Shown here piece by piece: positions 1-49,618 of a stretch of DNA of 49,618 bases. The notes beneath the pieces were generated by a model. That model had not been told where the DNA came from and did no database searches. It saw only the letters and a list, made by a program, of their open reading frames with translations. The DNA lies in IMG/VR virus record IMGVR_UViG_3300032087_000961, positions 1 to 49,618 of that record. One strand, given 5' to 3'. Every line of letters starts with the position of its first letter. Within the stretch, counting starts at the first letter, position 1. The position numbers and the translations under genes are program-made. Source of the stretch: a virus.

Positions 1-16
1 CTATACGTTTTAACAT
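1..16 (-). CDS. Fibre propeller paralogue, start only (cut by window edge)
   Basis: Only the first five codons are present. They read MLKRI, the same start as the complete propeller gene at 30953-32410 (MLKRIG). The 16 bases differ from 32395-32410 at one synonymous position (lysine AAA against AAG). The gene lies 2 bases after the stop of the 19-1473 gene, matching the 32413/32410 spacing. This is seen directly. That the rest of the gene encodes a seven-bladed propeller is inference from the paralogue. Confidence 0.6.
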
Positions 17-18
17 AG

Positions 19-237
19 TTACCCTTTCACGATAAGTTTAGTTGCCGATACAGCCGTCCCTGCAAAGACGCTAGGATCATCAGCCGTTGTATCTAATGTG
101 CCATCCGTCTGAACGTAGTAGCTTTGCCCTGATGTTAATCCTGACAGGTTGTCAGCTATTGCACCTTGCGTATCTATGATAGCCCCTGCTGTGTCTGCTG
201 CACCACTACGAGCTATGCCTATGTAGTTTTCGGAGGT
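19..237 (-). repeat. Diverged direct repeat, copy 1 (fibre C-terminal module)
   Basis: This stretch is nearly identical in DNA to 32413-32631, with roughly a dozen differences by eye. It is much closer than the neighbouring cassette genes, which match at about 80-85 percent. It encodes the C-terminal module of the propeller family. The sudden rise in identity here marks a likely recombination or assembly join zone between the two cassettes. Confidence 0.75.
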
Positions 238-1473
238 GATGTTTGATTCAGTAGATGCGTTTTGAAATACTATTGATGTGCCGTAGTTAGAGTTGCCATT
301 ATCTCTGTAAGCTATGACAACTTTGTTTAAGTCAGAGTCATAGATTGCTGAATTATAGGTTGAATTAGCAGTTTCATAAACAGAGGCACTACCAAAACTA
401 ATTGAAGTCCCACTAACTGTTCCGACAATAAGCGTACCATAGTTACTGTTTCCTACATCTCTGTACGCAATAACAACCTTCTGAACATTATTGTCATAAG
501 TGATTGAAATAAAATTAGAGCTAGCACTTTCAAACACAACAGCACTACCAAAGCTAATAGACGTACCACTCACAGTGCCTACTATAGCTGTACCATACTC
601 AGAGTTACCAACATCTTCATAAGCTATTACAACTTTTTGTGCGTTAGAGTCATAAACTCCTGAAATGTACTCAACCGTAGCACTCTCAAATACAACGGCA
701 GTGCCAAAACTAATAGACGTTCCGCTTACAGTACCAACAATAGCAGTTCCGTAAAAAGAGTTACCATTATCTCTATAAGCTATAACAACTTTTTGAGCAC
801 TAGCATCATAGATAGCTGAAATATAACTGGTAGAACCACTTTCAAATATAACAGGAGAACCAAAGCTAATTGAAGTACCTGATACTGTTCCTACTATAGC
901 AGTGCCTTTGCTAGAGTTAGCAAAATCTCTATAAGCTATGACAACTTTCTGAGCATTAGCATCATAGGCTGCTGAAATGACTTCGGTACTCGCACTCTCA
1001 AACACAGCAGCAGAACCAAAACTAATAGACGTTCCACTAACTGTTCCTACTATAGCAGTGCCGTATTCAGAACCGCCAACATCAGTATAAGCTATAACAA
1101 CTTTCTGAGCGTTAGTATCATAAATAACTGACATGTTAGTGCTATAAGCACTCTCAAATACAGTAGGAGAGCCAAAGCTGATAGACGTGCCACTGACTGT
1201 TCCAACGATAGCCGTACCGTAGCTAGAGTTGCCACCATCCCTATAAGCTAAAATCACTTTCTGAGCATTAGAGTCATAAACTCCTGAAATAAAATCGGCA
1301 GTAGCACTCTCAAATACAACAGAAGAACCAAAACCTTCAGTAACAGTTGTCTCAGAAACAACACTCACCGTCCCATCAGAGTTCACAACTACAGGAGTAC
1401 CATTCGTCAGCGTACCACTAGCTACAGCGTGTTCCTGTCTTGGTACGCTTGGATCATTACCAATGATACGCAT
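19..1473 (-). CDS. Seven-repeat beta-propeller fibre / receptor-binding candidate
   Basis: The 484-residue protein has three parts. Residues 1-57 are a conserved N-terminal stem containing VASGTLTNGTPVVVNSDGTV. Residues 58-406 hold seven repeats of 52 residues, the last one short, each with the core YDSNAQKVVIAYRD then YGTAIVGTVSGTSISFG. Residues 407-484 are a C-terminal module with TSENYIGIARSG and QSYYVQTDGTL. The stem ends in SSVVFESA, which is the last strand of a repeat unit, while repeat seven lacks that strand. This is the usual velcro closure of a beta-propeller. The position in the virion late operon beside fibre genes suggests a surface fibre or receptor-binding subunit. Paralogues are at 1750-3237 and 30953-32410, and a propeller-less form is at 32413-32766. 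The fold and role are inference. Confidence 0.75.
   Translation of the reverse strand: MRIIGNDPSVPRQEHAVASGTLTNGTPVVVNSDGTVSVVSETTVTEGFGSSVVFESATADFISGVYDSNAQKVILAYRDGGNSSYGTAIVGTVSGTSISFGSPTVFESAYSTNMSVIYDTNAQKVVIAYTDVGGSEYGTAIVGTVSGTSISFGSAAVFESASTEVISAAYDANAQKVVIAYRDFANSSKGTAIVGTVSGTSISFGSPVIFESGSTSYISAIYDASAQKVVIAYRDNGNSFYGTAIVGTVSGTSISFGTAVVFESATVEYISGVYDSNAQKVVIAYEDVGNSEYGTAIVGTVSGTSISFGSAVVFESASSNFISITYDNNVQKVVIAYRDVGNSNYGTLIVGTVSGTSISFGSASVYETANSTYNSAIYDSDLNKVVIAYRDNGNSNYGTSIVFQNASTESNITSENYIGIARSGAADTAGAIIDTQGAIADNLSGLTSGQSYYVQTDGTLDTTADDPSVFAGTAVSATKLIVKG
256..1302 (-). repeat. Seven tandem 156-bp coding repeats (propeller blades)
   Basis: Six full units and one short unit of 52 codons are visible by protein alignment. 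Each carries the segment GTAIVGTVSGTSISFG or a close variant. The protein repeats are far more alike than the codons, since synonymous positions vary between units, so the array is under protein-level selection rather than freshly duplicated. Confidence 0.85.
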
Positions 1474-1479
1474 GATGTT

Positions 1480-1746
1480 TTACTCCCCACCCTCTTCAGC
1501 GTCTGGGTCTACCCAATCAGGGTTGGCTGCCCAAGTTGTGCCGTCAAAGGTATACTTGTTGCCTGTCCAATCTTCGGGTGCGTTGGTTACATTGTCAGTG
1601 ATTGTAACTGTGGTGCTATTGAGGTCAGCAATAATAAACTGAGCAGGATCACCCACTGTAATATTATCTGCTGTCGCTGTGATTGTTACGTCATCTGCAA
1701 GTAGATATTTGCTTAGACCTGTTGACGTTTCTACGATAGTTTTCAT
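1480..1746 (-). CDS. Small conserved fibre-cassette protein
   Basis: This 88-residue protein begins MKTIVETSTGLSKYLLADDV and ends with an acidic tail (DPDAEEGGE). It has a close homologue at 32772-33035 in the second cassette. A WTGNKYTFDGTTW segment looks like a short beta domain of the type found at the ends of fibre proteins. It lies between two propeller genes with gaps of 3-6 bases, so it is probably co-translated with them. I do not recognise a named family. A role in fibre assembly or as a fibre attachment piece is inference from context. Confidence 0.7.
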   Translation of the reverse strand: MKTIVETSTGLSKYLLADDVTITATADNITVGDPAQFIIADLNSTTVTITDNVTNAPEDWTGNKYTFDGTTWAANPDWVDPDAEEGGE

Positions 1747-1749
1747 TCT

Positions 1750-3237
1750 TTAACCTTTCACTATTAGTTCTGTAGCTGATATAGCAGTTCCTGCTGTTAC
1801 TGAGGGATCATCTGCTGTTAATCCTAGTGTGCCATCCGTTTGCACAAAATATGTTTGCCCTGCTGTAAGGCTGCTTTGGTTTCTGTCGATTGTGTTTGTT
1901 GTGTTTATTGCAGCACTCTGTGTGTCTGCGTATGCACCGTCAGAAAAGCCTATGTAGTTTTCTGAGGTGAGGGTTGTAGAAGTAAATGAAGGTCTATAAG
2001 AAACTGCTGTTCCATATTCACTATTAGCATTATCTTTAAAAGCTATAAGACTTCTATTTACATTACTGTCAAACGATATGGAAGTATAACCTGTAGCTGA
2101 ACCTGAGGTAAATTCCTTCGGTGTATCAGCAACAACAGTTGTGCCAGAAACTTTTAAAGGAAACACATAACCACGATTTGAATAACTACCACTTACTGTA
2201 CGTGGATAAACAACAAGAACTTTCTTAGCATTAGAATCATATATCACATTACCATGCGAGCTTTCGCCATAGTCTCCTGTATTGTCAAATGCAACAGGAG
2301 TACCAAAACTAATACTTGTGCCAGAAACAGTGCCGACAACAGCAGTTCCTCGTTTGAAGTCCGTAGAACCAGAAGTTTCGTGGTCTTGCCTATAAGCAAT
2401 AACTACTTTACCAGTATCACTGTCAAACGCTATACCAGAGTGGTTTATCTTACCTGATTCAAATTCCACCTCTGATCCAAAACTAATATCTGTTCCACTG
2501 ACCGTTCCAACAACAGCTTTACCTTTACTTGAGTCACCATCATCTCTAAACGAAACAACTGTTTTGTTGTTAATGCTATCGTGAACAGATCTAGTTTTTT
2601 CTGTAGTGCCACTGTTAAAAACAACAGGTGTTCCAAAACTTATGCTTGTACCACTTACAGTTCCAACTATTGCAGTCCCGTAACTACTATTGCCATAATT
2701 TCTATAAGTAATAATAACTTTTCCTGCTGTGCTATCAAAAGAAATACCTAGTTCAGCGTTATTTGCGTTATTAAATTCTGTAGCACTGCCCCAAGTTACA
2801 GTAGTTCCTGATAAAGAACCGACTATTGCATAACCATGATTGCTGTCATTACCATTCCTAAAAACAGTAACAATTCTATTGTTTGTGCTATCAAAGGCAG
2901 AGGCGATTTGTTGATGGTCTCCTGATAAAGCAACAGCATCAGTACCAAAAGAAACACCACCATCTGATGCCACCGTTGCAACTACATATCTCATGTTAGG
3001 ACTAGTACGATAAACAATTATATGTTTATTATTAGAGCTATCAAAAACAGTAGTAATAAAAGCAGAATTAAGTGCATTAAAAGCACTTTCTGTTCCTAGA
3101 GCTTCTGTTGTAGTGGTTTCACTAACACTGCTCACAGTACCATCAGAGTTGACAACAACAGGAGTACCATCAGTTAAAGCACCAGAAGCAACTGCTCTGA
3201 CCTGACCATCTTTTGCAATATTACCGAAAGATTTCAT
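1750..3237 (-). CDS. Seven-repeat beta-propeller fibre protein, second paralogue
   Basis: The 495-residue protein shares the stem (AVASGALTDGTPVVVNSDGT) and C-terminal module (LTSENYIGFSDG, TYFVQTDGTLG) of its neighbour. Its seven repeats (residues about 57-419) are more diverged: units two to five keep GTAVVGTVSGTSISFG-like cores, while units one, six and seven have drifted, and units five and six carry insertions of several residues. The start MKSFGNIAKDG differs from the other paralogues, which start MRIIG, MLKRIG or MLRVIG. The second cassette has no counterpart between its MKTIV and MANPN genes. It may provide an alternative or additional receptor-binding head. The function is inferred. 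Confidence 0.72.
   Translation of the reverse strand: MKSFGNIAKDGQVRAVASGALTDGTPVVVNSDGTVSSVSETTTTEALGTESAFNALNSAFITTVFDSSNNKHIIVYRTSPNMRYVVATVASDGGVSFGTDAVALSGDHQQIASAFDSTNNRIVTVFRNGNDSNHGYAIVGSLSGTTVTWGSATEFNNANNAELGISFDSTAGKVIITYRNYGNSSYGTAIVGTVSGTSISFGTPVVFNSGTTEKTRSVHDSINNKTVVSFRDDGDSSKGKAVVGTVSGTDISFGSEVEFESGKINHSGIAFDSDTGKVVIAYRQDHETSGSTDFKRGTAVVGTVSGTSISFGTPVAFDNTGDYGESSHGNVIYDSNAKKVLVVYPRTVSGSYSNRGYVFPLKVSGTTVVADTPKEFTSGSATGYTSISFDSNVNRSLIAFKDNANSEYGTAVSYRPSFTSTTLTSENYIGFSDGAYADTQSAAINTTNTIDRNQSSLTAGQTYFVQTDGTLGLTADDPSVTAGTAISATELIVKG
1981..3069 (-). repeat. Diverged seven-unit propeller repeat array
   Basis: Seven units of about 50-59 codons were found by aligning the FDS..NK.V...R motif and the VSGT core. 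Units five and six are longer through loop insertions. The pattern fits blades whose loops are diversifying. Confidence 0.7.
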
Positions 3238-3251
3238 TAAGCTACTTTCTA

Positions 3252-3614
3252 TTAAGCGTCATCAATCTCTTCATATGAACAAACAGCGGATAAATCCCCT
3301 GCTGCACTTGCTTGTATTTTCAGTATGTCACCTTCTACTAAGTACAGCCCCATGTTCTTATCTATGGGTAGCAGTGAACTACCTGCTGCTACTGTAATGC
3401 TTTTAGCTATGTAGTAGTCTACACTTGATCGTGTAATCCACACAGATATATCAGCAGAGTTAGTGCCATCTATGTTGGCTATAACCAGCGAATTAATTTT
3501 TAATAATTTATCTGATGCAGCGGTTAATAAACTTACCGCACTTGCAGCAACATCAGCATCTACGGCTGTATTAGCATAAATACTGCTCACTGCGACTACA
3601 TTTGGATTTGCCAT
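3252..3614 (-). CDS. Conserved fibre-cassette beta protein (MANPN family)
   Basis: This 120-residue protein begins MANPNVVAVSSIYANTA. It has a homologue of the same length at 33050-33412, with 11 differences by my hand alignment, although the DNA is only about 80 percent alike. A conserved TRSSVDYYIAKSITVAAGSS segment suggests an all-beta fold. The strong protein conservation with diverged DNA shows long separate evolution under purifying selection. No named family was recognised. Its place at the head of both propeller cassettes suggests it is a fibre or collar component that holds the propeller subunits. Confidence 0.72.
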   Translation of the reverse strand: MANPNVVAVSSIYANTAVDADVAASAVSLLTAASDKLLKINSLVIANIDGTNSADISVWITRSSVDYYIAKSITVAAGSSLLPIDKNMGLYLVEGDILKIQASAAGDLSAVCSYEEIDDA

Positions 3615-3629
3615 TGAAAAACTCCTTTA

Positions 3630-3860
3630 CTATCCAAATACCATTGCCATCGCTATAGCCTTACCAGTTGTTGCTTTAGCGTCTAATTGAGTTTGTATTG
3701 GTGAAGTTACACCATCTACATACCCAAATTCTGTTGCAGAAACTCCACCTAAAAGCGTATCTAAATTTGTCCAATTAGAATTTAAATAACCACCCCAAGC
3801 GTCTTCGTCTCCGCCAACGGTAGGTAAGTTCCAAGAATAATTAGTTGTTGATGCTGGCAT
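3630..3860 (-). CDS. Short tail-fibre N-terminal-like protein
   Basis: The 76-residue protein contains TNYSWNLPTVGGDEDAWGG, then YVDGVTSPIQTQLDAKAT, then AIAMAMVFG. The first two motifs are typical of the N-terminal and junction segments of marine phage tail fibres. Here the protein stops right after them, as if the fibre shaft had been removed and the tips supplied by separate genes. The 33428-33775 gene ends with the same ATTG-AIA-AMVFG tail but has an unrelated start. The gene abuts 3861-4520 with no gap. Confidence 0.65.
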   Translation of the reverse strand: MPASTTNYSWNLPTVGGDEDAWGGYLNSNWTNLDTLLGGVSATEFGYVDGVTSPIQTQLDAKATTGKAIAMAMVFG

Positions 3861-4520
3861 TTATGCGGCCCTCTCTAAATAATCTGCTTCCGTCCAAGAT
3901 GTACTTGGGTCTGATACGTCCGTCCATGTGGTTGTTGGGTCTGGTGCATCAAGCCATTTATACCTTGAATTAATTGCTATTGAAGCAGCAGCATTTATAT
4001 CTGCTGCCATTAATCTGACGCGATTATACTCTATATTTACGCTAGATGATAGTGCAATATTTGCCTGACCTACAACATCTATCACACCGTTTGCAGTCAT
4101 AGTAGATGTTAAAGTTACATTTGAACTTGCATCGGCAATGCGCGTACCAGCACTTGTGACACTACAAGCAAGGCTAATTGCAGCAGCACCTTCTTCTACA
4201 CTGTGATTGATGCCATATATGTATGATCCATAAGTATTTTTACCGTACCCAGGTCTAAAACCTGGCACTTCTGGATATTCTACCGCTACAGCTACAACTA
4301 CGCCTTGACAAACTATGTTGACCGCAGATGTTCTAATTCTACCTGCTGAAACGGTTACATTTGAACTACACGTTACAGTTGTCGCAGCATCAATAATAAC
4401 ATCAGCATTTGCTACTACACTTGATGAGCAACTTATATTTGCTGCGCCTTGCGTTGTTTCTGGTTGCCCATAAAGCCCAGCCCCATATAGGCCAGTATTG
4501 TATGTAGAACGTAGAGCCAT
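3861..4520 (-). CDS. Repetitive beta-rich virion protein
   Basis: The 219-residue protein has a Gly/Tyr-rich start (TYNTGLYGAGLYGQ) and four or more weak repeats of about 45 residues. Each repeat is built on alternating Ala/Ser/Val strands, for example AANISCSSSVVANADVIIDA and AISLACSVTSAGTRI. A second GKNTYGSYIYG segment echoes the start. The C-terminus is WLDAPDPTTTWTDVSDPSTS. Its start overlaps the stop of 4520-4906 by one base. This looks like a structural fibre or decoration protein. No family was recognised. Confidence 0.6.
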   Translation of the reverse strand: MALRSTYNTGLYGAGLYGQPETTQGAANISCSSSVVANADVIIDAATTVTCSSNVTVSAGRIRTSAVNIVCQGVVVAVAVEYPEVPGFRPGYGKNTYGSYIYGINHSVEEGAAAISLACSVTSAGTRIADASSNVTLTSTMTANGVIDVVGQANIALSSSVNIEYNRVRLMAADINAAASIAINSRYKWLDAPDPTTTWTDVSDPSTSWTEADYLERAA

Positions 4521-4906
4521 TAAGCTAATGTAATATCAAGATCACCTGTTGGAATGCGGAAAACGTCACCATCATTGATAGCTTTTGCAGTTGTTAATGC
4601 ACTATGCACAATCATATCACCACCAGTCGAAGCAGTCATTACGGCCATGTGTGATATAGTTCCCCAATTACCACCAGAAGCGGCTGGAAACTCTACTGCT
4701 GCTGAATTTGTAGCTAAATCTCCTGAAACATTGAAACTTACGGCTGTTCTTGCGTAGCCGTTTCCTGATATTTCATTTGTAGTTGAACCACTGTCAGTTG
4801 GATCAGCAGTAAATAAACCAACGTACCAAGCAGTCGGTCTTGTAACACTTGTAGCAGTAAACACATAATTTAATACGTGTGTTTCGAAAGTATTGGTGAA
4901 AGACAT
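4520..4906 (-). CDS. Phage tail-fibre-associated beta protein
   Basis: The 128-residue protein starts MSFTNTFETHVLNYVFTATS, followed by WYVGLFTADPTDSGS, GYARTAVSF and INDGDVFRIPTGDLDITLA. This pattern is frequent in phage genomes beside fibre genes and is annotated as a minor tail or fibre-like protein. The siphovirus half has a gene of similar plan at 33784-34221 (IAIALSNTAP, LTLNDGDSLTVDF). It is separated from the adaptor gene by 45 bases. Confidence 0.6.
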   Translation of the reverse strand: MSFTNTFETHVLNYVFTATSVTRPTAWYVGLFTADPTDSGSTTNEISGNGYARTAVSFNVSGDLATNSAAVEFPAASGGNWGTISHMAVMTASTGGDMIVHSALTTAKAINDGDVFRIPTGDLDITLA

Positions 4907-4951
4907 TATTATCTCCGTTAGATCAATCTAGGTGCAATATACACCATTTTG

Positions 4952-5575
4952 TTAAGCATAACTAGATATAATAATTCTGCGACCAGAACCACCAAATCTA
5001 GTATCGTCTGAGGCTTTTTGCAAAGAAGCTAATCCATTTTGATATAAACTAGCCCACGTTTGCATTCTTGCGTCATCCAGTAAATAAGGCGCTGACTGCA
5101 TCAACGAACCATATAAATATAAATCTGGGTCAGACTGCAATAACCAGTTGAAAGTGGTAGTGTCACTTAGTTTAGGTATTTCTGCATAATAAGCAAGCTG
5201 CATTGGATATTCACCAGCTGGAGTTGGAAATACCTCTATACTATCGCCTATTTGAGCGTAAAACTGTGGTACGCCTGTTGTATCTCTATTTAATTCTCGT
5301 TTTTGCAACATATCTTCTGCACCAATTAAATCTAGCCGAACCGTTGCTGCGTCTGTTATGTTAAATCTAAAAGTTTCTAACCAATCGGCAGGCACTTGTA
5401 TGTAACGACTATCTAATGTTGCGTCTACTCGCTCAATCATTTTATAATGTCGAAGTTTTCTGTTTAAATCTGCCTCACATAATGAAATAAAATCAGGAAT
5501 AACGCTTGTTAAATCGTCTCTGTTTAACCAATTCCCAACAGCAGTTTTTAATTCACTATACGTTGTTATAGCCAT
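4952..5575 (-). CDS. Head-to-tail adaptor protein (SU10/P22 gp4-like)
   Basis: The 207-residue protein has the start MAITTYSELKTAVGNWLNRD, then FISLCEADLNRKLRHYKM, VPADWLETFRFN and FEVFPTP-like signals (IEVFPTPAGEYPMQLAYYA). These are hallmarks I associate with the phage adaptor family of short-tailed and SU10-like phages, which binds below the portal ring. The length fits. It lies downstream of the terminase genes and next to fibre genes instead of beside the portal, but all run in the same direction. The function assignment rests on motif memory. Confidence 0.68.
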   Translation of the reverse strand: MAITTYSELKTAVGNWLNRDDLTSVIPDFISLCEADLNRKLRHYKMIERVDATLDSRYIQVPADWLETFRFNITDAATVRLDLIGAEDMLQKRELNRDTTGVPQFYAQIGDSIEVFPTPAGEYPMQLAYYAEIPKLSDTTTFNWLLQSDPDLYLYGSLMQSAPYLLDDARMQTWASLYQNGLASLQKASDDTRFGGSGRRIIISSYA

Positions 5576-5866
5576 TTAACATTCCCAATTTTTTCGTGAC
5601 CAATAATTTGCAGAAAATTTATCATTTGCGCCTTTTATCCCACTTGATCTAGCACAGTAACTTTTTTTGTTTTCTGCCCTGTTTGATTTTACACTCATGT
5701 TAGGATCACCAAATTGCACAACTTTAATTTCGTCACCTTTTTTTGCAAGCACTTCCATGTCTTTGTTTTTAGAACTTGATTTTTGTGGCTTATTAAATCC
5801 ACGAAATGTTTTCCCACGATATTTTAGTTTACCATTTACTCTTTTAGCAGCCGATGCTTTTGCCAT
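5576..5866 (-). CDS. Small basic conserved phage protein
   Basis: This 96-residue lysine-rich protein contains MEVLAKKGDEIKVVQFGDPN and ends in a Cys/Trp-bearing segment (SANYWSRKNWEC). The VVQFGDPNMSVK and YWS motifs are shared with small proteins seen in many marine phage genomes beside terminase and portal genes. It is basic and may contact DNA or the packaging machine. No biochemical role is known to me. The stop is immediately followed by the adaptor gene. Confidence 0.6.
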   Translation of the reverse strand: MAKASAAKRVNGKLKYRGKTFRGFNKPQKSSSKNKDMEVLAKKGDEIKVVQFGDPNMSVKSNRAENKKSYCARSSGIKGANDKFSANYWSRKNWEC

Positions 5867-5867
5867 T

Positions 5868-6452
5868 TTACATATCCAGAGAAATTGCTAGCTCGTTGTA
5901 CTTATTTTGTATTAATCTTCTACGATCTTCAGAAGGAAGCATAAAAAAACCTTCGCCCATTTCATCAGCAACTAAATTTGCCGCTAATTCTTCAAGCGCA
6001 TTTTGCTGAGGGCTTACCATTGCTGTGTTCATAGGAGAAGCCACATCTGCTTGAGGATATGCAGAAGGCGCTGTCATGTCAAAACCACCGCCCACCTCGT
6101 AAGGATTGGTAAACGGCACTGTAACGCCTTCCATTAGCTGCATAGACATATTAGGATAATCTTGCATTGGATTTGGTTCAACTTGTTCACCAGGAACAAA
6201 TCCTCTACGGTTTTGCAATCTCTCAATTCCGTCACGATTTGTTAATTCACTAATCACATCAGTTATTGCGTCAGTAGTATCGTTTTTACGATCTCTTAAT
6301 CTATCTTCATAGCCGTAAGGACGTGTCAGTGCGTTTGCCAAAATACTTAGAAGACCACCGCCTTCAAAACGTTCACCACTTCTACCTGCGCCACCACCAT
6401 CAATTAGATCAATTAAACTTGTATATCTTGGCTGTTCGTCAATATAGGCCAT
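5868..6452 (-). CDS. Uncharacterised virion-module protein
   Basis: The 194-residue protein has a glycine-rich N-terminal stretch (DLIDGGGAGRSGERFEGGGL) and a helical C-terminus (LEELAANLVADEMGEGFFML, RLIQNKYNELAI). There is no signal peptide and no membrane segment. It is one of a run of small genes between terL and the adaptor gene, so a role in packaging or the neck is possible. I do not recognise the family. Confidence 0.6.
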   Translation of the reverse strand: MAYIDEQPRYTSLIDLIDGGGAGRSGERFEGGGLLSILANALTRPYGYEDRLRDRKNDTTDAITDVISELTNRDGIERLQNRRGFVPGEQVEPNPMQDYPNMSMQLMEGVTVPFTNPYEVGGGFDMTAPSAYPQADVASPMNTAMVSPQQNALEELAANLVADEMGEGFFMLPSEDRRRLIQNKYNELAISLDM

Positions 6453-6455
6453 TTT

Positions 6456-6560
6456 TTATTCCTTGGCTAAACACTTACCTGCCATAGCACATTTATTAGG
6501 AGTTGGACACCCTTTGCATGGCTTGAAGCTTTTTGCTGATGAATATTTACCTACTCTCAT
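6456..6560 (-). CDS. Tiny cysteine-rich protein (34 residues)
   Basis: The frame opens at 6560 with ATG and reads MRVGKYSSAKSFKPCKGC, then PTPNKCAMAGKCLAKE. Four cysteines in a CxxC...C....C pattern suggest a zinc knuckle. Its start overlaps the stop of the preceding tiny gene (ATGA). Its stop lies 3 bases before the start of 5868-6452. Packing on both sides supports a real gene. The role is unknown. Confidence 0.55.
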   Translation of the reverse strand: MRVGKYSSAKSFKPCKGCPTPNKCAMAGKCLAKE

Positions 6561-6607
6561 TTTTTCTTACCACCTTTTTTCTTACCACCTTTATGATACC
6601 CAGGCAT
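6557..6607 (-). CDS. Tiny Gly/Lys protein (16 residues)
   Basis: The frame reads MPGYHKGGKKKGGKKK. It has a good ribosome binding site (GGAG about 10 bases upstream) and its stop overlaps the next start. Short MPGYH-plus-lysine proteins recur in marine phages in this position, from memory. It may neutralise or bind DNA, which is inference. Confidence 0.5.
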   Translation of the reverse strand: MPGYHKGGKKKGGKKK

Positions 6608-6608
6608 T

Positions 6609-6869
6609 TCACGCACTCCTTTTTTTTGATGCTTTTGCTTTTTTCCATAAGTCAGCATCGGCTTTTCTAGCGCCACCTCTGCCACTTATAAAACTATTTA
6701 CTCTACCCATGCTCCAAGCTGCCATTGAAACATTTCTAGAACCAGAACCTAAATATGCTGCATCACCACGTTTTTTGACTTCTTTTAAAATACTAAGCGA
6801 AATACCACTTTCTTTTGCTTTATTAGCTAACGCGGTTTCGCTACTTCTTTTTTTTGGCTTGGGCGGCAC
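6609..6869 (-). CDS. Small basic protein related to the DUF5824-type domain
   Basis: The 86-residue protein starts with GTG inside the end of the 6841-7032 gene. The core reads ISLSILKEVKKRGDAAYLGS followed by AAWSMGRVNSFISG. This matches the plan (VFNRGIGAYKTNP ... WAYARVNSYLYAL) seen at residues about 145-185 of the capsid fusion at 42558-45206. I connect both with the DUF5824 family, whose function is unknown. It is lysine-rich at both ends. It lies downstream of the terminase in a run of small genes. Confidence 0.6.
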   Translation of the reverse strand: MPPKPKKRSSETALANKAKESGISLSILKEVKKRGDAAYLGSGSRNVSMAAWSMGRVNSFISGRGGARKADADLWKKAKASKKRSA

Positions 6870-7032
6870 GGCTTTTACTCACTTTCTTTACATCAATTGG
6901 TAAACCAAGTTTATATTTTCGTTTTGTTTCTAATATTTCTTTTTCTTTTGCATTAGGGTTTTTTGATCCCTGCAAGTATTTTTTAGGTACACCTTTTTTT
7001 GTTTTAGCAACCTTTTTAAATTTACGAGCCAT
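6841..7032 (-). CDS. Small lysine-rich protein
   Basis: The likely start is the ATG at 7032 (MARKFKKVAKTKKGVPKKYL), just beyond the stop of terL, giving 63 residues. It has VPKKYLQGSKNPNAKEKEIL and a C-terminal KSRAAQAKKKK. The segment GSKNP..K.KEI..TKRKYK.G resembles small DUF5872-like phage proteins. About a third of residues are Lys or Arg, so nucleic-acid binding is plausible. The stop overlaps the GTG start of the next gene. Confidence 0.6.
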   Translation of the reverse strand: MARKFKKVAKTKKGVPKKYLQGSKNPNAKEKEILETKRKYKLGLPIDVKKVSKSRAAQAKKKK

Positions 7033-7048
7033 GGTTTTGTTTACCACA

Positions 7049-8308
7049 TTATGCAATTCCACGCAAATTTCTTTTTATTGGTTCGCCCCACTCTTGCTGT
7101 TCTTTGCGTCCAATTGACATGTATCTAAAGCTATCGGCTGCATGTGATGTCCAATCATGCAAAGGTCTACCACGCCATGCTTTGTTTTTTTCGTCAAATT
7201 CTCTACGATATTGTCTTAATGCTTCAATGCCACGCCCACAATTTTTTTCATCAAACCAACAACGATTAAGCATAGAACGTGCTGATTGTATTCCATCATC
7301 TATAGAAAGTTTAGGAGCTATAGATATGTTATTAACACCAAGAGCATCCAATGTTTCTAATCTGCTTTTCCCTGTACCAAGCTCTTTTACTTTCACATCA
7401 TGTGGTAATATATGTTCTGTGTAATGATAGCCTTTTTCATCTAACACCTTTGCATAATGGTCTAAACCAACACCTGACATTTCGTAAAAATCTATCAGGC
7501 GTATTTCTTGCCCTACAAATTGAGCAAACCATAATGACGTACTATCGCCTATTCCTAAATCCCAAGAGACCGTTACACCAACACTAGGATCATATGGCAC
7601 TTTTGCAATACGTTTCTCTTGCGTAGCTGTTTTCATTTCCATTGCATAATATGCGCCTTGAATAGCTGCCTCAAAACTACATTCAAACTCTTGCTCATAG
7701 CGATCTTCGCCCATAGTTTGTTTAGCTTCTTCAAGTTCTTCTGAGTCTAATATTGACGTTTCAGAAGCCTTAAACATCGCAGCGTACCAATTTCCATCGT
7801 TTTGAGCATCGTGCCAAATATCCCAAAAATCATTTTTTCCTTTGGGAGTTCCAATAAATGTCGCTCTTCCTTTACGATCTGATAAACTAGGACGAATAAC
7901 AGAAGGCCAGGCGTTTGCAGGAAAATCAGCTGGCTCATCTAACACAACGCTATCAAAATATAATCCACGCATTGCATCATAATTATCTGCGCCAAACAAA
8001 CGAATGCGCGAACCGTTAGGAAAGTCTACGCGCAATTCACTTGCGTTTACTAAGCTACCCTCAACATCTCTTGTGTACTCCAATAAATAATCCCAGGCAA
8101 TAGCTTTAGCTTGTCTATAATATGGCGCTATATAAGCAACACGAACATTTTTACGCGGTATTGTTAATGAGTCTTTTATTAAATCATTAATAGCGGCAAC
8201 GGTTTTACCAAAACGTCTATGAGCCACAATAATAGCATAACGCTCTTTACGTTTATGAAATGGTTTAAGCATCTCACGAGGTTTATATTTAATTGTCCTC
8301 GTCTTCAT
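7049..8308 (-). CDS. terL: Terminase large subunit (short-tailed phage half)
   Basis: This 419-residue packaging motor has an N-terminal ATPase with Walker A HRRFGKT (residues 30-36), Walker B VVLDE (121-125) and the coupling motif FIGTPKGKNDFW (151-162). The C-terminal RNase H-like nuclease has acidic residues at VSWDLG (D250), LPHD (D304) and the final SHAADSFRY segment. The length fits headful-type terminases. Its start overlaps the end of the small subunit gene by 20 bases. It is unrelated in sequence to the gpA-type terminase at 47282-49126, so two different packaging systems occur in this window. Confidence 0.92.
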   Translation of the reverse strand: MKTRTIKYKPREMLKPFHKRKERYAIIVAHRRFGKTVAAINDLIKDSLTIPRKNVRVAYIAPYYRQAKAIAWDYLLEYTRDVEGSLVNASELRVDFPNGSRIRLFGADNYDAMRGLYFDSVVLDEPADFPANAWPSVIRPSLSDRKGRATFIGTPKGKNDFWDIWHDAQNDGNWYAAMFKASETSILDSEELEEAKQTMGEDRYEQEFECSFEAAIQGAYYAMEMKTATQEKRIAKVPYDPSVGVTVSWDLGIGDSTSLWFAQFVGQEIRLIDFYEMSGVGLDHYAKVLDEKGYHYTEHILPHDVKVKELGTGKSRLETLDALGVNNISIAPKLSIDDGIQSARSMLNRCWFDEKNCGRGIEALRQYRREFDEKNKAWRGRPLHDWTSHAADSFRYMSIGRKEQQEWGEPIKRNLRGIA

Positions 8309-8666
8309 TATCCATCCATTTGTAAGCTATTACATGTTCACCGTCATTTCCAGAACCCTCAAATTTCTGGGTTTCTTTCCAACCAGCTTGTGTTTTTAAA
8401 TAAAATATTTGCGCTCCTAAATCACCACCCCTTGCTTTTTGAATAAGATTTTGCGCCACAAAACCCACGGCTTTGGCTTTACCCTTTTTATACTGTGCAG
8501 AAACTTCTTCATCTCTTTCCATAATATCATAGAAAACACGTCTACTTATACCAAAGTAATCTGCAATCTGTTCTACGTTAAGCACAGCAGCTAATGTTTC
8601 CAGCTCACTCTTTTGTTCTTTAGTAAGTTTTATTGATGGTCTGCCACCCTTGTTTTTTTTATTCAT
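8289..8666 (-). CDS. terS: Terminase small subunit / DNA-binding packaging protein
   Basis: The 125-residue protein has a basic start (MNKKNKGGRPSIKLTKEQ), a helix-turn-helix (LNVEQIADYFGISRRVFYDI), a helical middle (KAKAVGFVAQNLIQKARGGD) and LGAQIFYLKTQAGWKE. That last motif is typical of small terminase subunits, which form rings that recognise the packaging site. Its overlap with terL supports the call. The acidic C-terminus (MDNEDEDN) fits a partner-binding tail. Confidence 0.8.
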   Translation of the reverse strand: MNKKNKGGRPSIKLTKEQKSELETLAAVLNVEQIADYFGISRRVFYDIMERDEEVSAQYKKGKAKAVGFVAQNLIQKARGGDLGAQIFYLKTQAGWKETQKFEGSGNDGEHVIAYKWMDNEDEDN

Positions 8667-8667
8667 C

Positions 8668-8871
8668 TCATAACCTATTGAAAAACCTACGTAAAATGTA
8701 AGAACGCGCTAAAGATATGACGGTAAAAGCTAAAGAGATAGACAAGGCTTTTTGTGTTGTTACGTCATAACCGTGCATAGGTAGTATAACATAAGTTGCT
8801 GCGGTTGCGATTGTGTATCCTATTAGCACGTTAGTAACCGCTTCTACTCCACTCATTACGCGGCTTTGCAT
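8668..8871 (-). CDS. Two-helix membrane protein (DUF7220-like)
   Basis: The 67-residue protein starts MQSRVMSGVEAVTNVLIGY and has two hydrophobic helices, around residues 14-30 and 42-58. It ends ARSYILRRFFNRL. The SR.MS..E plus ARSY.LRR pattern matches a small phage membrane family I know as DUF7220, of unknown role. I keep the upstream start (8871) because the MQSR segment is part of that family pattern. An ATG overlapping the methylase stop at 8856 is the alternative. Confidence 0.68.
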   Translation of the reverse strand: MQSRVMSGVEAVTNVLIGYTIATAATYVILPMHGYDVTTQKALSISLAFTVISLARSYILRRFFNRL

Positions 8872-10130
8872 CTGACCGCCTTTAAATCATGGTAAGTTTG
8901 TCCTGTTTCCTCAAAAACGGCTAATTTACCAGTATAGTCTTGCCAACGCTTGATTATAACATCGCAGTATTTAGCGTCTAACTCCATTACACGGCATTCA
9001 CGGTCTATTTTTTCACACGCTATTAACGTAGAACCTGAACCGCCAAATAAATCTAAAACTAACCCATTTACCTGAGAGCCATCTTTTATGGCTTTTAAGC
9101 ATAACTCTACTGGTTTCATAGTTGGGTGTAGATCGTTTTTCTTTGTGCGATCTATACGCCAAATATCCATGCCGTTTTTACCGCCGTAAAATTTATGATT
9201 ATTAACCCAGCCGTAAAAAATAGGTTCATACATACTCATATAATCACTATTACTTAGAGTATGATTACCTTTATCCCATATAACTAATGAACGGCATTTT
9301 AACCCAACACGTTCTAAACTTGCGTAATATCCATCTATCCCCAGGCGATAGAAAGTAATATAAAACGCACCGTCCACATAAGTTTTTATGGTGGTATTGA
9401 TTGCGTCTAAAAATGCCTCGCCGTCTTTCTTTGACATCTTATCGTTTTTAATTCCGCCGTGGGTAGCGTTAAACGATTTAGAACCGTCCGCGTGTATTCC
9501 GCCAGTAAAGTCCATAAGATACGGTGGATCAGTGAAGCACATATTAGCTTTTTTATTTTCTAATAGTTTATCTACAGCATCAAAATTCGTGCTATCGCCG
9601 CACATCAGTCTGTGGTTGCCCAATATCCAAACATCACCCTCTACCGTAACAGGTTGTTCTGGTGCATCTGGAACATCGTCCTCGTCGGTCAAGCCGTCTT
9701 TCTCTGGCTCATGTAGCAGCTTCGCCAATTCGTCCGCGTCAAAACCTGTGAGGCCAAGATCAAAGTCCATATCTTTTAGTTCGGCAAACTCAACGGACAA
9801 CATATCGTTATCCCACCCTGCGTTTAGGGCTAGTTTGTTATCTGCTATGACATAGGCTTTCTTTTGAGCGTCCGACCAACCAACAGCCGTTATACATGGA
9901 ACTTCGTTTAAACCTAGCTTTTGCGCAGCAAGTAAACGCCCATGCCCAGCTATAATTTCATTATTAACGTCTATCAAAATAGGATTAGTAAAACCCCATT
10001 CATTAATACTTGCTGAAATTTGTGATATTTGTTCTTCACTGTGAGTCCTGCTGTTTCGTGCGTAAGGTATTAAATTTTTTACTTTTTTTCGCTCTATTTT
10101 ATCAGCTGGCCAAGTTAAAGTTTTTTTCAT
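8856..10130 (-). CDS. ParB-like domain fused to DNA methyltransferase
   Basis: The 424-residue protein has an N-terminal ParB/sulfiredoxin-type domain (NLIPYARNSRTHS, EIIAGHGRLLAAQKLG, residues 20-75) and a C-terminal methyltransferase with DPPY at 201-204 and the AdoMet-binding LVLDLFGGSGST near residue 375. The motif order DPPY before FGGSGST indicates a beta-class amino-methyltransferase making N6-adenine or N4-cytosine marks. No partner restriction gene is nearby, so it is a solitary phage methylase. It probably protects phage DNA or marks it for packaging or regulation. A GGACGGA ribosome site precedes the ATG. It leads the operon into terS and terL. Confidence 0.9.
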   Translation of the reverse strand: MKKTLTWPADKIERKKVKNLIPYARNSRTHSEEQISQISASINEWGFTNPILIDVNNEIIAGHGRLLAAQKLGLNEVPCITAVGWSDAQKKAYVIADNKLALNAGWDNDMLSVEFAELKDMDFDLGLTGFDADELAKLLHEPEKDGLTDEDDVPDAPEQPVTVEGDVWILGNHRLMCGDSTNFDAVDKLLENKKANMCFTDPPYLMDFTGGIHADGSKSFNATHGGIKNDKMSKKDGEAFLDAINTTIKTYVDGAFYITFYRLGIDGYYASLERVGLKCRSLVIWDKGNHTLSNSDYMSMYEPIFYGWVNNHKFYGGKNGMDIWRIDRTKKNDLHPTMKPVELCLKAIKDGSQVNGLVLDLFGGSGSTLIACEKIDRECRVMELDAKYCDVIIKRWQDYTGKLAVFEETGQTYHDLKAVRCKAA

Positions 10131-10166
10131 TTAGTCCGTCCATAACTGGGTGCGTCTATATATGGT

Positions 10167-10172
10167 ATTATA
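10167..10172 (-). promoter_or_regulatory. Candidate -10 box for the methylase-terminase operon
   Basis: A perfect TATAAT on the leftward strand lies about 37 bases upstream of the methylase ATG, just past a terminator. The -35 region (about CTTTTC) is poor, so an activator may be needed or this may be chance in AT-rich DNA. Confidence 0.35.
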
Positions 10173-10180
10173 TTCTATAT

Positions 10181-10224
10181 TTAGAAAAAGAAAAGCCCTA
10201 GCGGAGCAGTTCAACACTAGGGCT
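10181..10224 (-). terminator. Rho-independent terminator after the replication operon
   Basis: On the leftward strand an 8-bp perfect stem (AGCCCTAG with CTAGGGCT, arms at 10217-10224 and 10194-10201) encloses a 15-base loop. It is followed by TTTTCTTTTTCT. It lies after the 10293-10781 gene and before the methylase, separating the replication transcript from the packaging transcript. Confidence 0.75.
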
Positions 10225-10240
10225 AGTTGAGGCAAACCCC

Positions 10241-10276
10241 ACATTGGGAGGAGTATGGAGCATATCACCCCAATGT
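10241..10276. repeat. 8-bp inverted repeat beside the terminator
   Basis: ACATTGGG (10241-10248) and CCCAATGT (10269-10276) form a perfect inverted repeat around a 20-base spacer. No T-run follows on either strand. With the terminator hairpin it fills the 162-base gap 10131-10292. It could be a binding site or an extra transcript-end hairpin. Confidence 0.5.
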
Positions 10277-10292
10277 CAGTATAACATAAATA

Positions 10293-10781
10293 TCATATTC
10301 TATCTATTTTTTCTACGGCTAAGTATTCCTTGTAAGGCTGTAGATCATGCTCTGTTACTAAACCATCACGTACTAATTCATCTGCCATCTTGCCATGAAT
10401 ATAAAACTCACCAACAGGTTCACCTTTTTTTATTCGCTGTGCATTAATTATTTTTGGATCTGGATGCCAGTTAGGTGATACACTAGGAAGGTCACCAGCC
10501 GTTGCTATACTATGTTTTATAGCAGTAACTATATCTGCGCCTTTAGGCCACGTTCTAGACATATGTGCAGCTTTAATTTTAAGCTCTGCGCGACTAAAAG
10601 CACCCTCTATAACTTCCCTAGTGCTATCTGATGGAAATATTTGATTTACTGCTTTAGCAATAATTTTGATTTCATTTTGCTTTGCATCTTCATCATTCCT
10701 AATGTGTACTGGCACTGCATAGCTGCTAAGAATATTCTCTAATTCTTTTTTTACTAATTGTATTCTATAATCATAATTCAT
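10293..10781 (-). CDS. Unknown protein following the replication initiator gene
   Basis: The 162-residue protein is probably cytoplasmic, with a helical N-terminal half (IQLVKKELENILSSYAVPV, IKIIAKAVNQIFPSD) and a C-terminal half containing MSRTWPKGADIVTAIKHSI. It starts 12 bases after the initiator-like gene, so the pair is co-expressed. In lambda-like phages this position holds the helicase loader, but I see no Walker motifs, so that role is only positional inference. Its stop is followed by a strong terminator. Confidence 0.6.
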   Translation of the reverse strand: MNYDYRIQLVKKELENILSSYAVPVHIRNDEDAKQNEIKIIAKAVNQIFPSDSTREVIEGAFSRAELKIKAAHMSRTWPKGADIVTAIKHSIATAGDLPSVSPNWHPDPKIINAQRIKKGEPVGEFYIHGKMADELVRDGLVTEHDLQPYKEYLAVEKIDRI

Positions 10782-10793
10782 TTTTTGTACCTT

Positions 10794-11507
10794 TTAATTT
10801 ATTTCTTTTATTGCTTCACGAATTTTACCCATCGCCTGTTTATACTCTACACTATCTTTGCCAAACAAACTACCAAAATACCAATCAGGTTCTATAGATT
10901 GCCATCCTTTTTCCTCTGCCATTGCCAAAGCATCTTCTGGACTACCATCGGCTATAAAAATAAATCTTAATTTTTCTGCTAATCTTTTCGCTGCTGTTAC
11001 AGTTAAAGGTTTCTTAATCTGCTTACGATATTTAATAAAACTTTCTGCTGCATTATCTTCTATTACCCAATGAGATAAAATATTTTTAATATTATTTGGT
11101 TCAATGGATGGTTCTATTAATGGTTTGGGTGCATCTGGTGCAGGGGTAGGGGTGCAGGTGCTGCGTGGGTAGGGGTGCATCTGATGCAGGGGTGCAGGTG
11201 TTGCATGGTGTTCCCTAGTGTTCTGTAGTGTTCCGATACGTTCCAGGTTGATTGTATAATCTACAGTGTAGCCGTTTTTATGTTTTTTCTGCCCTGCTTC
11301 AGAAATTATACCAGAACTAACCATGTCTCTAATATTTGTTTGCAGCGTTCTAATAGCCATTTCCAAATCAGCAGCCATATTCTTTTTGCTAACCCATATA
11401 CCACTACCATCATCACTAGCCTTGTCTGCCATGTACATCAGAATAGATTTTTGAGTATTAGAACCTACTTTTTTTGTTTGTACTAGGTTACTAACTAAAT
11501 TTGACAT
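10794..11507 (-). CDS. Lambda O-like replication initiator with winged-helix domain
   Basis: I choose the ATG at 11507 (MSNLVSNLVQTKKVGSNTQK), preceded by an AAGGG site, giving 237 residues. The N-terminal third is a winged-helix domain (KSILMYMADKAS, WVSKKNMAADLEMAIRTLQT, DMVSSGII). The middle (about residues 117-146) is a Pro/Thr/His-rich linker. The C-terminal third is helical (FIKYRKQIKKPLTVTAAKRL) and ends in EDALAMAEEKGWQSIEPDWY, which is common at the ends of phage replication proteins. The linker-coding DNA carries G-rich iterons, as in lambda O, where the origin lies inside the initiator gene. Confidence 0.72.
   Translation of the reverse strand: MSNLVSNLVQTKKVGSNTQKSILMYMADKASDDGSGIWVSKKNMAADLEMAIRTLQTNIRDMVSSGIISEAGQKKHKNGYTVDYTINLERIGTLQNTREHHATPAPLHQMHPYPRSTCTPTPAPDAPKPLIEPSIEPNNIKNILSHWVIEDNAAESFIKYRKQIKKPLTVTAAKRLAEKLRFIFIADGSPEDALAMAEEKGWQSIEPDWYFGSLFGKDSVEYKQAMGKIREAIKEIN
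11127..11200. repeat. G-rich iterons inside the initiator gene; candidate replication origin
   Basis: A 21-base unit (GGGTGCATCTGGTGCAGGGG plus T) at 11127-11147 recurs at 11173-11193 with one change. GGGGTGCAGGTG occurs at 11149-11160 and 11189-11200. TAGTGTTC repeats follow just to the right. AT-rich DNA (about 11070-11120, with AAATATTTTTAATATTATTT) lies on the left. Iterons plus an AT-rich side, located between the two domains of an O-like gene, match the layout of the lambda origin. Origin function is inference. Confidence 0.6.
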
Positions 11508-11602
11508 TTTTAACCCTTTTCTTGTTGGGCAAGATCGTTTATAAAGACCTTGCATATTTCATTGGTTTTGACATTATGCACACAATGTACCTTTTTTGGA
11601 AG

Positions 11603-11634
11603 CCCATAGTTCTTCACGCTATGGGTTTTCTTTT
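11603..11634 (+). terminator. Hairpin with T-run at the end of the HTH gene
   Basis: CCCATAG (11603-11609) pairs with CTATGGG (11619-11625) over a 9-base loop, followed on the plus strand by TTTTCTTTT. It overlaps the 3' end of the leftward HTH gene. In the rightward direction it is terminator-like, but no rightward gene lies before it, so it may block antisense transcription. In the leftward direction it lacks a T-run. Confidence 0.45.
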
Positions 11635-11798
11635 ACCAAATAATCAGACAACTTTTTAACTGTAGAATAATATACATCGTCACCACGCATTAACCTATAA
11701 ATAGTATGCTTTGATACGCCAACGTCTCTTACAACTTTAGCCAATACACGTTTATCTAATCGCCTAATTATTTCCTCAGTTGATAAAATGCTTTCCAT
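11619..11798 (-). CDS. Small HTH repressor (Cro/C1-type)
   Basis: The ATG at 11798 follows a GGAGAC site and gives 59 residues. The helix-turn-helix is VLAKVVRDVGVSKHTIYRLM followed by RGDDVYYSTVKKLSDYLV. Most of the protein is the DNA-binding domain, like a Cro protein. It faces the rightward recombination operon across a shared 88-base promoter region holding an inverted repeat and two direct repeats, so it probably controls both directions. A longer reading frame from 11894 has a hydrophobic start with no ribosome site and crosses the promoter region, so I rejected it. Confidence 0.72.
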   Translation of the reverse strand: MESILSTEEIIRRLDKRVLAKVVRDVGVSKHTIYRLMRGDDVYYSTVKKLSDYLVKENP

Positions 11799-11886
11799 AA
11801 AAAAGTCTCCAATGTGCAACTTTATGGTTGCATATATAAGACTGTTTCCTATATAAGACAAGTATAAATTAAAAAGGTACAAAAAA
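11799..11886. promoter_or_regulatory. Divergent promoter and operator region
   Basis: The leftward strand carries TTGTCT, 17 bases, then TATATA. The rightward strand carries TTGCAT, 16 bases, then TATATA. The direct repeat TATATAAGAC occurs at 11833-11842 and 11850-11859 (17-base period) and covers the -35 and -10 boxes of the leftward promoter. An inverted repeat TGCAAC-6-GTTGCA is at 11815-11832, extendable to 9-base arms with one mismatch. These are natural operator candidates for the HTH protein. Confidence 0.55.
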
Positions 11887-12126
11887 ATGGACACAAAACT
11901 TGGTCAAAAACACCCTGATCCGTCATTGATTAGGCTGTACATTACAAAAGCAATGTTAGAAACAACAGAAAAAGAAATGGCTGAAACAAAAGATGGTGAA
12001 GCAACTAATCTTACTTTTGGAGCTAAATCTAGTTCTGTTATTACGGAAGCAATAAACAAGGCTTGTAGTGATTTCGATAAACATGGCATTTTTGCTGGTA
12101 TTATAAAGGAAAATGAAGATGCCTAA
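11887..12126 (+). CDS. Unknown first gene of the recombination operon
   Basis: The 79-residue protein starts MDTKLGQKHPDPSLIRLYIT. It is predicted cytoplasmic and partly helical (AKSSSVITEAINKACSDFDK). It is the first gene of the rightward operon, and its end overlaps the start of the annealing-protein gene by 8 bases. No family was recognised. The tight coupling suggests a helper of recombination or an early regulator, which is inference only. Confidence 0.65.
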   Translation: MDTKLGQKHPDPSLIRLYITKAMLETTEKEMAETKDGEATNLTFGAKSSSVITEAINKACSDFDKHGIFAGIIKENEDA

Positions 12127-12709
12127 TTTACCAGAAAAATTAGTTAAGTTGTTAAAAGAAGTTGATATAACACAACACAAAGCTGTTTGGGATTGTCATG
12201 GCACTCCTGTTCTTTTGCACAAAGCCTTAGAAAAAATAGCAGCCCATCATAATATAGTGTTCGATGCACCACAAATAATATCTTGTGACGTTAGTGCTAA
12301 AGAGGCTGTAATATGTGTTACTGGACACATGAAAGACGCTACAGAGTGGTCGATTGGTGAAGCAGCACCATACAATAACAAAAACAGTTACCCATTTGCT
12401 ATGGCAGAAAAACGTGCCAAAGACAGAGTTATACTTAAGTTAGTAGGTTTACACGGTGACGTATATTCAGAAGAAGAAGCAGATGATTTTAAAAGCGCAA
12501 AACCTCAAGAGCAAGAATTTGCCGTTGCTAATATACAAGAAAAAGTTGATGCGTGGTTAGAGTTTTTTCAAACGTGTGGTTGGGATAAATTTAAAGCTAA
12601 CCAAACAAAATTTAAAAAATTTCTTAACAACCCTAATATTGATGAAGATCAATATAACCAACTAATAGATGCAAGAGATAAATTAAATAAAGAATTTGGA
12701 GTAGAATGA
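12119..12709 (+). CDS. Putative single-strand annealing protein (Rad52/ERF-like)
   Basis: I choose the ATG at 12119 because AAGGA lies 8 bases upstream; an ATG at 12113 has only 2 bases. The 196-residue product has an N-terminal AVWDCHGTPVLLHKALEKIA, a central VCVTGHMKDATEW-like strand region and the signature YPFAMAEKRAKDRVILKLVG with a LHGDVYSEEEADDF end. That last motif is characteristic of phage annealing proteins that pair DNA ends during recombination. The adjacent SSB, NinB-like and nuclease genes support the role. Which annealing family it belongs to is uncertain. Confidence 0.6.
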   Translation: MPNLPEKLVKLLKEVDITQHKAVWDCHGTPVLLHKALEKIAAHHNIVFDAPQIISCDVSAKEAVICVTGHMKDATEWSIGEAAPYNNKNSYPFAMAEKRAKDRVILKLVGLHGDVYSEEEADDFKSAKPQEQEFAVANIQEKVDAWLEFFQTCGWDKFKANQTKFKKFLNNPNIDEDQYNQLIDARDKLNKEFGVE

Positions 12710-12712
12710 TTA

Positions 12713-13102
12713 ATGAAAAATATTACAATAAAAGGGCGTTTGACGAAAGACGCAGAAATAAAATCATTTAGCAATGATAATAAGGTTTTAAACTTCAGCG
12801 TTGCTGTAGATGATGGCTACAAAGAAGATAAATCAACGTACTTTTTTGAATGTTCGTTTTTTAGAACAGGATTAGCTACACATCTTACAAAAGGCACAGA
12901 GGTTATTGTTGTAGGTGAGTTTAAAACACGTATGTACAATGACAAAACCTACTTACAAGTCAAAGCGTCTATTGTAGATGTTATTTGGGCAAGCAAGAAA
13001 ACCCATACATCTGATAATCGTTATGCAGAGGGTGACAACTTATCTGACAACAATAACGAACAACAAACAACTAATGATCTTGACGATGAAATCCCTTTCT
13101 AA
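12713..13102 (+). CDS. ssb: Single-stranded DNA-binding protein
   Basis: This 129-residue OB-fold protein has the start MKNITIKGRLTKDAEIKSFS, then VLNFSVAVDDGYK, TYFFECSFF, THLTKGTEVIVVGEF and YLQVKASIVDVIW. It ends in a disordered polar region and the acidic tail NDLDDEIPF. This is the classic SSB plan in which the DxIPF tip recruits replication and repair partners. The ORF lies between the annealing gene and the NinB-like gene. Confidence 0.92.
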   Translation: MKNITIKGRLTKDAEIKSFSNDNKVLNFSVAVDDGYKEDKSTYFFECSFFRTGLATHLTKGTEVIVVGEFKTRMYNDKTYLQVKASIVDVIWASKKTHTSDNRYAEGDNLSDNNNEQQTTNDLDDEIPF

Positions 13103-13493
13103 AATCCAAGTGCAATTGAAAGATGGGAACTTGTTGCCTTGCACTAGCTTTGATGCAGAACAAATAGAAGAACACAAACAGGGGCAGACGTTTGATTTAG
13201 TAGCCACTGGTAAGCGTTCTAACCCACAACACAATCTGTATTGGGCAACATTAAACAACGTGTGTAAGGCTACAGGAAAGTGGCCTACACATAAACATTT
13301 ACACGATGAACTCAAATGGGCTTGTGGTTACGTCCGTATGCGTTGGAACGGTTTAGCAAACTGTCACATGCGTGTAATTGATAGCATTAGCTTCGATGAC
13401 ATGGATCAAAAAGAATTTAACAAATATTTTGAAATGTCGATGGCTAAATTGGCAGAGGCAATAGGTTATGACCCACTCTATATACGAAAATAA
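13086..13493 (+). CDS. NinB/DUF1367-like recombination protein
   Basis: The ATG at 13086 lies inside the SSB end (17-base overlap) and gives a 135-residue protein. Its core RSNPQHNLYWATLNNVCKAT, followed by WPTHKHLHDELKWACGYVRM, resembles NinB or DUF1367 proteins of lambda-like phages, in which an S/N-x-x-Q-H-N-x-x-W segment is typical. The neighbours (SSB, nuclease, HNH-like) fit a recombination role. The longer reading frame from 12978 overlaps most of the SSB end and is less likely. Confidence 0.6.
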   Translation: MKSLSKIQVQLKDGNLLPCTSFDAEQIEEHKQGQTFDLVATGKRSNPQHNLYWATLNNVCKATGKWPTHKHLHDELKWACGYVRMRWNGLANCHMRVIDSISFDDMDQKEFNKYFEMSMAKLAEAIGYDPLYIRK

Positions 13494-13899
13494 AGAGGAT
13501 TATGACAACGAACAAAGAATAGCTGACATGCTTGCTGAGAAATGGAAATGCCAGATGTTACGCCAAAAAAAGTTATCACAATTTGACTTTATTGCTTACC
13601 GTGACAACAAACCATTAGCATTTTTAGAGTTCAGAAAACGCAATCAAAAGTTTAACGACTATCCGACAATGATTGTATCTATGACAAAATTAGTCGCATG
13701 GCATAGCTCAAAAGCAATAACAGGCTTGCCGTGTTTCTTTGTGGTAGAGTGGGAAGATGCCATTGGCTATACCGATTTAGAAAATTTTGTAATTTTTGGC
13801 GAATTTAAAATTAGTGCAAAAACACACAACAGACGCAATAACTATGACGATCAAGAAATAATAAGCGTTTTATCAACGGAGCATTTTAAATTAATATGA
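13468..13899 (+). CDS. PD-(D/E)XK-like nuclease
   Basis: The 143-residue protein has an N-terminal conserved Glu region (YDNEQRIADMLAEKWKCQML), then FDFIAYRDNKPLAFLEFRKR. This matches the D...ExR/K core of PD-(D/E)XK nucleases, with the lysine replaced by arginine (LEFRKR). A later FFVVEWEDAIGY strand follows. It overlaps the NinB-like gene by 26 bases and the next gene by 4. It is probably a structure-specific endonuclease acting in recombination. The replaced lysine reduces certainty about activity. Confidence 0.6.
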   Translation: MTHSIYENKEDYDNEQRIADMLAEKWKCQMLRQKKLSQFDFIAYRDNKPLAFLEFRKRNQKFNDYPTMIVSMTKLVAWHSSKAITGLPCFFVVEWEDAIGYTDLENFVIFGEFKISAKTHNRRNNYDDQEIISVLSTEHFKLI

Positions 13900-14126
13900 C
13901 AAATTATACAGAAGAACAAATTATGATAAGAGCAATGCCTTGCCCATATTGCTTTGCCCAACCTAGAGAATTATGTGATAGAAAACCACAAGAAAACGGT
14001 ATTGTGAGAAATCATCGTGAGCGTATGGAGTTATTCCATAAACACGTTTCTAATGTTACTTACGGTTATTATTATTTCGACACATATAGAGTACCAGTTA
14101 CAAAAGAAGCATTTGAAAATGACTAA
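13896..14126 (+). CDS. Small zinc-finger protein
   Basis: The 76-residue protein has CPYCFAQPRELCD and VRNHRERMELFHKH. The CPxC...P...C...H..R arrangement is a zinc-binding motif found in small phage and actinobacterial proteins. It starts 4 bases inside the nuclease gene (ATGA) and overlaps the next gene by 8 bases. A nucleic-acid contact role is inferred. Confidence 0.65.
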   Translation: MTNYTEEQIMIRAMPCPYCFAQPRELCDRKPQENGIVRNHRERMELFHKHVSNVTYGYYYFDTYRVPVTKEAFEND

Positions 14127-14457
14127 CTTAGCAAAAAAACCACCATTGGGGCAGAAAACAAAAACAAAAATGAAAGATGAAAAATACTTACAGTCTATTA
14201 GAGAAATGCCCTGTTGCGTCTGTCAACGCTTCGGAGAGAACCAATTAAGCAATACAACAGCCCACCATCCAATCCATGATAGACATGGCACTCTAAAGCG
14301 TCCTGATAGCTCTGCTATACCGTTGTGTGAAGGACACCACCAGGGGTTATGGGATCAAACAAAAATAGCTTTACACAAACAACCTGAGTTATGGCGTGAA
14401 ACATATGGCCCTGATTGGTCTTATTCTTCTGGATCAGTCCAAGATACTGACACGTAA
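14119..14457 (+). CDS. HNH-like endonuclease (Ref/DUF968 type)
   Basis: I choose the ATG at 14119 (MTNLAKKPPLGQKTKTKMKD), giving 112 residues. Motifs are REMPCCVCQRF, TTAHHPIHDRHGT and IPLCEGHHQGLWDQ. The CxxC, the AHH, and the C-x-x-H-H cluster form a treble-clef zinc/HNH fold like the phage P1 Ref nuclease and the DUF968 family. A role in recombination or DNA cleavage is likely. The last 37 bases overlap, on the other strand, the end of rusA. Confidence 0.7.
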   Translation: MTNLAKKPPLGQKTKTKMKDEKYLQSIREMPCCVCQRFGENQLSNTTAHHPIHDRHGTLKRPDSSAIPLCEGHHQGLWDQTKIALHKQPELWRETYGPDWSYSSGSVQDTDT

Positions 14458-14861
14458 AGCACTGGCCCTCTGTCTGGGTGGCAGTACATCTTTCTAGCTT
14501 TAATTGCAGTCACTTGCTTGTCATCCATAATAATTTTTCCAGAAGAGATACCGTCTAGTGCTGCTTTTATAATGTTGTCTAAATCAGGTTTTGTTGTATG
14601 CTGTAGAGCGCCATATTCAGCCTCCATGCGTTTTACCGTAGGCCACGATTTAGGTATTTCCATAAATGCAATAATATCTACTGCAACAAAACGTTCTGTC
14701 GGCTCTAGCTTTGCTTCTTGCATAGCTTTCCAAGCTGCTGCTTGAATACGACTTTCATATTCTTTTGTTTTTTCTGGCGTATATGCCTTGCCTGTCCTTG
14801 TAAATCTAGGTCTGCCCTTACCTTGTGGCTGTCCTGATATTTCCATTTCTACTTTATACAC
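14421..14861 (-). CDS. rusA: Holliday junction resolvase RusA
   Basis: The 146-residue protein has the start VEMEISGQPQGKGRPRFTRT and the catalytic segment KPDLDNIIKAALDGI (D93, D95, D103) followed by IMDDKQVTAI (D113, D114, K115). These are the diagnostic RusA features, and the length fits. RusA cuts four-way junctions, which helps resolve packaging concatemers and recombination intermediates. It is the only leftward gene between 11887 and 16379, and its 3' end overlaps the HNH-like gene convergently. Confidence 0.92.
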   Translation of the reverse strand: MYKVEMEISGQPQGKGRPRFTRTGKAYTPEKTKEYESRIQAAAWKAMQEAKLEPTERFVAVDIIAFMEIPKSWPTVKRMEAEYGALQHTTKPDLDNIIKAALDGISSGKIIMDDKQVTAIKARKMYCHPDRGPVLYVSVSWTDPEE

Positions 14862-14947
14862 TGCTTTTACCTGTCAATTGTTTTTTATTATTTATAGTTT
14901 TTATCAAATTTTTTTACAATCTCAGTAAATTAATTATACACAAGGGG

Positions 14948-14994
14948 TTGACAAGTCTCATATCTGATACTATATTAGTAATATAAAAGGAAGG
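14948..14994 (+). promoter_or_regulatory. Near-consensus sigma-70 promoter and ribosome site
   Basis: TTGACA (14948-14953), a 17-base spacer, then TATATT (14971-14976) form a strong bacterial promoter. AAGGAAGG (14987-14994) is an excellent ribosome site 6 bases before the ATG at 15001. It lies in the 139-base divergent gap between rusA and the small-gene operon. It probably drives early expression by host polymerase. Confidence 0.85.
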
Positions 14995-15000
14995 TACACA

Positions 15001-15240
15001 ATGGAAAATTACAAACATATACCAGTAGAGTTTCGTGGCTTTGAGTTTGACTTAGAGGTTTATTACACAACAACGGAAAGCCAGTTCAGTGATGAAGTAC
15101 AAGGAACTACCGTAGATTTCGACTACACTGATTTGCACAATCCTAGAAGGGCTAGGCCAATCTCAGCACGTTTAGCAAAAGCTATAATGGCAGAATATCA
15201 CGACAGTATCCAAGAACAATTATTAGACGGAGATATATAA
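15001..15240 (+). CDS. Unknown early protein behind a strong promoter
   Basis: The 79-residue acidic protein starts MENYKHIPVEFRGFEFDLEV. A beta-rich half with FDLEVYYTTTESQFSDEV is followed by HNPRRARPISARLAKAIMAE. The R-A-R-P segment and helical end are seen in small host-takeover-type phage proteins, but I do not recognise a family. It is the first gene after the best promoter in the window. Its last base overlaps the next ATG. Confidence 0.65.
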   Translation: MENYKHIPVEFRGFEFDLEVYYTTTESQFSDEVQGTTVDFDYTDLHNPRRARPISARLAKAIMAEYHDSIQEQLLDGDI

Positions 15241-15461
15241 TGCAATTACCAGACCTTAAAAAAGAAACTGTAGAACAACATATAGATTTTGCTTGGGATA
15301 CATTTACTAAAGGCTTTGGCACATACGCATCATTAGGTGATGCACAAGAAAAAGCGCACGTAATTATGAAAGACTTTGACGTAATAGATTTTCTATTAGA
15401 AGAAGAAATAGATGAAAAAGCAACAGAGTATTGGAACGAATATTGGAGTAAATACCAATGA
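15240..15461 (+). CDS. Unknown small acidic helical protein
   Basis: The 73-residue protein starts MQLPDLKKETVEQHIDFAWD. It is rich in Glu and Asp and likely helical (FDVIDFLLEEEIDEKATEYW). GGAG precedes its start. Start and stop overlap both neighbours (TAATG and ATGA), showing translational coupling. The function is unknown. Confidence 0.6.
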   Translation: MQLPDLKKETVEQHIDFAWDTFTKGFGTYASLGDAQEKAHVIMKDFDVIDFLLEEEIDEKATEYWNEYWSKYQ

Positions 15462-15550
15462 GTAGGCAAGATAGATGGATAGCTTTTTTGTGGGCGGTAA
15501 TGTTAGGCATTGCCGTTTATAACATAGATAAATTTTTTGTGGTGCAATAA
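15458..15550 (+). CDS. Tiny single-pass membrane protein (30 residues)
   Basis: The frame MSRQDRWIAFLWAVMLGI then AVYNIDKFFVVQ starts at the ATGA overlap with the preceding gene and ends where the next ATG begins (TAATG). About 17 hydrophobic residues form one membrane helix after a basic N-terminus. Both junctions are coupled, which supports a real gene. The function is unknown. Confidence 0.6.
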   Translation: MSRQDRWIAFLWAVMLGIAVYNIDKFFVVQ

Positions 15551-15747
15551 TGGAAACTTGGGAACAAATGACTGAGAGACATAAGCGTGAACGTTTTAAA
15601 CTAGTAGCGCAATTCTCTAAAAATACTACGCAAACAGAGGCAGCAAAAAAACTAAATATGTCTTTGCAAGCCTTAAACAACTTCGTCAAACGCAACAACA
15701 TACATTGGTGGGTTATCAAACAAGGTCAGCGCAGTGAAAAAACTTAA
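15550..15747 (+). CDS. Small HTH regulator
   Basis: The 65-residue protein has the helix-turn-helix TQTEAAKKLNMSLQALNNFV after an N-terminal helix (ERHKRERFKLVAQ-like region). It is probably a DNA-binding regulator of the early genes. It is coupled to the tiny membrane gene upstream and overlaps the next GTG start by 14 bases. Confidence 0.65.
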   Translation: METWEQMTERHKRERFKLVAQFSKNTTQTEAAKKLNMSLQALNNFVKRNNIHWWVIKQGQRSEKT

Positions 15748-15916
15748 TTATCAACAACAACAGGAGCTAAAGTATTTTAAACAACAAGAAGCAAAGTGGT
15801 TAGAAGAACGGTTTAAACATGACGCTGACCGCAATGCGTTAAGAAACTATGAGTATGCAAAGCGTGAACTAACAGACTACGTTAAGTTACTTAGACAAAA
15901 AGGGTATAATATATGA
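15734..15916 (+). CDS. Small coiled-coil protein with GTG start
   Basis: The 60-residue protein (MKKLNYQQQQELKYFKQQEA) starts with GTG inside the HTH gene, preceded by AAGG. It is highly charged and helical, with a glutamine-rich start. It ends LRQKGYNI and overlaps the next ATG. The function is unknown. Confidence 0.55.
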   Translation: MKKLNYQQQQELKYFKQQEAKWLEERFKHDADRNALRNYEYAKRELTDYVKLLRQKGYNI

Positions 15917-16119
15917 ACTACATTGAGGCATATAAAAAGAAGTTCAACAGAGAACCAACTGAAGATGAAATAGCAATTATGATGCAGTCAGTAGCTGTAG
16001 AAGATCAAGAAAACGCTAAACATAGATTTATGAAATTTAAACCAAAAGGCTTTGCAGCTAATTGTTATAAAGATTGTCGTGGGGCAGCCACAGGGGAACG
16101 TGGACTACCAAAATTATGA
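15913..16119 (+). CDS. Unknown small protein
   Basis: The 68-residue protein starts MNYIEAYKKKFNREPTEDEI with an ATGA overlap to the gene before. The C-terminus holds FAANCYKDCRGAATGERGLP. The two Cys and basic residues may bind metal or nucleic acid. No family was recognised. Confidence 0.58.
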   Translation: MNYIEAYKKKFNREPTEDEIAIMMQSVAVEDQENAKHRFMKFKPKGFAANCYKDCRGAATGERGLPKL

Positions 16120-16166
16120 TGAAAACTGCCCCATGCGAATAGTACAAAACCAATGGAGAAAACACA

Positions 16167-16379
16167 ATGATTAAATATTACACTTTTATGATTCTTACTT
16201 ATTTTGTTCAAGGCGAACCACTAACGCATCAAATACTATTTCCTAGCTATGACGCTTGCAGCTATTCTAAAGAGGCTATGTTCGATATAATGGAGCAACA
16301 CCACGATAATGTGCTAATACACTGTAAAGGCACTACACACGCCTCTAATAAGCTTGTAAAGCCTATGCCTAGACCTTGA
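16167..16379 (+). CDS. Small exported-type protein with two cysteines
   Basis: The 70-residue protein starts with hydrophobic YYTFMILTYFV, a possible short signal or anchor. This is followed by LFPSYDACSYSKEAMFD and VLIHCKGT. Two cysteines could form a disulfide outside the cytoplasm. The plan (hydrophobic start, S/YxxAC, then a C-terminal C) resembles the 53-residue protein at 18288-18449. It is the last gene before the rightward terminator. Confidence 0.55.
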   Translation: MIKYYTFMILTYFVQGEPLTHQILFPSYDACSYSKEAMFDIMEQHHDNVLIHCKGTTHASNKLVKPMPRP

Positions 16380-16390
16380 CATAATAAAAA

Positions 16391-16431
16391 TGAAACTTTA
16401 AAATTATATTTGCTTCTTTATTTTAGTTTCA
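16391..16431 (-). terminator. Weak leftward terminator-like hairpin
   Basis: TGAAACT (16391-16397) pairs with AGTTTCA (16425-16431). On the leftward strand the stem is followed by TTTTATTAT. The loop is long (27 bases) and the stem AT-rich, so it is a weak candidate end for the lysis transcript. Confidence 0.4.
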
Positions 16432-16479
16432 AAAAAGCAGTACCTCTGGGGATTGGTCTCCTTGGTTCGATGGATATGG

Positions 16480-16520
16480 AAACCTCAGTTAGTCTAACCG
16501 CTGACTGAGGTTTTTATTTT
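16480..16520 (+). terminator. Rho-independent terminator of the rightward operon
   Basis: AAACCTCAGT (16480-16489) and ACTGAGGTTT (16504-16513) form a perfect 10-bp stem with a 14-base loop, followed by TTATTTT. It closes the rightward operon just before the convergent endolysin gene, whose stop codon is at the end of the T-run. Confidence 0.85.
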
Positions 16521-17127
16521 AAGCTAACCATTTATAAATTTTCATAGTTTCTTCTTGGCGGTGCTTTAATCCATTGTAACCGCCATTAACTCTTTTTGTC
16601 AGGGCTTTTACGCTTTCATTAGTTGGCGCAACATCACACATTTCCCATAAATCATTTCTTTTGAAAAACCATAAAGCACTTTCCATAGGGTAATCTGTAG
16701 CAACTAAATCTGGATCTTTCATTACCTCTGGCAAATTCATGTCATTAGCAAACATCGCGTAATTTTCTTTGAAAGTGCATTGCAGAAAACCTCTGCCGCG
16801 CCATAGATACCCTTGACCGTCATTACCATAACGGTGACCATATACACGATCTGCTAGGGCTTGTGGGTTACGTGCACAACTTTCAGCATCTGCCTCTGTT
16901 TTAAAATACTTACCAAAAACTTTTAAAATAGCTTCTTTAGAATAATTTAAGTTTTCCTCTGTATATTTAAACGTACCACTTTCATGCACTAACTGCCCAA
17001 GAAAATGCGCCCCACGTTCTGGGTTTAGCACATAATGATTACAGATAGCTTTAGCGGTCTGTGGGCCAAAACTGCCATCAGCGTTTGCGTTTATTTTTGT
17101 TTGGAGTTTTTTAAGTGCATCACTCAT
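16519..17127 (-). CDS. Endolysin, GH19 chitinase-like
   Basis: The start at 17127 (MSDALKKLQTKINANADGSF) is supported by AAGGA upstream and the overlap with the preceding stop, giving 202 residues. A short peptidoglycan-binding-like start (DGSFGPQTAKAI) is followed by FLGQLVHESGTFKYTEENLN with the catalytic Glu at about 49 and a second Glu at about 57-58. LWRGRGFLQCTFKENY follows. These are GH19 lysozyme motifs. The enzyme cuts the glycan strands of the cell wall for lysis. It is the last gene of the leftward lysis cluster, after the spanin-like and holin genes. There is no signal peptide, so release depends on the holin. Confidence 0.88.
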   Translation of the reverse strand: MSDALKKLQTKINANADGSFGPQTAKAICNHYVLNPERGAHFLGQLVHESGTFKYTEENLNYSKEAILKVFGKYFKTEADAESCARNPQALADRVYGHRYGNDGQGYLWRGRGFLQCTFKENYAMFANDMNLPEVMKDPDLVATDYPMESALWFFKRNDLWEMCDVAPTNESVKALTKRVNGGYNGLKHRQEETMKIYKWLA

Positions 17128-17380
17128 TGATAAATTCCTTAGTGCCACATAATCGTTCATAAACCATATCGCTTGAATATGCTTCTGCCCATTTATTTTC
17201 CGTGAAAGTACAGAATGCCCATAGGTCATCAACGTCTTGGTCTATAAGACGTATAAGTTCATCTTGCGCTGATACAGTTTGTTTTAAGTGTTCCAAGTCA
17301 TGCACAAGCCCAGAAATATACCAGACCAGTGCAACCAACTGTACAGCCATTGCAAAAGCTAACCCAATATTTACCTTCAT
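17120..17380 (-). CDS. Membrane-anchored lysis-cluster protein (spanin-like candidate)
   Basis: The 86-residue protein has an N-terminal membrane helix (NIGLAFAMAVQLVALVWYIS) and then a charged coiled-coil region (LVHDLEHLKQTVSAQDELIR). This N-in, periplasmic coiled-coil layout is that of an inner-membrane spanin, though small phage proteins of unknown role (DUF7201-like) look the same. It lies between holin and endolysin, with 4- and 8-base overlaps. I see no outer-membrane spanin lipoprotein within it. Confidence 0.55.
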   Translation of the reverse strand: MKVNIGLAFAMAVQLVALVWYISGLVHDLEHLKQTVSAQDELIRLIDQDVDDLWAFCTFTENKWAEAYSSDMVYERLCGTKEFINE

Positions 17381-17835
17381 TTTTTTACACCATAATATTT
17401 AGAAACAGCGCGATTACCAAACCAGAAAGACATAATCGCTGCGAACAATCCTTGTGTTTCTGGCGTCCACATTAAAGGTATAGCGTCTTGCCAATTACCA
17501 CCTTCGTTAATAACCTTCATCATAACAACTACTTGTACGGCAACGAAAAGACCAAAAAAAGCATAAGTGATAATAGGGCGCACACTACCTCGTAATGCGT
17601 TGACAAAACCCCCTGCATCAATTGCATCATGTTTATACAATCCTTCTGTTTCTTTTATCTCTGCTTGCTTATCAATAATGTTTAGCTTTAGCTCATTACG
17701 CTTTGTCATCATTTCCATTTCAACTTGCATACGTTCCAAGTTGTGTTTGTGATCTTGACTAGCTTTGAAATAATTTAAAACTTCTGGCAAAAACGATGTA
17801 CCAAAACCTAATAAACTACCTAACAACGTCATCAT
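17377..17835 (-). CDS. Holin of the 3-TM / GTA type
   Basis: I choose ATG 17835 because GGAGAG lies 7 bases upstream, giving 152 residues. There is one N-terminal hydrophobic segment (LLGSLLGFGTSFLPEVLNYF), a charged coiled-coil (HNLERMQVEMEMMTKRNEL) and two C-terminal membrane helices (PIITYAFFGLFVAVQVVVMM, GLFAAIMSFWFGNRAVSKYY). This matches the GTA_holin_3TM family known from alphaproteobacterial gene transfer agents and phages. It opens the inner membrane for the endolysin. The start overlaps the EF-hand gene by 20 bases. Confidence 0.8.
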   Translation of the reverse strand: MMTLLGSLLGFGTSFLPEVLNYFKASQDHKHNLERMQVEMEMMTKRNELKLNIIDKQAEIKETEGLYKHDAIDAGGFVNALRGSVRPIITYAFFGLFVAVQVVVMMKVINEGGNWQDAIPLMWTPETQGLFAAIMSFWFGNRAVSKYYGVKK

Positions 17836-18181
17836 TGTTGCTCTCCATTTGAATGTTAGATTTTTTATTGTCAGCCTTTGCGCTGTAGGCATTAAAACCC
17901 ATGAAAGCGGCAACCACACCTGATGCGGCAATTACGTAAACTGAGGCAATATCTGTTATTAAACTAGCAGCTTTATCAAAGCCAAGAACAGACGCTAATA
18001 ATATTATAAATGGATAAATTAACATGCCAGCTAACGCAAATCCTGTAAATCTTCGCTCTGCGTTCCTCTTTAAATCGCGGTCTATCATTTCTAGTCTGCG
18101 ATCTTCTAAGGCAAGTTTATTCCATTCGTTGCGTTCTATAACGCCATTGCCGTTAATGTCAGCTTTATCAAATTCTGTCAT
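17816..18181 (-). CDS. EF-hand protein with two membrane helices
   Basis: The 121-residue protein begins with a calcium-type EF-hand loop, DINGNGVIERNEW (residues 8-20). It then has a helical linker and two membrane helices (FALAGMLIYPFIILLASVLG, LITDIASVYVIAASGVVAAF). Its start overlaps the preceding stop (ATGA), and the holin start lies within its end. A calcium sensor or second holin-like protein in the lysis cluster is plausible. Many marine phages have EF-hand or 2-TM genes here. The function is unproven. Confidence 0.68.
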   Translation of the reverse strand: MTEFDKADINGNGVIERNEWNKLALEDRRLEMIDRDLKRNAERRFTGFALAGMLIYPFIILLASVLGFDKAASLITDIASVYVIAASGVVAAFMGFNAYSAKADNKKSNIQMESNNDDVVR

Positions 18182-18291
18182 TTTTTTGACCTAGCATGTG
18201 CTATTGCTACTTTTTTGTCTTTGGTAATTATAACTACTTTTCCGTTTTTGTCATATACAATATATTTATTGCGAAATTGTTTCAGTATCAC
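18178..18291 (-). CDS. Tiny basic protein with GTG start (37 residues)
   Basis: The frame starts with GTG overlapping the preceding stop (GTGA), reads MILKQFRNKYIVYDKNGK, then VVIITKDKKVAIAHARSKK, and stops in an ATGA overlap with the EF-hand gene. Both junctions are coupled. It is very basic. The function is unknown. Confidence 0.5.
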   Translation of the reverse strand: MILKQFRNKYIVYDKNGKVVIITKDKKVAIAHARSKK

Positions 18292-18449
18292 CGTTCTATT
18301 TTAATACACACAACTTTAGAATTATTATTTGTAACTAATACTTTAGCTTCTTTAAGTGCCAATTTACATGCTTCTTCAGTGCTATGACTGCCAATATGAT
18401 AGTGGTCAAATGTTCCGCTTATAACCTGCAACCATAATAAAACCCACAT
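18288..18449 (-). CDS. Small exported-type protein (53 residues)
   Basis: The frame starts at 18449, where TAATG joins it to the 18449-18928 gene. It reads MWVLLWLQVISGTFDHYH, then IGSHSTEEACKLALKEAKV, then a C-terminal VVCIKIER. A short hydrophobic start and two cysteines suggest an exported protein with a disulfide. It is packed without gaps between two other genes in the lysis cluster. A role in cell-envelope disruption is possible, but no family was recognised. Confidence 0.55.
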   Translation of the reverse strand: MWVLLWLQVISGTFDHYHIGSHSTEEACKLALKEAKVLVTNNNSKVVCIKIER

Positions 18450-18928
18450 TACCAGCGCCCTTGTTTACTACCCCATAGGTAAAATATAAAAAATATAACT
18501 GCTGCACCAATGCTGAAAATTACTGCCCCAATAGCAAAATTAATAAGACTATCAATTTGCTGTTGTTTCCTATATACTTCGGCTTTTCGTTTTTTTCGCA
18601 TTTGCGCCTCTATTGCCAGGAGTTCTTCGTAGCCGCTTTTGCCGTAGTGCCACGTCACAAATTCTTTCATTTCTTCCCGAAGAGCCTGCATTTTCTTCTT
18701 ATGAGCGAAAATTTCCAGCGCGTTACTGCTATCACTGCCTTTAAATGTTTTCTGCCAGAAGGGTGGATTTTTCTCACGTTCTTCTAAATTACCCCAATCG
18801 CTAAAGGCTTGCCCCCAACTTATCATTTGATTTGTACAGTCTTGGAGATCACGGCCTGCCGCCACAGCGCCCTTGAGCGCCTTAAATGCGCCACTAGCCA
18901 AAGCTACACAACTGACGGGGTCAATCAT
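18449..18928 (-). CDS. Unknown protein with C-terminal membrane helix
   Basis: The 159-residue protein has an N-terminal helical part (IDPVSCVALASGAFKALKGA), a charged helical middle (LREEMKEFVTWHYGKSGYEE) and one C-terminal membrane helix (FAIGAVIFSIGAAVIFFIFY). The start is MIDPVSCVAL. It lies between head-completion-like genes and the lysis cluster, and overlaps the upstream gene by 4 bases. The topology resembles a tail-anchored membrane protein. The function is unknown. A structural or lysis role is inferred from context. Confidence 0.6.
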   Translation of the reverse strand: MIDPVSCVALASGAFKALKGAVAAGRDLQDCTNQMISWGQAFSDWGNLEEREKNPPFWQKTFKGSDSSNALEIFAHKKKMQALREEMKEFVTWHYGKSGYEELLAIEAQMRKKRKAEVYRKQQQIDSLINFAIGAVIFSIGAAVIFFIFYLWGSKQGRW

Positions 18929-19137
18929 TTTTTCATTAGCTGATGAACGTCTCTACGCATTTCTTTCTGATCTTCGCGCATTTCTTCCATCAGCTTTATC
19001 ATCATGTCTGTTTTCTGCTCTAAAAGTACAACTTTAGATTTATTAGTTAAAATATTATTCATTACCCACCACGCCGCAGCAATAAGTGCAGTGAATATAG
19101 CTATTAATATTGCTGTATAATCTGACATGGTTTTCAT
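18925..19137 (-). CDS. Small protein with N-terminal membrane helix and coiled coil
   Basis: The start is ATG 19137 (MKTMSDYTAILIAIFTALIA), right after the stop of the upstream gene, giving 70 residues. A membrane helix is followed by LLEQKTDMMIKLMEEMREDQ, which is coiled-coil. This layout is shared with phage haemolysin XhlA-like and i-spanin proteins. A longer frame from 19176 would overlap the upstream gene and has no ribosome site. A lysis role is inference. Confidence 0.58.
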   Translation of the reverse strand: MKTMSDYTAILIAIFTALIAAAWWVMNNILTNKSKVVLLEQKTDMMIKLMEEMREDQKEMRRDVHQLMKK

Positions 19138-19138
19138 T

Positions 19139-19423
19139 TTAAAATCCGTTTGCAATAAGTTTTGAAAATTCACCACTCATAAGTTTCTTTTTAACATATT
19201 CCATGAACTCTTGCGATCCTATTTTTGCACCACACTCCTTTGCCCACATTTCTGCAATGACAAAAGGAATAGATCCAGCCAAACGCATTTCGCTATTACG
19301 GTTATGACCGTCTATATTTCGCTCTTTGTTAAAATCAAGTATGCGCTGCACGTCCTGAGAACGCTGCACAATGAGTTTATCATCTTCTGTGTGGTAAGTG
19401 GTATCTAATATCGTATCGCTCAT
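19139..19423 (-). CDS. Small conserved head-module protein
   Basis: The start is ATG 19423 (MSDTILDTTYHTEDDKLIVQ), preceded by GGAGAAG and overlapping the upstream stop, giving 94 residues. The motifs VQRSQDVQRILDFNKERNID and MRLAGSIPFVIAEMWAKECG are seen in small proteins just downstream of SU10-type capsid genes. The exact role (head completion or virion component) is unknown to me. Confidence 0.6.
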   Translation of the reverse strand: MSDTILDTTYHTEDDKLIVQRSQDVQRILDFNKERNIDGHNRNSEMRLAGSIPFVIAEMWAKECGAKIGSQEFMEYVKKKLMSGEFSKLIANGF

Positions 19424-19656
19424 TCTGGGGCTTCTCCACCTTCCCACGCCTCATTCACATCTGGGGTGTTGGGATCATCTGCCATAAGTTGGCCTTTTTT
19501 ATTACGTGCTCGTTTAGGTTTATCTGTGACTTCTACTGCAAAACCATTTTCTATAAATACTTTCGCTTCTTCATCAGAAACTTCTACTTCTGCGCCTTGC
19601 TCTAATTGCTCTTCGTCGATAAAAGGTTTGCGATCTGTTGTTATTTTTATTTTCAT
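19420..19656 (-). CDS. Small capsid-module protein
   Basis: The 78-residue protein starts MKIKITTDRKPFIDEEQLEQ and contains VEVSDEEAKVFIENGFAVEV. It has an acidic end (DDPNTPDVNEAWEGGEAPE). The plan (short beta strand, GAEVEVSDEEA, ENGFA) is shared with the 42288-42503 protein in the siphovirus half (GEEYEVMDRIGQ, DRGYAEPA), both next to capsid genes. They may be distant relatives that stabilise or finish the capsid. Confidence 0.55.
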   Translation of the reverse strand: MKIKITTDRKPFIDEEQLEQGAEVEVSDEEAKVFIENGFAVEVTDKPKRARNKKGQLMADDPNTPDVNEAWEGGEAPE

Positions 19657-19675
19657 AAAATCCTCCGTAGGTAGA

Positions 19676-19691
19676 GGGGCATTTCTGCCCC
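19676..19691 (-). promoter_or_regulatory. GNRA-capped hairpin after the capsid gene
   Basis: In the leftward transcript GGGGCA, the loop GAAA, then TGCCCC makes a GC-rich 6-bp stem with a GNRA tetraloop, 12 bases after the capsid stop. No T-run follows. It is more likely an mRNA-stabilising or partial-termination element that favours high capsid expression. Confidence 0.6.
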
Positions 19692-19702
19692 CCTAGACTT
19701 TA

Positions 19703-20695
19703 TTATGATGCGTTTACGTCTGCAACGACACCATGTGCTTTTTGCGAAGTAACTTGAAGTCCATATTCGCAGCTTATTAGGCGGCGCTCTGACAGACCAG
19801 TTTTCGCTAATGGTTCTTGCTTCGCTGTTTGTAGATAAGCAACTTCCGCATAGTTTGGATCAAGAACAAATACATCTGGTGTATAGTCTACACTGCTAAC
19901 TGTGCGCACACGCATATGACGCGATGGCACGATCTGTAACTCACCAAAATCAGAAATGTACACATCAATAGCAGCATTTAGCTTGCTATCTTCTGCTTCC
20001 TTGTAACGTGTTGCGTTACCAGTGAATGTAGACATTTTTTGCTTTTGAGCTGATCCACAAAGTACAACAGTTGGCTGTGCACCTGCATCCCAACAAGAAG
20101 CAATTACTGTTTTAAGCAATGTTTCTGTTAAAGCACGTAGTGTACCGTCTGTTGCTGCTGCGTTGACAAACCCAGCCTCACCTGTTCCTGACGTAGTACC
20201 ATTAGCACCACCAGTACCACGCGAAACGTTTGAAGTTAAATAAGCTGGCAAGCCTGCTGTTTGTCTAGCAGTACCAGATGCACCTGCGCTGGCGGCTACG
20301 TTCGCCAATAACATGGCTTCCATATCCCGCTTTAACTCGCTTAGTTTGTAAGCAACTTGCTTTGCAACCGTTTGTGCATTTGCTACACCATTAACAGCTT
20401 GGTTAGTAGATGATACTTCTACAACTTTAGCTGAAATCTGTGTGTAACCACCTTTACGAACAGCATTAGTTGGCGCTGTATTAGACAACCCCACATCGCC
20501 CTCAATTTGGCGGTTTGCGGTAGTTGCTGCCAGGTCAACTTCACTCCATTCAAAGTAGGTATTATCGACATTACGAGAACCGATAGTGCTCATAAAAATA
20601 GTTTCAGTAGGGCTTATTGAGGCCATAGCTTCAGATAAATCTTCCCGAATTGTCGTGACGTCATACGTCTCGTTTGTATTTGCTGTAACAGCCAT
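19703..20695 (-). CDS. Major capsid protein, SU10 (DUF5309) type
   Basis: The 330-residue protein has the start NETYDVTTIREDLSEAMASI, then ISPTETIFMSTIGSRN, YFEWSEVDLA, GGYTQISAKVVEVSSTNQAV, a loop with TAGLPAYLTSN, and VFVLDPNYAEVAYL. These are features of the SU10-type capsid family (PF17236, from memory), an HK97-fold protein of short-tailed phages. It lies directly downstream of the scaffold gene. It is unrelated to the HK97-like capsid in the 42558-45206 fusion. Confidence 0.88.
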   Translation of the reverse strand: MAVTANTNETYDVTTIREDLSEAMASISPTETIFMSTIGSRNVDNTYFEWSEVDLAATTANRQIEGDVGLSNTAPTNAVRKGGYTQISAKVVEVSSTNQAVNGVANAQTVAKQVAYKLSELKRDMEAMLLANVAASAGASGTARQTAGLPAYLTSNVSRGTGGANGTTSGTGEAGFVNAAATDGTLRALTETLLKTVIASCWDAGAQPTVVLCGSAQKQKMSTFTGNATRYKEAEDSKLNAAIDVYISDFGELQIVPSRHMRVRTVSSVDYTPDVFVLDPNYAEVAYLQTAKQEPLAKTGLSERRLISCEYGLQVTSQKAHGVVADVNAS

Positions 20696-20710
20696 TTTTT
20701 AGTCCTTTCG

Positions 20711-21697
20711 CTAAGACAATAAATAATCAGCGACACTATTAATATCGCCTTTTTGCTTCATCCTAGAACGTGCTTGTTGTTGTTTTTTCGCTGAAACATT
20801 TTCACTACGCTTTGCACCTGGCTTAACCATTGGACGAGCGCCCTTTGATTTTTCAACAACTTTGTCTTTGTTTGCCATTAGCTTACGATAGGCAACCGCA
20901 TCACGCATAATTTTGAACTCCCAACCATGAGTAAGTTTGCCAACAATTTCCTCAGGTACTCCGTAAAAAGACGTAACCGTTTCTGTAATATCTGTTAAAA
21001 GCTTCTTGCTTTTCTCAGGGTCATTCAGTTCAGGTATTTCTTTTCGTAAAGCTTCGGCTTGTTGAGCAATATATAACTCTTCGGCTTGTTGTTCTTGCGC
21101 GATTTGCTGTTGACGCAGATGATCTGCTTCGTCTTGAAACTTCTCAAATTCGGCAACTTGCTCACGGTATTGTTCCATTTTTTCCAAATAACCAAGAGGG
21201 TCACTATTTTGTAGTTCCTTTGGTGGTTTTTGCGGCATTTGTGGAACATCGCCATTGTTAAATTGTTCAAATTTTTGCAACAACTGTTCACGTTCTTGTT
21301 TAATAGAAATAGCCATTTGCTCTAACTCTTTTCGCGCTTGAGCGTTTTGTTCCATTCCTTTTTGGATATAATCTTGTCCAGCGCGGCTTCGCTTTAGCTC
21401 CCCAAGGGTTGCCTTCTTCATTACACCATCAGCTTTATATTCAATTTCGATGTCATCAGAAAGTTCCAAGGGAGCGGCTTCGCCGCCTTCAAATTCATCC
21501 TCACCTATAGTTTCTTCATCACTACTATAGTCAGTGTCATCCTCACTCTCAGCAACCTCTACTTCTGCCTCAGGTTCAACGTCTTGACTTGCCTCAACAG
21601 GTGTTTCAGTTTCCTCGTTCGGATTTTCGTTTTTAGGTGTTTCCATCACCATTTCTGTGACAGCGTCAATGCTGCCCTTTGTAGGTTCAGTTGCCAT
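20711..21697 (-). CDS. Scaffolding protein
   Basis: The 328-residue protein has a very acidic N-terminal third (ETPVEASQDVEPEAEVEVAE), then IEYKADGVMKKATLGELKRS, a long Gln/Glu coiled coil (ARKELEQMAISIKQEREQLL) and a basic C-terminus (KSKGARPMVKPGAKRSENVS). An acidic, helical body with a basic tail is the hallmark of capsid scaffolds that template the procapsid. It lies between portal and capsid genes. There is no obvious protease in this half, so the scaffold probably leaves intact. Confidence 0.82.
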   Translation of the reverse strand: MATEPTKGSIDAVTEMVMETPKNENPNEETETPVEASQDVEPEAEVEVAESEDDTDYSSDEETIGEDEFEGGEAAPLELSDDIEIEYKADGVMKKATLGELKRSRAGQDYIQKGMEQNAQARKELEQMAISIKQEREQLLQKFEQFNNGDVPQMPQKPPKELQNSDPLGYLEKMEQYREQVAEFEKFQDEADHLRQQQIAQEQQAEELYIAQQAEALRKEIPELNDPEKSKKLLTDITETVTSFYGVPEEIVGKLTHGWEFKIMRDAVAYRKLMANKDKVVEKSKGARPMVKPGAKRSENVSAKKQQQARSRMKQKGDINSVADYLLS

Positions 21698-21935
21698 GCA
21701 GTGCCGTTCCTTTCTTTTCTATGAGCTTTTCTGCATTAATATCTGCTTGCAGAATATACTCTATTTCATTTAATGCTCGCAAAATGGCGTGTGCGTCCTC
21801 ACGTTTCTCCACCTCACTCGCGCTGCTACTTGCGAAAACCTCTAACTGACGCTCTCGCAAATCCTTTAAAATGCTTTGGAAAATTTCATTATTTTGTAAA
21901 GATTTGGCTCTTGAAGCCCTAACCTTGTAATCCAT
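21687..21935 (-). CDS. Small helical head-module protein
   Basis: The 82-residue protein starts MDYKVRASRAKSLQNNEIFQ and contains LKDLRERQLEVFASSSASEV and EIEYILQADINAEKLI. It is all-helical and charged. It overlaps the portal end by 17 bases and the scaffold start by 11, so it is coupled with both. Similar small proteins between portal and scaffold are frequent in marine podovirus-like genomes. The role is unknown. Confidence 0.6.
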   Translation of the reverse strand: MDYKVRASRAKSLQNNEIFQSILKDLRERQLEVFASSSASEVEKREDAHAILRALNEIEYILQADINAEKLIEKKGTALHGN

Positions 21936-24063
21936 TTCCCATTCCCATCATTTGTTCATTGTGTGGCCTTGGAGCATCTTGTTCTGCTTTTACTGCTGCC
22001 ACATCTACTTGTGCACCATAAATGCCAAGTATTTTTGCAACTTCAATAGCCAAATCTTGTACCATTTCGTCGCGCTTTAAATCATCTTGCATTGCAAGTT
22101 CGTGCATTTTAAATTGCTGATCAGCCTGTGCTTTTTGTGCATCTAATTGTAGTTTTGCCATATCTACTTGCATTTTGCCTTGAGCTTTCATTTGCTCTGC
22201 GGCCAAAAATGCTTGGTTTGGATCACTTGCTGGTATTCCACCTTCTTGCTGTTGTGCTGCCATTTGAGCTTCTTGTTGCTTTTGAGCTATCAATTGTTGT
22301 TCACTTTCTGGTGTAACTGGCAAATAATAACGCTCTGAATTTTTTAAACCTACACTACTTAACATATCCGCTAATGTATTACGAACATTGGTCATTGTAA
22401 CTAAGCCATTGTTAGGGCCATATTGTTGCCAAACGCTCATTTGCATTTGTAAAGTTTCGCGCAGAACAGCAGCCTTTTCGTTTTCTCGTCCAGTACCAAC
22501 ACCAACATTAACTATCATGTCCATGTCGGCATTCCAAACACGCGGGTCAACCTCTACAAATTGATTATTGAGCCTGATAATTTCTTTTTTATCAGTATTT
22601 TTAATTATACAATTTGCAATAAGTTTAAATAATCTACGCATACCACCTTCTGCTAAATTACGCGCAATAACCTCTGCTTGACCTGCCGCACCTTCCATTG
22701 TTGCCGCTACAGCTGTTGCTGTTGCCGACTGTAATATATCAGGGTCAAGTCCTTGTGCTGCTTTTGAAACGCCTGTTTTATTATCAACAAGTAAATCAAA
22801 ATACTGCAATGCTGGTAATGTTGAACCTGCCGTAAAAGGAATTACTTGCTCTCGAATTGCACCTGATTGCTTAACGCGAACAATTCTACCAATTTCGTTA
22901 TTTAATAAATCATCAACGGAAACCTGACCGTCAAGTATTTCTAAGCCAGGATTGTTTGTAAGTGCAACATTATCAAGTACACCACGCAGCATTGCGGTTG
23001 CAGCATCTTGATCGTCCATAATTAAATCAACTAAACTACGACCAAAAAAAGCATGTGGTTCTGGATCTACTTCGAAAACAGCAAACGGAACTTCATCTGC
23101 CAATTCGTAAGACAACATTTTATAACCCGACCCTGCCAATATAAATTGGTACAACTGAGGCATGCCAGTACCTTCAGCATCTATCTTCATATATGCCTCT
23201 GTAACAACAATTTTTCTTGAAGTTGGATCAGCATTTTCTGTATCGTCTTCGTCTACCGAATACCCTCTACGCTCAAACTCTGCCTCAGCTTCTATTGTGG
23301 AATTTGTTCCTGATATTCCTACAAGATCATCTAGGTCGTAACCCATCGCCAAAATATCACCAACTGTCATATCAGTGCGATGACCGATTACATAGAAATC
23401 ATCAACGCTACGCGCATTACGATCTACAAAAAACTCTTCTGGAGGCACTGAGGTAATTAATATATCACCACCTTCTATTCTTCTGCTTAACTTTGCATCA
23501 TAAATAGGCGTTTCAACATCTACACCATTTTCGTCTATTTCTACTTTTTGGCTTACTGTTTGCTCAAGAACCTCTATTTCATCCTCCTCAACAGCAACAG
23601 TAAATTCTTCTTCTGTTAAACCTTCAACAGTATAAATTTCATTTACGGTTTTATCGTCAAACATTACTTTTGCGATGCCGCATTTTTTTACCATTGCATC
23701 TTGGAAAACGTCATTAAGCATACGATAACCATTATTTTGCATAAATTTATAATTTGCATATTTGGTCATTTGCTCAGAAACTTGTACATCTTCTGGCATT
23801 CTTGGTACAAATTCTACTGGGTTTTCTGTACTTAAAAATACACGCTGTATAGATGGTTTGATGCCGCGAACAACATCACGGCACTTTGTAGCAACTACTT
23901 TTGATCTACCTTGCTCAAAACCAATATCAACTTCACCATCAAAGTATCTTTGCGCTTTTAATCTTGGTTCGGATATTTCACTTTCAATAAAATCAACGGC
24001 ATCTTGTACAGCTTTTTGTATGATGCCTTCAATCGTATCTTTATCCATTGGCTCTAGACGCAT
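21919..24063 (-). CDS. Portal protein (P22-like size)
   Basis: The 714-residue protein has FDGEVDIGFEQGRSKVVATK near the N-terminus, then GIKPSIQRVFLSTENPVEFV, GHRTDMTVGDILAMGYDLDD, VGVGTGRENEKAAVLRETLQ, and a Gln-rich helical C-terminus (QLIAQKQQEAQMAAQQQEGG). The size matches the large portals of short-tailed phages. The GRSKVV start of the wing and the VASGTG/VGVGTGRE-like core are common. It forms the 12-mer vertex ring for packaging. It is unrelated to the 499-residue portal at 45196-46695. Confidence 0.88.
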   Translation of the reverse strand: MRLEPMDKDTIEGIIQKAVQDAVDFIESEISEPRLKAQRYFDGEVDIGFEQGRSKVVATKCRDVVRGIKPSIQRVFLSTENPVEFVPRMPEDVQVSEQMTKYANYKFMQNNGYRMLNDVFQDAMVKKCGIAKVMFDDKTVNEIYTVEGLTEEEFTVAVEEDEIEVLEQTVSQKVEIDENGVDVETPIYDAKLSRRIEGGDILITSVPPEEFFVDRNARSVDDFYVIGHRTDMTVGDILAMGYDLDDLVGISGTNSTIEAEAEFERRGYSVDEDDTENADPTSRKIVVTEAYMKIDAEGTGMPQLYQFILAGSGYKMLSYELADEVPFAVFEVDPEPHAFFGRSLVDLIMDDQDAATAMLRGVLDNVALTNNPGLEILDGQVSVDDLLNNEIGRIVRVKQSGAIREQVIPFTAGSTLPALQYFDLLVDNKTGVSKAAQGLDPDILQSATATAVAATMEGAAGQAEVIARNLAEGGMRRLFKLIANCIIKNTDKKEIIRLNNQFVEVDPRVWNADMDMIVNVGVGTGRENEKAAVLRETLQMQMSVWQQYGPNNGLVTMTNVRNTLADMLSSVGLKNSERYYLPVTPESEQQLIAQKQQEAQMAAQQQEGGIPASDPNQAFLAAEQMKAQGKMQVDMAKLQLDAQKAQADQQFKMHELAMQDDLKRDEMVQDLAIEVAKILGIYGAQVDVAAVKAEQDAPRPHNEQMMGMGNGLQG

Positions 24064-24074
24064 ATTATATTCCT

Positions 24075-26072
24075 TTATTGAGCACCAGTTAAGCGTTGCA
24101 TCAAGTTACCTTGAAAATTAGGATTTTGCGCTTGCATTTGCGTTGCTGCTCTTAATCCACCACGTTTTAATGTATCTGCTGTGGTTGTTAAATAATCTTG
24201 TAATACAGCTAAACCACTATCATCTTGTAAAATTTGTCTAATTCTATCGGCATCACGAGAAACCATTATTTTTACAATTTCTGTACGTTGACTATCAGTA
24301 AGTTGTGGGTCAGCTTTTTGAAGCCCTCTAAATAATAACCTTGCAAGCGCGATTGCTGACGACCCACTTGCCATATCAAGACCAACATCTAGTAAATCAA
24401 AACCACCTTTTTGACGTTTTACCAATTCAGAAGTAATTGCAGTTGGCGTTGACCCTAAAACCTCGTTCACTGTATCATTTGCAAGTTTAGATACAGATAA
24501 TTTTCTAAGCATTTCTGGCAGTTCTTGTTCTGGGAAAACTTCCTCTAAAACAGCACGCATACTGTTATCTTCATCTAGCATTTTTCTAATTGTACCTGCC
24601 GCAGAACCACTTGCCAACATTCTTCGCAGCTTTGACATTACGCCAAGTCTAAATGCTTTAATTTGCTCGTCACCTTGTGTAAGGACTTTATCCCACTCCA
24701 TTTGTAATAAATCAAAATCAGGATTAGCAGTGGTTAAACCTCTTGCTGTTTTCCATGCGTCATTTTCCGACATCATTTGTGCATATGTTTGCCGCGCTTG
24801 TTGAGTTTGAGGGCTGATATTGTCGATAATTCCACGCAATTCAAGCTCAACTTGTTTTAGTGCTTTTGCAGCCATTGGATTATCTGCTTTATATAAAGCA
24901 TCAACTCTATTCGATATTGCTCTCCTTACTTTTTCGGCTTGTGCTATTGTTGGCGCACCAGTTATATTTACATTTCCAGCCTTATCTAATGTAAAAAACA
25001 TTTTTTCGCCCGAATATTGCATTGCTTCTTTTACTTCATCAAATGCTCTAGGAACTCTACTGAAAATATTAGCCATACTTGTTACAAATTGTTGCGGTAC
25101 TGGATTTTGTCCCCAATCAGCATCATCGTACAAAGAACTTGCTTTTTCACCTAAATCATCAAGACGATTTGTTTGCTGTTTTAAAATATTTCTATCTGTA
25201 ACACCAAACCCACGTTCTAACGTTTCAACAACTTCTTTGCGAGTTTCTTTTCTGCGACCACGTAAACCTTTTTCCAATTCTGCCGCAGCTTCTCCACCTG
25301 TCGCGCGATATGTTCGCACCATGTCTCGCATGGTAACATTTTCTGCTAATATTGATCCATCCATAAGCTGTTGAAAAGCATCTTCTGGCGTTATACCGCG
25401 CTCTTGTGCCAATCGTTGTATTTCACGCTCCGCAACAGCACTTGCTTTACTGCCGTATTGCCTTCTGGCATAATCAATCAAACCACCAATAGTTTTGCCA
25501 ATGAGTTTTCCAGCAACTTCACCACCAGCGCCTAGAACCATTCCTGTGCCAGCACCAGTTATTGTTTCGTCAAGTCTTTCACCAACACCACCTTCTGCCG
25601 TTCCAAAACCTGTTAATGCACCTTGGCCACCACCTACTGCAACACCTCCAGTAACTGATTGTGTGCCTCTTGTTCCTAATAATCTACCAGTAACTCTACC
25701 AATTAAATTGTTAAGCAAAGGAAGTCTTGTGGCAAGAGCTGGTAATGCAGCTCCACCAGTTAAAAATGTAGCAATAACCGCAGGAGCAGCCGCACCAGCA
25801 ATTTCTGCACCAGCAGCTTCTAGAGGTCTTGCTTGCTTATACGCATCTAAATTGCCACGAATCTCATTTACTAAATCTTCGTATTCACGTTCAGAGCCAA
25901 TACTTCTAATATAAGCTTCTAACTCATCTGCTGTTCCAAAAGTAATGCCTTGCAAAAAAGTTCTGCCACGTTGTGTTGGCGTTTCTTCTTTTAATTGATC
26001 GGCCTGCGCTTCTTCATTAGCTATACGTTTTTTATATGCTTCTGCGGCGGCTCTTTGTGCTTCTGTAACCAT
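24075..26072 (-). CDS. Large DNA-ejection / internal virion protein
   Basis: The 665-residue protein begins MVTEAQRAAAEAYKKRIANE. It has a helical start, then a Gly/Ala-rich hydrophobic region at about residues 85-190 (AGAEIAGAAAPAVIATFLTG, GGVAVGGGQGALTGFG, GAGTGMVLGAGGEVAGKLIG). A long helical rod follows. Glycine-rich, membrane-active stretches followed by helical rods are typical of ejection proteins that build a channel across the cell envelope. It lies between the portal and a chain of similar proteins. No muramidase motif was seen. Confidence 0.62.
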   Translation of the reverse strand: MVTEAQRAAAEAYKKRIANEEAQADQLKEETPTQRGRTFLQGITFGTADELEAYIRSIGSEREYEDLVNEIRGNLDAYKQARPLEAAGAEIAGAAAPAVIATFLTGGAALPALATRLPLLNNLIGRVTGRLLGTRGTQSVTGGVAVGGGQGALTGFGTAEGGVGERLDETITGAGTGMVLGAGGEVAGKLIGKTIGGLIDYARRQYGSKASAVAEREIQRLAQERGITPEDAFQQLMDGSILAENVTMRDMVRTYRATGGEAAAELEKGLRGRRKETRKEVVETLERGFGVTDRNILKQQTNRLDDLGEKASSLYDDADWGQNPVPQQFVTSMANIFSRVPRAFDEVKEAMQYSGEKMFFTLDKAGNVNITGAPTIAQAEKVRRAISNRVDALYKADNPMAAKALKQVELELRGIIDNISPQTQQARQTYAQMMSENDAWKTARGLTTANPDFDLLQMEWDKVLTQGDEQIKAFRLGVMSKLRRMLASGSAAGTIRKMLDEDNSMRAVLEEVFPEQELPEMLRKLSVSKLANDTVNEVLGSTPTAITSELVKRQKGGFDLLDVGLDMASGSSAIALARLLFRGLQKADPQLTDSQRTEIVKIMVSRDADRIRQILQDDSGLAVLQDYLTTTADTLKRGGLRAATQMQAQNPNFQGNLMQRLTGAQ

Positions 26073-26081
26073 TTAATATTC

Positions 26082-27068
26082 CTAAAGAAAAGGTGCTATT
26101 TCGGTTTGCGTCATACGGTTCCAATCTTCTTGTGTTAAGCCTGCGTCTTTTGCAGACTGAGGAATTATACCGTTTGGCTGATCGGAATTTTCAGTACTTG
26201 ATGGTATTGGAGTAATTGATATTTGCTGTGGCTTAGAAAATACTTGTTGTGCTATATCATCTGGTATTCCGTATAATTTTGCAGTTCTTAAAACTCTGTC
26301 ATATTCGTCAGTTGATTTTTTAAACCACGTTTTTGCGGTATCACTCGCCACTTTAAAAATCCGTTGCCTTACATCATCAGCCAGCAAACCTTCACCTGTT
26401 AAAAAGTTTTTAAACGCGTTTATTGCAGCGTTGATACCACCGCCAGCACGTGATACAGCCGCACTTTCTTCACTTCGTACAACACTTTCTGGGTCAAGAA
26501 TTTTTGCAAAAGCAATGGTAACAGTTAAATCATCAATACCCGAACTTATATTTCCTTCTTGTCTGCGAGAAATAGCATTTTTAATTAAATTATAACCATT
26601 AAATATTTCGTCGTAAGGTCGATAAATTTGCCTAAGCTGCCCATTTAACTGAGCCACTACACCAACTTGATCTTTGTCTAACTGGCTTATAGCTTGGTTA
26701 TCTTCGTAAATAATCTCCCCAGTTTTTGGGTCAATGAGTCTGTCACCAACTTTTACACCAGCCGTACCTTGCTGATCAGAAACATACTGAGAGTAAATAG
26801 AAGAAGCTGGCAAACCAGCTAATATTGCCTCTGCATATTTTTGACCATTTGGCTGTGAAGCCAACCATTGTGCTGTTCTGTTTTGAGTTTCTATTTCTTC
26901 TTGTCTTGCAATATCTCTACCAGCTTGCTCTGCAACACCTTGAAACAATCCTGATCTGTCCATAGAAGCCAGTGTTTGACGTACCCTAGGATCGCGCAGA
27001 AAACCCATTAAACCCCTTGGTTGTCTCTGCATTTGCTGCATTTGTATTGCTGTTGGTTGCTCTGCCAT
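26082..27068 (-). CDS. Internal virion / ejection-type protein
   Basis: The 328-residue protein starts MAEQPTAIQMQQMQRQPRGL and contains ASMDRSGLFQGVAEQAGRDI, then an all-helical body with LNGQLRQIYRPYDEIFNGYN. It lies between the large ejection protein and a Gln/Ala-rich protein. It fits the three-protein ejection set common in short-tailed phages. No catalytic motif is visible. The function is inferred from position. Confidence 0.58.
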   Translation of the reverse strand: MAEQPTAIQMQQMQRQPRGLMGFLRDPRVRQTLASMDRSGLFQGVAEQAGRDIARQEEIETQNRTAQWLASQPNGQKYAEAILAGLPASSIYSQYVSDQQGTAGVKVGDRLIDPKTGEIIYEDNQAISQLDKDQVGVVAQLNGQLRQIYRPYDEIFNGYNLIKNAISRRQEGNISSGIDDLTVTIAFAKILDPESVVRSEESAAVSRAGGGINAAINAFKNFLTGEGLLADDVRQRIFKVASDTAKTWFKKSTDEYDRVLRTAKLYGIPDDIAQQVFSKPQQISITPIPSSTENSDQPNGIIPQSAKDAGLTQEDWNRMTQTEIAPFL

Positions 27069-27081
27069 GATTTACCCTAAT

Positions 27082-28044
27082 TTAAAAAAATCCGCCTAAA
27101 CTTCCTAAAACACCAAATAGCCCAGGAGTGCCACCAGTTTGTTGTTGCGCTGTTGGCAGGCCACCTAAAATACCAGTGCCTGTTTGCAATGCTTGTGGCC
27201 CATATCCTAAATTTGTGGCTGTTTGTCCTCTTGCGGCATCTAACATTGCTTGCTGTTGTCGCTGCGCTCTTTCAGCGGCTCTTTGCTGCATTTGTAGCCC
27301 TTGCATACCTTGACCAAATACTTGACTGCCTAAACGGCCTAAACCACCAGCCGCTGCCTGTTGTATTCCAGCAGCTTGAAATTGCCCACCAAAGGTTGCT
27401 TGATTAGCAGCCTGTTCAAGTTGTGCTTGTTGTAGCGCAAACTGATTAGCCGCTTGCATATTTCCAGCCCTTGCCGCTTGCTCACGTGCCGCGGCGGCCT
27501 CACGCGCTTGTTGCGCTAATTGTTGTGCTTGAAATTGCTGCTGAGAAGCCATTGTTCTTGCTTGTTGTGTTTGTCCAATATCAAATTGCCCAGATCGAAG
27601 GGCCGTTTCAAATGCCTGTTGCCTTTGCTGTGCAGATAATGCTCCAGCTTGACGTAATGCTTCACCAGCCAATACACCTTCTTGCACTGCTTGGCGTGAT
27701 CCACCAAATGCTCTTGCACGTTGTGCTTGTGCGGCTAAGTTTTGAGAAGCCAATTGACGCTGACGTTCAATGTCTGCTTGCCCAGCTTCTATAACTTGCT
27801 GTTGGTAGGGTGACATATACGGCTGCAAGTTTGTTGTTGCTAATTGACCAACTTGTATTTGACTAGGGGCTTGTGCTCCTTGAACCGCACCAACGCCCTG
27901 CATTTGTTGCGCCTCTCCTAATCTGGCAGCTTCCATCGCTTCTGGAGAAAAACTAGCTAATCTACCATACGCATCTGCTGCTTGTGTTTGGTACTGTTGC
28001 GCTCTTGCAAAAGCACCCTGCATTGGTGATTGAGTTCCAATCAT
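27082..28044 (-). CDS. Gln/Ala-rich internal virion protein
   Basis: The 320-residue protein is very rich in Gln and Ala (ARAQQYQTQAADAYGRLASF, LAQQAREAAAAREQAARAGN). It ends in a Gly-rich tail (LFGVLGSLGGFF). Low-complexity helices of this kind are typical of small ejection proteins packed inside the head. It overlaps the next upstream gene by 4 bases. The fold is probably a set of amphipathic helices. No known domain was recognised. Confidence 0.6.
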   Translation of the reverse strand: MIGTQSPMQGAFARAQQYQTQAADAYGRLASFSPEAMEAARLGEAQQMQGVGAVQGAQAPSQIQVGQLATTNLQPYMSPYQQQVIEAGQADIERQRQLASQNLAAQAQRARAFGGSRQAVQEGVLAGEALRQAGALSAQQRQQAFETALRSGQFDIGQTQQARTMASQQQFQAQQLAQQAREAAAAREQAARAGNMQAANQFALQQAQLEQAANQATFGGQFQAAGIQQAAAGGLGRLGSQVFGQGMQGLQMQQRAAERAQRQQQAMLDAARGQTATNLGYGPQALQTGTGILGGLPTAQQQTGGTPGLFGVLGSLGGFF

Positions 28045-28763
28045 CTACCACCTCCAAAAATTCTGCTAATAGCTGATCTAAAACCCCTTCCACCACTAGG
28101 ATCTGTTGGCGTTCTGTTACCTCTAGCTACTGGCATTCTTGATCGCGTTATTGCACCAGAGGTTCTTGTTATTCTACTACCATCAGACAAATTTCTAGCA
28201 TTAACTCTGTTTGGCATTCGTGAAACAAGTTGCGAAACTAAACCACCAGTGCTTCTATTTGACGAATCCATATTTCTGCGATTTTGTTCTATTCGCTCTC
28301 TATTTCGTCTGCTGCGCCTACGTCTGCGTCTACGCCTTTCCCTTTCTTCTTCTTCTGGATCAACAACAGGCTGTGTTGAAGCATTGGGATCAACACCCCT
28401 TGGTAAACCAGTTACAGGGTCAATAAAAGGTTGACGTAAATAATCGTACTGACCAGGAAAACGCTCTGCAAAAGATTGTTCCATTTGTGTTTGGAAAGGT
28501 TGAGAGGTATAAACTTCCATTCCACCGATAGTAGTAGTTGGCATACTTGGAGCAGAAACCTGACCCAACCCTAGACTTTCTAAAAGTTGATTTGTGCCAC
28601 CGTACATTTGAGGTTGATCCATAGCCATATATGTTGGTAAGTTAATTGGCCCAGCTTGATACTGTCGCATCATTTGCTCAAGAAAATAATCTCTTGCTTG
28701 TTGGACTTGTGGCTCTAATCGTCCTTGAGACGGTGTACCAAACAAAAAATCCATAATACCCAT
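28041..28763 (-). CDS. Virion protein with long arginine run
   Basis: The 240-residue protein has an ordered N-terminal half (MGIMDFLFGTPSQGRLEPQV, LESLGLGQVSAPSMPTTT). From about residue 135 there is an acidic patch followed by eight consecutive arginines and more basic residues (ERERRRRRRRRSRRNRER), then a basic Gly/Ser/Arg tail. The charge makes DNA contact inside the head likely. It is the first gene of the ejection set. A 56-base gap with a weak promoter-like box lies upstream. Confidence 0.62.
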   Translation of the reverse strand: MGIMDFLFGTPSQGRLEPQVQQARDYFLEQMMRQYQAGPINLPTYMAMDQPQMYGGTNQLLESLGLGQVSAPSMPTTTIGGMEVYTSQPFQTQMEQSFAERFPGQYDYLRQPFIDPVTGLPRGVDPNASTQPVVDPEEEERERRRRRRRRSRRNRERIEQNRRNMDSSNRSTGGLVSQLVSRMPNRVNARNLSDGSRITRTSGAITRSRMPVARGNRTPTDPSGGRGFRSAISRIFGGGR

Positions 28764-28788
28764 TTTATTTCTCCAAAACCTTAATTAT

Positions 28789-28794
28789 CTTATA
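28789..28794 (-). promoter_or_regulatory. Possible -10 box upstream of the ejection genes
   Basis: On the leftward strand TATAAG lies in the 56-base gap before the 28041-28763 gene, with a poor TGTAAA 17 bases upstream. This is the largest gap in the late block 19703-30945, which is the only reason to list it. Confidence 0.25.
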
Positions 28795-28819
28795 GCACAA
28801 TTTATACACATTTACACCC

Positions 28820-29470
28820 CTACCCATGTAATCTTGTAATTGACAAAGTTGAAGCAGGAATATTTGGCACTGGTGATGATGCAGCCGTAGCATTAAGAAA
28901 TCCGTCAGTGCTATCTGTCATCCAATTTACCTCTAAATAGTCATTTGCCGCTACTGTAAATATTTGGGTTCGTGATGTGACAAGAGTTGCGTTGTTTTGA
29001 TGTAAAGCTGTAGTCATTGCGCTATTGTTAATATCTGTGCCGTTAACGCTAGGCCAAAAGTAAAAATGCACAGTACTTGCAGATGTAGAGGATATTTGCG
29101 CCGAAAACGCTATGACGTATTCCCCTGCCTCTTCGAACACAATTCTACTTGCAGGCGTGCCTAAAGTAATACCGCTGTTGGTTGTTTCAGCCGTGTACGT
29201 AAGCTGATATTCTGTATTTGCACTTGCTGCCGTTACGTCTGCGTCAATGTAAAAATCACCGTGGCCATCTTCTAAAACTATTTGACGCCACTCACCATTT
29301 TTACTGACAACAGGATAACCGTTTACACGATCATATAAAATTGTACCATCTTCAGCCGCAGAACTGTACTGATCTTTAGCGTCTAATTGATTAAGAGCCT
29401 TACCAAGAAACTTCCTAATATTTTCAGCCCACGATTGTATATCTGGTGTATACGGTGGTACTATTCTCAT
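28820..29470 (-). CDS. Virion protein with jelly-roll-like C-terminus
   Basis: The 216-residue protein starts MRIVPPYTPDIQSWAENIRK with a helical attachment region (KFLGKALNQLDAKDQYSSAA). It has WRQIVLEDGHGDFYIDADVT and then an all-beta domain (EEAGEYVIAFSAQISSTSAS, FYFWPSVNGTDINNSAMTTA) with the alternating pattern of the TNF/C1q-like folds found at phage fibre tips. It overlaps the hub gene by 4 bases. It is probably a small tail fibre or decoration protein attached near the hub. Confidence 0.6.
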   Translation of the reverse strand: MRIVPPYTPDIQSWAENIRKFLGKALNQLDAKDQYSSAAEDGTILYDRVNGYPVVSKNGEWRQIVLEDGHGDFYIDADVTAASANTEYQLTYTAETTNSGITLGTPASRIVFEEAGEYVIAFSAQISSTSASTVHFYFWPSVNGTDINNSAMTTALHQNNATLVTSRTQIFTVAANDYLEVNWMTDSTDGFLNATAASSPVPNIPASTLSITRLHG

Positions 29471-30945
29471 CTTTTGCCACCTTGACGTGCATCTAATCTC
29501 ATAATCCCAACACGCCAGTCCGTAGCAACATTTCCCTCTACTCTCATGCGTACTTGCCTACCTTGAAACCTTACAGATGTGGGGCTACTCATACTAAAAG
29601 GTCCATACTCACTTTCGGTAGAATTTGGATAAAACCTTGTTTTAAATTTTGCTTGAACATCACCTTGTGTTTTTTCGTCAGGAATAAGCTCTACAACATT
29701 CATTAAATTTTCGCCATTTCCAATTGCTATTGGACCTGTTTCGGCAAAAGGCGTAGAACTATCGTAGTTAAATCCTATTTCATGTTCGTAAAGTACACCA
29801 TTACTTTTAATAAACATTGGATACCTAAATACACCACGATCAACCCCTGCCGTTCTATCTATTGAACCTGTTGTCCAAATATTTTCTGCATAATCATAAG
29901 CAACGTAACGATTACATTCGGTACTGTCTGCGCTTGGATAAAACCACCATATTTCGTTCCATGAAGAATTGACCACCGCACTTACTTTACTGCGTTGATC
30001 TGTGTTAAAATCGGAAAAAATGTAATCACCTACTTCACAAGGCACGTCTTGCACTCTGCCACCAGAGTAATTAAAAAATCCTCGCTGCCCCATCCAGAAT
30101 ACACCATTATCAACAGATACAGCCGCAGCCGCACCTATCAAGCCACATGATGTACCGACACGTTCAAAACCGTACACAAATGGTGGCCCTTGGTATGTCA
30201 TCGTATGAGCATCTTCTGTGGTTAATATTAAAGACTGACCTCTAGTTCGCAAACCTTTTAAAATCACACCATTCGTTTGTATTCTTAAATCGCCAGCTTG
30301 GTTTGTAGCTGCTGCTGTCCAAGTTGTGTTATCTTCCTGGTCAGACCATTGAACTTTTCGTGGATCACCTCCAGCACCAAAACAAACCACAAAACGCTCT
30401 TCCGTAACCATAAAACCAGAACAAGATGTAGGGGCATTAGAAACTTGTGCAGCTTTTGTAGAGTTATTAAGCTGCCATTCGTATAGCTTGCCGTCATCTG
30501 GTGACATGGCTAAAAGATATTCGCCCCAGTTATCTAATGACCAAACTGTAGCTCGTAATATATTTTCGCTGTCAACTCGCGGCAATCCATATTCTTCACG
30601 TCCATAAAAACTAGCTCCATAACCAGTATTTATTGAAGCATCTACTCTACCAGCAGTTAAGCCAACAGGTGTTATATCGGCAGATGTTCCATCAGCTTGT
30701 AAGGCATAAAGTTTATTATATGTACCTGTTGCTAAACGTCTATTTGAGCTGTTATCTTCCCAAGCTATTATTGATCTAGCAACACCATTTATATTTACAC
30801 TTACTCTTTGACGCCATCCACCTATTGGGCGTAAAGAATCTTCATGCCACCTAACTAGATTGACGTCACGCCACCTACCTTGTGCCATGTAATCAGTGCC
30901 ATTTCTGTACTGACCTTTTGGAATTTGCATAGAAATTAAAGGCAT
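29467..30945 (-). CDS. Tail hub / packaged-DNA stabilisation protein (P22 gp10-like)
   Basis: The 492-residue protein has MPLISMQIPKGQYRNGTDYM, then WHEDSLRPIGGWRQRVSVNI and several beta-propeller-like repeats: IIAWEDNSSNRRLATGTYNK, WGEYLLAMSPDDGKLYEWQL and GFMVTEERFVVCFGAGGDPR. The start and the propeller body match podovirus hub proteins. P22 gp10 is about 472 residues and closes the tail below the adaptor. It is followed upstream by the fibre cassette and downstream by ejection and portal genes, as expected for a short tail. The homology is based on architecture. Confidence 0.68.
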   Translation of the reverse strand: MPLISMQIPKGQYRNGTDYMAQGRWRDVNLVRWHEDSLRPIGGWRQRVSVNINGVARSIIAWEDNSSNRRLATGTYNKLYALQADGTSADITPVGLTAGRVDASINTGYGASFYGREEYGLPRVDSENILRATVWSLDNWGEYLLAMSPDDGKLYEWQLNNSTKAAQVSNAPTSCSGFMVTEERFVVCFGAGGDPRKVQWSDQEDNTTWTAAATNQAGDLRIQTNGVILKGLRTRGQSLILTTEDAHTMTYQGPPFVYGFERVGTSCGLIGAAAAVSVDNGVFWMGQRGFFNYSGGRVQDVPCEVGDYIFSDFNTDQRSKVSAVVNSSWNEIWWFYPSADSTECNRYVAYDYAENIWTTGSIDRTAGVDRGVFRYPMFIKSNGVLYEHEIGFNYDSSTPFAETGPIAIGNGENLMNVVELIPDEKTQGDVQAKFKTRFYPNSTESEYGPFSMSSPTSVRFQGRQVRMRVEGNVATDWRVGIMRLDARQGGKR

Positions 30946-30952
30946 CCATCAC

Positions 30953-32410
30953 CTATGTCTTTACTAATAACTCTGTTGCTGAAATGGCAGTCCCTGCCAG
31001 TACACTTGGGCTATCCGCTGTTGTGCTTATCGTTCCATCTGTCTGTACGTAATATTGTTGCCCTGCGGTGAGGCTAGATTGCTCATCATTTACTGCACCA
31101 ATAATATCTACAGTTGCACCCTTGGTGTCAGCTACAGCGCCACCTTTGGACATACCGATATAGTTCTCTGAGGTAATGTTTGTAGAAGTAAAACCTGTTG
31201 TAAACACTCTAGCAGTTCCATAATTACTGTTGTTTGCATCACGATATGCAAGAACAACTTTTTTCTGATCTGCGTCATATGCAACGTCTGGTTCATTAAA
31301 ATTTGTGGAGGTAAAACTTGTAGCGGTTTCAAAAGATACAGAAGTTCCACTTACAGTAGCTGGAATTAAAAAACCTGAATATGGACTTGTAGTTATATTT
31401 CTGTAAACAATAACATGTCTTTGTGCATTAGCATCATAAGCTATTTGACTAGAGTCCGTCATGTTCTCAGCATAAACGGCTGAACTACCAAAAGAAATAG
31501 AAGTTCCGCTAACCGTTCCTACTATCGCTGTACCATAATAATTATTGCCTTCATCCATATATGCAATTAAAACTTTTTGGGCGATAGGATCATAAGATAT
31601 ACCAAAATTATTTGAGTTAGCACTATTAAAAACTACTTCAGTGCCAAAGCTAATATCTGTTCCTGAGACAGTGCCCACTATAGCTGTGCCATAACTACTA
31701 TTAGCTATGTCCCTAAAAGCAATTACCATTTTTTGTGCGTTTGTGTCATATACTATCTCATTCTCATTGGTGCTTCCTCCGCTGTTGTAGGTAACAGCAG
31801 TACCAAAACTGATAGAAGTTCCACTTACAGTTCCTACTCTAGCATTACCTCTGTTTGAGTTACCACCATTTCTACAACAGACGACTACTTTATTGTTCGT
31901 TGAATCATAAGCCAAACCTATATGAGATACCTGTGCCGTAAGAAAATCAGTGGTGCTGCCAAAACTTATAGACGTACCGCTAACCGTCCCTACAATAGCA
32001 ATTCCGTAACCACTGTTACCTTCAAAAGCAAAAACTATTTTTCCTGAATTAGTATCAAAAACAGTTTGGAGGTTATTTATTGCTGAAGTATTGTAAAAAG
32101 TAACAGGCGAACCAAAACTTATACTATCACCAGAAACAGTTCCTACCACTGCTTTGCCATAATTAGAGTCACCACCATCTCTATAACCGACAACTATTTT
32201 GTCATTAGCTGTATCATAAACTACAGATGTAGATGAAGCATTTGCTGATTCGTAAACAACTCCAGAACTAACAGATTGAGTAACAACTGTTTCACTTACA
32301 ACACTCACCGTCCCATCAGAATTTACAATCACTGGCTTACCGCTTGGCAGTGTGCCACTGGCTACCGCTTTAAACTCACCACTTTCTTCAGCACCTATAC
32401 GCTTTAACAT
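30953..32410 (-). CDS. Seven-repeat beta-propeller fibre protein, third paralogue
   Basis: The 485-residue protein starts MLKRIGAEESGEFKAVASGT. It has seven repeats (residues about 57-407) with cores such as YDTNAQKMVIAFRDIANSSY and GTAIVGTVSGTSISFG, and the C-terminal module NITSENYIGMSKGG, QYYVQTDGTIST. The stem ends GVVYESA, which supplies the last strand of blade seven (velcro). Its first codons match the cut gene at the left window edge. It lies directly upstream of the short-tail hub gene, so this copy could belong to the short-tailed phage. Confidence 0.75.
   Translation of the reverse strand: MLKRIGAEESGEFKAVASGTLPSGKPVIVNSDGTVSVVSETVVTQSVSSGVVYESANASSTSVVYDTANDKIVVGYRDGGDSNYGKAVVGTVSGDSISFGSPVTFYNTSAINNLQTVFDTNSGKIVFAFEGNSGYGIAIVGTVSGTSISFGSTTDFLTAQVSHIGLAYDSTNNKVVVCCRNGGNSNRGNARVGTVSGTSISFGTAVTYNSGGSTNENEIVYDTNAQKMVIAFRDIANSSYGTAIVGTVSGTDISFGTEVVFNSANSNNFGISYDPIAQKVLIAYMDEGNNYYGTAIVGTVSGTSISFGSSAVYAENMTDSSQIAYDANAQRHVIVYRNITTSPYSGFLIPATVSGTSVSFETATSFTSTNFNEPDVAYDADQKKVVLAYRDANNSNYGTARVFTTGFTSTNITSENYIGMSKGGAVADTKGATVDIIGAVNDEQSSLTAGQQYYVQTDGTISTTADSPSVLAGTAISATELLVKT
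31190..32242 (-). repeat. Seven-unit propeller repeat array
   Basis: Seven units of about 50-53 codons can be aligned on YD....K.V...R..GNS.YG and VSGTSISFG. The units share protein motifs but vary in codon choice, as in the other two arrays. Confidence 0.78.
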
Positions 32411-32412
32411 AG

Positions 32413-32631
32413 TTACCCTTTCACGATAAGTTTAGTTGCCGATACAGCCGTTCCTGCAAAGACGCTAGGACTATCAGCCGTTGTACCTAGTGTGCCATCC
32501 GTCTGAACGTAGTAGCTTTGCCCTGCCGTTAGTCCTGAGAGGTTGTCGGCTATTGCACCTTGCGTATCTATGATAGCCCCTGCTGTGTCTGCTGCACCAC
32601 TACGAGCTATGCCTATGTAGTTTTCTGAGGT
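32413..32631 (-). repeat. Diverged direct repeat, copy 2
   Basis: This is the counterpart of 19-237. The identity is about 94 percent by eye, higher than in the flanking cassette genes. It continues in both copies through the stop and the start of the next gene (MLKRI). Confidence 0.75.
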
Positions 32632-32766
32632 TAGATTAAGACTAGTAACAACACTGACAGTACCATCACTATGTATAACAACAGCCTTGCCATTAGTTAT
32701 TGCGCCACTAGCTACAGCGTGTTCCTGTCTTGGTAAATTCTGATCATTGCCTATGACACGCAGCAT
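32413..32766 (-). CDS. Propeller-less fibre stem paralogue
   Basis: The 117-residue protein joins the family's N-terminal stem (MLRVIGNDQNLPRQEHAVAS) straight to its C-terminal module (NLTSENYIGIARSGAADTAG, SYYVQTDGTLGTT). The junction is at SVVTS, where the 484-residue paralogue has its seven blades. It is intact, so it is a designed or stable short form and not a frameshifted remnant. The C-terminal 73 codons match 19-237 almost base for base. The propeller appears to be a removable module. Confidence 0.78.
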   Translation of the reverse strand: MLRVIGNDQNLPRQEHAVASGAITNGKAVVIHSDGTVSVVTSLNLTSENYIGIARSGAADTAGAIIDTQGAIADNLSGLTAGQSYYVQTDGTLGTTADSPSVFAGTAVSATKLIVKG

Positions 32767-32771
32767 TATTG

Positions 32772-33035
32772 TTACTCTCCGTCATCCTCTGAAGGGTCTA
32801 CCCAATCAGGATTAGCTGACCAGGTTGTGCCGTCAAAGAAATACTTGTTGCCTGTCCAATCGTTGGGTGCGTTGGTGACATTGTCAGTCACTGTAACTGT
32901 GGTACTATTGAGGTCAGCAATAATAAACTGGGCTGGATCACCTACAGTTATTTCGGTTGCCGTTGCAGTTATTGTTACATCATCAGCAAGTAAATATTTG
33001 CTCAGACCTGTTGATGTTTCCACAATAGTTTTCAT
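32772..33035 (-). CDS. Small fibre-cassette protein, second copy
   Basis: The 87-residue protein has the same start (MKTIVETSTGLSKYLLADDV) and layout as 1480-1746, with about 85 percent DNA identity by eye. The acidic tail differs (DPSEDDGE). It is the second member of the siphovirus-side fibre cassette. Function unknown. Confidence 0.7.
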   Translation of the reverse strand: MKTIVETSTGLSKYLLADDVTITATATEITVGDPAQFIIADLNSTTVTVTDNVTNAPNDWTGNKYFFDGTTWSANPDWVDPSEDDGE

Positions 33036-33049
33036 CTTCTAATCCTTTA

Positions 33050-33412
33050 TCAATTATCATCAATTTCTTCATAAGAACATACAGCAGATAAATCGCCAGC
33101 TACACTTGCTTGAATTTTTAGTATATCACTTTCTAATAAATACAAGCCCATGTTTTTATCTATTGGCAATAAAGAACTACCAGCAGAAACTGTAATATTT
33201 TTGGCTATGTAATAATCTACACTTGAGCGAGTTATCCATACAGATATATCAGCAGAGTTAGTACCATCTATATTTGCTATGATAAGTGAATTTATTTTAA
33301 GTAACTTATTTGATGCAGCGGTAAGTAAGCTAACTGCACTAGCAGCAACATCAGCATCTAAAGCTGTATTGGCATAAATGCTACTTACCGAAACTATATT
33401 TGGATTTGCCAT
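33050..33412 (-). CDS. Conserved fibre-cassette protein (MANPN family), second copy
   Basis: The 120-residue protein (MANPNIVSVSSIYANTALDA) is the homologue of 3252-3614. Eleven residues differ by hand alignment, mostly conservative. In this cassette it is followed directly by the MKTIV gene, without the extra propeller gene that lies between them on the left. This shows that propeller genes can be gained or lost in the cassette. Confidence 0.72.
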   Translation of the reverse strand: MANPNIVSVSSIYANTALDADVAASAVSLLTAASNKLLKINSLIIANIDGTNSADISVWITRSSVDYYIAKNITVSAGSSLLPIDKNMGLYLLESDILKIQASVAGDLSAVCSYEEIDDN

Positions 33413-33427
33413 GCAAAAACTCCTTTA

Positions 33428-33775
33428 TTATCCAAATACCATAGCAAAAGCTATAGCTTGTCCAGTTGTTGCAGCTTGACTAATATCAGTAGCCGTTGCG
33501 GTAATCATTACTTTAGCCGCGCCAGCAAGAGTAATAGCATTATCACTGTTACTGCTTTCAGAAACCGTTCTGGTTAATGTAGTTCCACTATGAGTATATA
33601 CACCAGTGCCAATTTCAAAATTACTACCTTCTTCTATCAGGTAACGTACCGTGTCACCATCAGAAACACCGCCACCAGCAAATGTTTGATAACCACTTTC
33701 CGCTGATCCAAGCGTAATAGTGCCAGTTCCAGTTGTGGCCGTAGCAACCTTTACCCGATTTGCTAAAACAACCAT
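33428..33775 (-). CDS. Fibre protein with shared AMVFG tail
   Basis: The 115-residue protein starts [20 protein letters not shown] and contains [20 protein letters not shown] and [20 protein letters not shown], a phage fibre beta motif (YLIEDG...WEIG.GVYT) that I have often seen next to tail-tip genes. Its last 14 residues ([14 protein letters not shown]) match the end of 3630-3860 with two changes, although the rest differs. It is a mosaic fibre protein. Confidence 0.65.
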
Positions 33776-33783
33776 GTTTCACC

Positions 33784-34221
33784 TTATGCTAACTGAATCA
33801 CACCATTAGACGCTGAGAAATCAACTGTTAAGCTATCACCATCATTAAGTGTTAGAGATGATCCATAATCATAATATCCTATTAATGGATCGGCTGGTGT
33901 GGTTACAGTATCATCAAATATGTAAACATATCTAAATGGGCCTGTAGAACCGCCAGAAGAAGTAAGCGTTAAATCAGCAAGAACAAGCTTATATGTACCG
34001 CTTGTTTGACTAGATGATGATGTGGTTACATTTCTAGATGATAAATTAGTATATGATACTTGTGTAACATTACCTAATATACCGTTTCCATCTGCTGAAG
34101 GATCAGAACTTTCTGAAGATGGTGCTGTATTTGATAAAGCAATAGCAATCTGATCGCTTTCTAAATCCATGTTGTGAACTGCATTTTTCACAAAGTCATT
34201 AATCTTATTAAATGTTGCCAT
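33784..34221 (-). CDS. Tail/fibre-associated beta protein
   Basis: The 145-residue protein starts MATFNKINDFVKNAVHNMDL and contains IAIALSNTAPSSESSDPSAD and LTLNDGDSLTVDFSASNGVI. It has the same overall plan as 4520-4906 and similar proteins near siphovirus tail tips. It is probably a minor tail protein that links the tip to the fibre cassette. The 66 bases upstream hold two AATGCGTT copies and an AACTCC/GGAGTT pair, with no clear promoter. Confidence 0.62.
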   Translation of the reverse strand: MATFNKINDFVKNAVHNMDLESDQIAIALSNTAPSSESSDPSADGNGILGNVTQVSYTNLSSRNVTTSSSSQTSGTYKLVLADLTLTSSGGSTGPFRYVYIFDDTVTTPADPLIGYYDYGSSLTLNDGDSLTVDFSASNGVIQLA

Positions 34222-34287
34222 TTTGGGAACTCCATTTTTTTAGCATATGCAAACGCATTGTAACGCATTTTTTCGGAGTTGCAAAGT

Positions 34288-34677
34288 CTAGGATGGTTTA
34301 TCTGGAAAATTTGGATTACCTGGATCACTTGTATTTGACGGCAAGTCTCTTAGCGTTTGACGATATGTAGCCCATTCAGCTTTTTTACTATCACTTAAAG
34401 GGCTGTCTAAAGTTTGCGTCCAATCAGATTGACTTAGTAGATTATTACGCTCTGATCGGACGTCTTCCATCAATGTTTCATTACGTTCGTCATCTGTTTC
34501 TGCTATGCACAATCCATCTACAACTTTAACATATTTAACAGAATTACTATCATTTGGAGCAGCAATTTTTGACATTATTCCGATTTCATTTGCTGCTATT
34601 AAATTATCTGCTTCAGCCTCAGTTTTAAACTTTGAGACAATATAACCGCCATTATTCAAATAAACAAAATAATTCAT
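34288..34677 (-). CDS. Phage tail-fibre assembly / TAC-like protein
   Basis: The 129-residue protein has a short beta start (MNYFVYLNNGGYIVSKFKTE). The C-terminal signature RNNLLSQSDWTQTLDSPLSD, followed by KKAEWATYRQTLRDLPSNTS, belongs to the phage_tail_APC family (PF16778, from memory) of fibre-associated proteins. It overlaps the J-like gene by 4 bases. Confidence 0.75.
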   Translation of the reverse strand: MNYFVYLNNGGYIVSKFKTEAEADNLIAANEIGIMSKIAAPNDSNSVKYVKVVDGLCIAETDDERNETLMEDVRSERNNLLSQSDWTQTLDSPLSDSKKAEWATYRQTLRDLPSNTSDPGNPNFPDKPS

Positions 34678-37637
34678 TGTATCACCGCTATTGCAAAAGC
34701 ACTTCCATTGACTGCAAATCTTCTCGCACTAGTCGCTGTCATGGATACACTAACTGATGTTCCACTAGACGAAATACCTTTTAAGTGAGTTAGATTAGTT
34801 TGATGCGGCACAAAACCAAGTGCATGGGAAGTGCCGCCAACATTCAAGGTTATATCTGCTTGATATGGATTACTGCTTGTGCTGGAAGTTTGCTCTATCC
34901 GTCCAGAAAAACCAACTATTACGGCTGACCCACTTGTTAATCCTGACAACGTTACTGAAAAAATCGTTTGATTATATATTTGGGAACTCCCAATGTAAGT
35001 ATAGCTTACATCGGTGGTGTTTATATCAGCGATACCAGCACCAATAAATCTCGCAGCACTAATAGTACCAGCAGTTATCTTATCAGCACTTAAATCATTA
35101 ATTTTAGCGTTGGTAATTAGTGCATCATTTATTTGTGCTGCACTTGTAATAATACCTGACGTACTGAGCAAACCACCCGTAATTGTATTAGCTGCAATCT
35201 CATTGCCTGTAATTGTACCAGCTTGAATATTTGTGGCTGTAACTGCATTGGCCGCAAGTTTTGGTGTAGATATTGCACCATCAGCTATCTCAGTTGCAGT
35301 AATAGTACCAGCCCCTACATCAGCAACTATTTCAGCCCAAGCTGAACCCGTCCAATGATATAATTTGTTATCACTAGTGAGAAAAACTTGCTGGTTTACA
35401 TAATCACCAGATGCTGGAAGTGAACTAACTGGTTCAATAATGTCTAAACCAGCATCTATAAAAATCTGTCTGATACCATTTTCAAAATCAGCATCATCTA
35501 AATATGTAGTAGTAGCAGAAACACCAGAAGTAAAAGCCGATTTATTACCAGAATAATCAACTGATTTAAGAAAGTAATACCTAGTCTGATTTAAGCCTAA
35601 ATTCGTTCTAGTAAAAGTATCTCCACCAGACGTACCAACCAATGTTGACCCAGATGAATTATTGACAGTATTTTCGTAGATTTCTACAAAATTTAAATCA
35701 GCGTCTGCTGGATTTGTCCAATCAATAGTAATAAATTTAAAACCACCAGTAGCAGATATAGAAGTTGGAACGGCTGGTGCAGTCGTATCACCGCCACCAG
35801 TAAATAGAACTGTAGAATATGCCCCTTTATTACCTTGTGAACCTACAGCCCTAACCCTGATAGTGTACTGAACACCGTCAACTAATGGGGAAACTTCAAT
35901 ACTATTTTCTATTGTAGTAGTCGAATTATAAACGCTATCTGCTACAGCTTTCCATTCAACTTCATAATGATCTACAAATTTATTATTTACAGCCGTCCAG
36001 GATAATATGACGGAATTTATAAAAGTGCCATCACTAGTTGTTCTACCGCCACCAGATGCAGTAAGATTATTTATAGCTAAACCGTCAAAGACATTTGGTA
36101 AAACAGTATTATCTTTCTCAAAGTCTGTTTCTTCTGCTGACCAGCTAAAGACGCTTTGGGTTAGCTCCCTAAGTGTCATATTTACGATTAATTCGCCTGT
36201 ATCCTTGAACGCAAAAGCCCATCGCTGCACCTCAAACGTCTTAGCACTAAATCCTAGTCTAGAATTAGTAATGCTAATTACATCACCAACTTGAACGCCT
36301 AAAGCCCGTAAACCAAAATCAGCAGTAATGGTAAGCTGCTGTCTATTTCTATATAAAGCAATTTTGGCAATACGTTGCGCCATAGAATGACTAGACGTCA
36401 TGGGTAATCTAATATCAGCAGAACTTTCTATGCCACCGTCAGCAGTGATAAAAGTAGATGATTTGACTTCTGTATAATCAGTTTCTTGCCAGTTACTACC
36501 AGCGCCACGCCATGTACCTTTAACAATATTGAAATTATCACGCCTACTATGACGTGTACTAACTTCTATATTTGATCTTAAATCATCTTCATCAAACGTC
36601 TTAACTGATGCAGTCCAAGCTGCTGCTTTCATTCTCCACTCACCTTGAGCAAACCATAACAAGCCACCCATTGAACGGGCTAGGGTATCCAGTATATCTT
36701 TGGGCTGTGAAGAAGTTACAAATGAGCCATTAGTTTCATATCGGTTTTCAGTGCCTGATCCAGCTAGTGTAACATTCTCATCACATATGTTTGCCGCTGT
36801 AGAAACTAAAGTGTCATCAATTTCACTGGCGTTTGCGTCCAAACCATATCCAGAAAATAGATAATCCCGTAGACATAAGGCTGAATTAGCTGACCAGCCA
36901 GTTGTAGATGTTCTAGGATCATAGACCTTTTTCCCTCTCACTAAGGCCGTAAAAACTGGCTGACCTGTTGGAAATACATCAGCGTCATATTTAAGCCTGA
37001 CATAAATATAAGCTATTCCTGACAGCTTGTGGTCAGTTGTCCAAAGACCATCACTTTCACTTACTAAATCACTATCAGCTGATTGCGCTGCTGTCCCAAC
37101 ATGCGTATTAACCCTAACAAAGCCATTATATCTTGTTGTGGTATTGCTATCAGGATCAGTAGCGTTTGTTACTTCACCATCACCATCAAGCGTCAATTCC
37201 CATTCATCCAGATATATCTTTTGGAAGCTATCTACTTCATGGCCAGCTACGGCAATAACTTTATGCAAATATAAATTATCGTCAGTTGCTTCTGTATATA
37301 CAACAACACCACCAACCTTAGTTTCACCGTATATTATTTGATGTGGCGCTGCTGGGTTTACTGCATTTACATCATATCCACGACCAGCATCACCAAGAGA
37401 CGGTTTTGGTGTAAGAGCATTAAGAGCAAAGCCAATAGCTGCATTTATAAGAAATTGTCTAGCAAATGTGCTGAATACAAATGAAGTGGTAAAATATGCT
37501 GTTGTTGTTGCAGCCGCGCTAATTCCAGCAATAGCAATATTTATTGGGTCTTGGGGAATATCTCTTTGGAATGACTTAGGGCCGAATGGCATCTGGTCTA
37601 AAAATGACTTGCTTTTATATAATGCTCGTAAAGTCAT
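34674..37637 (-). CDS. Tail tip / central fibre protein (gpJ-like) with FN3 domains
   Basis: I choose ATG 37637, coupled as TAATG with the NlpC-like gene, giving 987 residues. The N-terminus has NAVNPAAPHQIIYGETKVGG, VVVYTEATDDNLYLHKVIAV and GHEVDSFQKIYLDEWELTLD, which is the lambda J hub pattern. The middle has ADIRLPMTSSHSMAQRIAKI. Two FN3-type domains lie at about 535-730 (HYEVEWKAVADSVYNS, PTSISATGGFKFITIDWTNP). The C-terminal coil repeats AISTPKLAANAVTATNIQAG. It forms the tail tip and host contact of the siphovirus half. Confidence 0.88.
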   Translation of the reverse strand: MTLRALYKSKSFLDQMPFGPKSFQRDIPQDPINIAIAGISAAATTTAYFTTSFVFSTFARQFLINAAIGFALNALTPKPSLGDAGRGYDVNAVNPAAPHQIIYGETKVGGVVVYTEATDDNLYLHKVIAVAGHEVDSFQKIYLDEWELTLDGDGEVTNATDPDSNTTTRYNGFVRVNTHVGTAAQSADSDLVSESDGLWTTDHKLSGIAYIYVRLKYDADVFPTGQPVFTALVRGKKVYDPRTSTTGWSANSALCLRDYLFSGYGLDANASEIDDTLVSTAANICDENVTLAGSGTENRYETNGSFVTSSQPKDILDTLARSMGGLLWFAQGEWRMKAAAWTASVKTFDEDDLRSNIEVSTRHSRRDNFNIVKGTWRGAGSNWQETDYTEVKSSTFITADGGIESSADIRLPMTSSHSMAQRIAKIALYRNRQQLTITADFGLRALGVQVGDVISITNSRLGFSAKTFEVQRWAFAFKDTGELIVNMTLRELTQSVFSWSAEETDFEKDNTVLPNVFDGLAINNLTASGGGRTTSDGTFINSVILSWTAVNNKFVDHYEVEWKAVADSVYNSTTTIENSIEVSPLVDGVQYTIRVRAVGSQGNKGAYSTVLFTGGGDTTAPAVPTSISATGGFKFITIDWTNPADADLNFVEIYENTVNNSSGSTLVGTSGGDTFTRTNLGLNQTRYYFLKSVDYSGNKSAFTSGVSATTTYLDDADFENGIRQIFIDAGLDIIEPVSSLPASGDYVNQQVFLTSDNKLYHWTGSAWAEIVADVGAGTITATEIADGAISTPKLAANAVTATNIQAGTITGNEIAANTITGGLLSTSGIITSAAQINDALITNAKINDLSADKITAGTISAARFIGAGIADINTTDVSYTYIGSSQIYNQTIFSVTLSGLTSGSAVIVGFSGRIEQTSSTSSNPYQADITLNVGGTSHALGFVPHQTNLTHLKGISSSGTSVSVSMTATSARRFAVNGSAFAIAVIQ

Positions 37638-38068
37638 TATGTGACACTCCAAAATATATCAGGCTTTTCTGTAGGTAAGAATACCAAACCTTTGTCGCCA
37701 ACAAAAGCCGCTAAATCAGACACTACCACACCAAGCGCAATCGGTAAAACTACTTTATCTTCACCCATATCACGGCCAACGATAGTGCCTCTAGGTGGAT
37801 ATTCTGTATATATTCTGGTCAATCTGCTATCTACAGCATCAAGAAAATCTTTGTATTCTGATCGTGTATTGAATTTTCTATATTCTACCAAAGCATTTTT
37901 TGCACTGTCGTATCTGTGTAAATACTCATCACAAAAACCGCTTCCTATCTGCATCTGAACACACGTATTAGCAAAAGTTAAACAATCGTGATAGCCCCAC
38001 TCAAAAGGCTCATCTTGCACTGTTTCTATATAATCAAATAATCTTTTATCCCAATCTACCAACTTCAT
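37637..38068 (-). CDS. NlpC/P60-like tail-tip protein (DUF6950-like)
   Basis: The 143-residue protein has the catalytic-type motif FEWGYHDCLTFANTCVQMQI with the cysteine at about 29, and later VVSDLAAFVGDKGLVFLPTE. The same motif is found in small cysteine-peptidase-like tail proteins, equivalent in place to lambda gpK. A role in tail-tip assembly or local peptidoglycan cutting is inferred. It overlaps the next upstream gene by 4 bases. Confidence 0.78.
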   Translation of the reverse strand: MKLVDWDKRLFDYIETVQDEPFEWGYHDCLTFANTCVQMQIGSGFCDEYLHRYDSAKNALVEYRKFNTRSEYKDFLDAVDSRLTRIYTEYPPRGTIVGRDMGEDKVVLPIALGVVVSDLAAFVGDKGLVFLPTEKPDIFWSVT

Positions 38069-38628
38069 TCACTGGTTTTGCCCCAAGCTACTACTTTATT
38101 TTGCAAACTATCGACAAACTGTAACCCTTTATCAGTTGTCACACCTAAACCTGATAATCTTGCTTGTTGGCTTTGATCTGTAAAACGTAAAACTCTAGGA
38201 CGTTCTAAATCTACTAATCTATTTTCTACAGTCAGGGTTACAGTGCAAGTATCTGGCCCTTCATCAATTACCATTTGATCCATGAAGCCCTGAAATACTT
38301 CTGAGCTATCACCGCCTACAATACCGAAATAAATAGTGCATAGACGGCCCTGATAAGCCTCAGTAAGTGCATCTGATAGGATTGATGAAGGTATACCGCT
38401 TAAAACCAATGTAGCACCTTTAGCGGCTATCTCAGCCGTTTCTTCAATATTGCTGATAGAAAGTAAAGTACCAGCCCCAGTGTATGTATTAGAGCTAATA
38501 GTTAAGTCACCAACACCCGTCCAAAGCCTAAGGTTTCCACCGTCAAAAGCCAAATCAACAGCCATGTAAGGTTGTACAACTTCACCGTCTAAAGCAGTTG
38601 TAATTGACGATTGTAAGTCTCTTGACAT
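38065..38628 (-). CDS. Minor tail protein (tail-tip component)
   Basis: The 187-residue protein begins MSRDLQSSITTALDGEVVQP. It has LRLWTGVGDLTISSNTYTGA, LSISNIEETAEIAAKGATLV and GIPSSILSDALTEAYQGRLC. This LW-G-G-L-----Y-GAG...I....E....A pattern is common in alphaproteobacterial phage tail-tip proteins (DUF2163-like position). It precedes the NlpC-like gene as in lambda L-K order. The exact role is unknown. Confidence 0.68.
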   Translation of the reverse strand: MSRDLQSSITTALDGEVVQPYMAVDLAFDGGNLRLWTGVGDLTISSNTYTGAGTLLSISNIEETAEIAAKGATLVLSGIPSSILSDALTEAYQGRLCTIYFGIVGGDSSEVFQGFMDQMVIDEGPDTCTVTLTVENRLVDLERPRVLRFTDQSQQARLSGLGVTTDKGLQFVDSLQNKVVAWGKTSE

Positions 38629-39221
38629 TAGATAGCCTCTATTGCGCTAAAACTAATATTATAGAAACCATCTGAACTAATATCCCAATTCTGTTCATTA
38701 GACGCCAATCTAAATCTACTTTTAGGATATGTTAAATCACCAGTTGCTGTAGATGCGGCTTCTCTTAATGACGGCCAGATTTCCAATGTGCCATCGCCAG
38801 TTTTATCTAGCGTCACTTGATATAGCCTAGTGCTTGCTCCACTACCTAATGAAAAATAGTCACCTCTTAGTAGGGTAGCAGTGCCACTATTTAAATCAGC
38901 CGTCACGCTTGTATCTCCAGCAGAACCTGTAATAGTTAATGATGTGGCCGTACCTTGTGGACTATCGGCTAATGGTGGCCCTAATAAAAACGTACCATAT
39001 TGACCACGTAAGGCATTAAGCCAACCCGTCCATTTTTCAGCATTAGCTTCATTCATAGGTGGTAAAGTTAAATCTGCTTCCCAGCACATACCAGCGTGAG
39101 CAACGACTTGTTGAGCCATACTAAATGGTGATCGTGATACAGAAACCACATTTCTAGCTCTGAATGATATGCTTTGGATACCAGTGTGAGTTGGTAAATC
39201 TAGTGGATAAGATATAGCCAT
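38628..39221 (-). CDS. Minor tail protein
   Basis: The 197-residue protein has the start YPLDLPTHTGIQSISFRARN, then WEADLTLPPMNEANAEKWTG, LRGQYGTFLLGPPLADSPQG, and LEIWPSLREAASTATGD. Proteins with WLNALRG..GTFLLG next to tape measure and tip genes are frequent in alphaproteobacterial phages. It fills the distal tail role (lambda M-like position). The gene overlaps its neighbours by a single base. Confidence 0.7.
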   Translation of the reverse strand: MAISYPLDLPTHTGIQSISFRARNVVSVSRSPFSMAQQVVAHAGMCWEADLTLPPMNEANAEKWTGWLNALRGQYGTFLLGPPLADSPQGTATSLTITGSAGDTSVTADLNSGTATLLRGDYFSLGSGASTRLYQVTLDKTGDGTLEIWPSLREAASTATGDLTYPKSRFRLASNEQNWDISSDGFYNISFSAIEAI

Positions 39222-40624
39222 TAGCCAAATGCAGCCGAATAGCTGCCCCCTCTACGTCTTGCGTCTAATACTGCTGATTTAGAAGCTTCTACTATTTTAG
39301 GAAGCATAGACTGTATTTCAGAACGGCTTACACCCTCTTGAAAGTTATTGTATTGATTTATCACAAGCCCCTGACCGCCAAGCTTATTATTTGGTATAAT
39401 ATGACCTGATCTATGTGGTACTAATATTTCTGGGCCTCGCTCACCAACTATTGTAGCCCTACCACCAGTTACAGGCCCACCCATAGCGTTAGCTGGTAAT
39501 GATGGAATAGACTTCATTAGCATACCAACTAAACCAGTACCAACACCCGTTTCAGCGTTAAATGAGCCTACCAGACGCTGTACTACCAGCACTTTATACA
39601 ACTGAGCTATTATATCTCTAGCCATAGACCTAAAAGCGTCTTTAACTGATTTAGTGCCTGTTGAGATAGCCATAAACCCTTCTTCTAAGGTTGATTTCAT
39701 AGTATCAGCAAACGCTTGTGTACGTTTTTGCATGGCTTCTATAGCGTCTTTATTAGCTTTATCTACCATTTTGAAATACTTGCGTATGTCGATAAATTCC
39801 ATACCTTTTAAATCAGTAAATATTTGCTTAAAGATATTCTGATTTTTGTCCATTGTTTCACCAGCATCAAAGATAGCATCTTCTAGTAAAGCTATCGTGG
39901 CTGTTAGTGCTTCAACTTTTGTTTGTTGCTCTTGTATTCCATCAACTTCCACTATTAGCCCAGACAATTCTGGTGAAAGACGGGCTGCGTCTTTTACTTG
40001 CTGCATAAACTTTTTTACTCTAGTACCAACAAGTTCAGCCCTTAATTGTGCTATCTCTAAATGCTGCATCAGACGGGTTAGTACAGTTCCAGCCACTGTA
40101 GCCATTGCCTGTAAAGCATTTATTATAGCGTTAATTGAAAATATTAAGGCTTCTTTTACAGCGTCAAATGCAATTTTTAACCCATCAAGTATTGGCCTTA
40201 AACCCTCAAACGCTGGCTTTATATCAGCAAAAAACTGTTTAAAGTCGAATGATACACTTTTTGCGCTTTTACCCATCATAGCAATCGCACCACCAACAGC
40301 TATAATACCACCAATAATCATACCTTTAGGGCCAAAGATAGATGCTAACTGTGGGCCTTGCATGGTCATAATCCGTAGTGCATCCGTACCCATAGAAGCC
40401 TGAACAGCCATATCTTGAAACTGTAATGATGCTAAACCTAATCCACGGGTAAGACCCATATTAGACCGCACAACTTGATGTGTAGCCCGTGTATGACGCT
40501 GCATAACTTGGGTAGTTTGCGTCATTTGTCGGTTGACGTTACCTAGTTGCTGCTGAACCTTTTGCATTTGAGGAACAGCGTTACCAACTGCGTTCATTTC
40601 AAACGTAAGTCTTTCAGTGGCCAT
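39221..40624 (-). CDS. Tape measure protein (short)
   Basis: The 467-residue protein has an N-terminal helical coil (MQKVQQQLGNVNRQMTQTTQ), a hydrophobic Gly-rich segment (GPKGMIIGGIIAVGGAIAMM), long helices (LMQHLEIAQLRAELVGTRVK) and the terminal PVTGGRATIVGERGPEILVP found in many tape measures. Length sets the tail length. 467 residues would suggest a short flexible tail of roughly 70 nm, if 0.15 nm per residue applies. Its ATG overlaps the end of the G/GT frameshift product by 11 bases, as in lambda. Confidence 0.85.
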   Translation of the reverse strand: MATERLTFEMNAVGNAVPQMQKVQQQLGNVNRQMTQTTQVMQRHTRATHQVVRSNMGLTRGLGLASLQFQDMAVQASMGTDALRIMTMQGPQLASIFGPKGMIIGGIIAVGGAIAMMGKSAKSVSFDFKQFFADIKPAFEGLRPILDGLKIAFDAVKEALIFSINAIINALQAMATVAGTVLTRLMQHLEIAQLRAELVGTRVKKFMQQVKDAARLSPELSGLIVEVDGIQEQQTKVEALTATIALLEDAIFDAGETMDKNQNIFKQIFTDLKGMEFIDIRKYFKMVDKANKDAIEAMQKRTQAFADTMKSTLEEGFMAISTGTKSVKDAFRSMARDIIAQLYKVLVVQRLVGSFNAETGVGTGLVGMLMKSIPSLPANAMGGPVTGGRATIVGERGPEILVPHRSGHIIPNNKLGGQGLVINQYNNFQEGVSRSEIQSMLPKIVEASKSAVLDARRRGGSYSAAFG

Positions 40625-40766
40625 TCTTTTCCCGTTCCTCTTTTATTTTAAAATATGCGACCCACTCATTATATTCTGAATATGTCATTTCTTCAATTTC
40701 TGATATTGTCTTACCCAAATGTTCAGCAAGTGAAATGAGACTATATCTAAATGGATCGCTCCTTAG
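40614..40766 (-). CDS. C-terminal part of frameshifted tail assembly chaperone (GT)
   Basis: This frame is open without its own start. It begins right after the slippery site in the -1 frame and adds LRSDPFRYSLISLAEHLGKT, then ISEIEEMTYSEYNEWVAYFK and IKEEREKNGH (50 residues) to the 114-residue G protein. The EMTYSEYNEW segment is typical of gpT-like chaperone ends. The fused product (164 residues) would bind tape measure and tail tube subunits, as GT does in lambda. Its end overlaps the tape measure start. Confidence 0.82.
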   Translation of the reverse strand, partial: LRSDPFRYSLISLAEHLGKTISEIEEMTYSEYNEWVAYFKIKEEREKNGH

Positions 40767-41107
40767 TTTTTTTCCTGTTCCTCGGCTGTAATGTTTTCAA
40801 ATATAGCGCCAAATACAGTGGCAATAGTTCCAATAGTTTCACCCATTAAAACAGGTTTATCTTCTAGTGTGAAAACCTTTTCACCGTCTTTATCTTCACA
40901 CTTTCTAATAATTAATTCTACCATTCCTGACATTGTGGGATTTGTCAGAAAGTCTTTATTTTTACGCTGTAGAAATTCAATATCACGGGCTGTAATATAA
41001 TTAAAGAATAGGGTAAGGGGCTTATCATCCTCGCCCCATTCTTCAATATCTACTTGACCGCGTTCTTTATCAGCCCTTTTAGCTGCGATACGTTTTGCAA
41101 GTGTCAT
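40763..41107 (-). CDS. Tail assembly chaperone G
   Basis: The 114-residue protein has KRIAAKRADKERGQVDIEEW, LFFNYITARDIEFLQRKNKD and EKVFTLEDKPVLMGETIGTI. It lies between tail tube and tape measure genes, and ends at AAC-TAA immediately after a heptamer A AAA AAC. Position, size and slippery site identify it as the lambda G-type chaperone that is also made as a -1 frameshifted GT fusion. Confidence 0.8.
   Translation of the reverse strand: MTLAKRIAAKRADKERGQVDIEEWGEDDKPLTLFFNYITARDIEFLQRKNKDFLTNPTMSGMVELIIRKCEDKDGEKVFTLEDKPVLMGETIGTIATVFGAIFENITAEEQEKN
40766..40772 (-). promoter_or_regulatory. Programmed -1 frameshift slippery site
   Basis: The leftward mRNA reads GAA AAA AAC TAA. The heptamer A AAA AAC is a classic X XXY YYZ slippery site in the right frame, one codon before the G stop. 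Slipping back one base opens the 50-codon extension at 40614-40766. Confidence 0.85.
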
Positions 41108-41115
41108 AGTCCTAC

Positions 41116-41517
41116 TTATACAGTTGTTTCAGTTAATGCCCCATCACCTTGCACTGAAATGGTCATTTCTACAAGCCCATCAAATGTAGAATTAATAGTG
41201 CGTCCAGTAACAATAGCTGTACCACTGTAATAAGTATCACCAGATGTTGCACCTTCTGGATATAGATTTAGGGTTACAGATGCTCCAGCAGTAAGGGCCG
41301 TTTGGCCACCAGTATTGGTTTCATCCCAAAATACGTCAATTGAACCCGTAAACTGTTTTAGTGAAGCTACATAAGTCCTAGAGCTATCACCCATGCTAGT
41401 CGTTTCAAGTGTGTCGGCTGTTTCTTCGATGCTAAATGATCGAATTTCTGCTATTGCTGTGTCAGAACCAGCCGTGCCGACTTTGACCGTCCCTTCACTT
41501 CCTGTATGTGTTGCCAT
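41116..41517 (-). CDS. Major tail tube protein
   Basis: The 133-residue protein has MATHTGSEGTVKVGTAGSDT, IAEIRSFSIEETADTLETTS, MGDSSRTYVASLKQFTGSID and FDGLVEMTISVQGDGALTET. The ETADTLETTSMGDS...TGSID segment is typical of siphovirus tube proteins. It lies directly upstream of the G/GT pair (lambda V position). It stacks to form the tail tube. Confidence 0.85.
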   Translation of the reverse strand: MATHTGSEGTVKVGTAGSDTAIAEIRSFSIEETADTLETTSMGDSSRTYVASLKQFTGSIDVFWDETNTGGQTALTAGASVTLNLYPEGATSGDTYYSGTAIVTGRTINSTFDGLVEMTISVQGDGALTETTV

Positions 41518-41529
41518 GTCGGTTACTCC

Positions 41530-41973
41530 TTATTTGGCTGTTTCTACATCATTTATTGCTGTAACATATCTGATTGAATAAGTCAGCTTTGCAATACCTA
41601 ATATTTGGTCAGCTTCACCGTCAAATTGTATTTCAGTAGATGTTAAAACACTAAATTTAGCAAGACCGTTGACCGTAAAATCTCCAGCCATTGCCTCCTC
41701 GACTTGGACGGCTATTGCGTCCACATCATCATCGAACTTGCTTGTTTCACGAACATATATATCTATGTCTAACGTCAAGTCTCTGATAACGTCCGTAACA
41801 CCAGCGTTCATTCGCTCACTGGCTTCAGCCCCAGTATATACGCTTATAGCTGGTAAGTTTTCTTCATTGAATGGGTGTACCCTAGTAGTAAACACACGTC
41901 TTTTCACCAACGATACGTTTTGGCTTAGTAGAGTTGCTACCCTATCCCTTATCTGGCGTCTTACGTGTGCCAT
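41530..41973 (-). CDS. Tail terminator / minor tail protein U-like
   Basis: The 147-residue protein has MAHVRRQIRDRVATLLSQNV, TRVHPFNEENLPAISVYTGA, LTLDIDIYVRETSKFDDDVD and TSTEIQFDGEADQILGIAKL. This matches the lambda gpU pattern (R..IRDAV...L, LPA..VY...E) in size and position between the joiner and tube genes. It caps the tail. Confidence 0.78.
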   Translation of the reverse strand: MAHVRRQIRDRVATLLSQNVSLVKRRVFTTRVHPFNEENLPAISVYTGAEASERMNAGVTDVIRDLTLDIDIYVRETSKFDDDVDAIAVQVEEAMAGDFTVNGLAKFSVLTSTEIQFDGEADQILGIAKLTYSIRYVTAINDVETAK

Positions 41974-42288
41974 CTACTGCTTTTCCAATTGAATAACACT
42001 AACACCAGTTCCATCGTGGATATAAGCTACAACGCGATAATTTACACTATCTACAACTAGGAAATCATCTTCTGCTATATTGGGTATATCAGTGGTTCTA
42101 CAGGTAAATCGTGGCTGTTCCTGATGTACAGCAGCTATACCGCCAGCATCAACAGGAACAGTTTCGTTATCAAATATTCCCTTTATTGTGCTATCACCTA
42201 AACCCAACTTACGCTGATAAGTCACAGATTTTGCAAACTCCTCAACATTAAGCAGTAAGGTAATATCATCAGCAAAAGAAATAGCCAT
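41974..42288 (-). CDS. Head-tail joining protein (FII-like)
   Basis: The 104-residue protein (MAISFADDITLLLNVEEFAK) has VHQEQPRFTCRTTDIPNIAE and VDSVNYRVVAYIHDGTGVSV. A beta-rich joiner with a -Y-V-----DGTG--- end is the lambda FII pattern, about 117 residues there. It starts and ends with single-base overlaps or gaps to its neighbours. Confidence 0.72.
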   Translation of the reverse strand: MAISFADDITLLLNVEEFAKSVTYQRKLGLGDSTIKGIFDNETVPVDAGGIAAVHQEQPRFTCRTTDIPNIAEDDFLVVDSVNYRVVAYIHDGTGVSVIQLEKQ

Positions 42289-42503
42289 TAATCATCACTT
42301 TCTGGCTTTTCTAATTCTTCATCGGATTTCTTTAATCCGACACTTCTATTGCTTTTCTTGGGTGGCTTTGGCTTATCTGCTGGTTCAGCATAACCACGGT
42401 CAATTAACTTCTGGCCAATTCTGTCCATTACTTCATATTCCTCACCAGCCATAAGGTTTTCACCCGTTCCAGCAAAACACTTCTGTATAACTTTAATTTT
42501 CAT
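42288..42503 (-). CDS. Small capsid-module protein
   Basis: I choose ATG 42503 (MKIKVIQKCFAGTGENLMAG), which follows an AAGGA site, giving 71 residues. It contains AGEEYEVMDRIGQKLIDRGY and a Pro/Lys-rich charged end. It is similar in plan to 19420-19656 of the other half. It may be a head completion or decoration protein. The function is unknown. Confidence 0.55.
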   Translation of the reverse strand: MKIKVIQKCFAGTGENLMAGEEYEVMDRIGQKLIDRGYAEPADKPKPPKKSNRSVGLKKSDEELEKPESDD

Positions 42504-42557
42504 TTGTGTTTCCTTCATTGGCTTAAAAGTGGGGCATTGCTGCCCCACCTATTAATA

Positions 42558-45206
42558 TTAAGCTACTGATACCTCATCAGTGATACCAAAGCTTACAGCG
42601 TTTCTAACACCTACGTCTAGTTCAGCATGAAGAACCATTCTCACAGTTCCAGCTTTTGATCCACTGTATGGGTCAACTAGGATGCTTGGAGCGCCAAACT
42701 GAGCAATCATCAACTGGCTAAAATCACCAAAGATCAATGCTGAAGCGTCATTACCACCATCACCTGGGTCTAGTGTTGTTGGTACGTTTGATGTGAACTC
42801 AATTGGATAGCCATAAAGGTTATTCCACGGGTCATTCAAGATCATGACGCTATCAGTTGAAGATACTTTCGCTGTTGAAGCTAGTTTAGCTTTAACTGCT
42901 GGATGTGATAGGAAGCCAGCAGCATTACCATTAACAATGCCATTATCTTCCTCAACCAATTTCACTAGGTTGATAATGTCAGCCCAAGTAAGAGCATCAA
43001 CATCAGTACCTGTTGAAATATCTAGGTTGTTTACACCAGATGTATTTAAAATACCTGTTGGCTGACCGCTAGAACCAGAACCTTGAATTGCATAAAATTC
43101 AGTTCTGTCGGCTGCTGAAGCAAGTAAGTCATTTCTGATTATTTGCTCAATAGCTGGTACACTTTCCAACATTAACAAACGTGACATATCAACAAATGCA
43201 CCCATTGTTCTTGGCTGCAATGTAACACCACCGTCTGTTCCAGCACCATCGCCAACATCTGCTAATTCTTCTACAAATGCAGCATTAGCGCCAGTTGCTA
43301 GTTTTGGCATTTTAATTCTGTTGGTTAAACCACTTAGGTAAGTTGTTCCTAGACCGCCTAGAACTTGTCTAGCACGTAGCGCCTCAATGAACATATCACC
43401 ACGGTGTTCAGTTGGTACGAAATCATCAAATACAACTTCTGAACCTGAACCGCCAGTAGCTGCTGTTGATAACGGCCCTCGTTGCCCCCATGCAAAGTCA
43501 GGTACATAAACACCTTCTGCATCGCGGCCAACACGTGTGGCTATTTCATCATTGATTTCACGCTCGTAGCCAGCCTTACGCCAATCGCCAGTAATTTGAG
43601 CTTGGATCATTCTGCCAAGAGAATAACTTTTTTGCTCTTTTACTGGAGCGTCAACTTGTGCTGGAGCAATGTCTAGTGGCTTATCACCAATAGCATCAAG
43701 CAAATTACCACGGAATTGGTCTACTGACATACCGCTTGCAATTGCTTCATTACCTAAGTCGCGTTTATTATGCTTGGCTGCTAATGCCAAGATTTCAGCA
43801 TCGTTCTTTCTTGCGGCTCGAACTGCATCAGCTTTAACCGCGTCAAGATCAATGTCGTTTTTGACTTCTTCAGTCATAACTTCATCTCCTTCAGATGTTT
43901 GAGTTAAGGGTTCTGCTGGAACTGATCGTCCGACACCAACAAGACTTGACTGATCTGCTGGTACACTAACAATACTAATTTCCATTGGTGTGGTAGCAAC
44001 CCTGTAGTATTCTTCAGGGTCATCATCACGTTTTATTCGGCCATCAATTCGATAGCCTACACTGATGTTTTGTCTGATGCCATCAGTAACATCATTGAAC
44101 ACTTCTGAAGCTAGTCCACCTTTTCCAAAACGAACCATTGCCCGTAGACGTCGAGCATCTTCATCAAGTTCAACTCCTTCAATCACGCCAATTTGCTTTT
44201 CCATGTCATGATCTAATAACAATGGAGCGCGACCACTATTCAGAAAGTCTAAATTCATATTATCACGGGAATGGTCTATAACCTCCATCCCAAATGATCT
44301 TTCTACAGGTTCTTCTGTAGATACACCGACTTTTACACGTCTTTCATCAATATCAACGGCTTTTTCATCCATGTAATGGCCGCGTCTTTCCATATCTTCA
44401 CGTACAAATCTTTCTTCTTCTGTCGGAGCTTCTGCTTCAGTTTGCTCACCCATAGGCTTGGCGAAAGTAACAATATAAGCTTCTTCAGTTTCTTCTATAT
44501 TTATGACATGACGCTTTTTCATCGGCTCAGACCCTTTTTCATTTAGATCAATTGTATCATTTTTTTCATCCATTGTAACATCCCTTTTCTTTGATGACAT
44601 CGGATGACCTGATGGAAGTAAATCAGTGTCATGCTTGCCACTTCTAAATTTACCATTCCGCAAAGCATATAAATAACTGTTGACACGGGCATAAGCCCAT
44701 TGTTCAGGCGATTTAACACTTGGTCTTACGCTTTGTGGATTAGTCTTATATGCACCAATACCGCGATTAAATACAGATATTAGCGTTCTAGTGGTAGTAC
44801 GTTTAGACGCAACATTACCAACATCTTTATTATGATCTTCTGCTTTTTTAGCTAAACCTTTACGCACTGCATCAGTTACAGCCCTAGTTTCATCCTTTTT
44901 TATTCTATTCCGTATATTTTTTGACCAAGTAAAGCCAGCATTACCGCCCCATAAAGCCCATGCTATACGCCCGTTAGATGGATAACCTTCTTCACCTTGT
45001 TCAAATCCTTCAGCTTGCTTATCAACTTCATGCCGACTAAAAAAAGAATACATACGTAAAACAGTATCTTCTGATAGATTTTTACCACTAACAATATCCC
45101 TAGCACGGGCAATACCTACAGCCGTGCCACCTCTACCATGCTCAGATCGCCAATCTAGACCGCGCTGGGCTTCTGTTACCATTCCTTCAGTCGGCTTATA
45201 ACTCAT
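42558..45206 (-). CDS. Tripartite fusion: N-terminal domains, S78 prohead protease, HK97-fold capsid
   Basis: The product is about 882-885 residues (numbers from the 45215 start). The 45206 start is used because GATGAGTT overlaps the portal stop. Residues about 12-105 are a GLDWRSEHGRGGTAVGIARA domain with IAWALWGGNAGFTWSK. About 130-205 is a DUF5824-like domain (FNRGIGAYKTNPQSVRP). About 300-430 is a Peptidase_S78-type protease with LLLDHD (H336), QNISVGYRI (S385) and PMEISIVSVPAD (E412). From about 530 it is an HK97-fold capsid (SYSLGRMIQAQITGDWRKAG, LLASAADRTEFYAIQGSGSS). A linker with KNDIDLDAVKADAVRAARKN may act as scaffold. The protease probably releases itself during maturation. Confidence 0.85.
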   Translation of the reverse strand: MSYKPTEGMVTEAQRGLDWRSEHGRGGTAVGIARARDIVSGKNLSEDTVLRMYSFFSRHEVDKQAEGFEQGEEGYPSNGRIAWALWGGNAGFTWSKNIRNRIKKDETRAVTDAVRKGLAKKAEDHNKDVGNVASKRTTTRTLISVFNRGIGAYKTNPQSVRPSVKSPEQWAYARVNSYLYALRNGKFRSGKHDTDLLPSGHPMSSKKRDVTMDEKNDTIDLNEKGSEPMKKRHVINIEETEEAYIVTFAKPMGEQTEAEAPTEEERFVREDMERRGHYMDEKAVDIDERRVKVGVSTEEPVERSFGMEVIDHSRDNMNLDFLNSGRAPLLLDHDMEKQIGVIEGVELDEDARRLRAMVRFGKGGLASEVFNDVTDGIRQNISVGYRIDGRIKRDDDPEEYYRVATTPMEISIVSVPADQSSLVGVGRSVPAEPLTQTSEGDEVMTEEVKNDIDLDAVKADAVRAARKNDAEILALAAKHNKRDLGNEAIASGMSVDQFRGNLLDAIGDKPLDIAPAQVDAPVKEQKSYSLGRMIQAQITGDWRKAGYEREINDEIATRVGRDAEGVYVPDFAWGQRGPLSTAATGGSGSEVVFDDFVPTEHRGDMFIEALRARQVLGGLGTTYLSGLTNRIKMPKLATGANAAFVEELADVGDGAGTDGGVTLQPRTMGAFVDMSRLLMLESVPAIEQIIRNDLLASAADRTEFYAIQGSGSSGQPTGILNTSGVNNLDISTGTDVDALTWADIINLVKLVEEDNGIVNGNAAGFLSHPAVKAKLASTAKVSSTDSVMILNDPWNNLYGYPIEFTSNVPTTLDPGDGGNDASALIFGDFSQLMIAQFGAPSILVDPYSGSKAGTVRMVLHAELDVGVRNAVSFGITDEVSVA

Positions 45207-46695
45207 CTGCGTCACTCACTTCTGGCTGAACAGGTGCTTTAGCGCCAAATGGTTCAAATGCAGTCGATAGGCCATATCTTTCAGCCATTTCTTTATCAGA
45301 AGCTATCTGACTAAATAATTCTTCTACATCCCTTCCATAATTTGCAGCTATATCATTCATGCTCACAATACCGTTAGATAATGCTGTTACGTGAGCATTT
45401 ATCTCTCTTTGTGGATCAACCCAAGCAAAGCCACGGCCGCGAAAATGCAAGTTATCAGCAAATTTATCATACTTAGATATTGGTATCGGTATATCACCAA
45501 AAGATAATGCACTTTCTAGCCAGTTCCTGAATACTGGCTCACAAAAGTGTTCTATTATATATGATTGTAGTGTTTTGTAATGATCGCGTTCCTCAATAGT
45601 GCCTTGACGTATAGAACTATACGAAACACCCTTTAGATCATTTGATAAGCTTGTATAAGATACGTTTAAACCAGACGCGATACCGCGTAATACGGCCTGT
45701 TCAAATTCAGCAAATGCAGAAGTTGGATGGGCTGGATCAATCATCTTGAAATCATGCCCTGATGGTAACTGATAAACAGAAGCTGGAGTCATATCAATTA
45801 CAGGCACTTCATCATCTGTTTCATCATCACCAACAAATTCATCACCGTCTGGAGTGGTAATAATACCAAACTTAGCAGCCGCAGCCCTAGCAGCAACTAA
45901 CTCAGCTTCTCTATATCCATGCAACATCTTTAATGATGCTATTGCTGGAGACATAAACGGCTCACCTCTAGTTTGGTGCATCCTATTCTGTATGAATAAA
46001 TGTAATATTTCATTCGCTGGTACTCGAATATGTTTACGTTCAGCACCTACCGCAAAATTTAATGTATCATTTGGATGAGCCGTAAGAACATAATATGCCA
46101 CTGGCTTATGATATTCGTCTAGCTCCACACCCATTCTAATCTGGTTGCCATTTGCTGCTTTACCATTTTTATCTTGGTCAATCAGTTCAGCTTCAATAAA
46201 CTGCAATGCAAAACCGTCTCTAAATCGTCTATTTTGCACAAACTTAATAAATACTTCACCATCACGGGCTAACGTCTCACAGACATATCTTTGGCAATCC
46301 AACCAAGACATACGCCCACTTACTTCACAATTACCTAATCTTCCCCAAGCCTTAAACGCATTTTCTAGGATTGTATTACCAGCAGCGTCTAATGATCTAT
46401 CATCATTTGTAGCTCTGACCTGTAGTGTGAAGCCTTTTTCACCGACTACATTCGTTCTGATTAGGTTAAGAAATCTTTTTGCATATTCGTTATTTCTAGC
46501 TAAATCACGGCTTCTATTGCGTAAAACAGGCAAACTTGCACGTAATTCACTATCTGCTGATGAACTAGAACCAATGAAATCACTAAATAATCGACCTTGG
46601 TTAGCTCCAGCGTAACTTCTACGTCTTTTCCTACCACGCTTAACTAATTCTATATCGGCTTGTCTTTGTGGTAATAGAAAATCAAACAAGCCCAT
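45196..46695 (-). CDS. Portal protein (lambda gpB-like)
   Basis: The 499-residue protein has SYAGANQGRLFSDFIGSSSS, SRDLARNNEYAKRFLNLIRT, NVVGEKGFTLQVRA, WLDCQRYVCETLARDGEVFI and GLNVSYTSLSNDLKGVSYSS, with RQGTIEERDHYKTLQ after it. These are lambda-family portal hallmarks (ARDL.RNN..A.......NVVG.G). It lies directly after the W-like gene and before the protease-capsid gene. It is unrelated to the portal at 21919-24063. Confidence 0.92.
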   Translation of the reverse strand: MGLFDFLLPQRQADIELVKRGRKRRRSYAGANQGRLFSDFIGSSSSADSELRASLPVLRNRSRDLARNNEYAKRFLNLIRTNVVGEKGFTLQVRATNDDRSLDAAGNTILENAFKAWGRLGNCEVSGRMSWLDCQRYVCETLARDGEVFIKFVQNRRFRDGFALQFIEAELIDQDKNGKAANGNQIRMGVELDEYHKPVAYYVLTAHPNDTLNFAVGAERKHIRVPANEILHLFIQNRMHQTRGEPFMSPAIASLKMLHGYREAELVAARAAAAKFGIITTPDGDEFVGDDETDDEVPVIDMTPASVYQLPSGHDFKMIDPAHPTSAFAEFEQAVLRGIASGLNVSYTSLSNDLKGVSYSSIRQGTIEERDHYKTLQSYIIEHFCEPVFRNWLESALSFGDIPIPISKYDKFADNLHFRGRGFAWVDPQREINAHVTALSNGIVSMNDIAANYGRDVEELFSQIASDKEMAERYGLSTAFEPFGAKAPVQPEVSDADEL

Positions 46696-46696
46696 C

Positions 46697-47281
46697 TTAG
46701 AACCTCATTAATATAGTTGATGATGTTTTGCGGCCATGCTTTACATCAATCTTACGTTTTATAGCTTTTACTTCACGCCTGTAGTAATCACGCCAAGTTA
46801 ATAATTCATCAGGTGACATTTTGGTAAGTGACCGTCCAGCAATGCTATAACTACTCAAATCACCGTCAGCACGGTTTTCTAATACAGCTTCAATCTTATT
46901 AAGCATCTTTTCAGCGTGATCCCGTGGATCACTAGAAACGTCTAGATCAGGCCCAACATCTATTTCACCCGTATCAACAATGATCCTAGCACTATCGCTA
47001 TTACGTAAAACCTCTAGCTGGTAGTGATAATGACCCTCATTATAATCATCAGACGTAGTTGAAAGTATTGTAAATAGGTAATCATCATCAGACGCTGTAG
47101 CGGTGACACTAAATTCATTAGCTGTGCCAGTCGCTGATCTAGCTAAGAATGTAACCGTATATGCTGTGTTTGGGTAATCAGTGCCTAATGTCGTGTTTTT
47201 CCATTGGACAAAATCACCAACGGTAAAGCTTCTAGGTATTTCAGTTGGTGCATTTGTCGCGTCAAATAAATTAGCCATCAA
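46697..47281 (-). CDS. gpW-like head-tail joiner with N-terminal beta domain
   Basis: The 194-residue protein has a C-terminal segment (YSIAGRSLTKMSPDELLTWR, DYYRREVKAIKRK) that is the gpW-like motif (I.GRSLT..S...L...RDYY.REV). Lambda W is only about 68 residues. Here about 110 additional N-terminal residues form a beta-rich domain (FTVGDFVQWKNTTLGTDYPN, AYTVTFLARSATGTANEFSV, YHYQLEVLRNSD), similar to Ig-like phage domains. It lies between terL and portal, as W does in lambda. Confidence 0.78.
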   Translation of the reverse strand: MMANLFDATNAPTEIPRSFTVGDFVQWKNTTLGTDYPNTAYTVTFLARSATGTANEFSVTATASDDDYLFTILSTTSDDYNEGHYHYQLEVLRNSDSARIIVDTGEIDVGPDLDVSSDPRDHAEKMLNKIEAVLENRADGDLSSYSIAGRSLTKMSPDELLTWRDYYRREVKAIKRKIDVKHGRKTSSTILMRF

Positions 47282-49126
47282 TTAATATCCTGTAACAAAA
47301 TTATTCGGACGCGGCTTGAATACACGCCTTGCATTTGTTCCTTGTTGCGATTTTACACTATTTTTACCTCGTTTGGCAATTGCATCCATGTTAATATTTA
47401 AAAGAGCAAATCCAGCCGTAGCATAAACACGGCAATCTAACGCTTCATTTCGCGCTCTAATCTTGATCCATTCACGTCTTTGCCTGCCCTTGAAGTATCG
47501 AATTACCTTCTTTTCAGCCGTCAACATTCTGAAATATTCTTCACTTCTATCAGTCGGAAAGTGACAATATCCATCCATATCATCAGTAGCTTTTAGACGT
47601 GCATAGATTAATTCTTTTGCTGTATCCGTTCCAACAGGAAATAGATTTATCTTACCAATATTATTTTTTGACGGTCTACCAATAATTGGTTTACCTTCAC
47701 CACCAACACCCTTAATAGCAAATATTCTTTTACCCGTTCTATTCTTTACATAATTATATACAGCTTGTGTAAAGTGACCGCCACTATCAATCATGGTTGC
47801 TCTAATTGGCATATCACCAAATTCAGCATGGTAATATTTCTGGCTTACGATTTCATCAAAGTCTTTCCATAGCTGTTTACTGGATGGATCACCATATATT
47901 TCATTATATTCAAGGGAATAACTGCTTTCATTTCTAGTCCAGCCAACCACTTCATATGCAATTCGATCATCTTGAACATCAGCACCGCACGTAATAACCA
48001 GGACGTCATCAGGCACATTATCGCCCCAATCCTCACGTCTTTGGAATAGATCAAACTCGTCTACTCCTTCTCCTTCTTCTTCAAATGTCTCACCTAAAGT
48101 TGTGTTTATCCAAGTTCTTAGCCTCATTGGATCACTTTTAGACTGCAAGAAATCCCTGACTATATCAGCTAGTGGCGTCCACGGGGAATATATACCTGAC
48201 AAATGAAAGCCAGCAGTTTTACCATCACCTTCAGCCGTTTTAATCCATTTGCCAGCCCGTATAGCTCGCCATCTGGCCGCATCATTCCACAATGAACCAC
48301 AATTAGCACACGAATATTCTGCTGTATTAGGATCATTGTCAGTCCAAATAACTTGTGACCACTTCAAATCTTGGGAATGACCACAATCCTTGCAGCCGAC
48401 AAAAAATTTTCTTTTATCACTATTTTCATAAGCCGCTTCTATTCTGCTAGCGTTTTTCTCAGTAGGAGTAGAAACCATAATAATCTTTCTGTTCCAGAAT
48501 GTTGCTGACCTTTTACGGGCTAAAGATACTGGATCACCTTCTGTACCAGCACTTATTGGGTATCTGTCAACCTCATCACATAATATTATTCGGCAAGGTC
48601 TAGATGCCAATGAACTTGGACTATTAGCACCACAAGCTGTAACATGACCGCCAGAAAATACCTTATGCAAAGTTGTATTGCCGCTATCTCTTGATCTTGG
48701 GTCTTTTATTTTCTCCGATAATACTGGTGTATCTCTTATGGCTGGAGCAAGCCTATCCTTAGACCAAGTTTGTGCCATTTCCAAAGTAGGCTGAACCACC
48801 AACATTGGCGCTGGGTCTTGATGTATATGGAAACCTACAACATTATTAATAAGCTCAGTCTTACCAATTTGTGCAGCCGTCATTAATACGATATTTTCTA
48901 TATCTGGATCACTTACAGCATCCATCATGCCACGCTGATATTCGGCTCTACTGGTTGACCAGCGGCCAGCTTCAGCAGAACTTTCACTGGATAATTGTCT
49001 ATATTTGTCAGCCCATTGTGAAACCGTTAAATCTGGCGGTGGCGCTAAAGCCGTGGCCATTACTTCTTCAAGTCTACGTCTTAATTTTTCACTCTGCTGC
49101 TTGTTTACCGTATCCGACCAAATCAC
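47282..49126 (-). CDS. terL: Terminase large subunit, gpA type (siphovirus half)
   Basis: The 614-residue protein starts with GTG at 49126. It has Walker A AAQIGKTE (84-91), Walker B IILCDE (180-185), a coupling segment IMVSTPTEKNASRIEAAY and a zinc-like CKDCGHS ... YSCANCG pair. The nuclease half includes LVITCGADVQDDRIAYEVVG, MIDSGGHFTQAVYNYVKNRT and NEALDCRVYATAGFALLNI. This is the phage lambda GpA/PF05876 family that cuts cos ends. Its start overlaps the Nu1-like gene by 38 bases. It is distinct from the terL at 7049-8308. Confidence 0.93.
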   Translation of the reverse strand: MIWSDTVNKQQSEKLRRRLEEVMATALAPPPDLTVSQWADKYRQLSSESSAEAGRWSTSRAEYQRGMMDAVSDPDIENIVLMTAAQIGKTELINNVVGFHIHQDPAPMLVVQPTLEMAQTWSKDRLAPAIRDTPVLSEKIKDPRSRDSGNTTLHKVFSGGHVTACGANSPSSLASRPCRIILCDEVDRYPISAGTEGDPVSLARKRSATFWNRKIIMVSTPTEKNASRIEAAYENSDKRKFFVGCKDCGHSQDLKWSQVIWTDNDPNTAEYSCANCGSLWNDAARWRAIRAGKWIKTAEGDGKTAGFHLSGIYSPWTPLADIVRDFLQSKSDPMRLRTWINTTLGETFEEEGEGVDEFDLFQRREDWGDNVPDDVLVITCGADVQDDRIAYEVVGWTRNESSYSLEYNEIYGDPSSKQLWKDFDEIVSQKYYHAEFGDMPIRATMIDSGGHFTQAVYNYVKNRTGKRIFAIKGVGGEGKPIIGRPSKNNIGKINLFPVGTDTAKELIYARLKATDDMDGYCHFPTDRSEEYFRMLTAEKKVIRYFKGRQRREWIKIRARNEALDCRVYATAGFALLNINMDAIAKRGKNSVKSQQGTNARRVFKPRPNNFVTGY

Positions 49127-49553
49127 TTAATGCGTCTTTCATGTTCATTTCTATTAATAACTTAGCTTCCTTGACATTAGCACTAGCATGGACTTCAGCA
49201 GCTATTTTTGACGGCAAAGCTAATAACTTAGTCTTAGCCTTTAATAATTGCTTCTCAAAGTCTTTAGCCACCAATTCAATATAGACTAGATCACCACGTT
49301 CTATAGCGTTTTCCATCTCTTTTGCATCAGCTTGTTCTTTAGCAAGCCTAGCACGTTCAGCACCTAAGTCTAAATCACCAGCCGCAGCCCTACCAGATGC
49401 AATAGCCCTAAAATGCTTAATATATTCGGCTCTTACTTCATCAATATTGTATTTACCACGTGGTTTTTTAGTTATTACACCATCGTCAATTAGCTTTGAT
49501 AAAGCCTGTTGTGATGTGTTCAAATGTTGCGCTACGTCGGCTAGTTTTGACAT
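49089..49553 (-). CDS. terS: Terminase small subunit, Nu1-like
   Basis: The start is ATG 49553 (MSKLADVAQHLNTSQQALSK), giving 154 residues. The winged helix-turn-helix is LADVAQHLNTSQQALSKLID followed by GVITKKPRGKYNIDEVRAEY. A long helical segment follows (LDLGAERARLAKEQADAKEM). This matches lambda Nu1-type small terminases (DNA binding, then dimerisation and partner helices). It is the first gene of the lambda-like late module. Only 65 bases remain to the window edge. Confidence 0.82.
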   Translation of the reverse strand: MSKLADVAQHLNTSQQALSKLIDDGVITKKPRGKYNIDEVRAEYIKHFRAIASGRAAAGDLDLGAERARLAKEQADAKEMENAIERGDLVYIELVAKDFEKQLLKAKTKLLALPSKIAAEVHASANVKEAKLLIEMNMKDALSDLVGYGKQAAE

Positions 49554-49618
49554 AATATTACACAACCCCCTAATATAGTTTCTATCGCTAGAAATAATTT
49601 GCAGTCCGAATTACCAGA
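49554..49618. other. Right window edge: no gene seen
   Basis: These 65 bases lie upstream of the Nu1-like gene. They are AT-rich and hold no open frame with a ribosome site. A cos site or late promoter might lie just beyond the edge, but nothing here shows it. Confidence 0.5.

Follow-up and report, generated by a model that had tools for sequence, protein, structure and literature searches.

The window analyzed here is the entire 49,618-nt viral record IMGVR_UViG_3300032087_000961. Positions 32413–32766 of its minus strand encode S117, a propeller-less protein of 117 residues whose base domain is uninterrupted. S117 occupies the second slot of a gene cassette whose order is common to many contigs, namely a fibre-like gene, a 120-aa gene, slot 1, an 87-aa gene, slot 2 and slot 3, and slot proteins fall into three size classes of about 117, 460–510 and 740–890 aa. 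The S117 copy, all on the minus strand, comprises the 120-aa gene (33050–33412), the 87-aa gene directly before slot 2 (32772–33035), S117 itself and a 485-aa slot-3 protein with one propeller (30953–32410); slot 1 is absent and slot 2 is empty. Upstream stands a 115-aa fibre-like protein (33428–33775, minus strand), the last 13 residues of which match the motif [ST]TGKAIAMA[MI]VFG that ends the fibre-like gene before the cassette. This motif precedes the cassette in nearly all phages, and a fibre gene ending in it lies directly 5′ of 19 of the 20 distinct 120-aa genes. A second copy of the cassette, also on the minus strand, consists of a 76-aa fibre-like protein ending in TTGKAIAMAMVFG (3630–3860), a 120-aa gene (3252–3614), a 495-aa slot-1 protein with one propeller (1750–3237), an 88-aa gene (1480–1746) and a 484-aa slot-2 protein with one propeller (19–1473), whose blades span approximately positions 244–1320.

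The record is almost certainly a chimera of a podovirus, phage A, and the left arm of a siphovirus, phage B. By profile recognition, large terminase, portal and major head protein are each present twice in the window. The podovirus-like phage A part (1–31282) shows end-to-end identity to the independent contig IMGVR_UViG_3300031974_000143, which spans 31,282 bp, equal to window 1–31282; both of its 10-kb end stretches are 100% identical to the reverse complement of that part, and it carries phage A genes only, with the A portal present and the B portal absent. Three relatives of the lambda-like phage B part (32413–49618) share its genes from the terminase as far as the 115-aa gene, at 95–100% identity for the most part, and have none of phage A. 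None of 25 related records contains both portals; ten have a strong A portal, the B portal occurs in seven, and a further three show only weak matches to the A portal (E about 1e-7). The start of the J gene lies 11,966 from the contig end in the window and 11,966–11,971 from it in three B relatives, and because these distances agree, position 49618 is probably a true genome end. The contigs behind L125, L128 and L129 start at most 5 nt from the position matching the right end of the window, which suggests a fixed genome end in B-type phages. At the other end, position 1 lies 16 nt inside a gene whose start resembles the slot-3 gene, so phage A is probably circular, with a genome of ~32.4 kb.

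The join between the two phages must lie to the right of position 31282, most likely inside or beside the slot-3 gene, and leaves no mark in composition. The backbone homology of the 115-aa gene region to the B relatives ends at 33486–33495. An exact 30-mer across the border between phage B and the cassette has no further copy in the viral collection, and this border is thus without support from another assembly. B-type phages can nevertheless bear such a cassette behind the 115-aa gene, as one does in L213. Contig ends seem to pile up in slot-3 genes, with IMGVR_UViG_3300031974_000143 and IMGVR_UViG_3300031841_001065 both breaking at approximately residue 377 of the slot-3 protein. Metagenome assemblers may join different phages through conserved blocks between variable heads, and, the record being chimeric, inferences that its two halves share one genome are unsafe. 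Elsewhere in the window, an 885-aa protein (42558–45215) has matches to head maturation protease families as well as to those of major head proteins and is apparently a protease–capsid fusion, its first 112 residues matching a family of unknown function; in phage A, a DNA methyltransferase is fused to a ParB-like domain (8856–10130).

The preliminary description had taken the 484-aa protein for a paralogue and sibling of S117. Because the record is a two-phage chimera, we read it instead as the slot-2 counterpart from the other phage. Aligned to the 484-aa ORF (19–1473, minus strand), S117 is 76% identical over its first 116 nt and 95% identical over its last 219 nt (208/219), with one large gap, in frame. 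The AlphaFold2 model of the 484-aa protein (mean pLDDT 92) places seven 52-residue blades between residues 52 and 410, each with four strands and starting at residues 52, 104, 156, 208, 260, 312 and 364. These predicted positions indicate that the gap takes out the propeller and little else, in agreement with the earlier claim of a junction at the propeller borders without frame damage; the short ORF is real. In place of the propeller, S117 has a linker of about 8 residues (S38–L45). This is loop 1 (residues 38–45, SVVTSLNL; 32632–32655, minus strand), the site of the first propeller in homologs; loop 2 (residues 53–62; 32581–32610, minus strand) is the site of the second propeller in double-propeller homologs. 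For the C-terminal half of S117 the nearest sequence is the phage A copy, for the first half it lies in other phages, and window positions 1–237 and 32395–32631 are 95% identical.

S117 is modeled as a single compact beta domain (pLDDT 84, pTM 0.75; the best two of five models confident). What had been described as a stem and a C-terminal module are, in the predicted model and by PDB fold matches, two halves of this one small domain. Its top 12 PDB matches are all phage or archaeal-virus capsid or head-fibre chains (E from 1.3e-4, TMq 0.46–0.66), the best being decoration or cement proteins, HFTV1 capsid chains and the phi29 head-fibre base. Searching Pfam and PDB by sequence with S117 at default cut-offs returned nothing useful. 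Below the cut-off, PF09956 (Phage_cement_2) matches five of the six short proteins, in most cases along almost their full length, and a PF09956 search of 30 records gave matches mainly on slot genes; the scores, 12.1–23.2 bits, do not reach the gathering cut-off of 24 bits. A tblastn search with S117 against sequenced phages matched one record, and the genome collection held three weak relatives, all in metagenome-assembled genomes, with no reliable host.

Judged from these models, the slot base domain is distantly like phage cement and head-fibre-base (beta-tulip) proteins, with the propeller nested in a loop. The beta-tulip set includes lambda gpD, phage 21 SHP, TW1 gp56, the HFTV1 capsid stabilisation protein and phi29 gp8.5, together with PF09956; in the HFTV1 study, the capsid stabilisation protein is likewise related to these proteins (PMC12494034), and the beta-tulip decoration proteins described are all trimers (PMC7602432). 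S117 resembles them in predicted fold, size and sub-threshold sequence match, whereas slot proteins differ from them in holding up to two loop-inserted propellers and in lying at a fibre locus. Among predicted viral proteins, an S117-like fold recurs, apparently uninterrupted, in many long fibre-like proteins. In the 1087-aa fibre-like protein of Marine virus AG-345-O18 (MH319759), the base domain is apparently interrupted by a propeller-like stretch much as in slot proteins but, unlike them, is embedded in one long protein with no three-slot cassette.

The likeness in fold to cement proteins and to the head-fibre base of phi29 raises the alternative that the slot proteins, among them S117, sit on the capsid as cement or head fibres and not on the tail, and some decoration proteins do bind cells via sugars (PMC7602432). 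We consider this the strongest competing explanation, although an unlikely one: in both phages and their relatives, the cassette follows a fibre-like gene and not a capsid gene, and similar domains occur within predicted fibre proteins. Moreover, a review lists the phi29 preneck appendage among the structural homologs of gpD (PMC7602432), so the gpD-like fold is not restricted to heads.

The propeller of the 484-aa protein matches PLL/PHL lectins and sialidases in fold (TMt 0.73–0.80 to PLL/PHL chains). The slot propeller, predicted to be seven-bladed, shares a propeller fold with the seven-bladed PLL/PHL lectins of Photorhabdus and with bacterial sialidases; unlike them, it is an insert within another domain, with ~11% identity. 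Sequence identity to PLL-type lectins is 8–12%, with no convincing PDB sequence match, and we found no described propeller insert of this kind in open-licence papers.

Propeller number is quantized at zero, one or two. In 124 related proteins, the spacing from the last conserved motif before the propeller to the first one after it is either 8–9 residues (n = 7) or at least 350 residues (the rest), with nothing between, a pattern that sets the gap in S117 apart from chance. In double-propeller forms, the second propeller follows the ENYIG strand, in the next loop, and none was seen with a filled loop 2 beside an empty loop 1. By sequence comparison, base domains are locked to their slots and propellers are not: 110 of 113 base domains have a same-slot best match, against 52 of 135 propellers (random expectation 46%). 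Across six bins of base identity from 50 to 100%, the median propeller identity of same-slot pairs is 42, 42, 42, 42, 44 and 48%. In contig L110, the gene directly after the 120-aa gene carries the first blades of the window's slot-3 protein (94.7% nt identity across 378 nt), preceded by a different N-terminus; the homology begins at residue 43, which corresponds to the S117 gap border. This gene, in the slot-1 position at 7743–8202 of L110, has a truncated and unusual N-terminus.

The bimodal spacing, the second-loop propeller, the slot-locked bases with unlinked propellers and L110 strongly support the proposal, made in the preliminary description, that the propeller is a plug-in module, and viral contigs include related phages both with and without blades at the same locus, the check proposed there. 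The other check proposed there, for short homologous sequences at the junction, gave no microhomology between propeller borders beyond chance. Exchange of propellers by homologous recombination in conserved flanks is plausible, because the block of ~330 nt from the C-terminal half of slot 2 to the start of slot 3 is ~89–93% identical between phages.

Empty forms are rare, with seven in the lineage of the window and two in a distant one. Scanning 2.9 million viral contigs for the short junction yielded four in addition to the window's own, and L288 and L289 came from a looser scan; of these six other short forms of the slot lineage, three (L021, L039 and L045) lie at contig ends. Complete in-frame short forms with flanking cassette or propeller genes visible occur in L289, which carries slot 1, an 89-aa gene, an empty slot 2 and slot 3, and twice in the L113 contig (G035). 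The distant MSNLSDLLP lineage, with about 27 single and 15 double forms, has two empty genes beside propeller genes on one 61.9-kb contig. In a base-domain tree of 113 columns, the seven short rows require seven changes, all forced by well-supported branches, and empty-form linkers are of five types; recombination can inflate the number of events, so a careful reading is at least five. Given the rarity of empty forms, their variety of linkers and their position within long-form clades, propeller loss appears to be recurrent. A single lineage of short forms is ruled out by the tree. Among the six short forms outside the window, the gene in L052 (9938–10321) has a slot-2-type start, where the frame is apparently shifted, and a slot-3-type end, and no slot 3 follows downstream; from its sequence, it looks like a recombination between slots.

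Alternatively, the short form could be ancestral in the lineage of the window, with long forms having gained propellers repeatedly. The apparently uninterrupted occurrence of the same fold in many phage fibre-like proteins would fit such a history, as would the short and long genes side by side in the MSNLSDLLP lineage. We regard it as improbable, because S117 clusters with long slot-2 alleles, among them L011, L013 and L018, in a well-supported clade (96/96), because the seven short rows need seven changes and because short forms are rare. Least probable of all, indeed very unlikely, is a chimeric-assembly artefact in which the assembler or a chimeric read joined the slot-2 start of one phage to the slot-2 end of another and dropped the propeller: the record is itself chimeric, the two window segments are 95% identical, the halves of S117 have different nearest relatives and three other short forms sit at contig ends, but a graph assembler could make such a join only through k-mers common to both halves, which have none beyond chance, the S117 linker is unique within the window, the 3′ half of S117 differs from the phage A copy at 11 of 219 sites and so is not phage A sequence, and in-frame short forms stand beside intact cassette genes elsewhere (L289, L288 and two in G035). 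The short state recurs at eight or more other sites in viral contigs, in three cases complete and in frame, which likewise disfavors a rare assembly deletion, the outcome that the preliminary description had named as fatal to its claim.

Set beside the observed anatomy, the quantization at zero, one or two propellers, the slot-locked bases with unlinked propellers and the recurrence of empty forms, our preferred explanation, which we hold to be probable, is that S117 is a propeller-free slot-2 allele in a mobile three-slot receptor-binding cassette of marine tailed phages whose propellers are exchangeable. Each slot protein would be a small beta domain with two neighboring loops, each able to hold a whole seven-bladed propeller. 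The base domain would set the place in the virion, and the lectin- or sialidase-like propeller would face outward and presumably bind sugar. By analogy with beta-tulip decoration proteins, slot proteins may form trimers, and they may dock on the fibre through its conserved C-terminal motif. Recombination in the conserved flanking DNA would carry propellers from one slot or phage to another. S117 would have lost its propeller or never received one, and as a headless subunit it most likely keeps its structural place without receptor binding; a role as fibre cap or spacer is plausible, and one as a landing site for new propellers would be a hypothetical third.

Like modular receptor-binding proteins such as tentaclins (PMC10743442), slot proteins would combine a conserved attachment part with a variable receptor-facing part. 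Unlike retroelement-diversified receptor-binding proteins, they appear to exchange whole propellers, and they are not DGR-like in that no reverse transcriptase was found in 25 records, many of them fragments. The cassette also differs from invertible tail-fibre cassettes, as no serine recombinase was found in the same 25 records; tyrosine integrases occur in seven.

More broadly, and with the balance tipping only slightly in its favor, unrelated podovirus- and siphovirus-like phages may share one scaffold of three bases with two loops each and zero, one or two propellers, in which each base descends with its slot, propellers pass freely from slot to slot and from phage to phage, and empty bases such as S117 are a regular but rare state. 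If so, marine phages would have a ready-made display scaffold, its base fixed and its binding heads exchanged whole, and receptor binding would be changed without a reverse transcriptase or an invertase. The empty allele would then offer a natural minimal base for structural work and for testing the role of each head.
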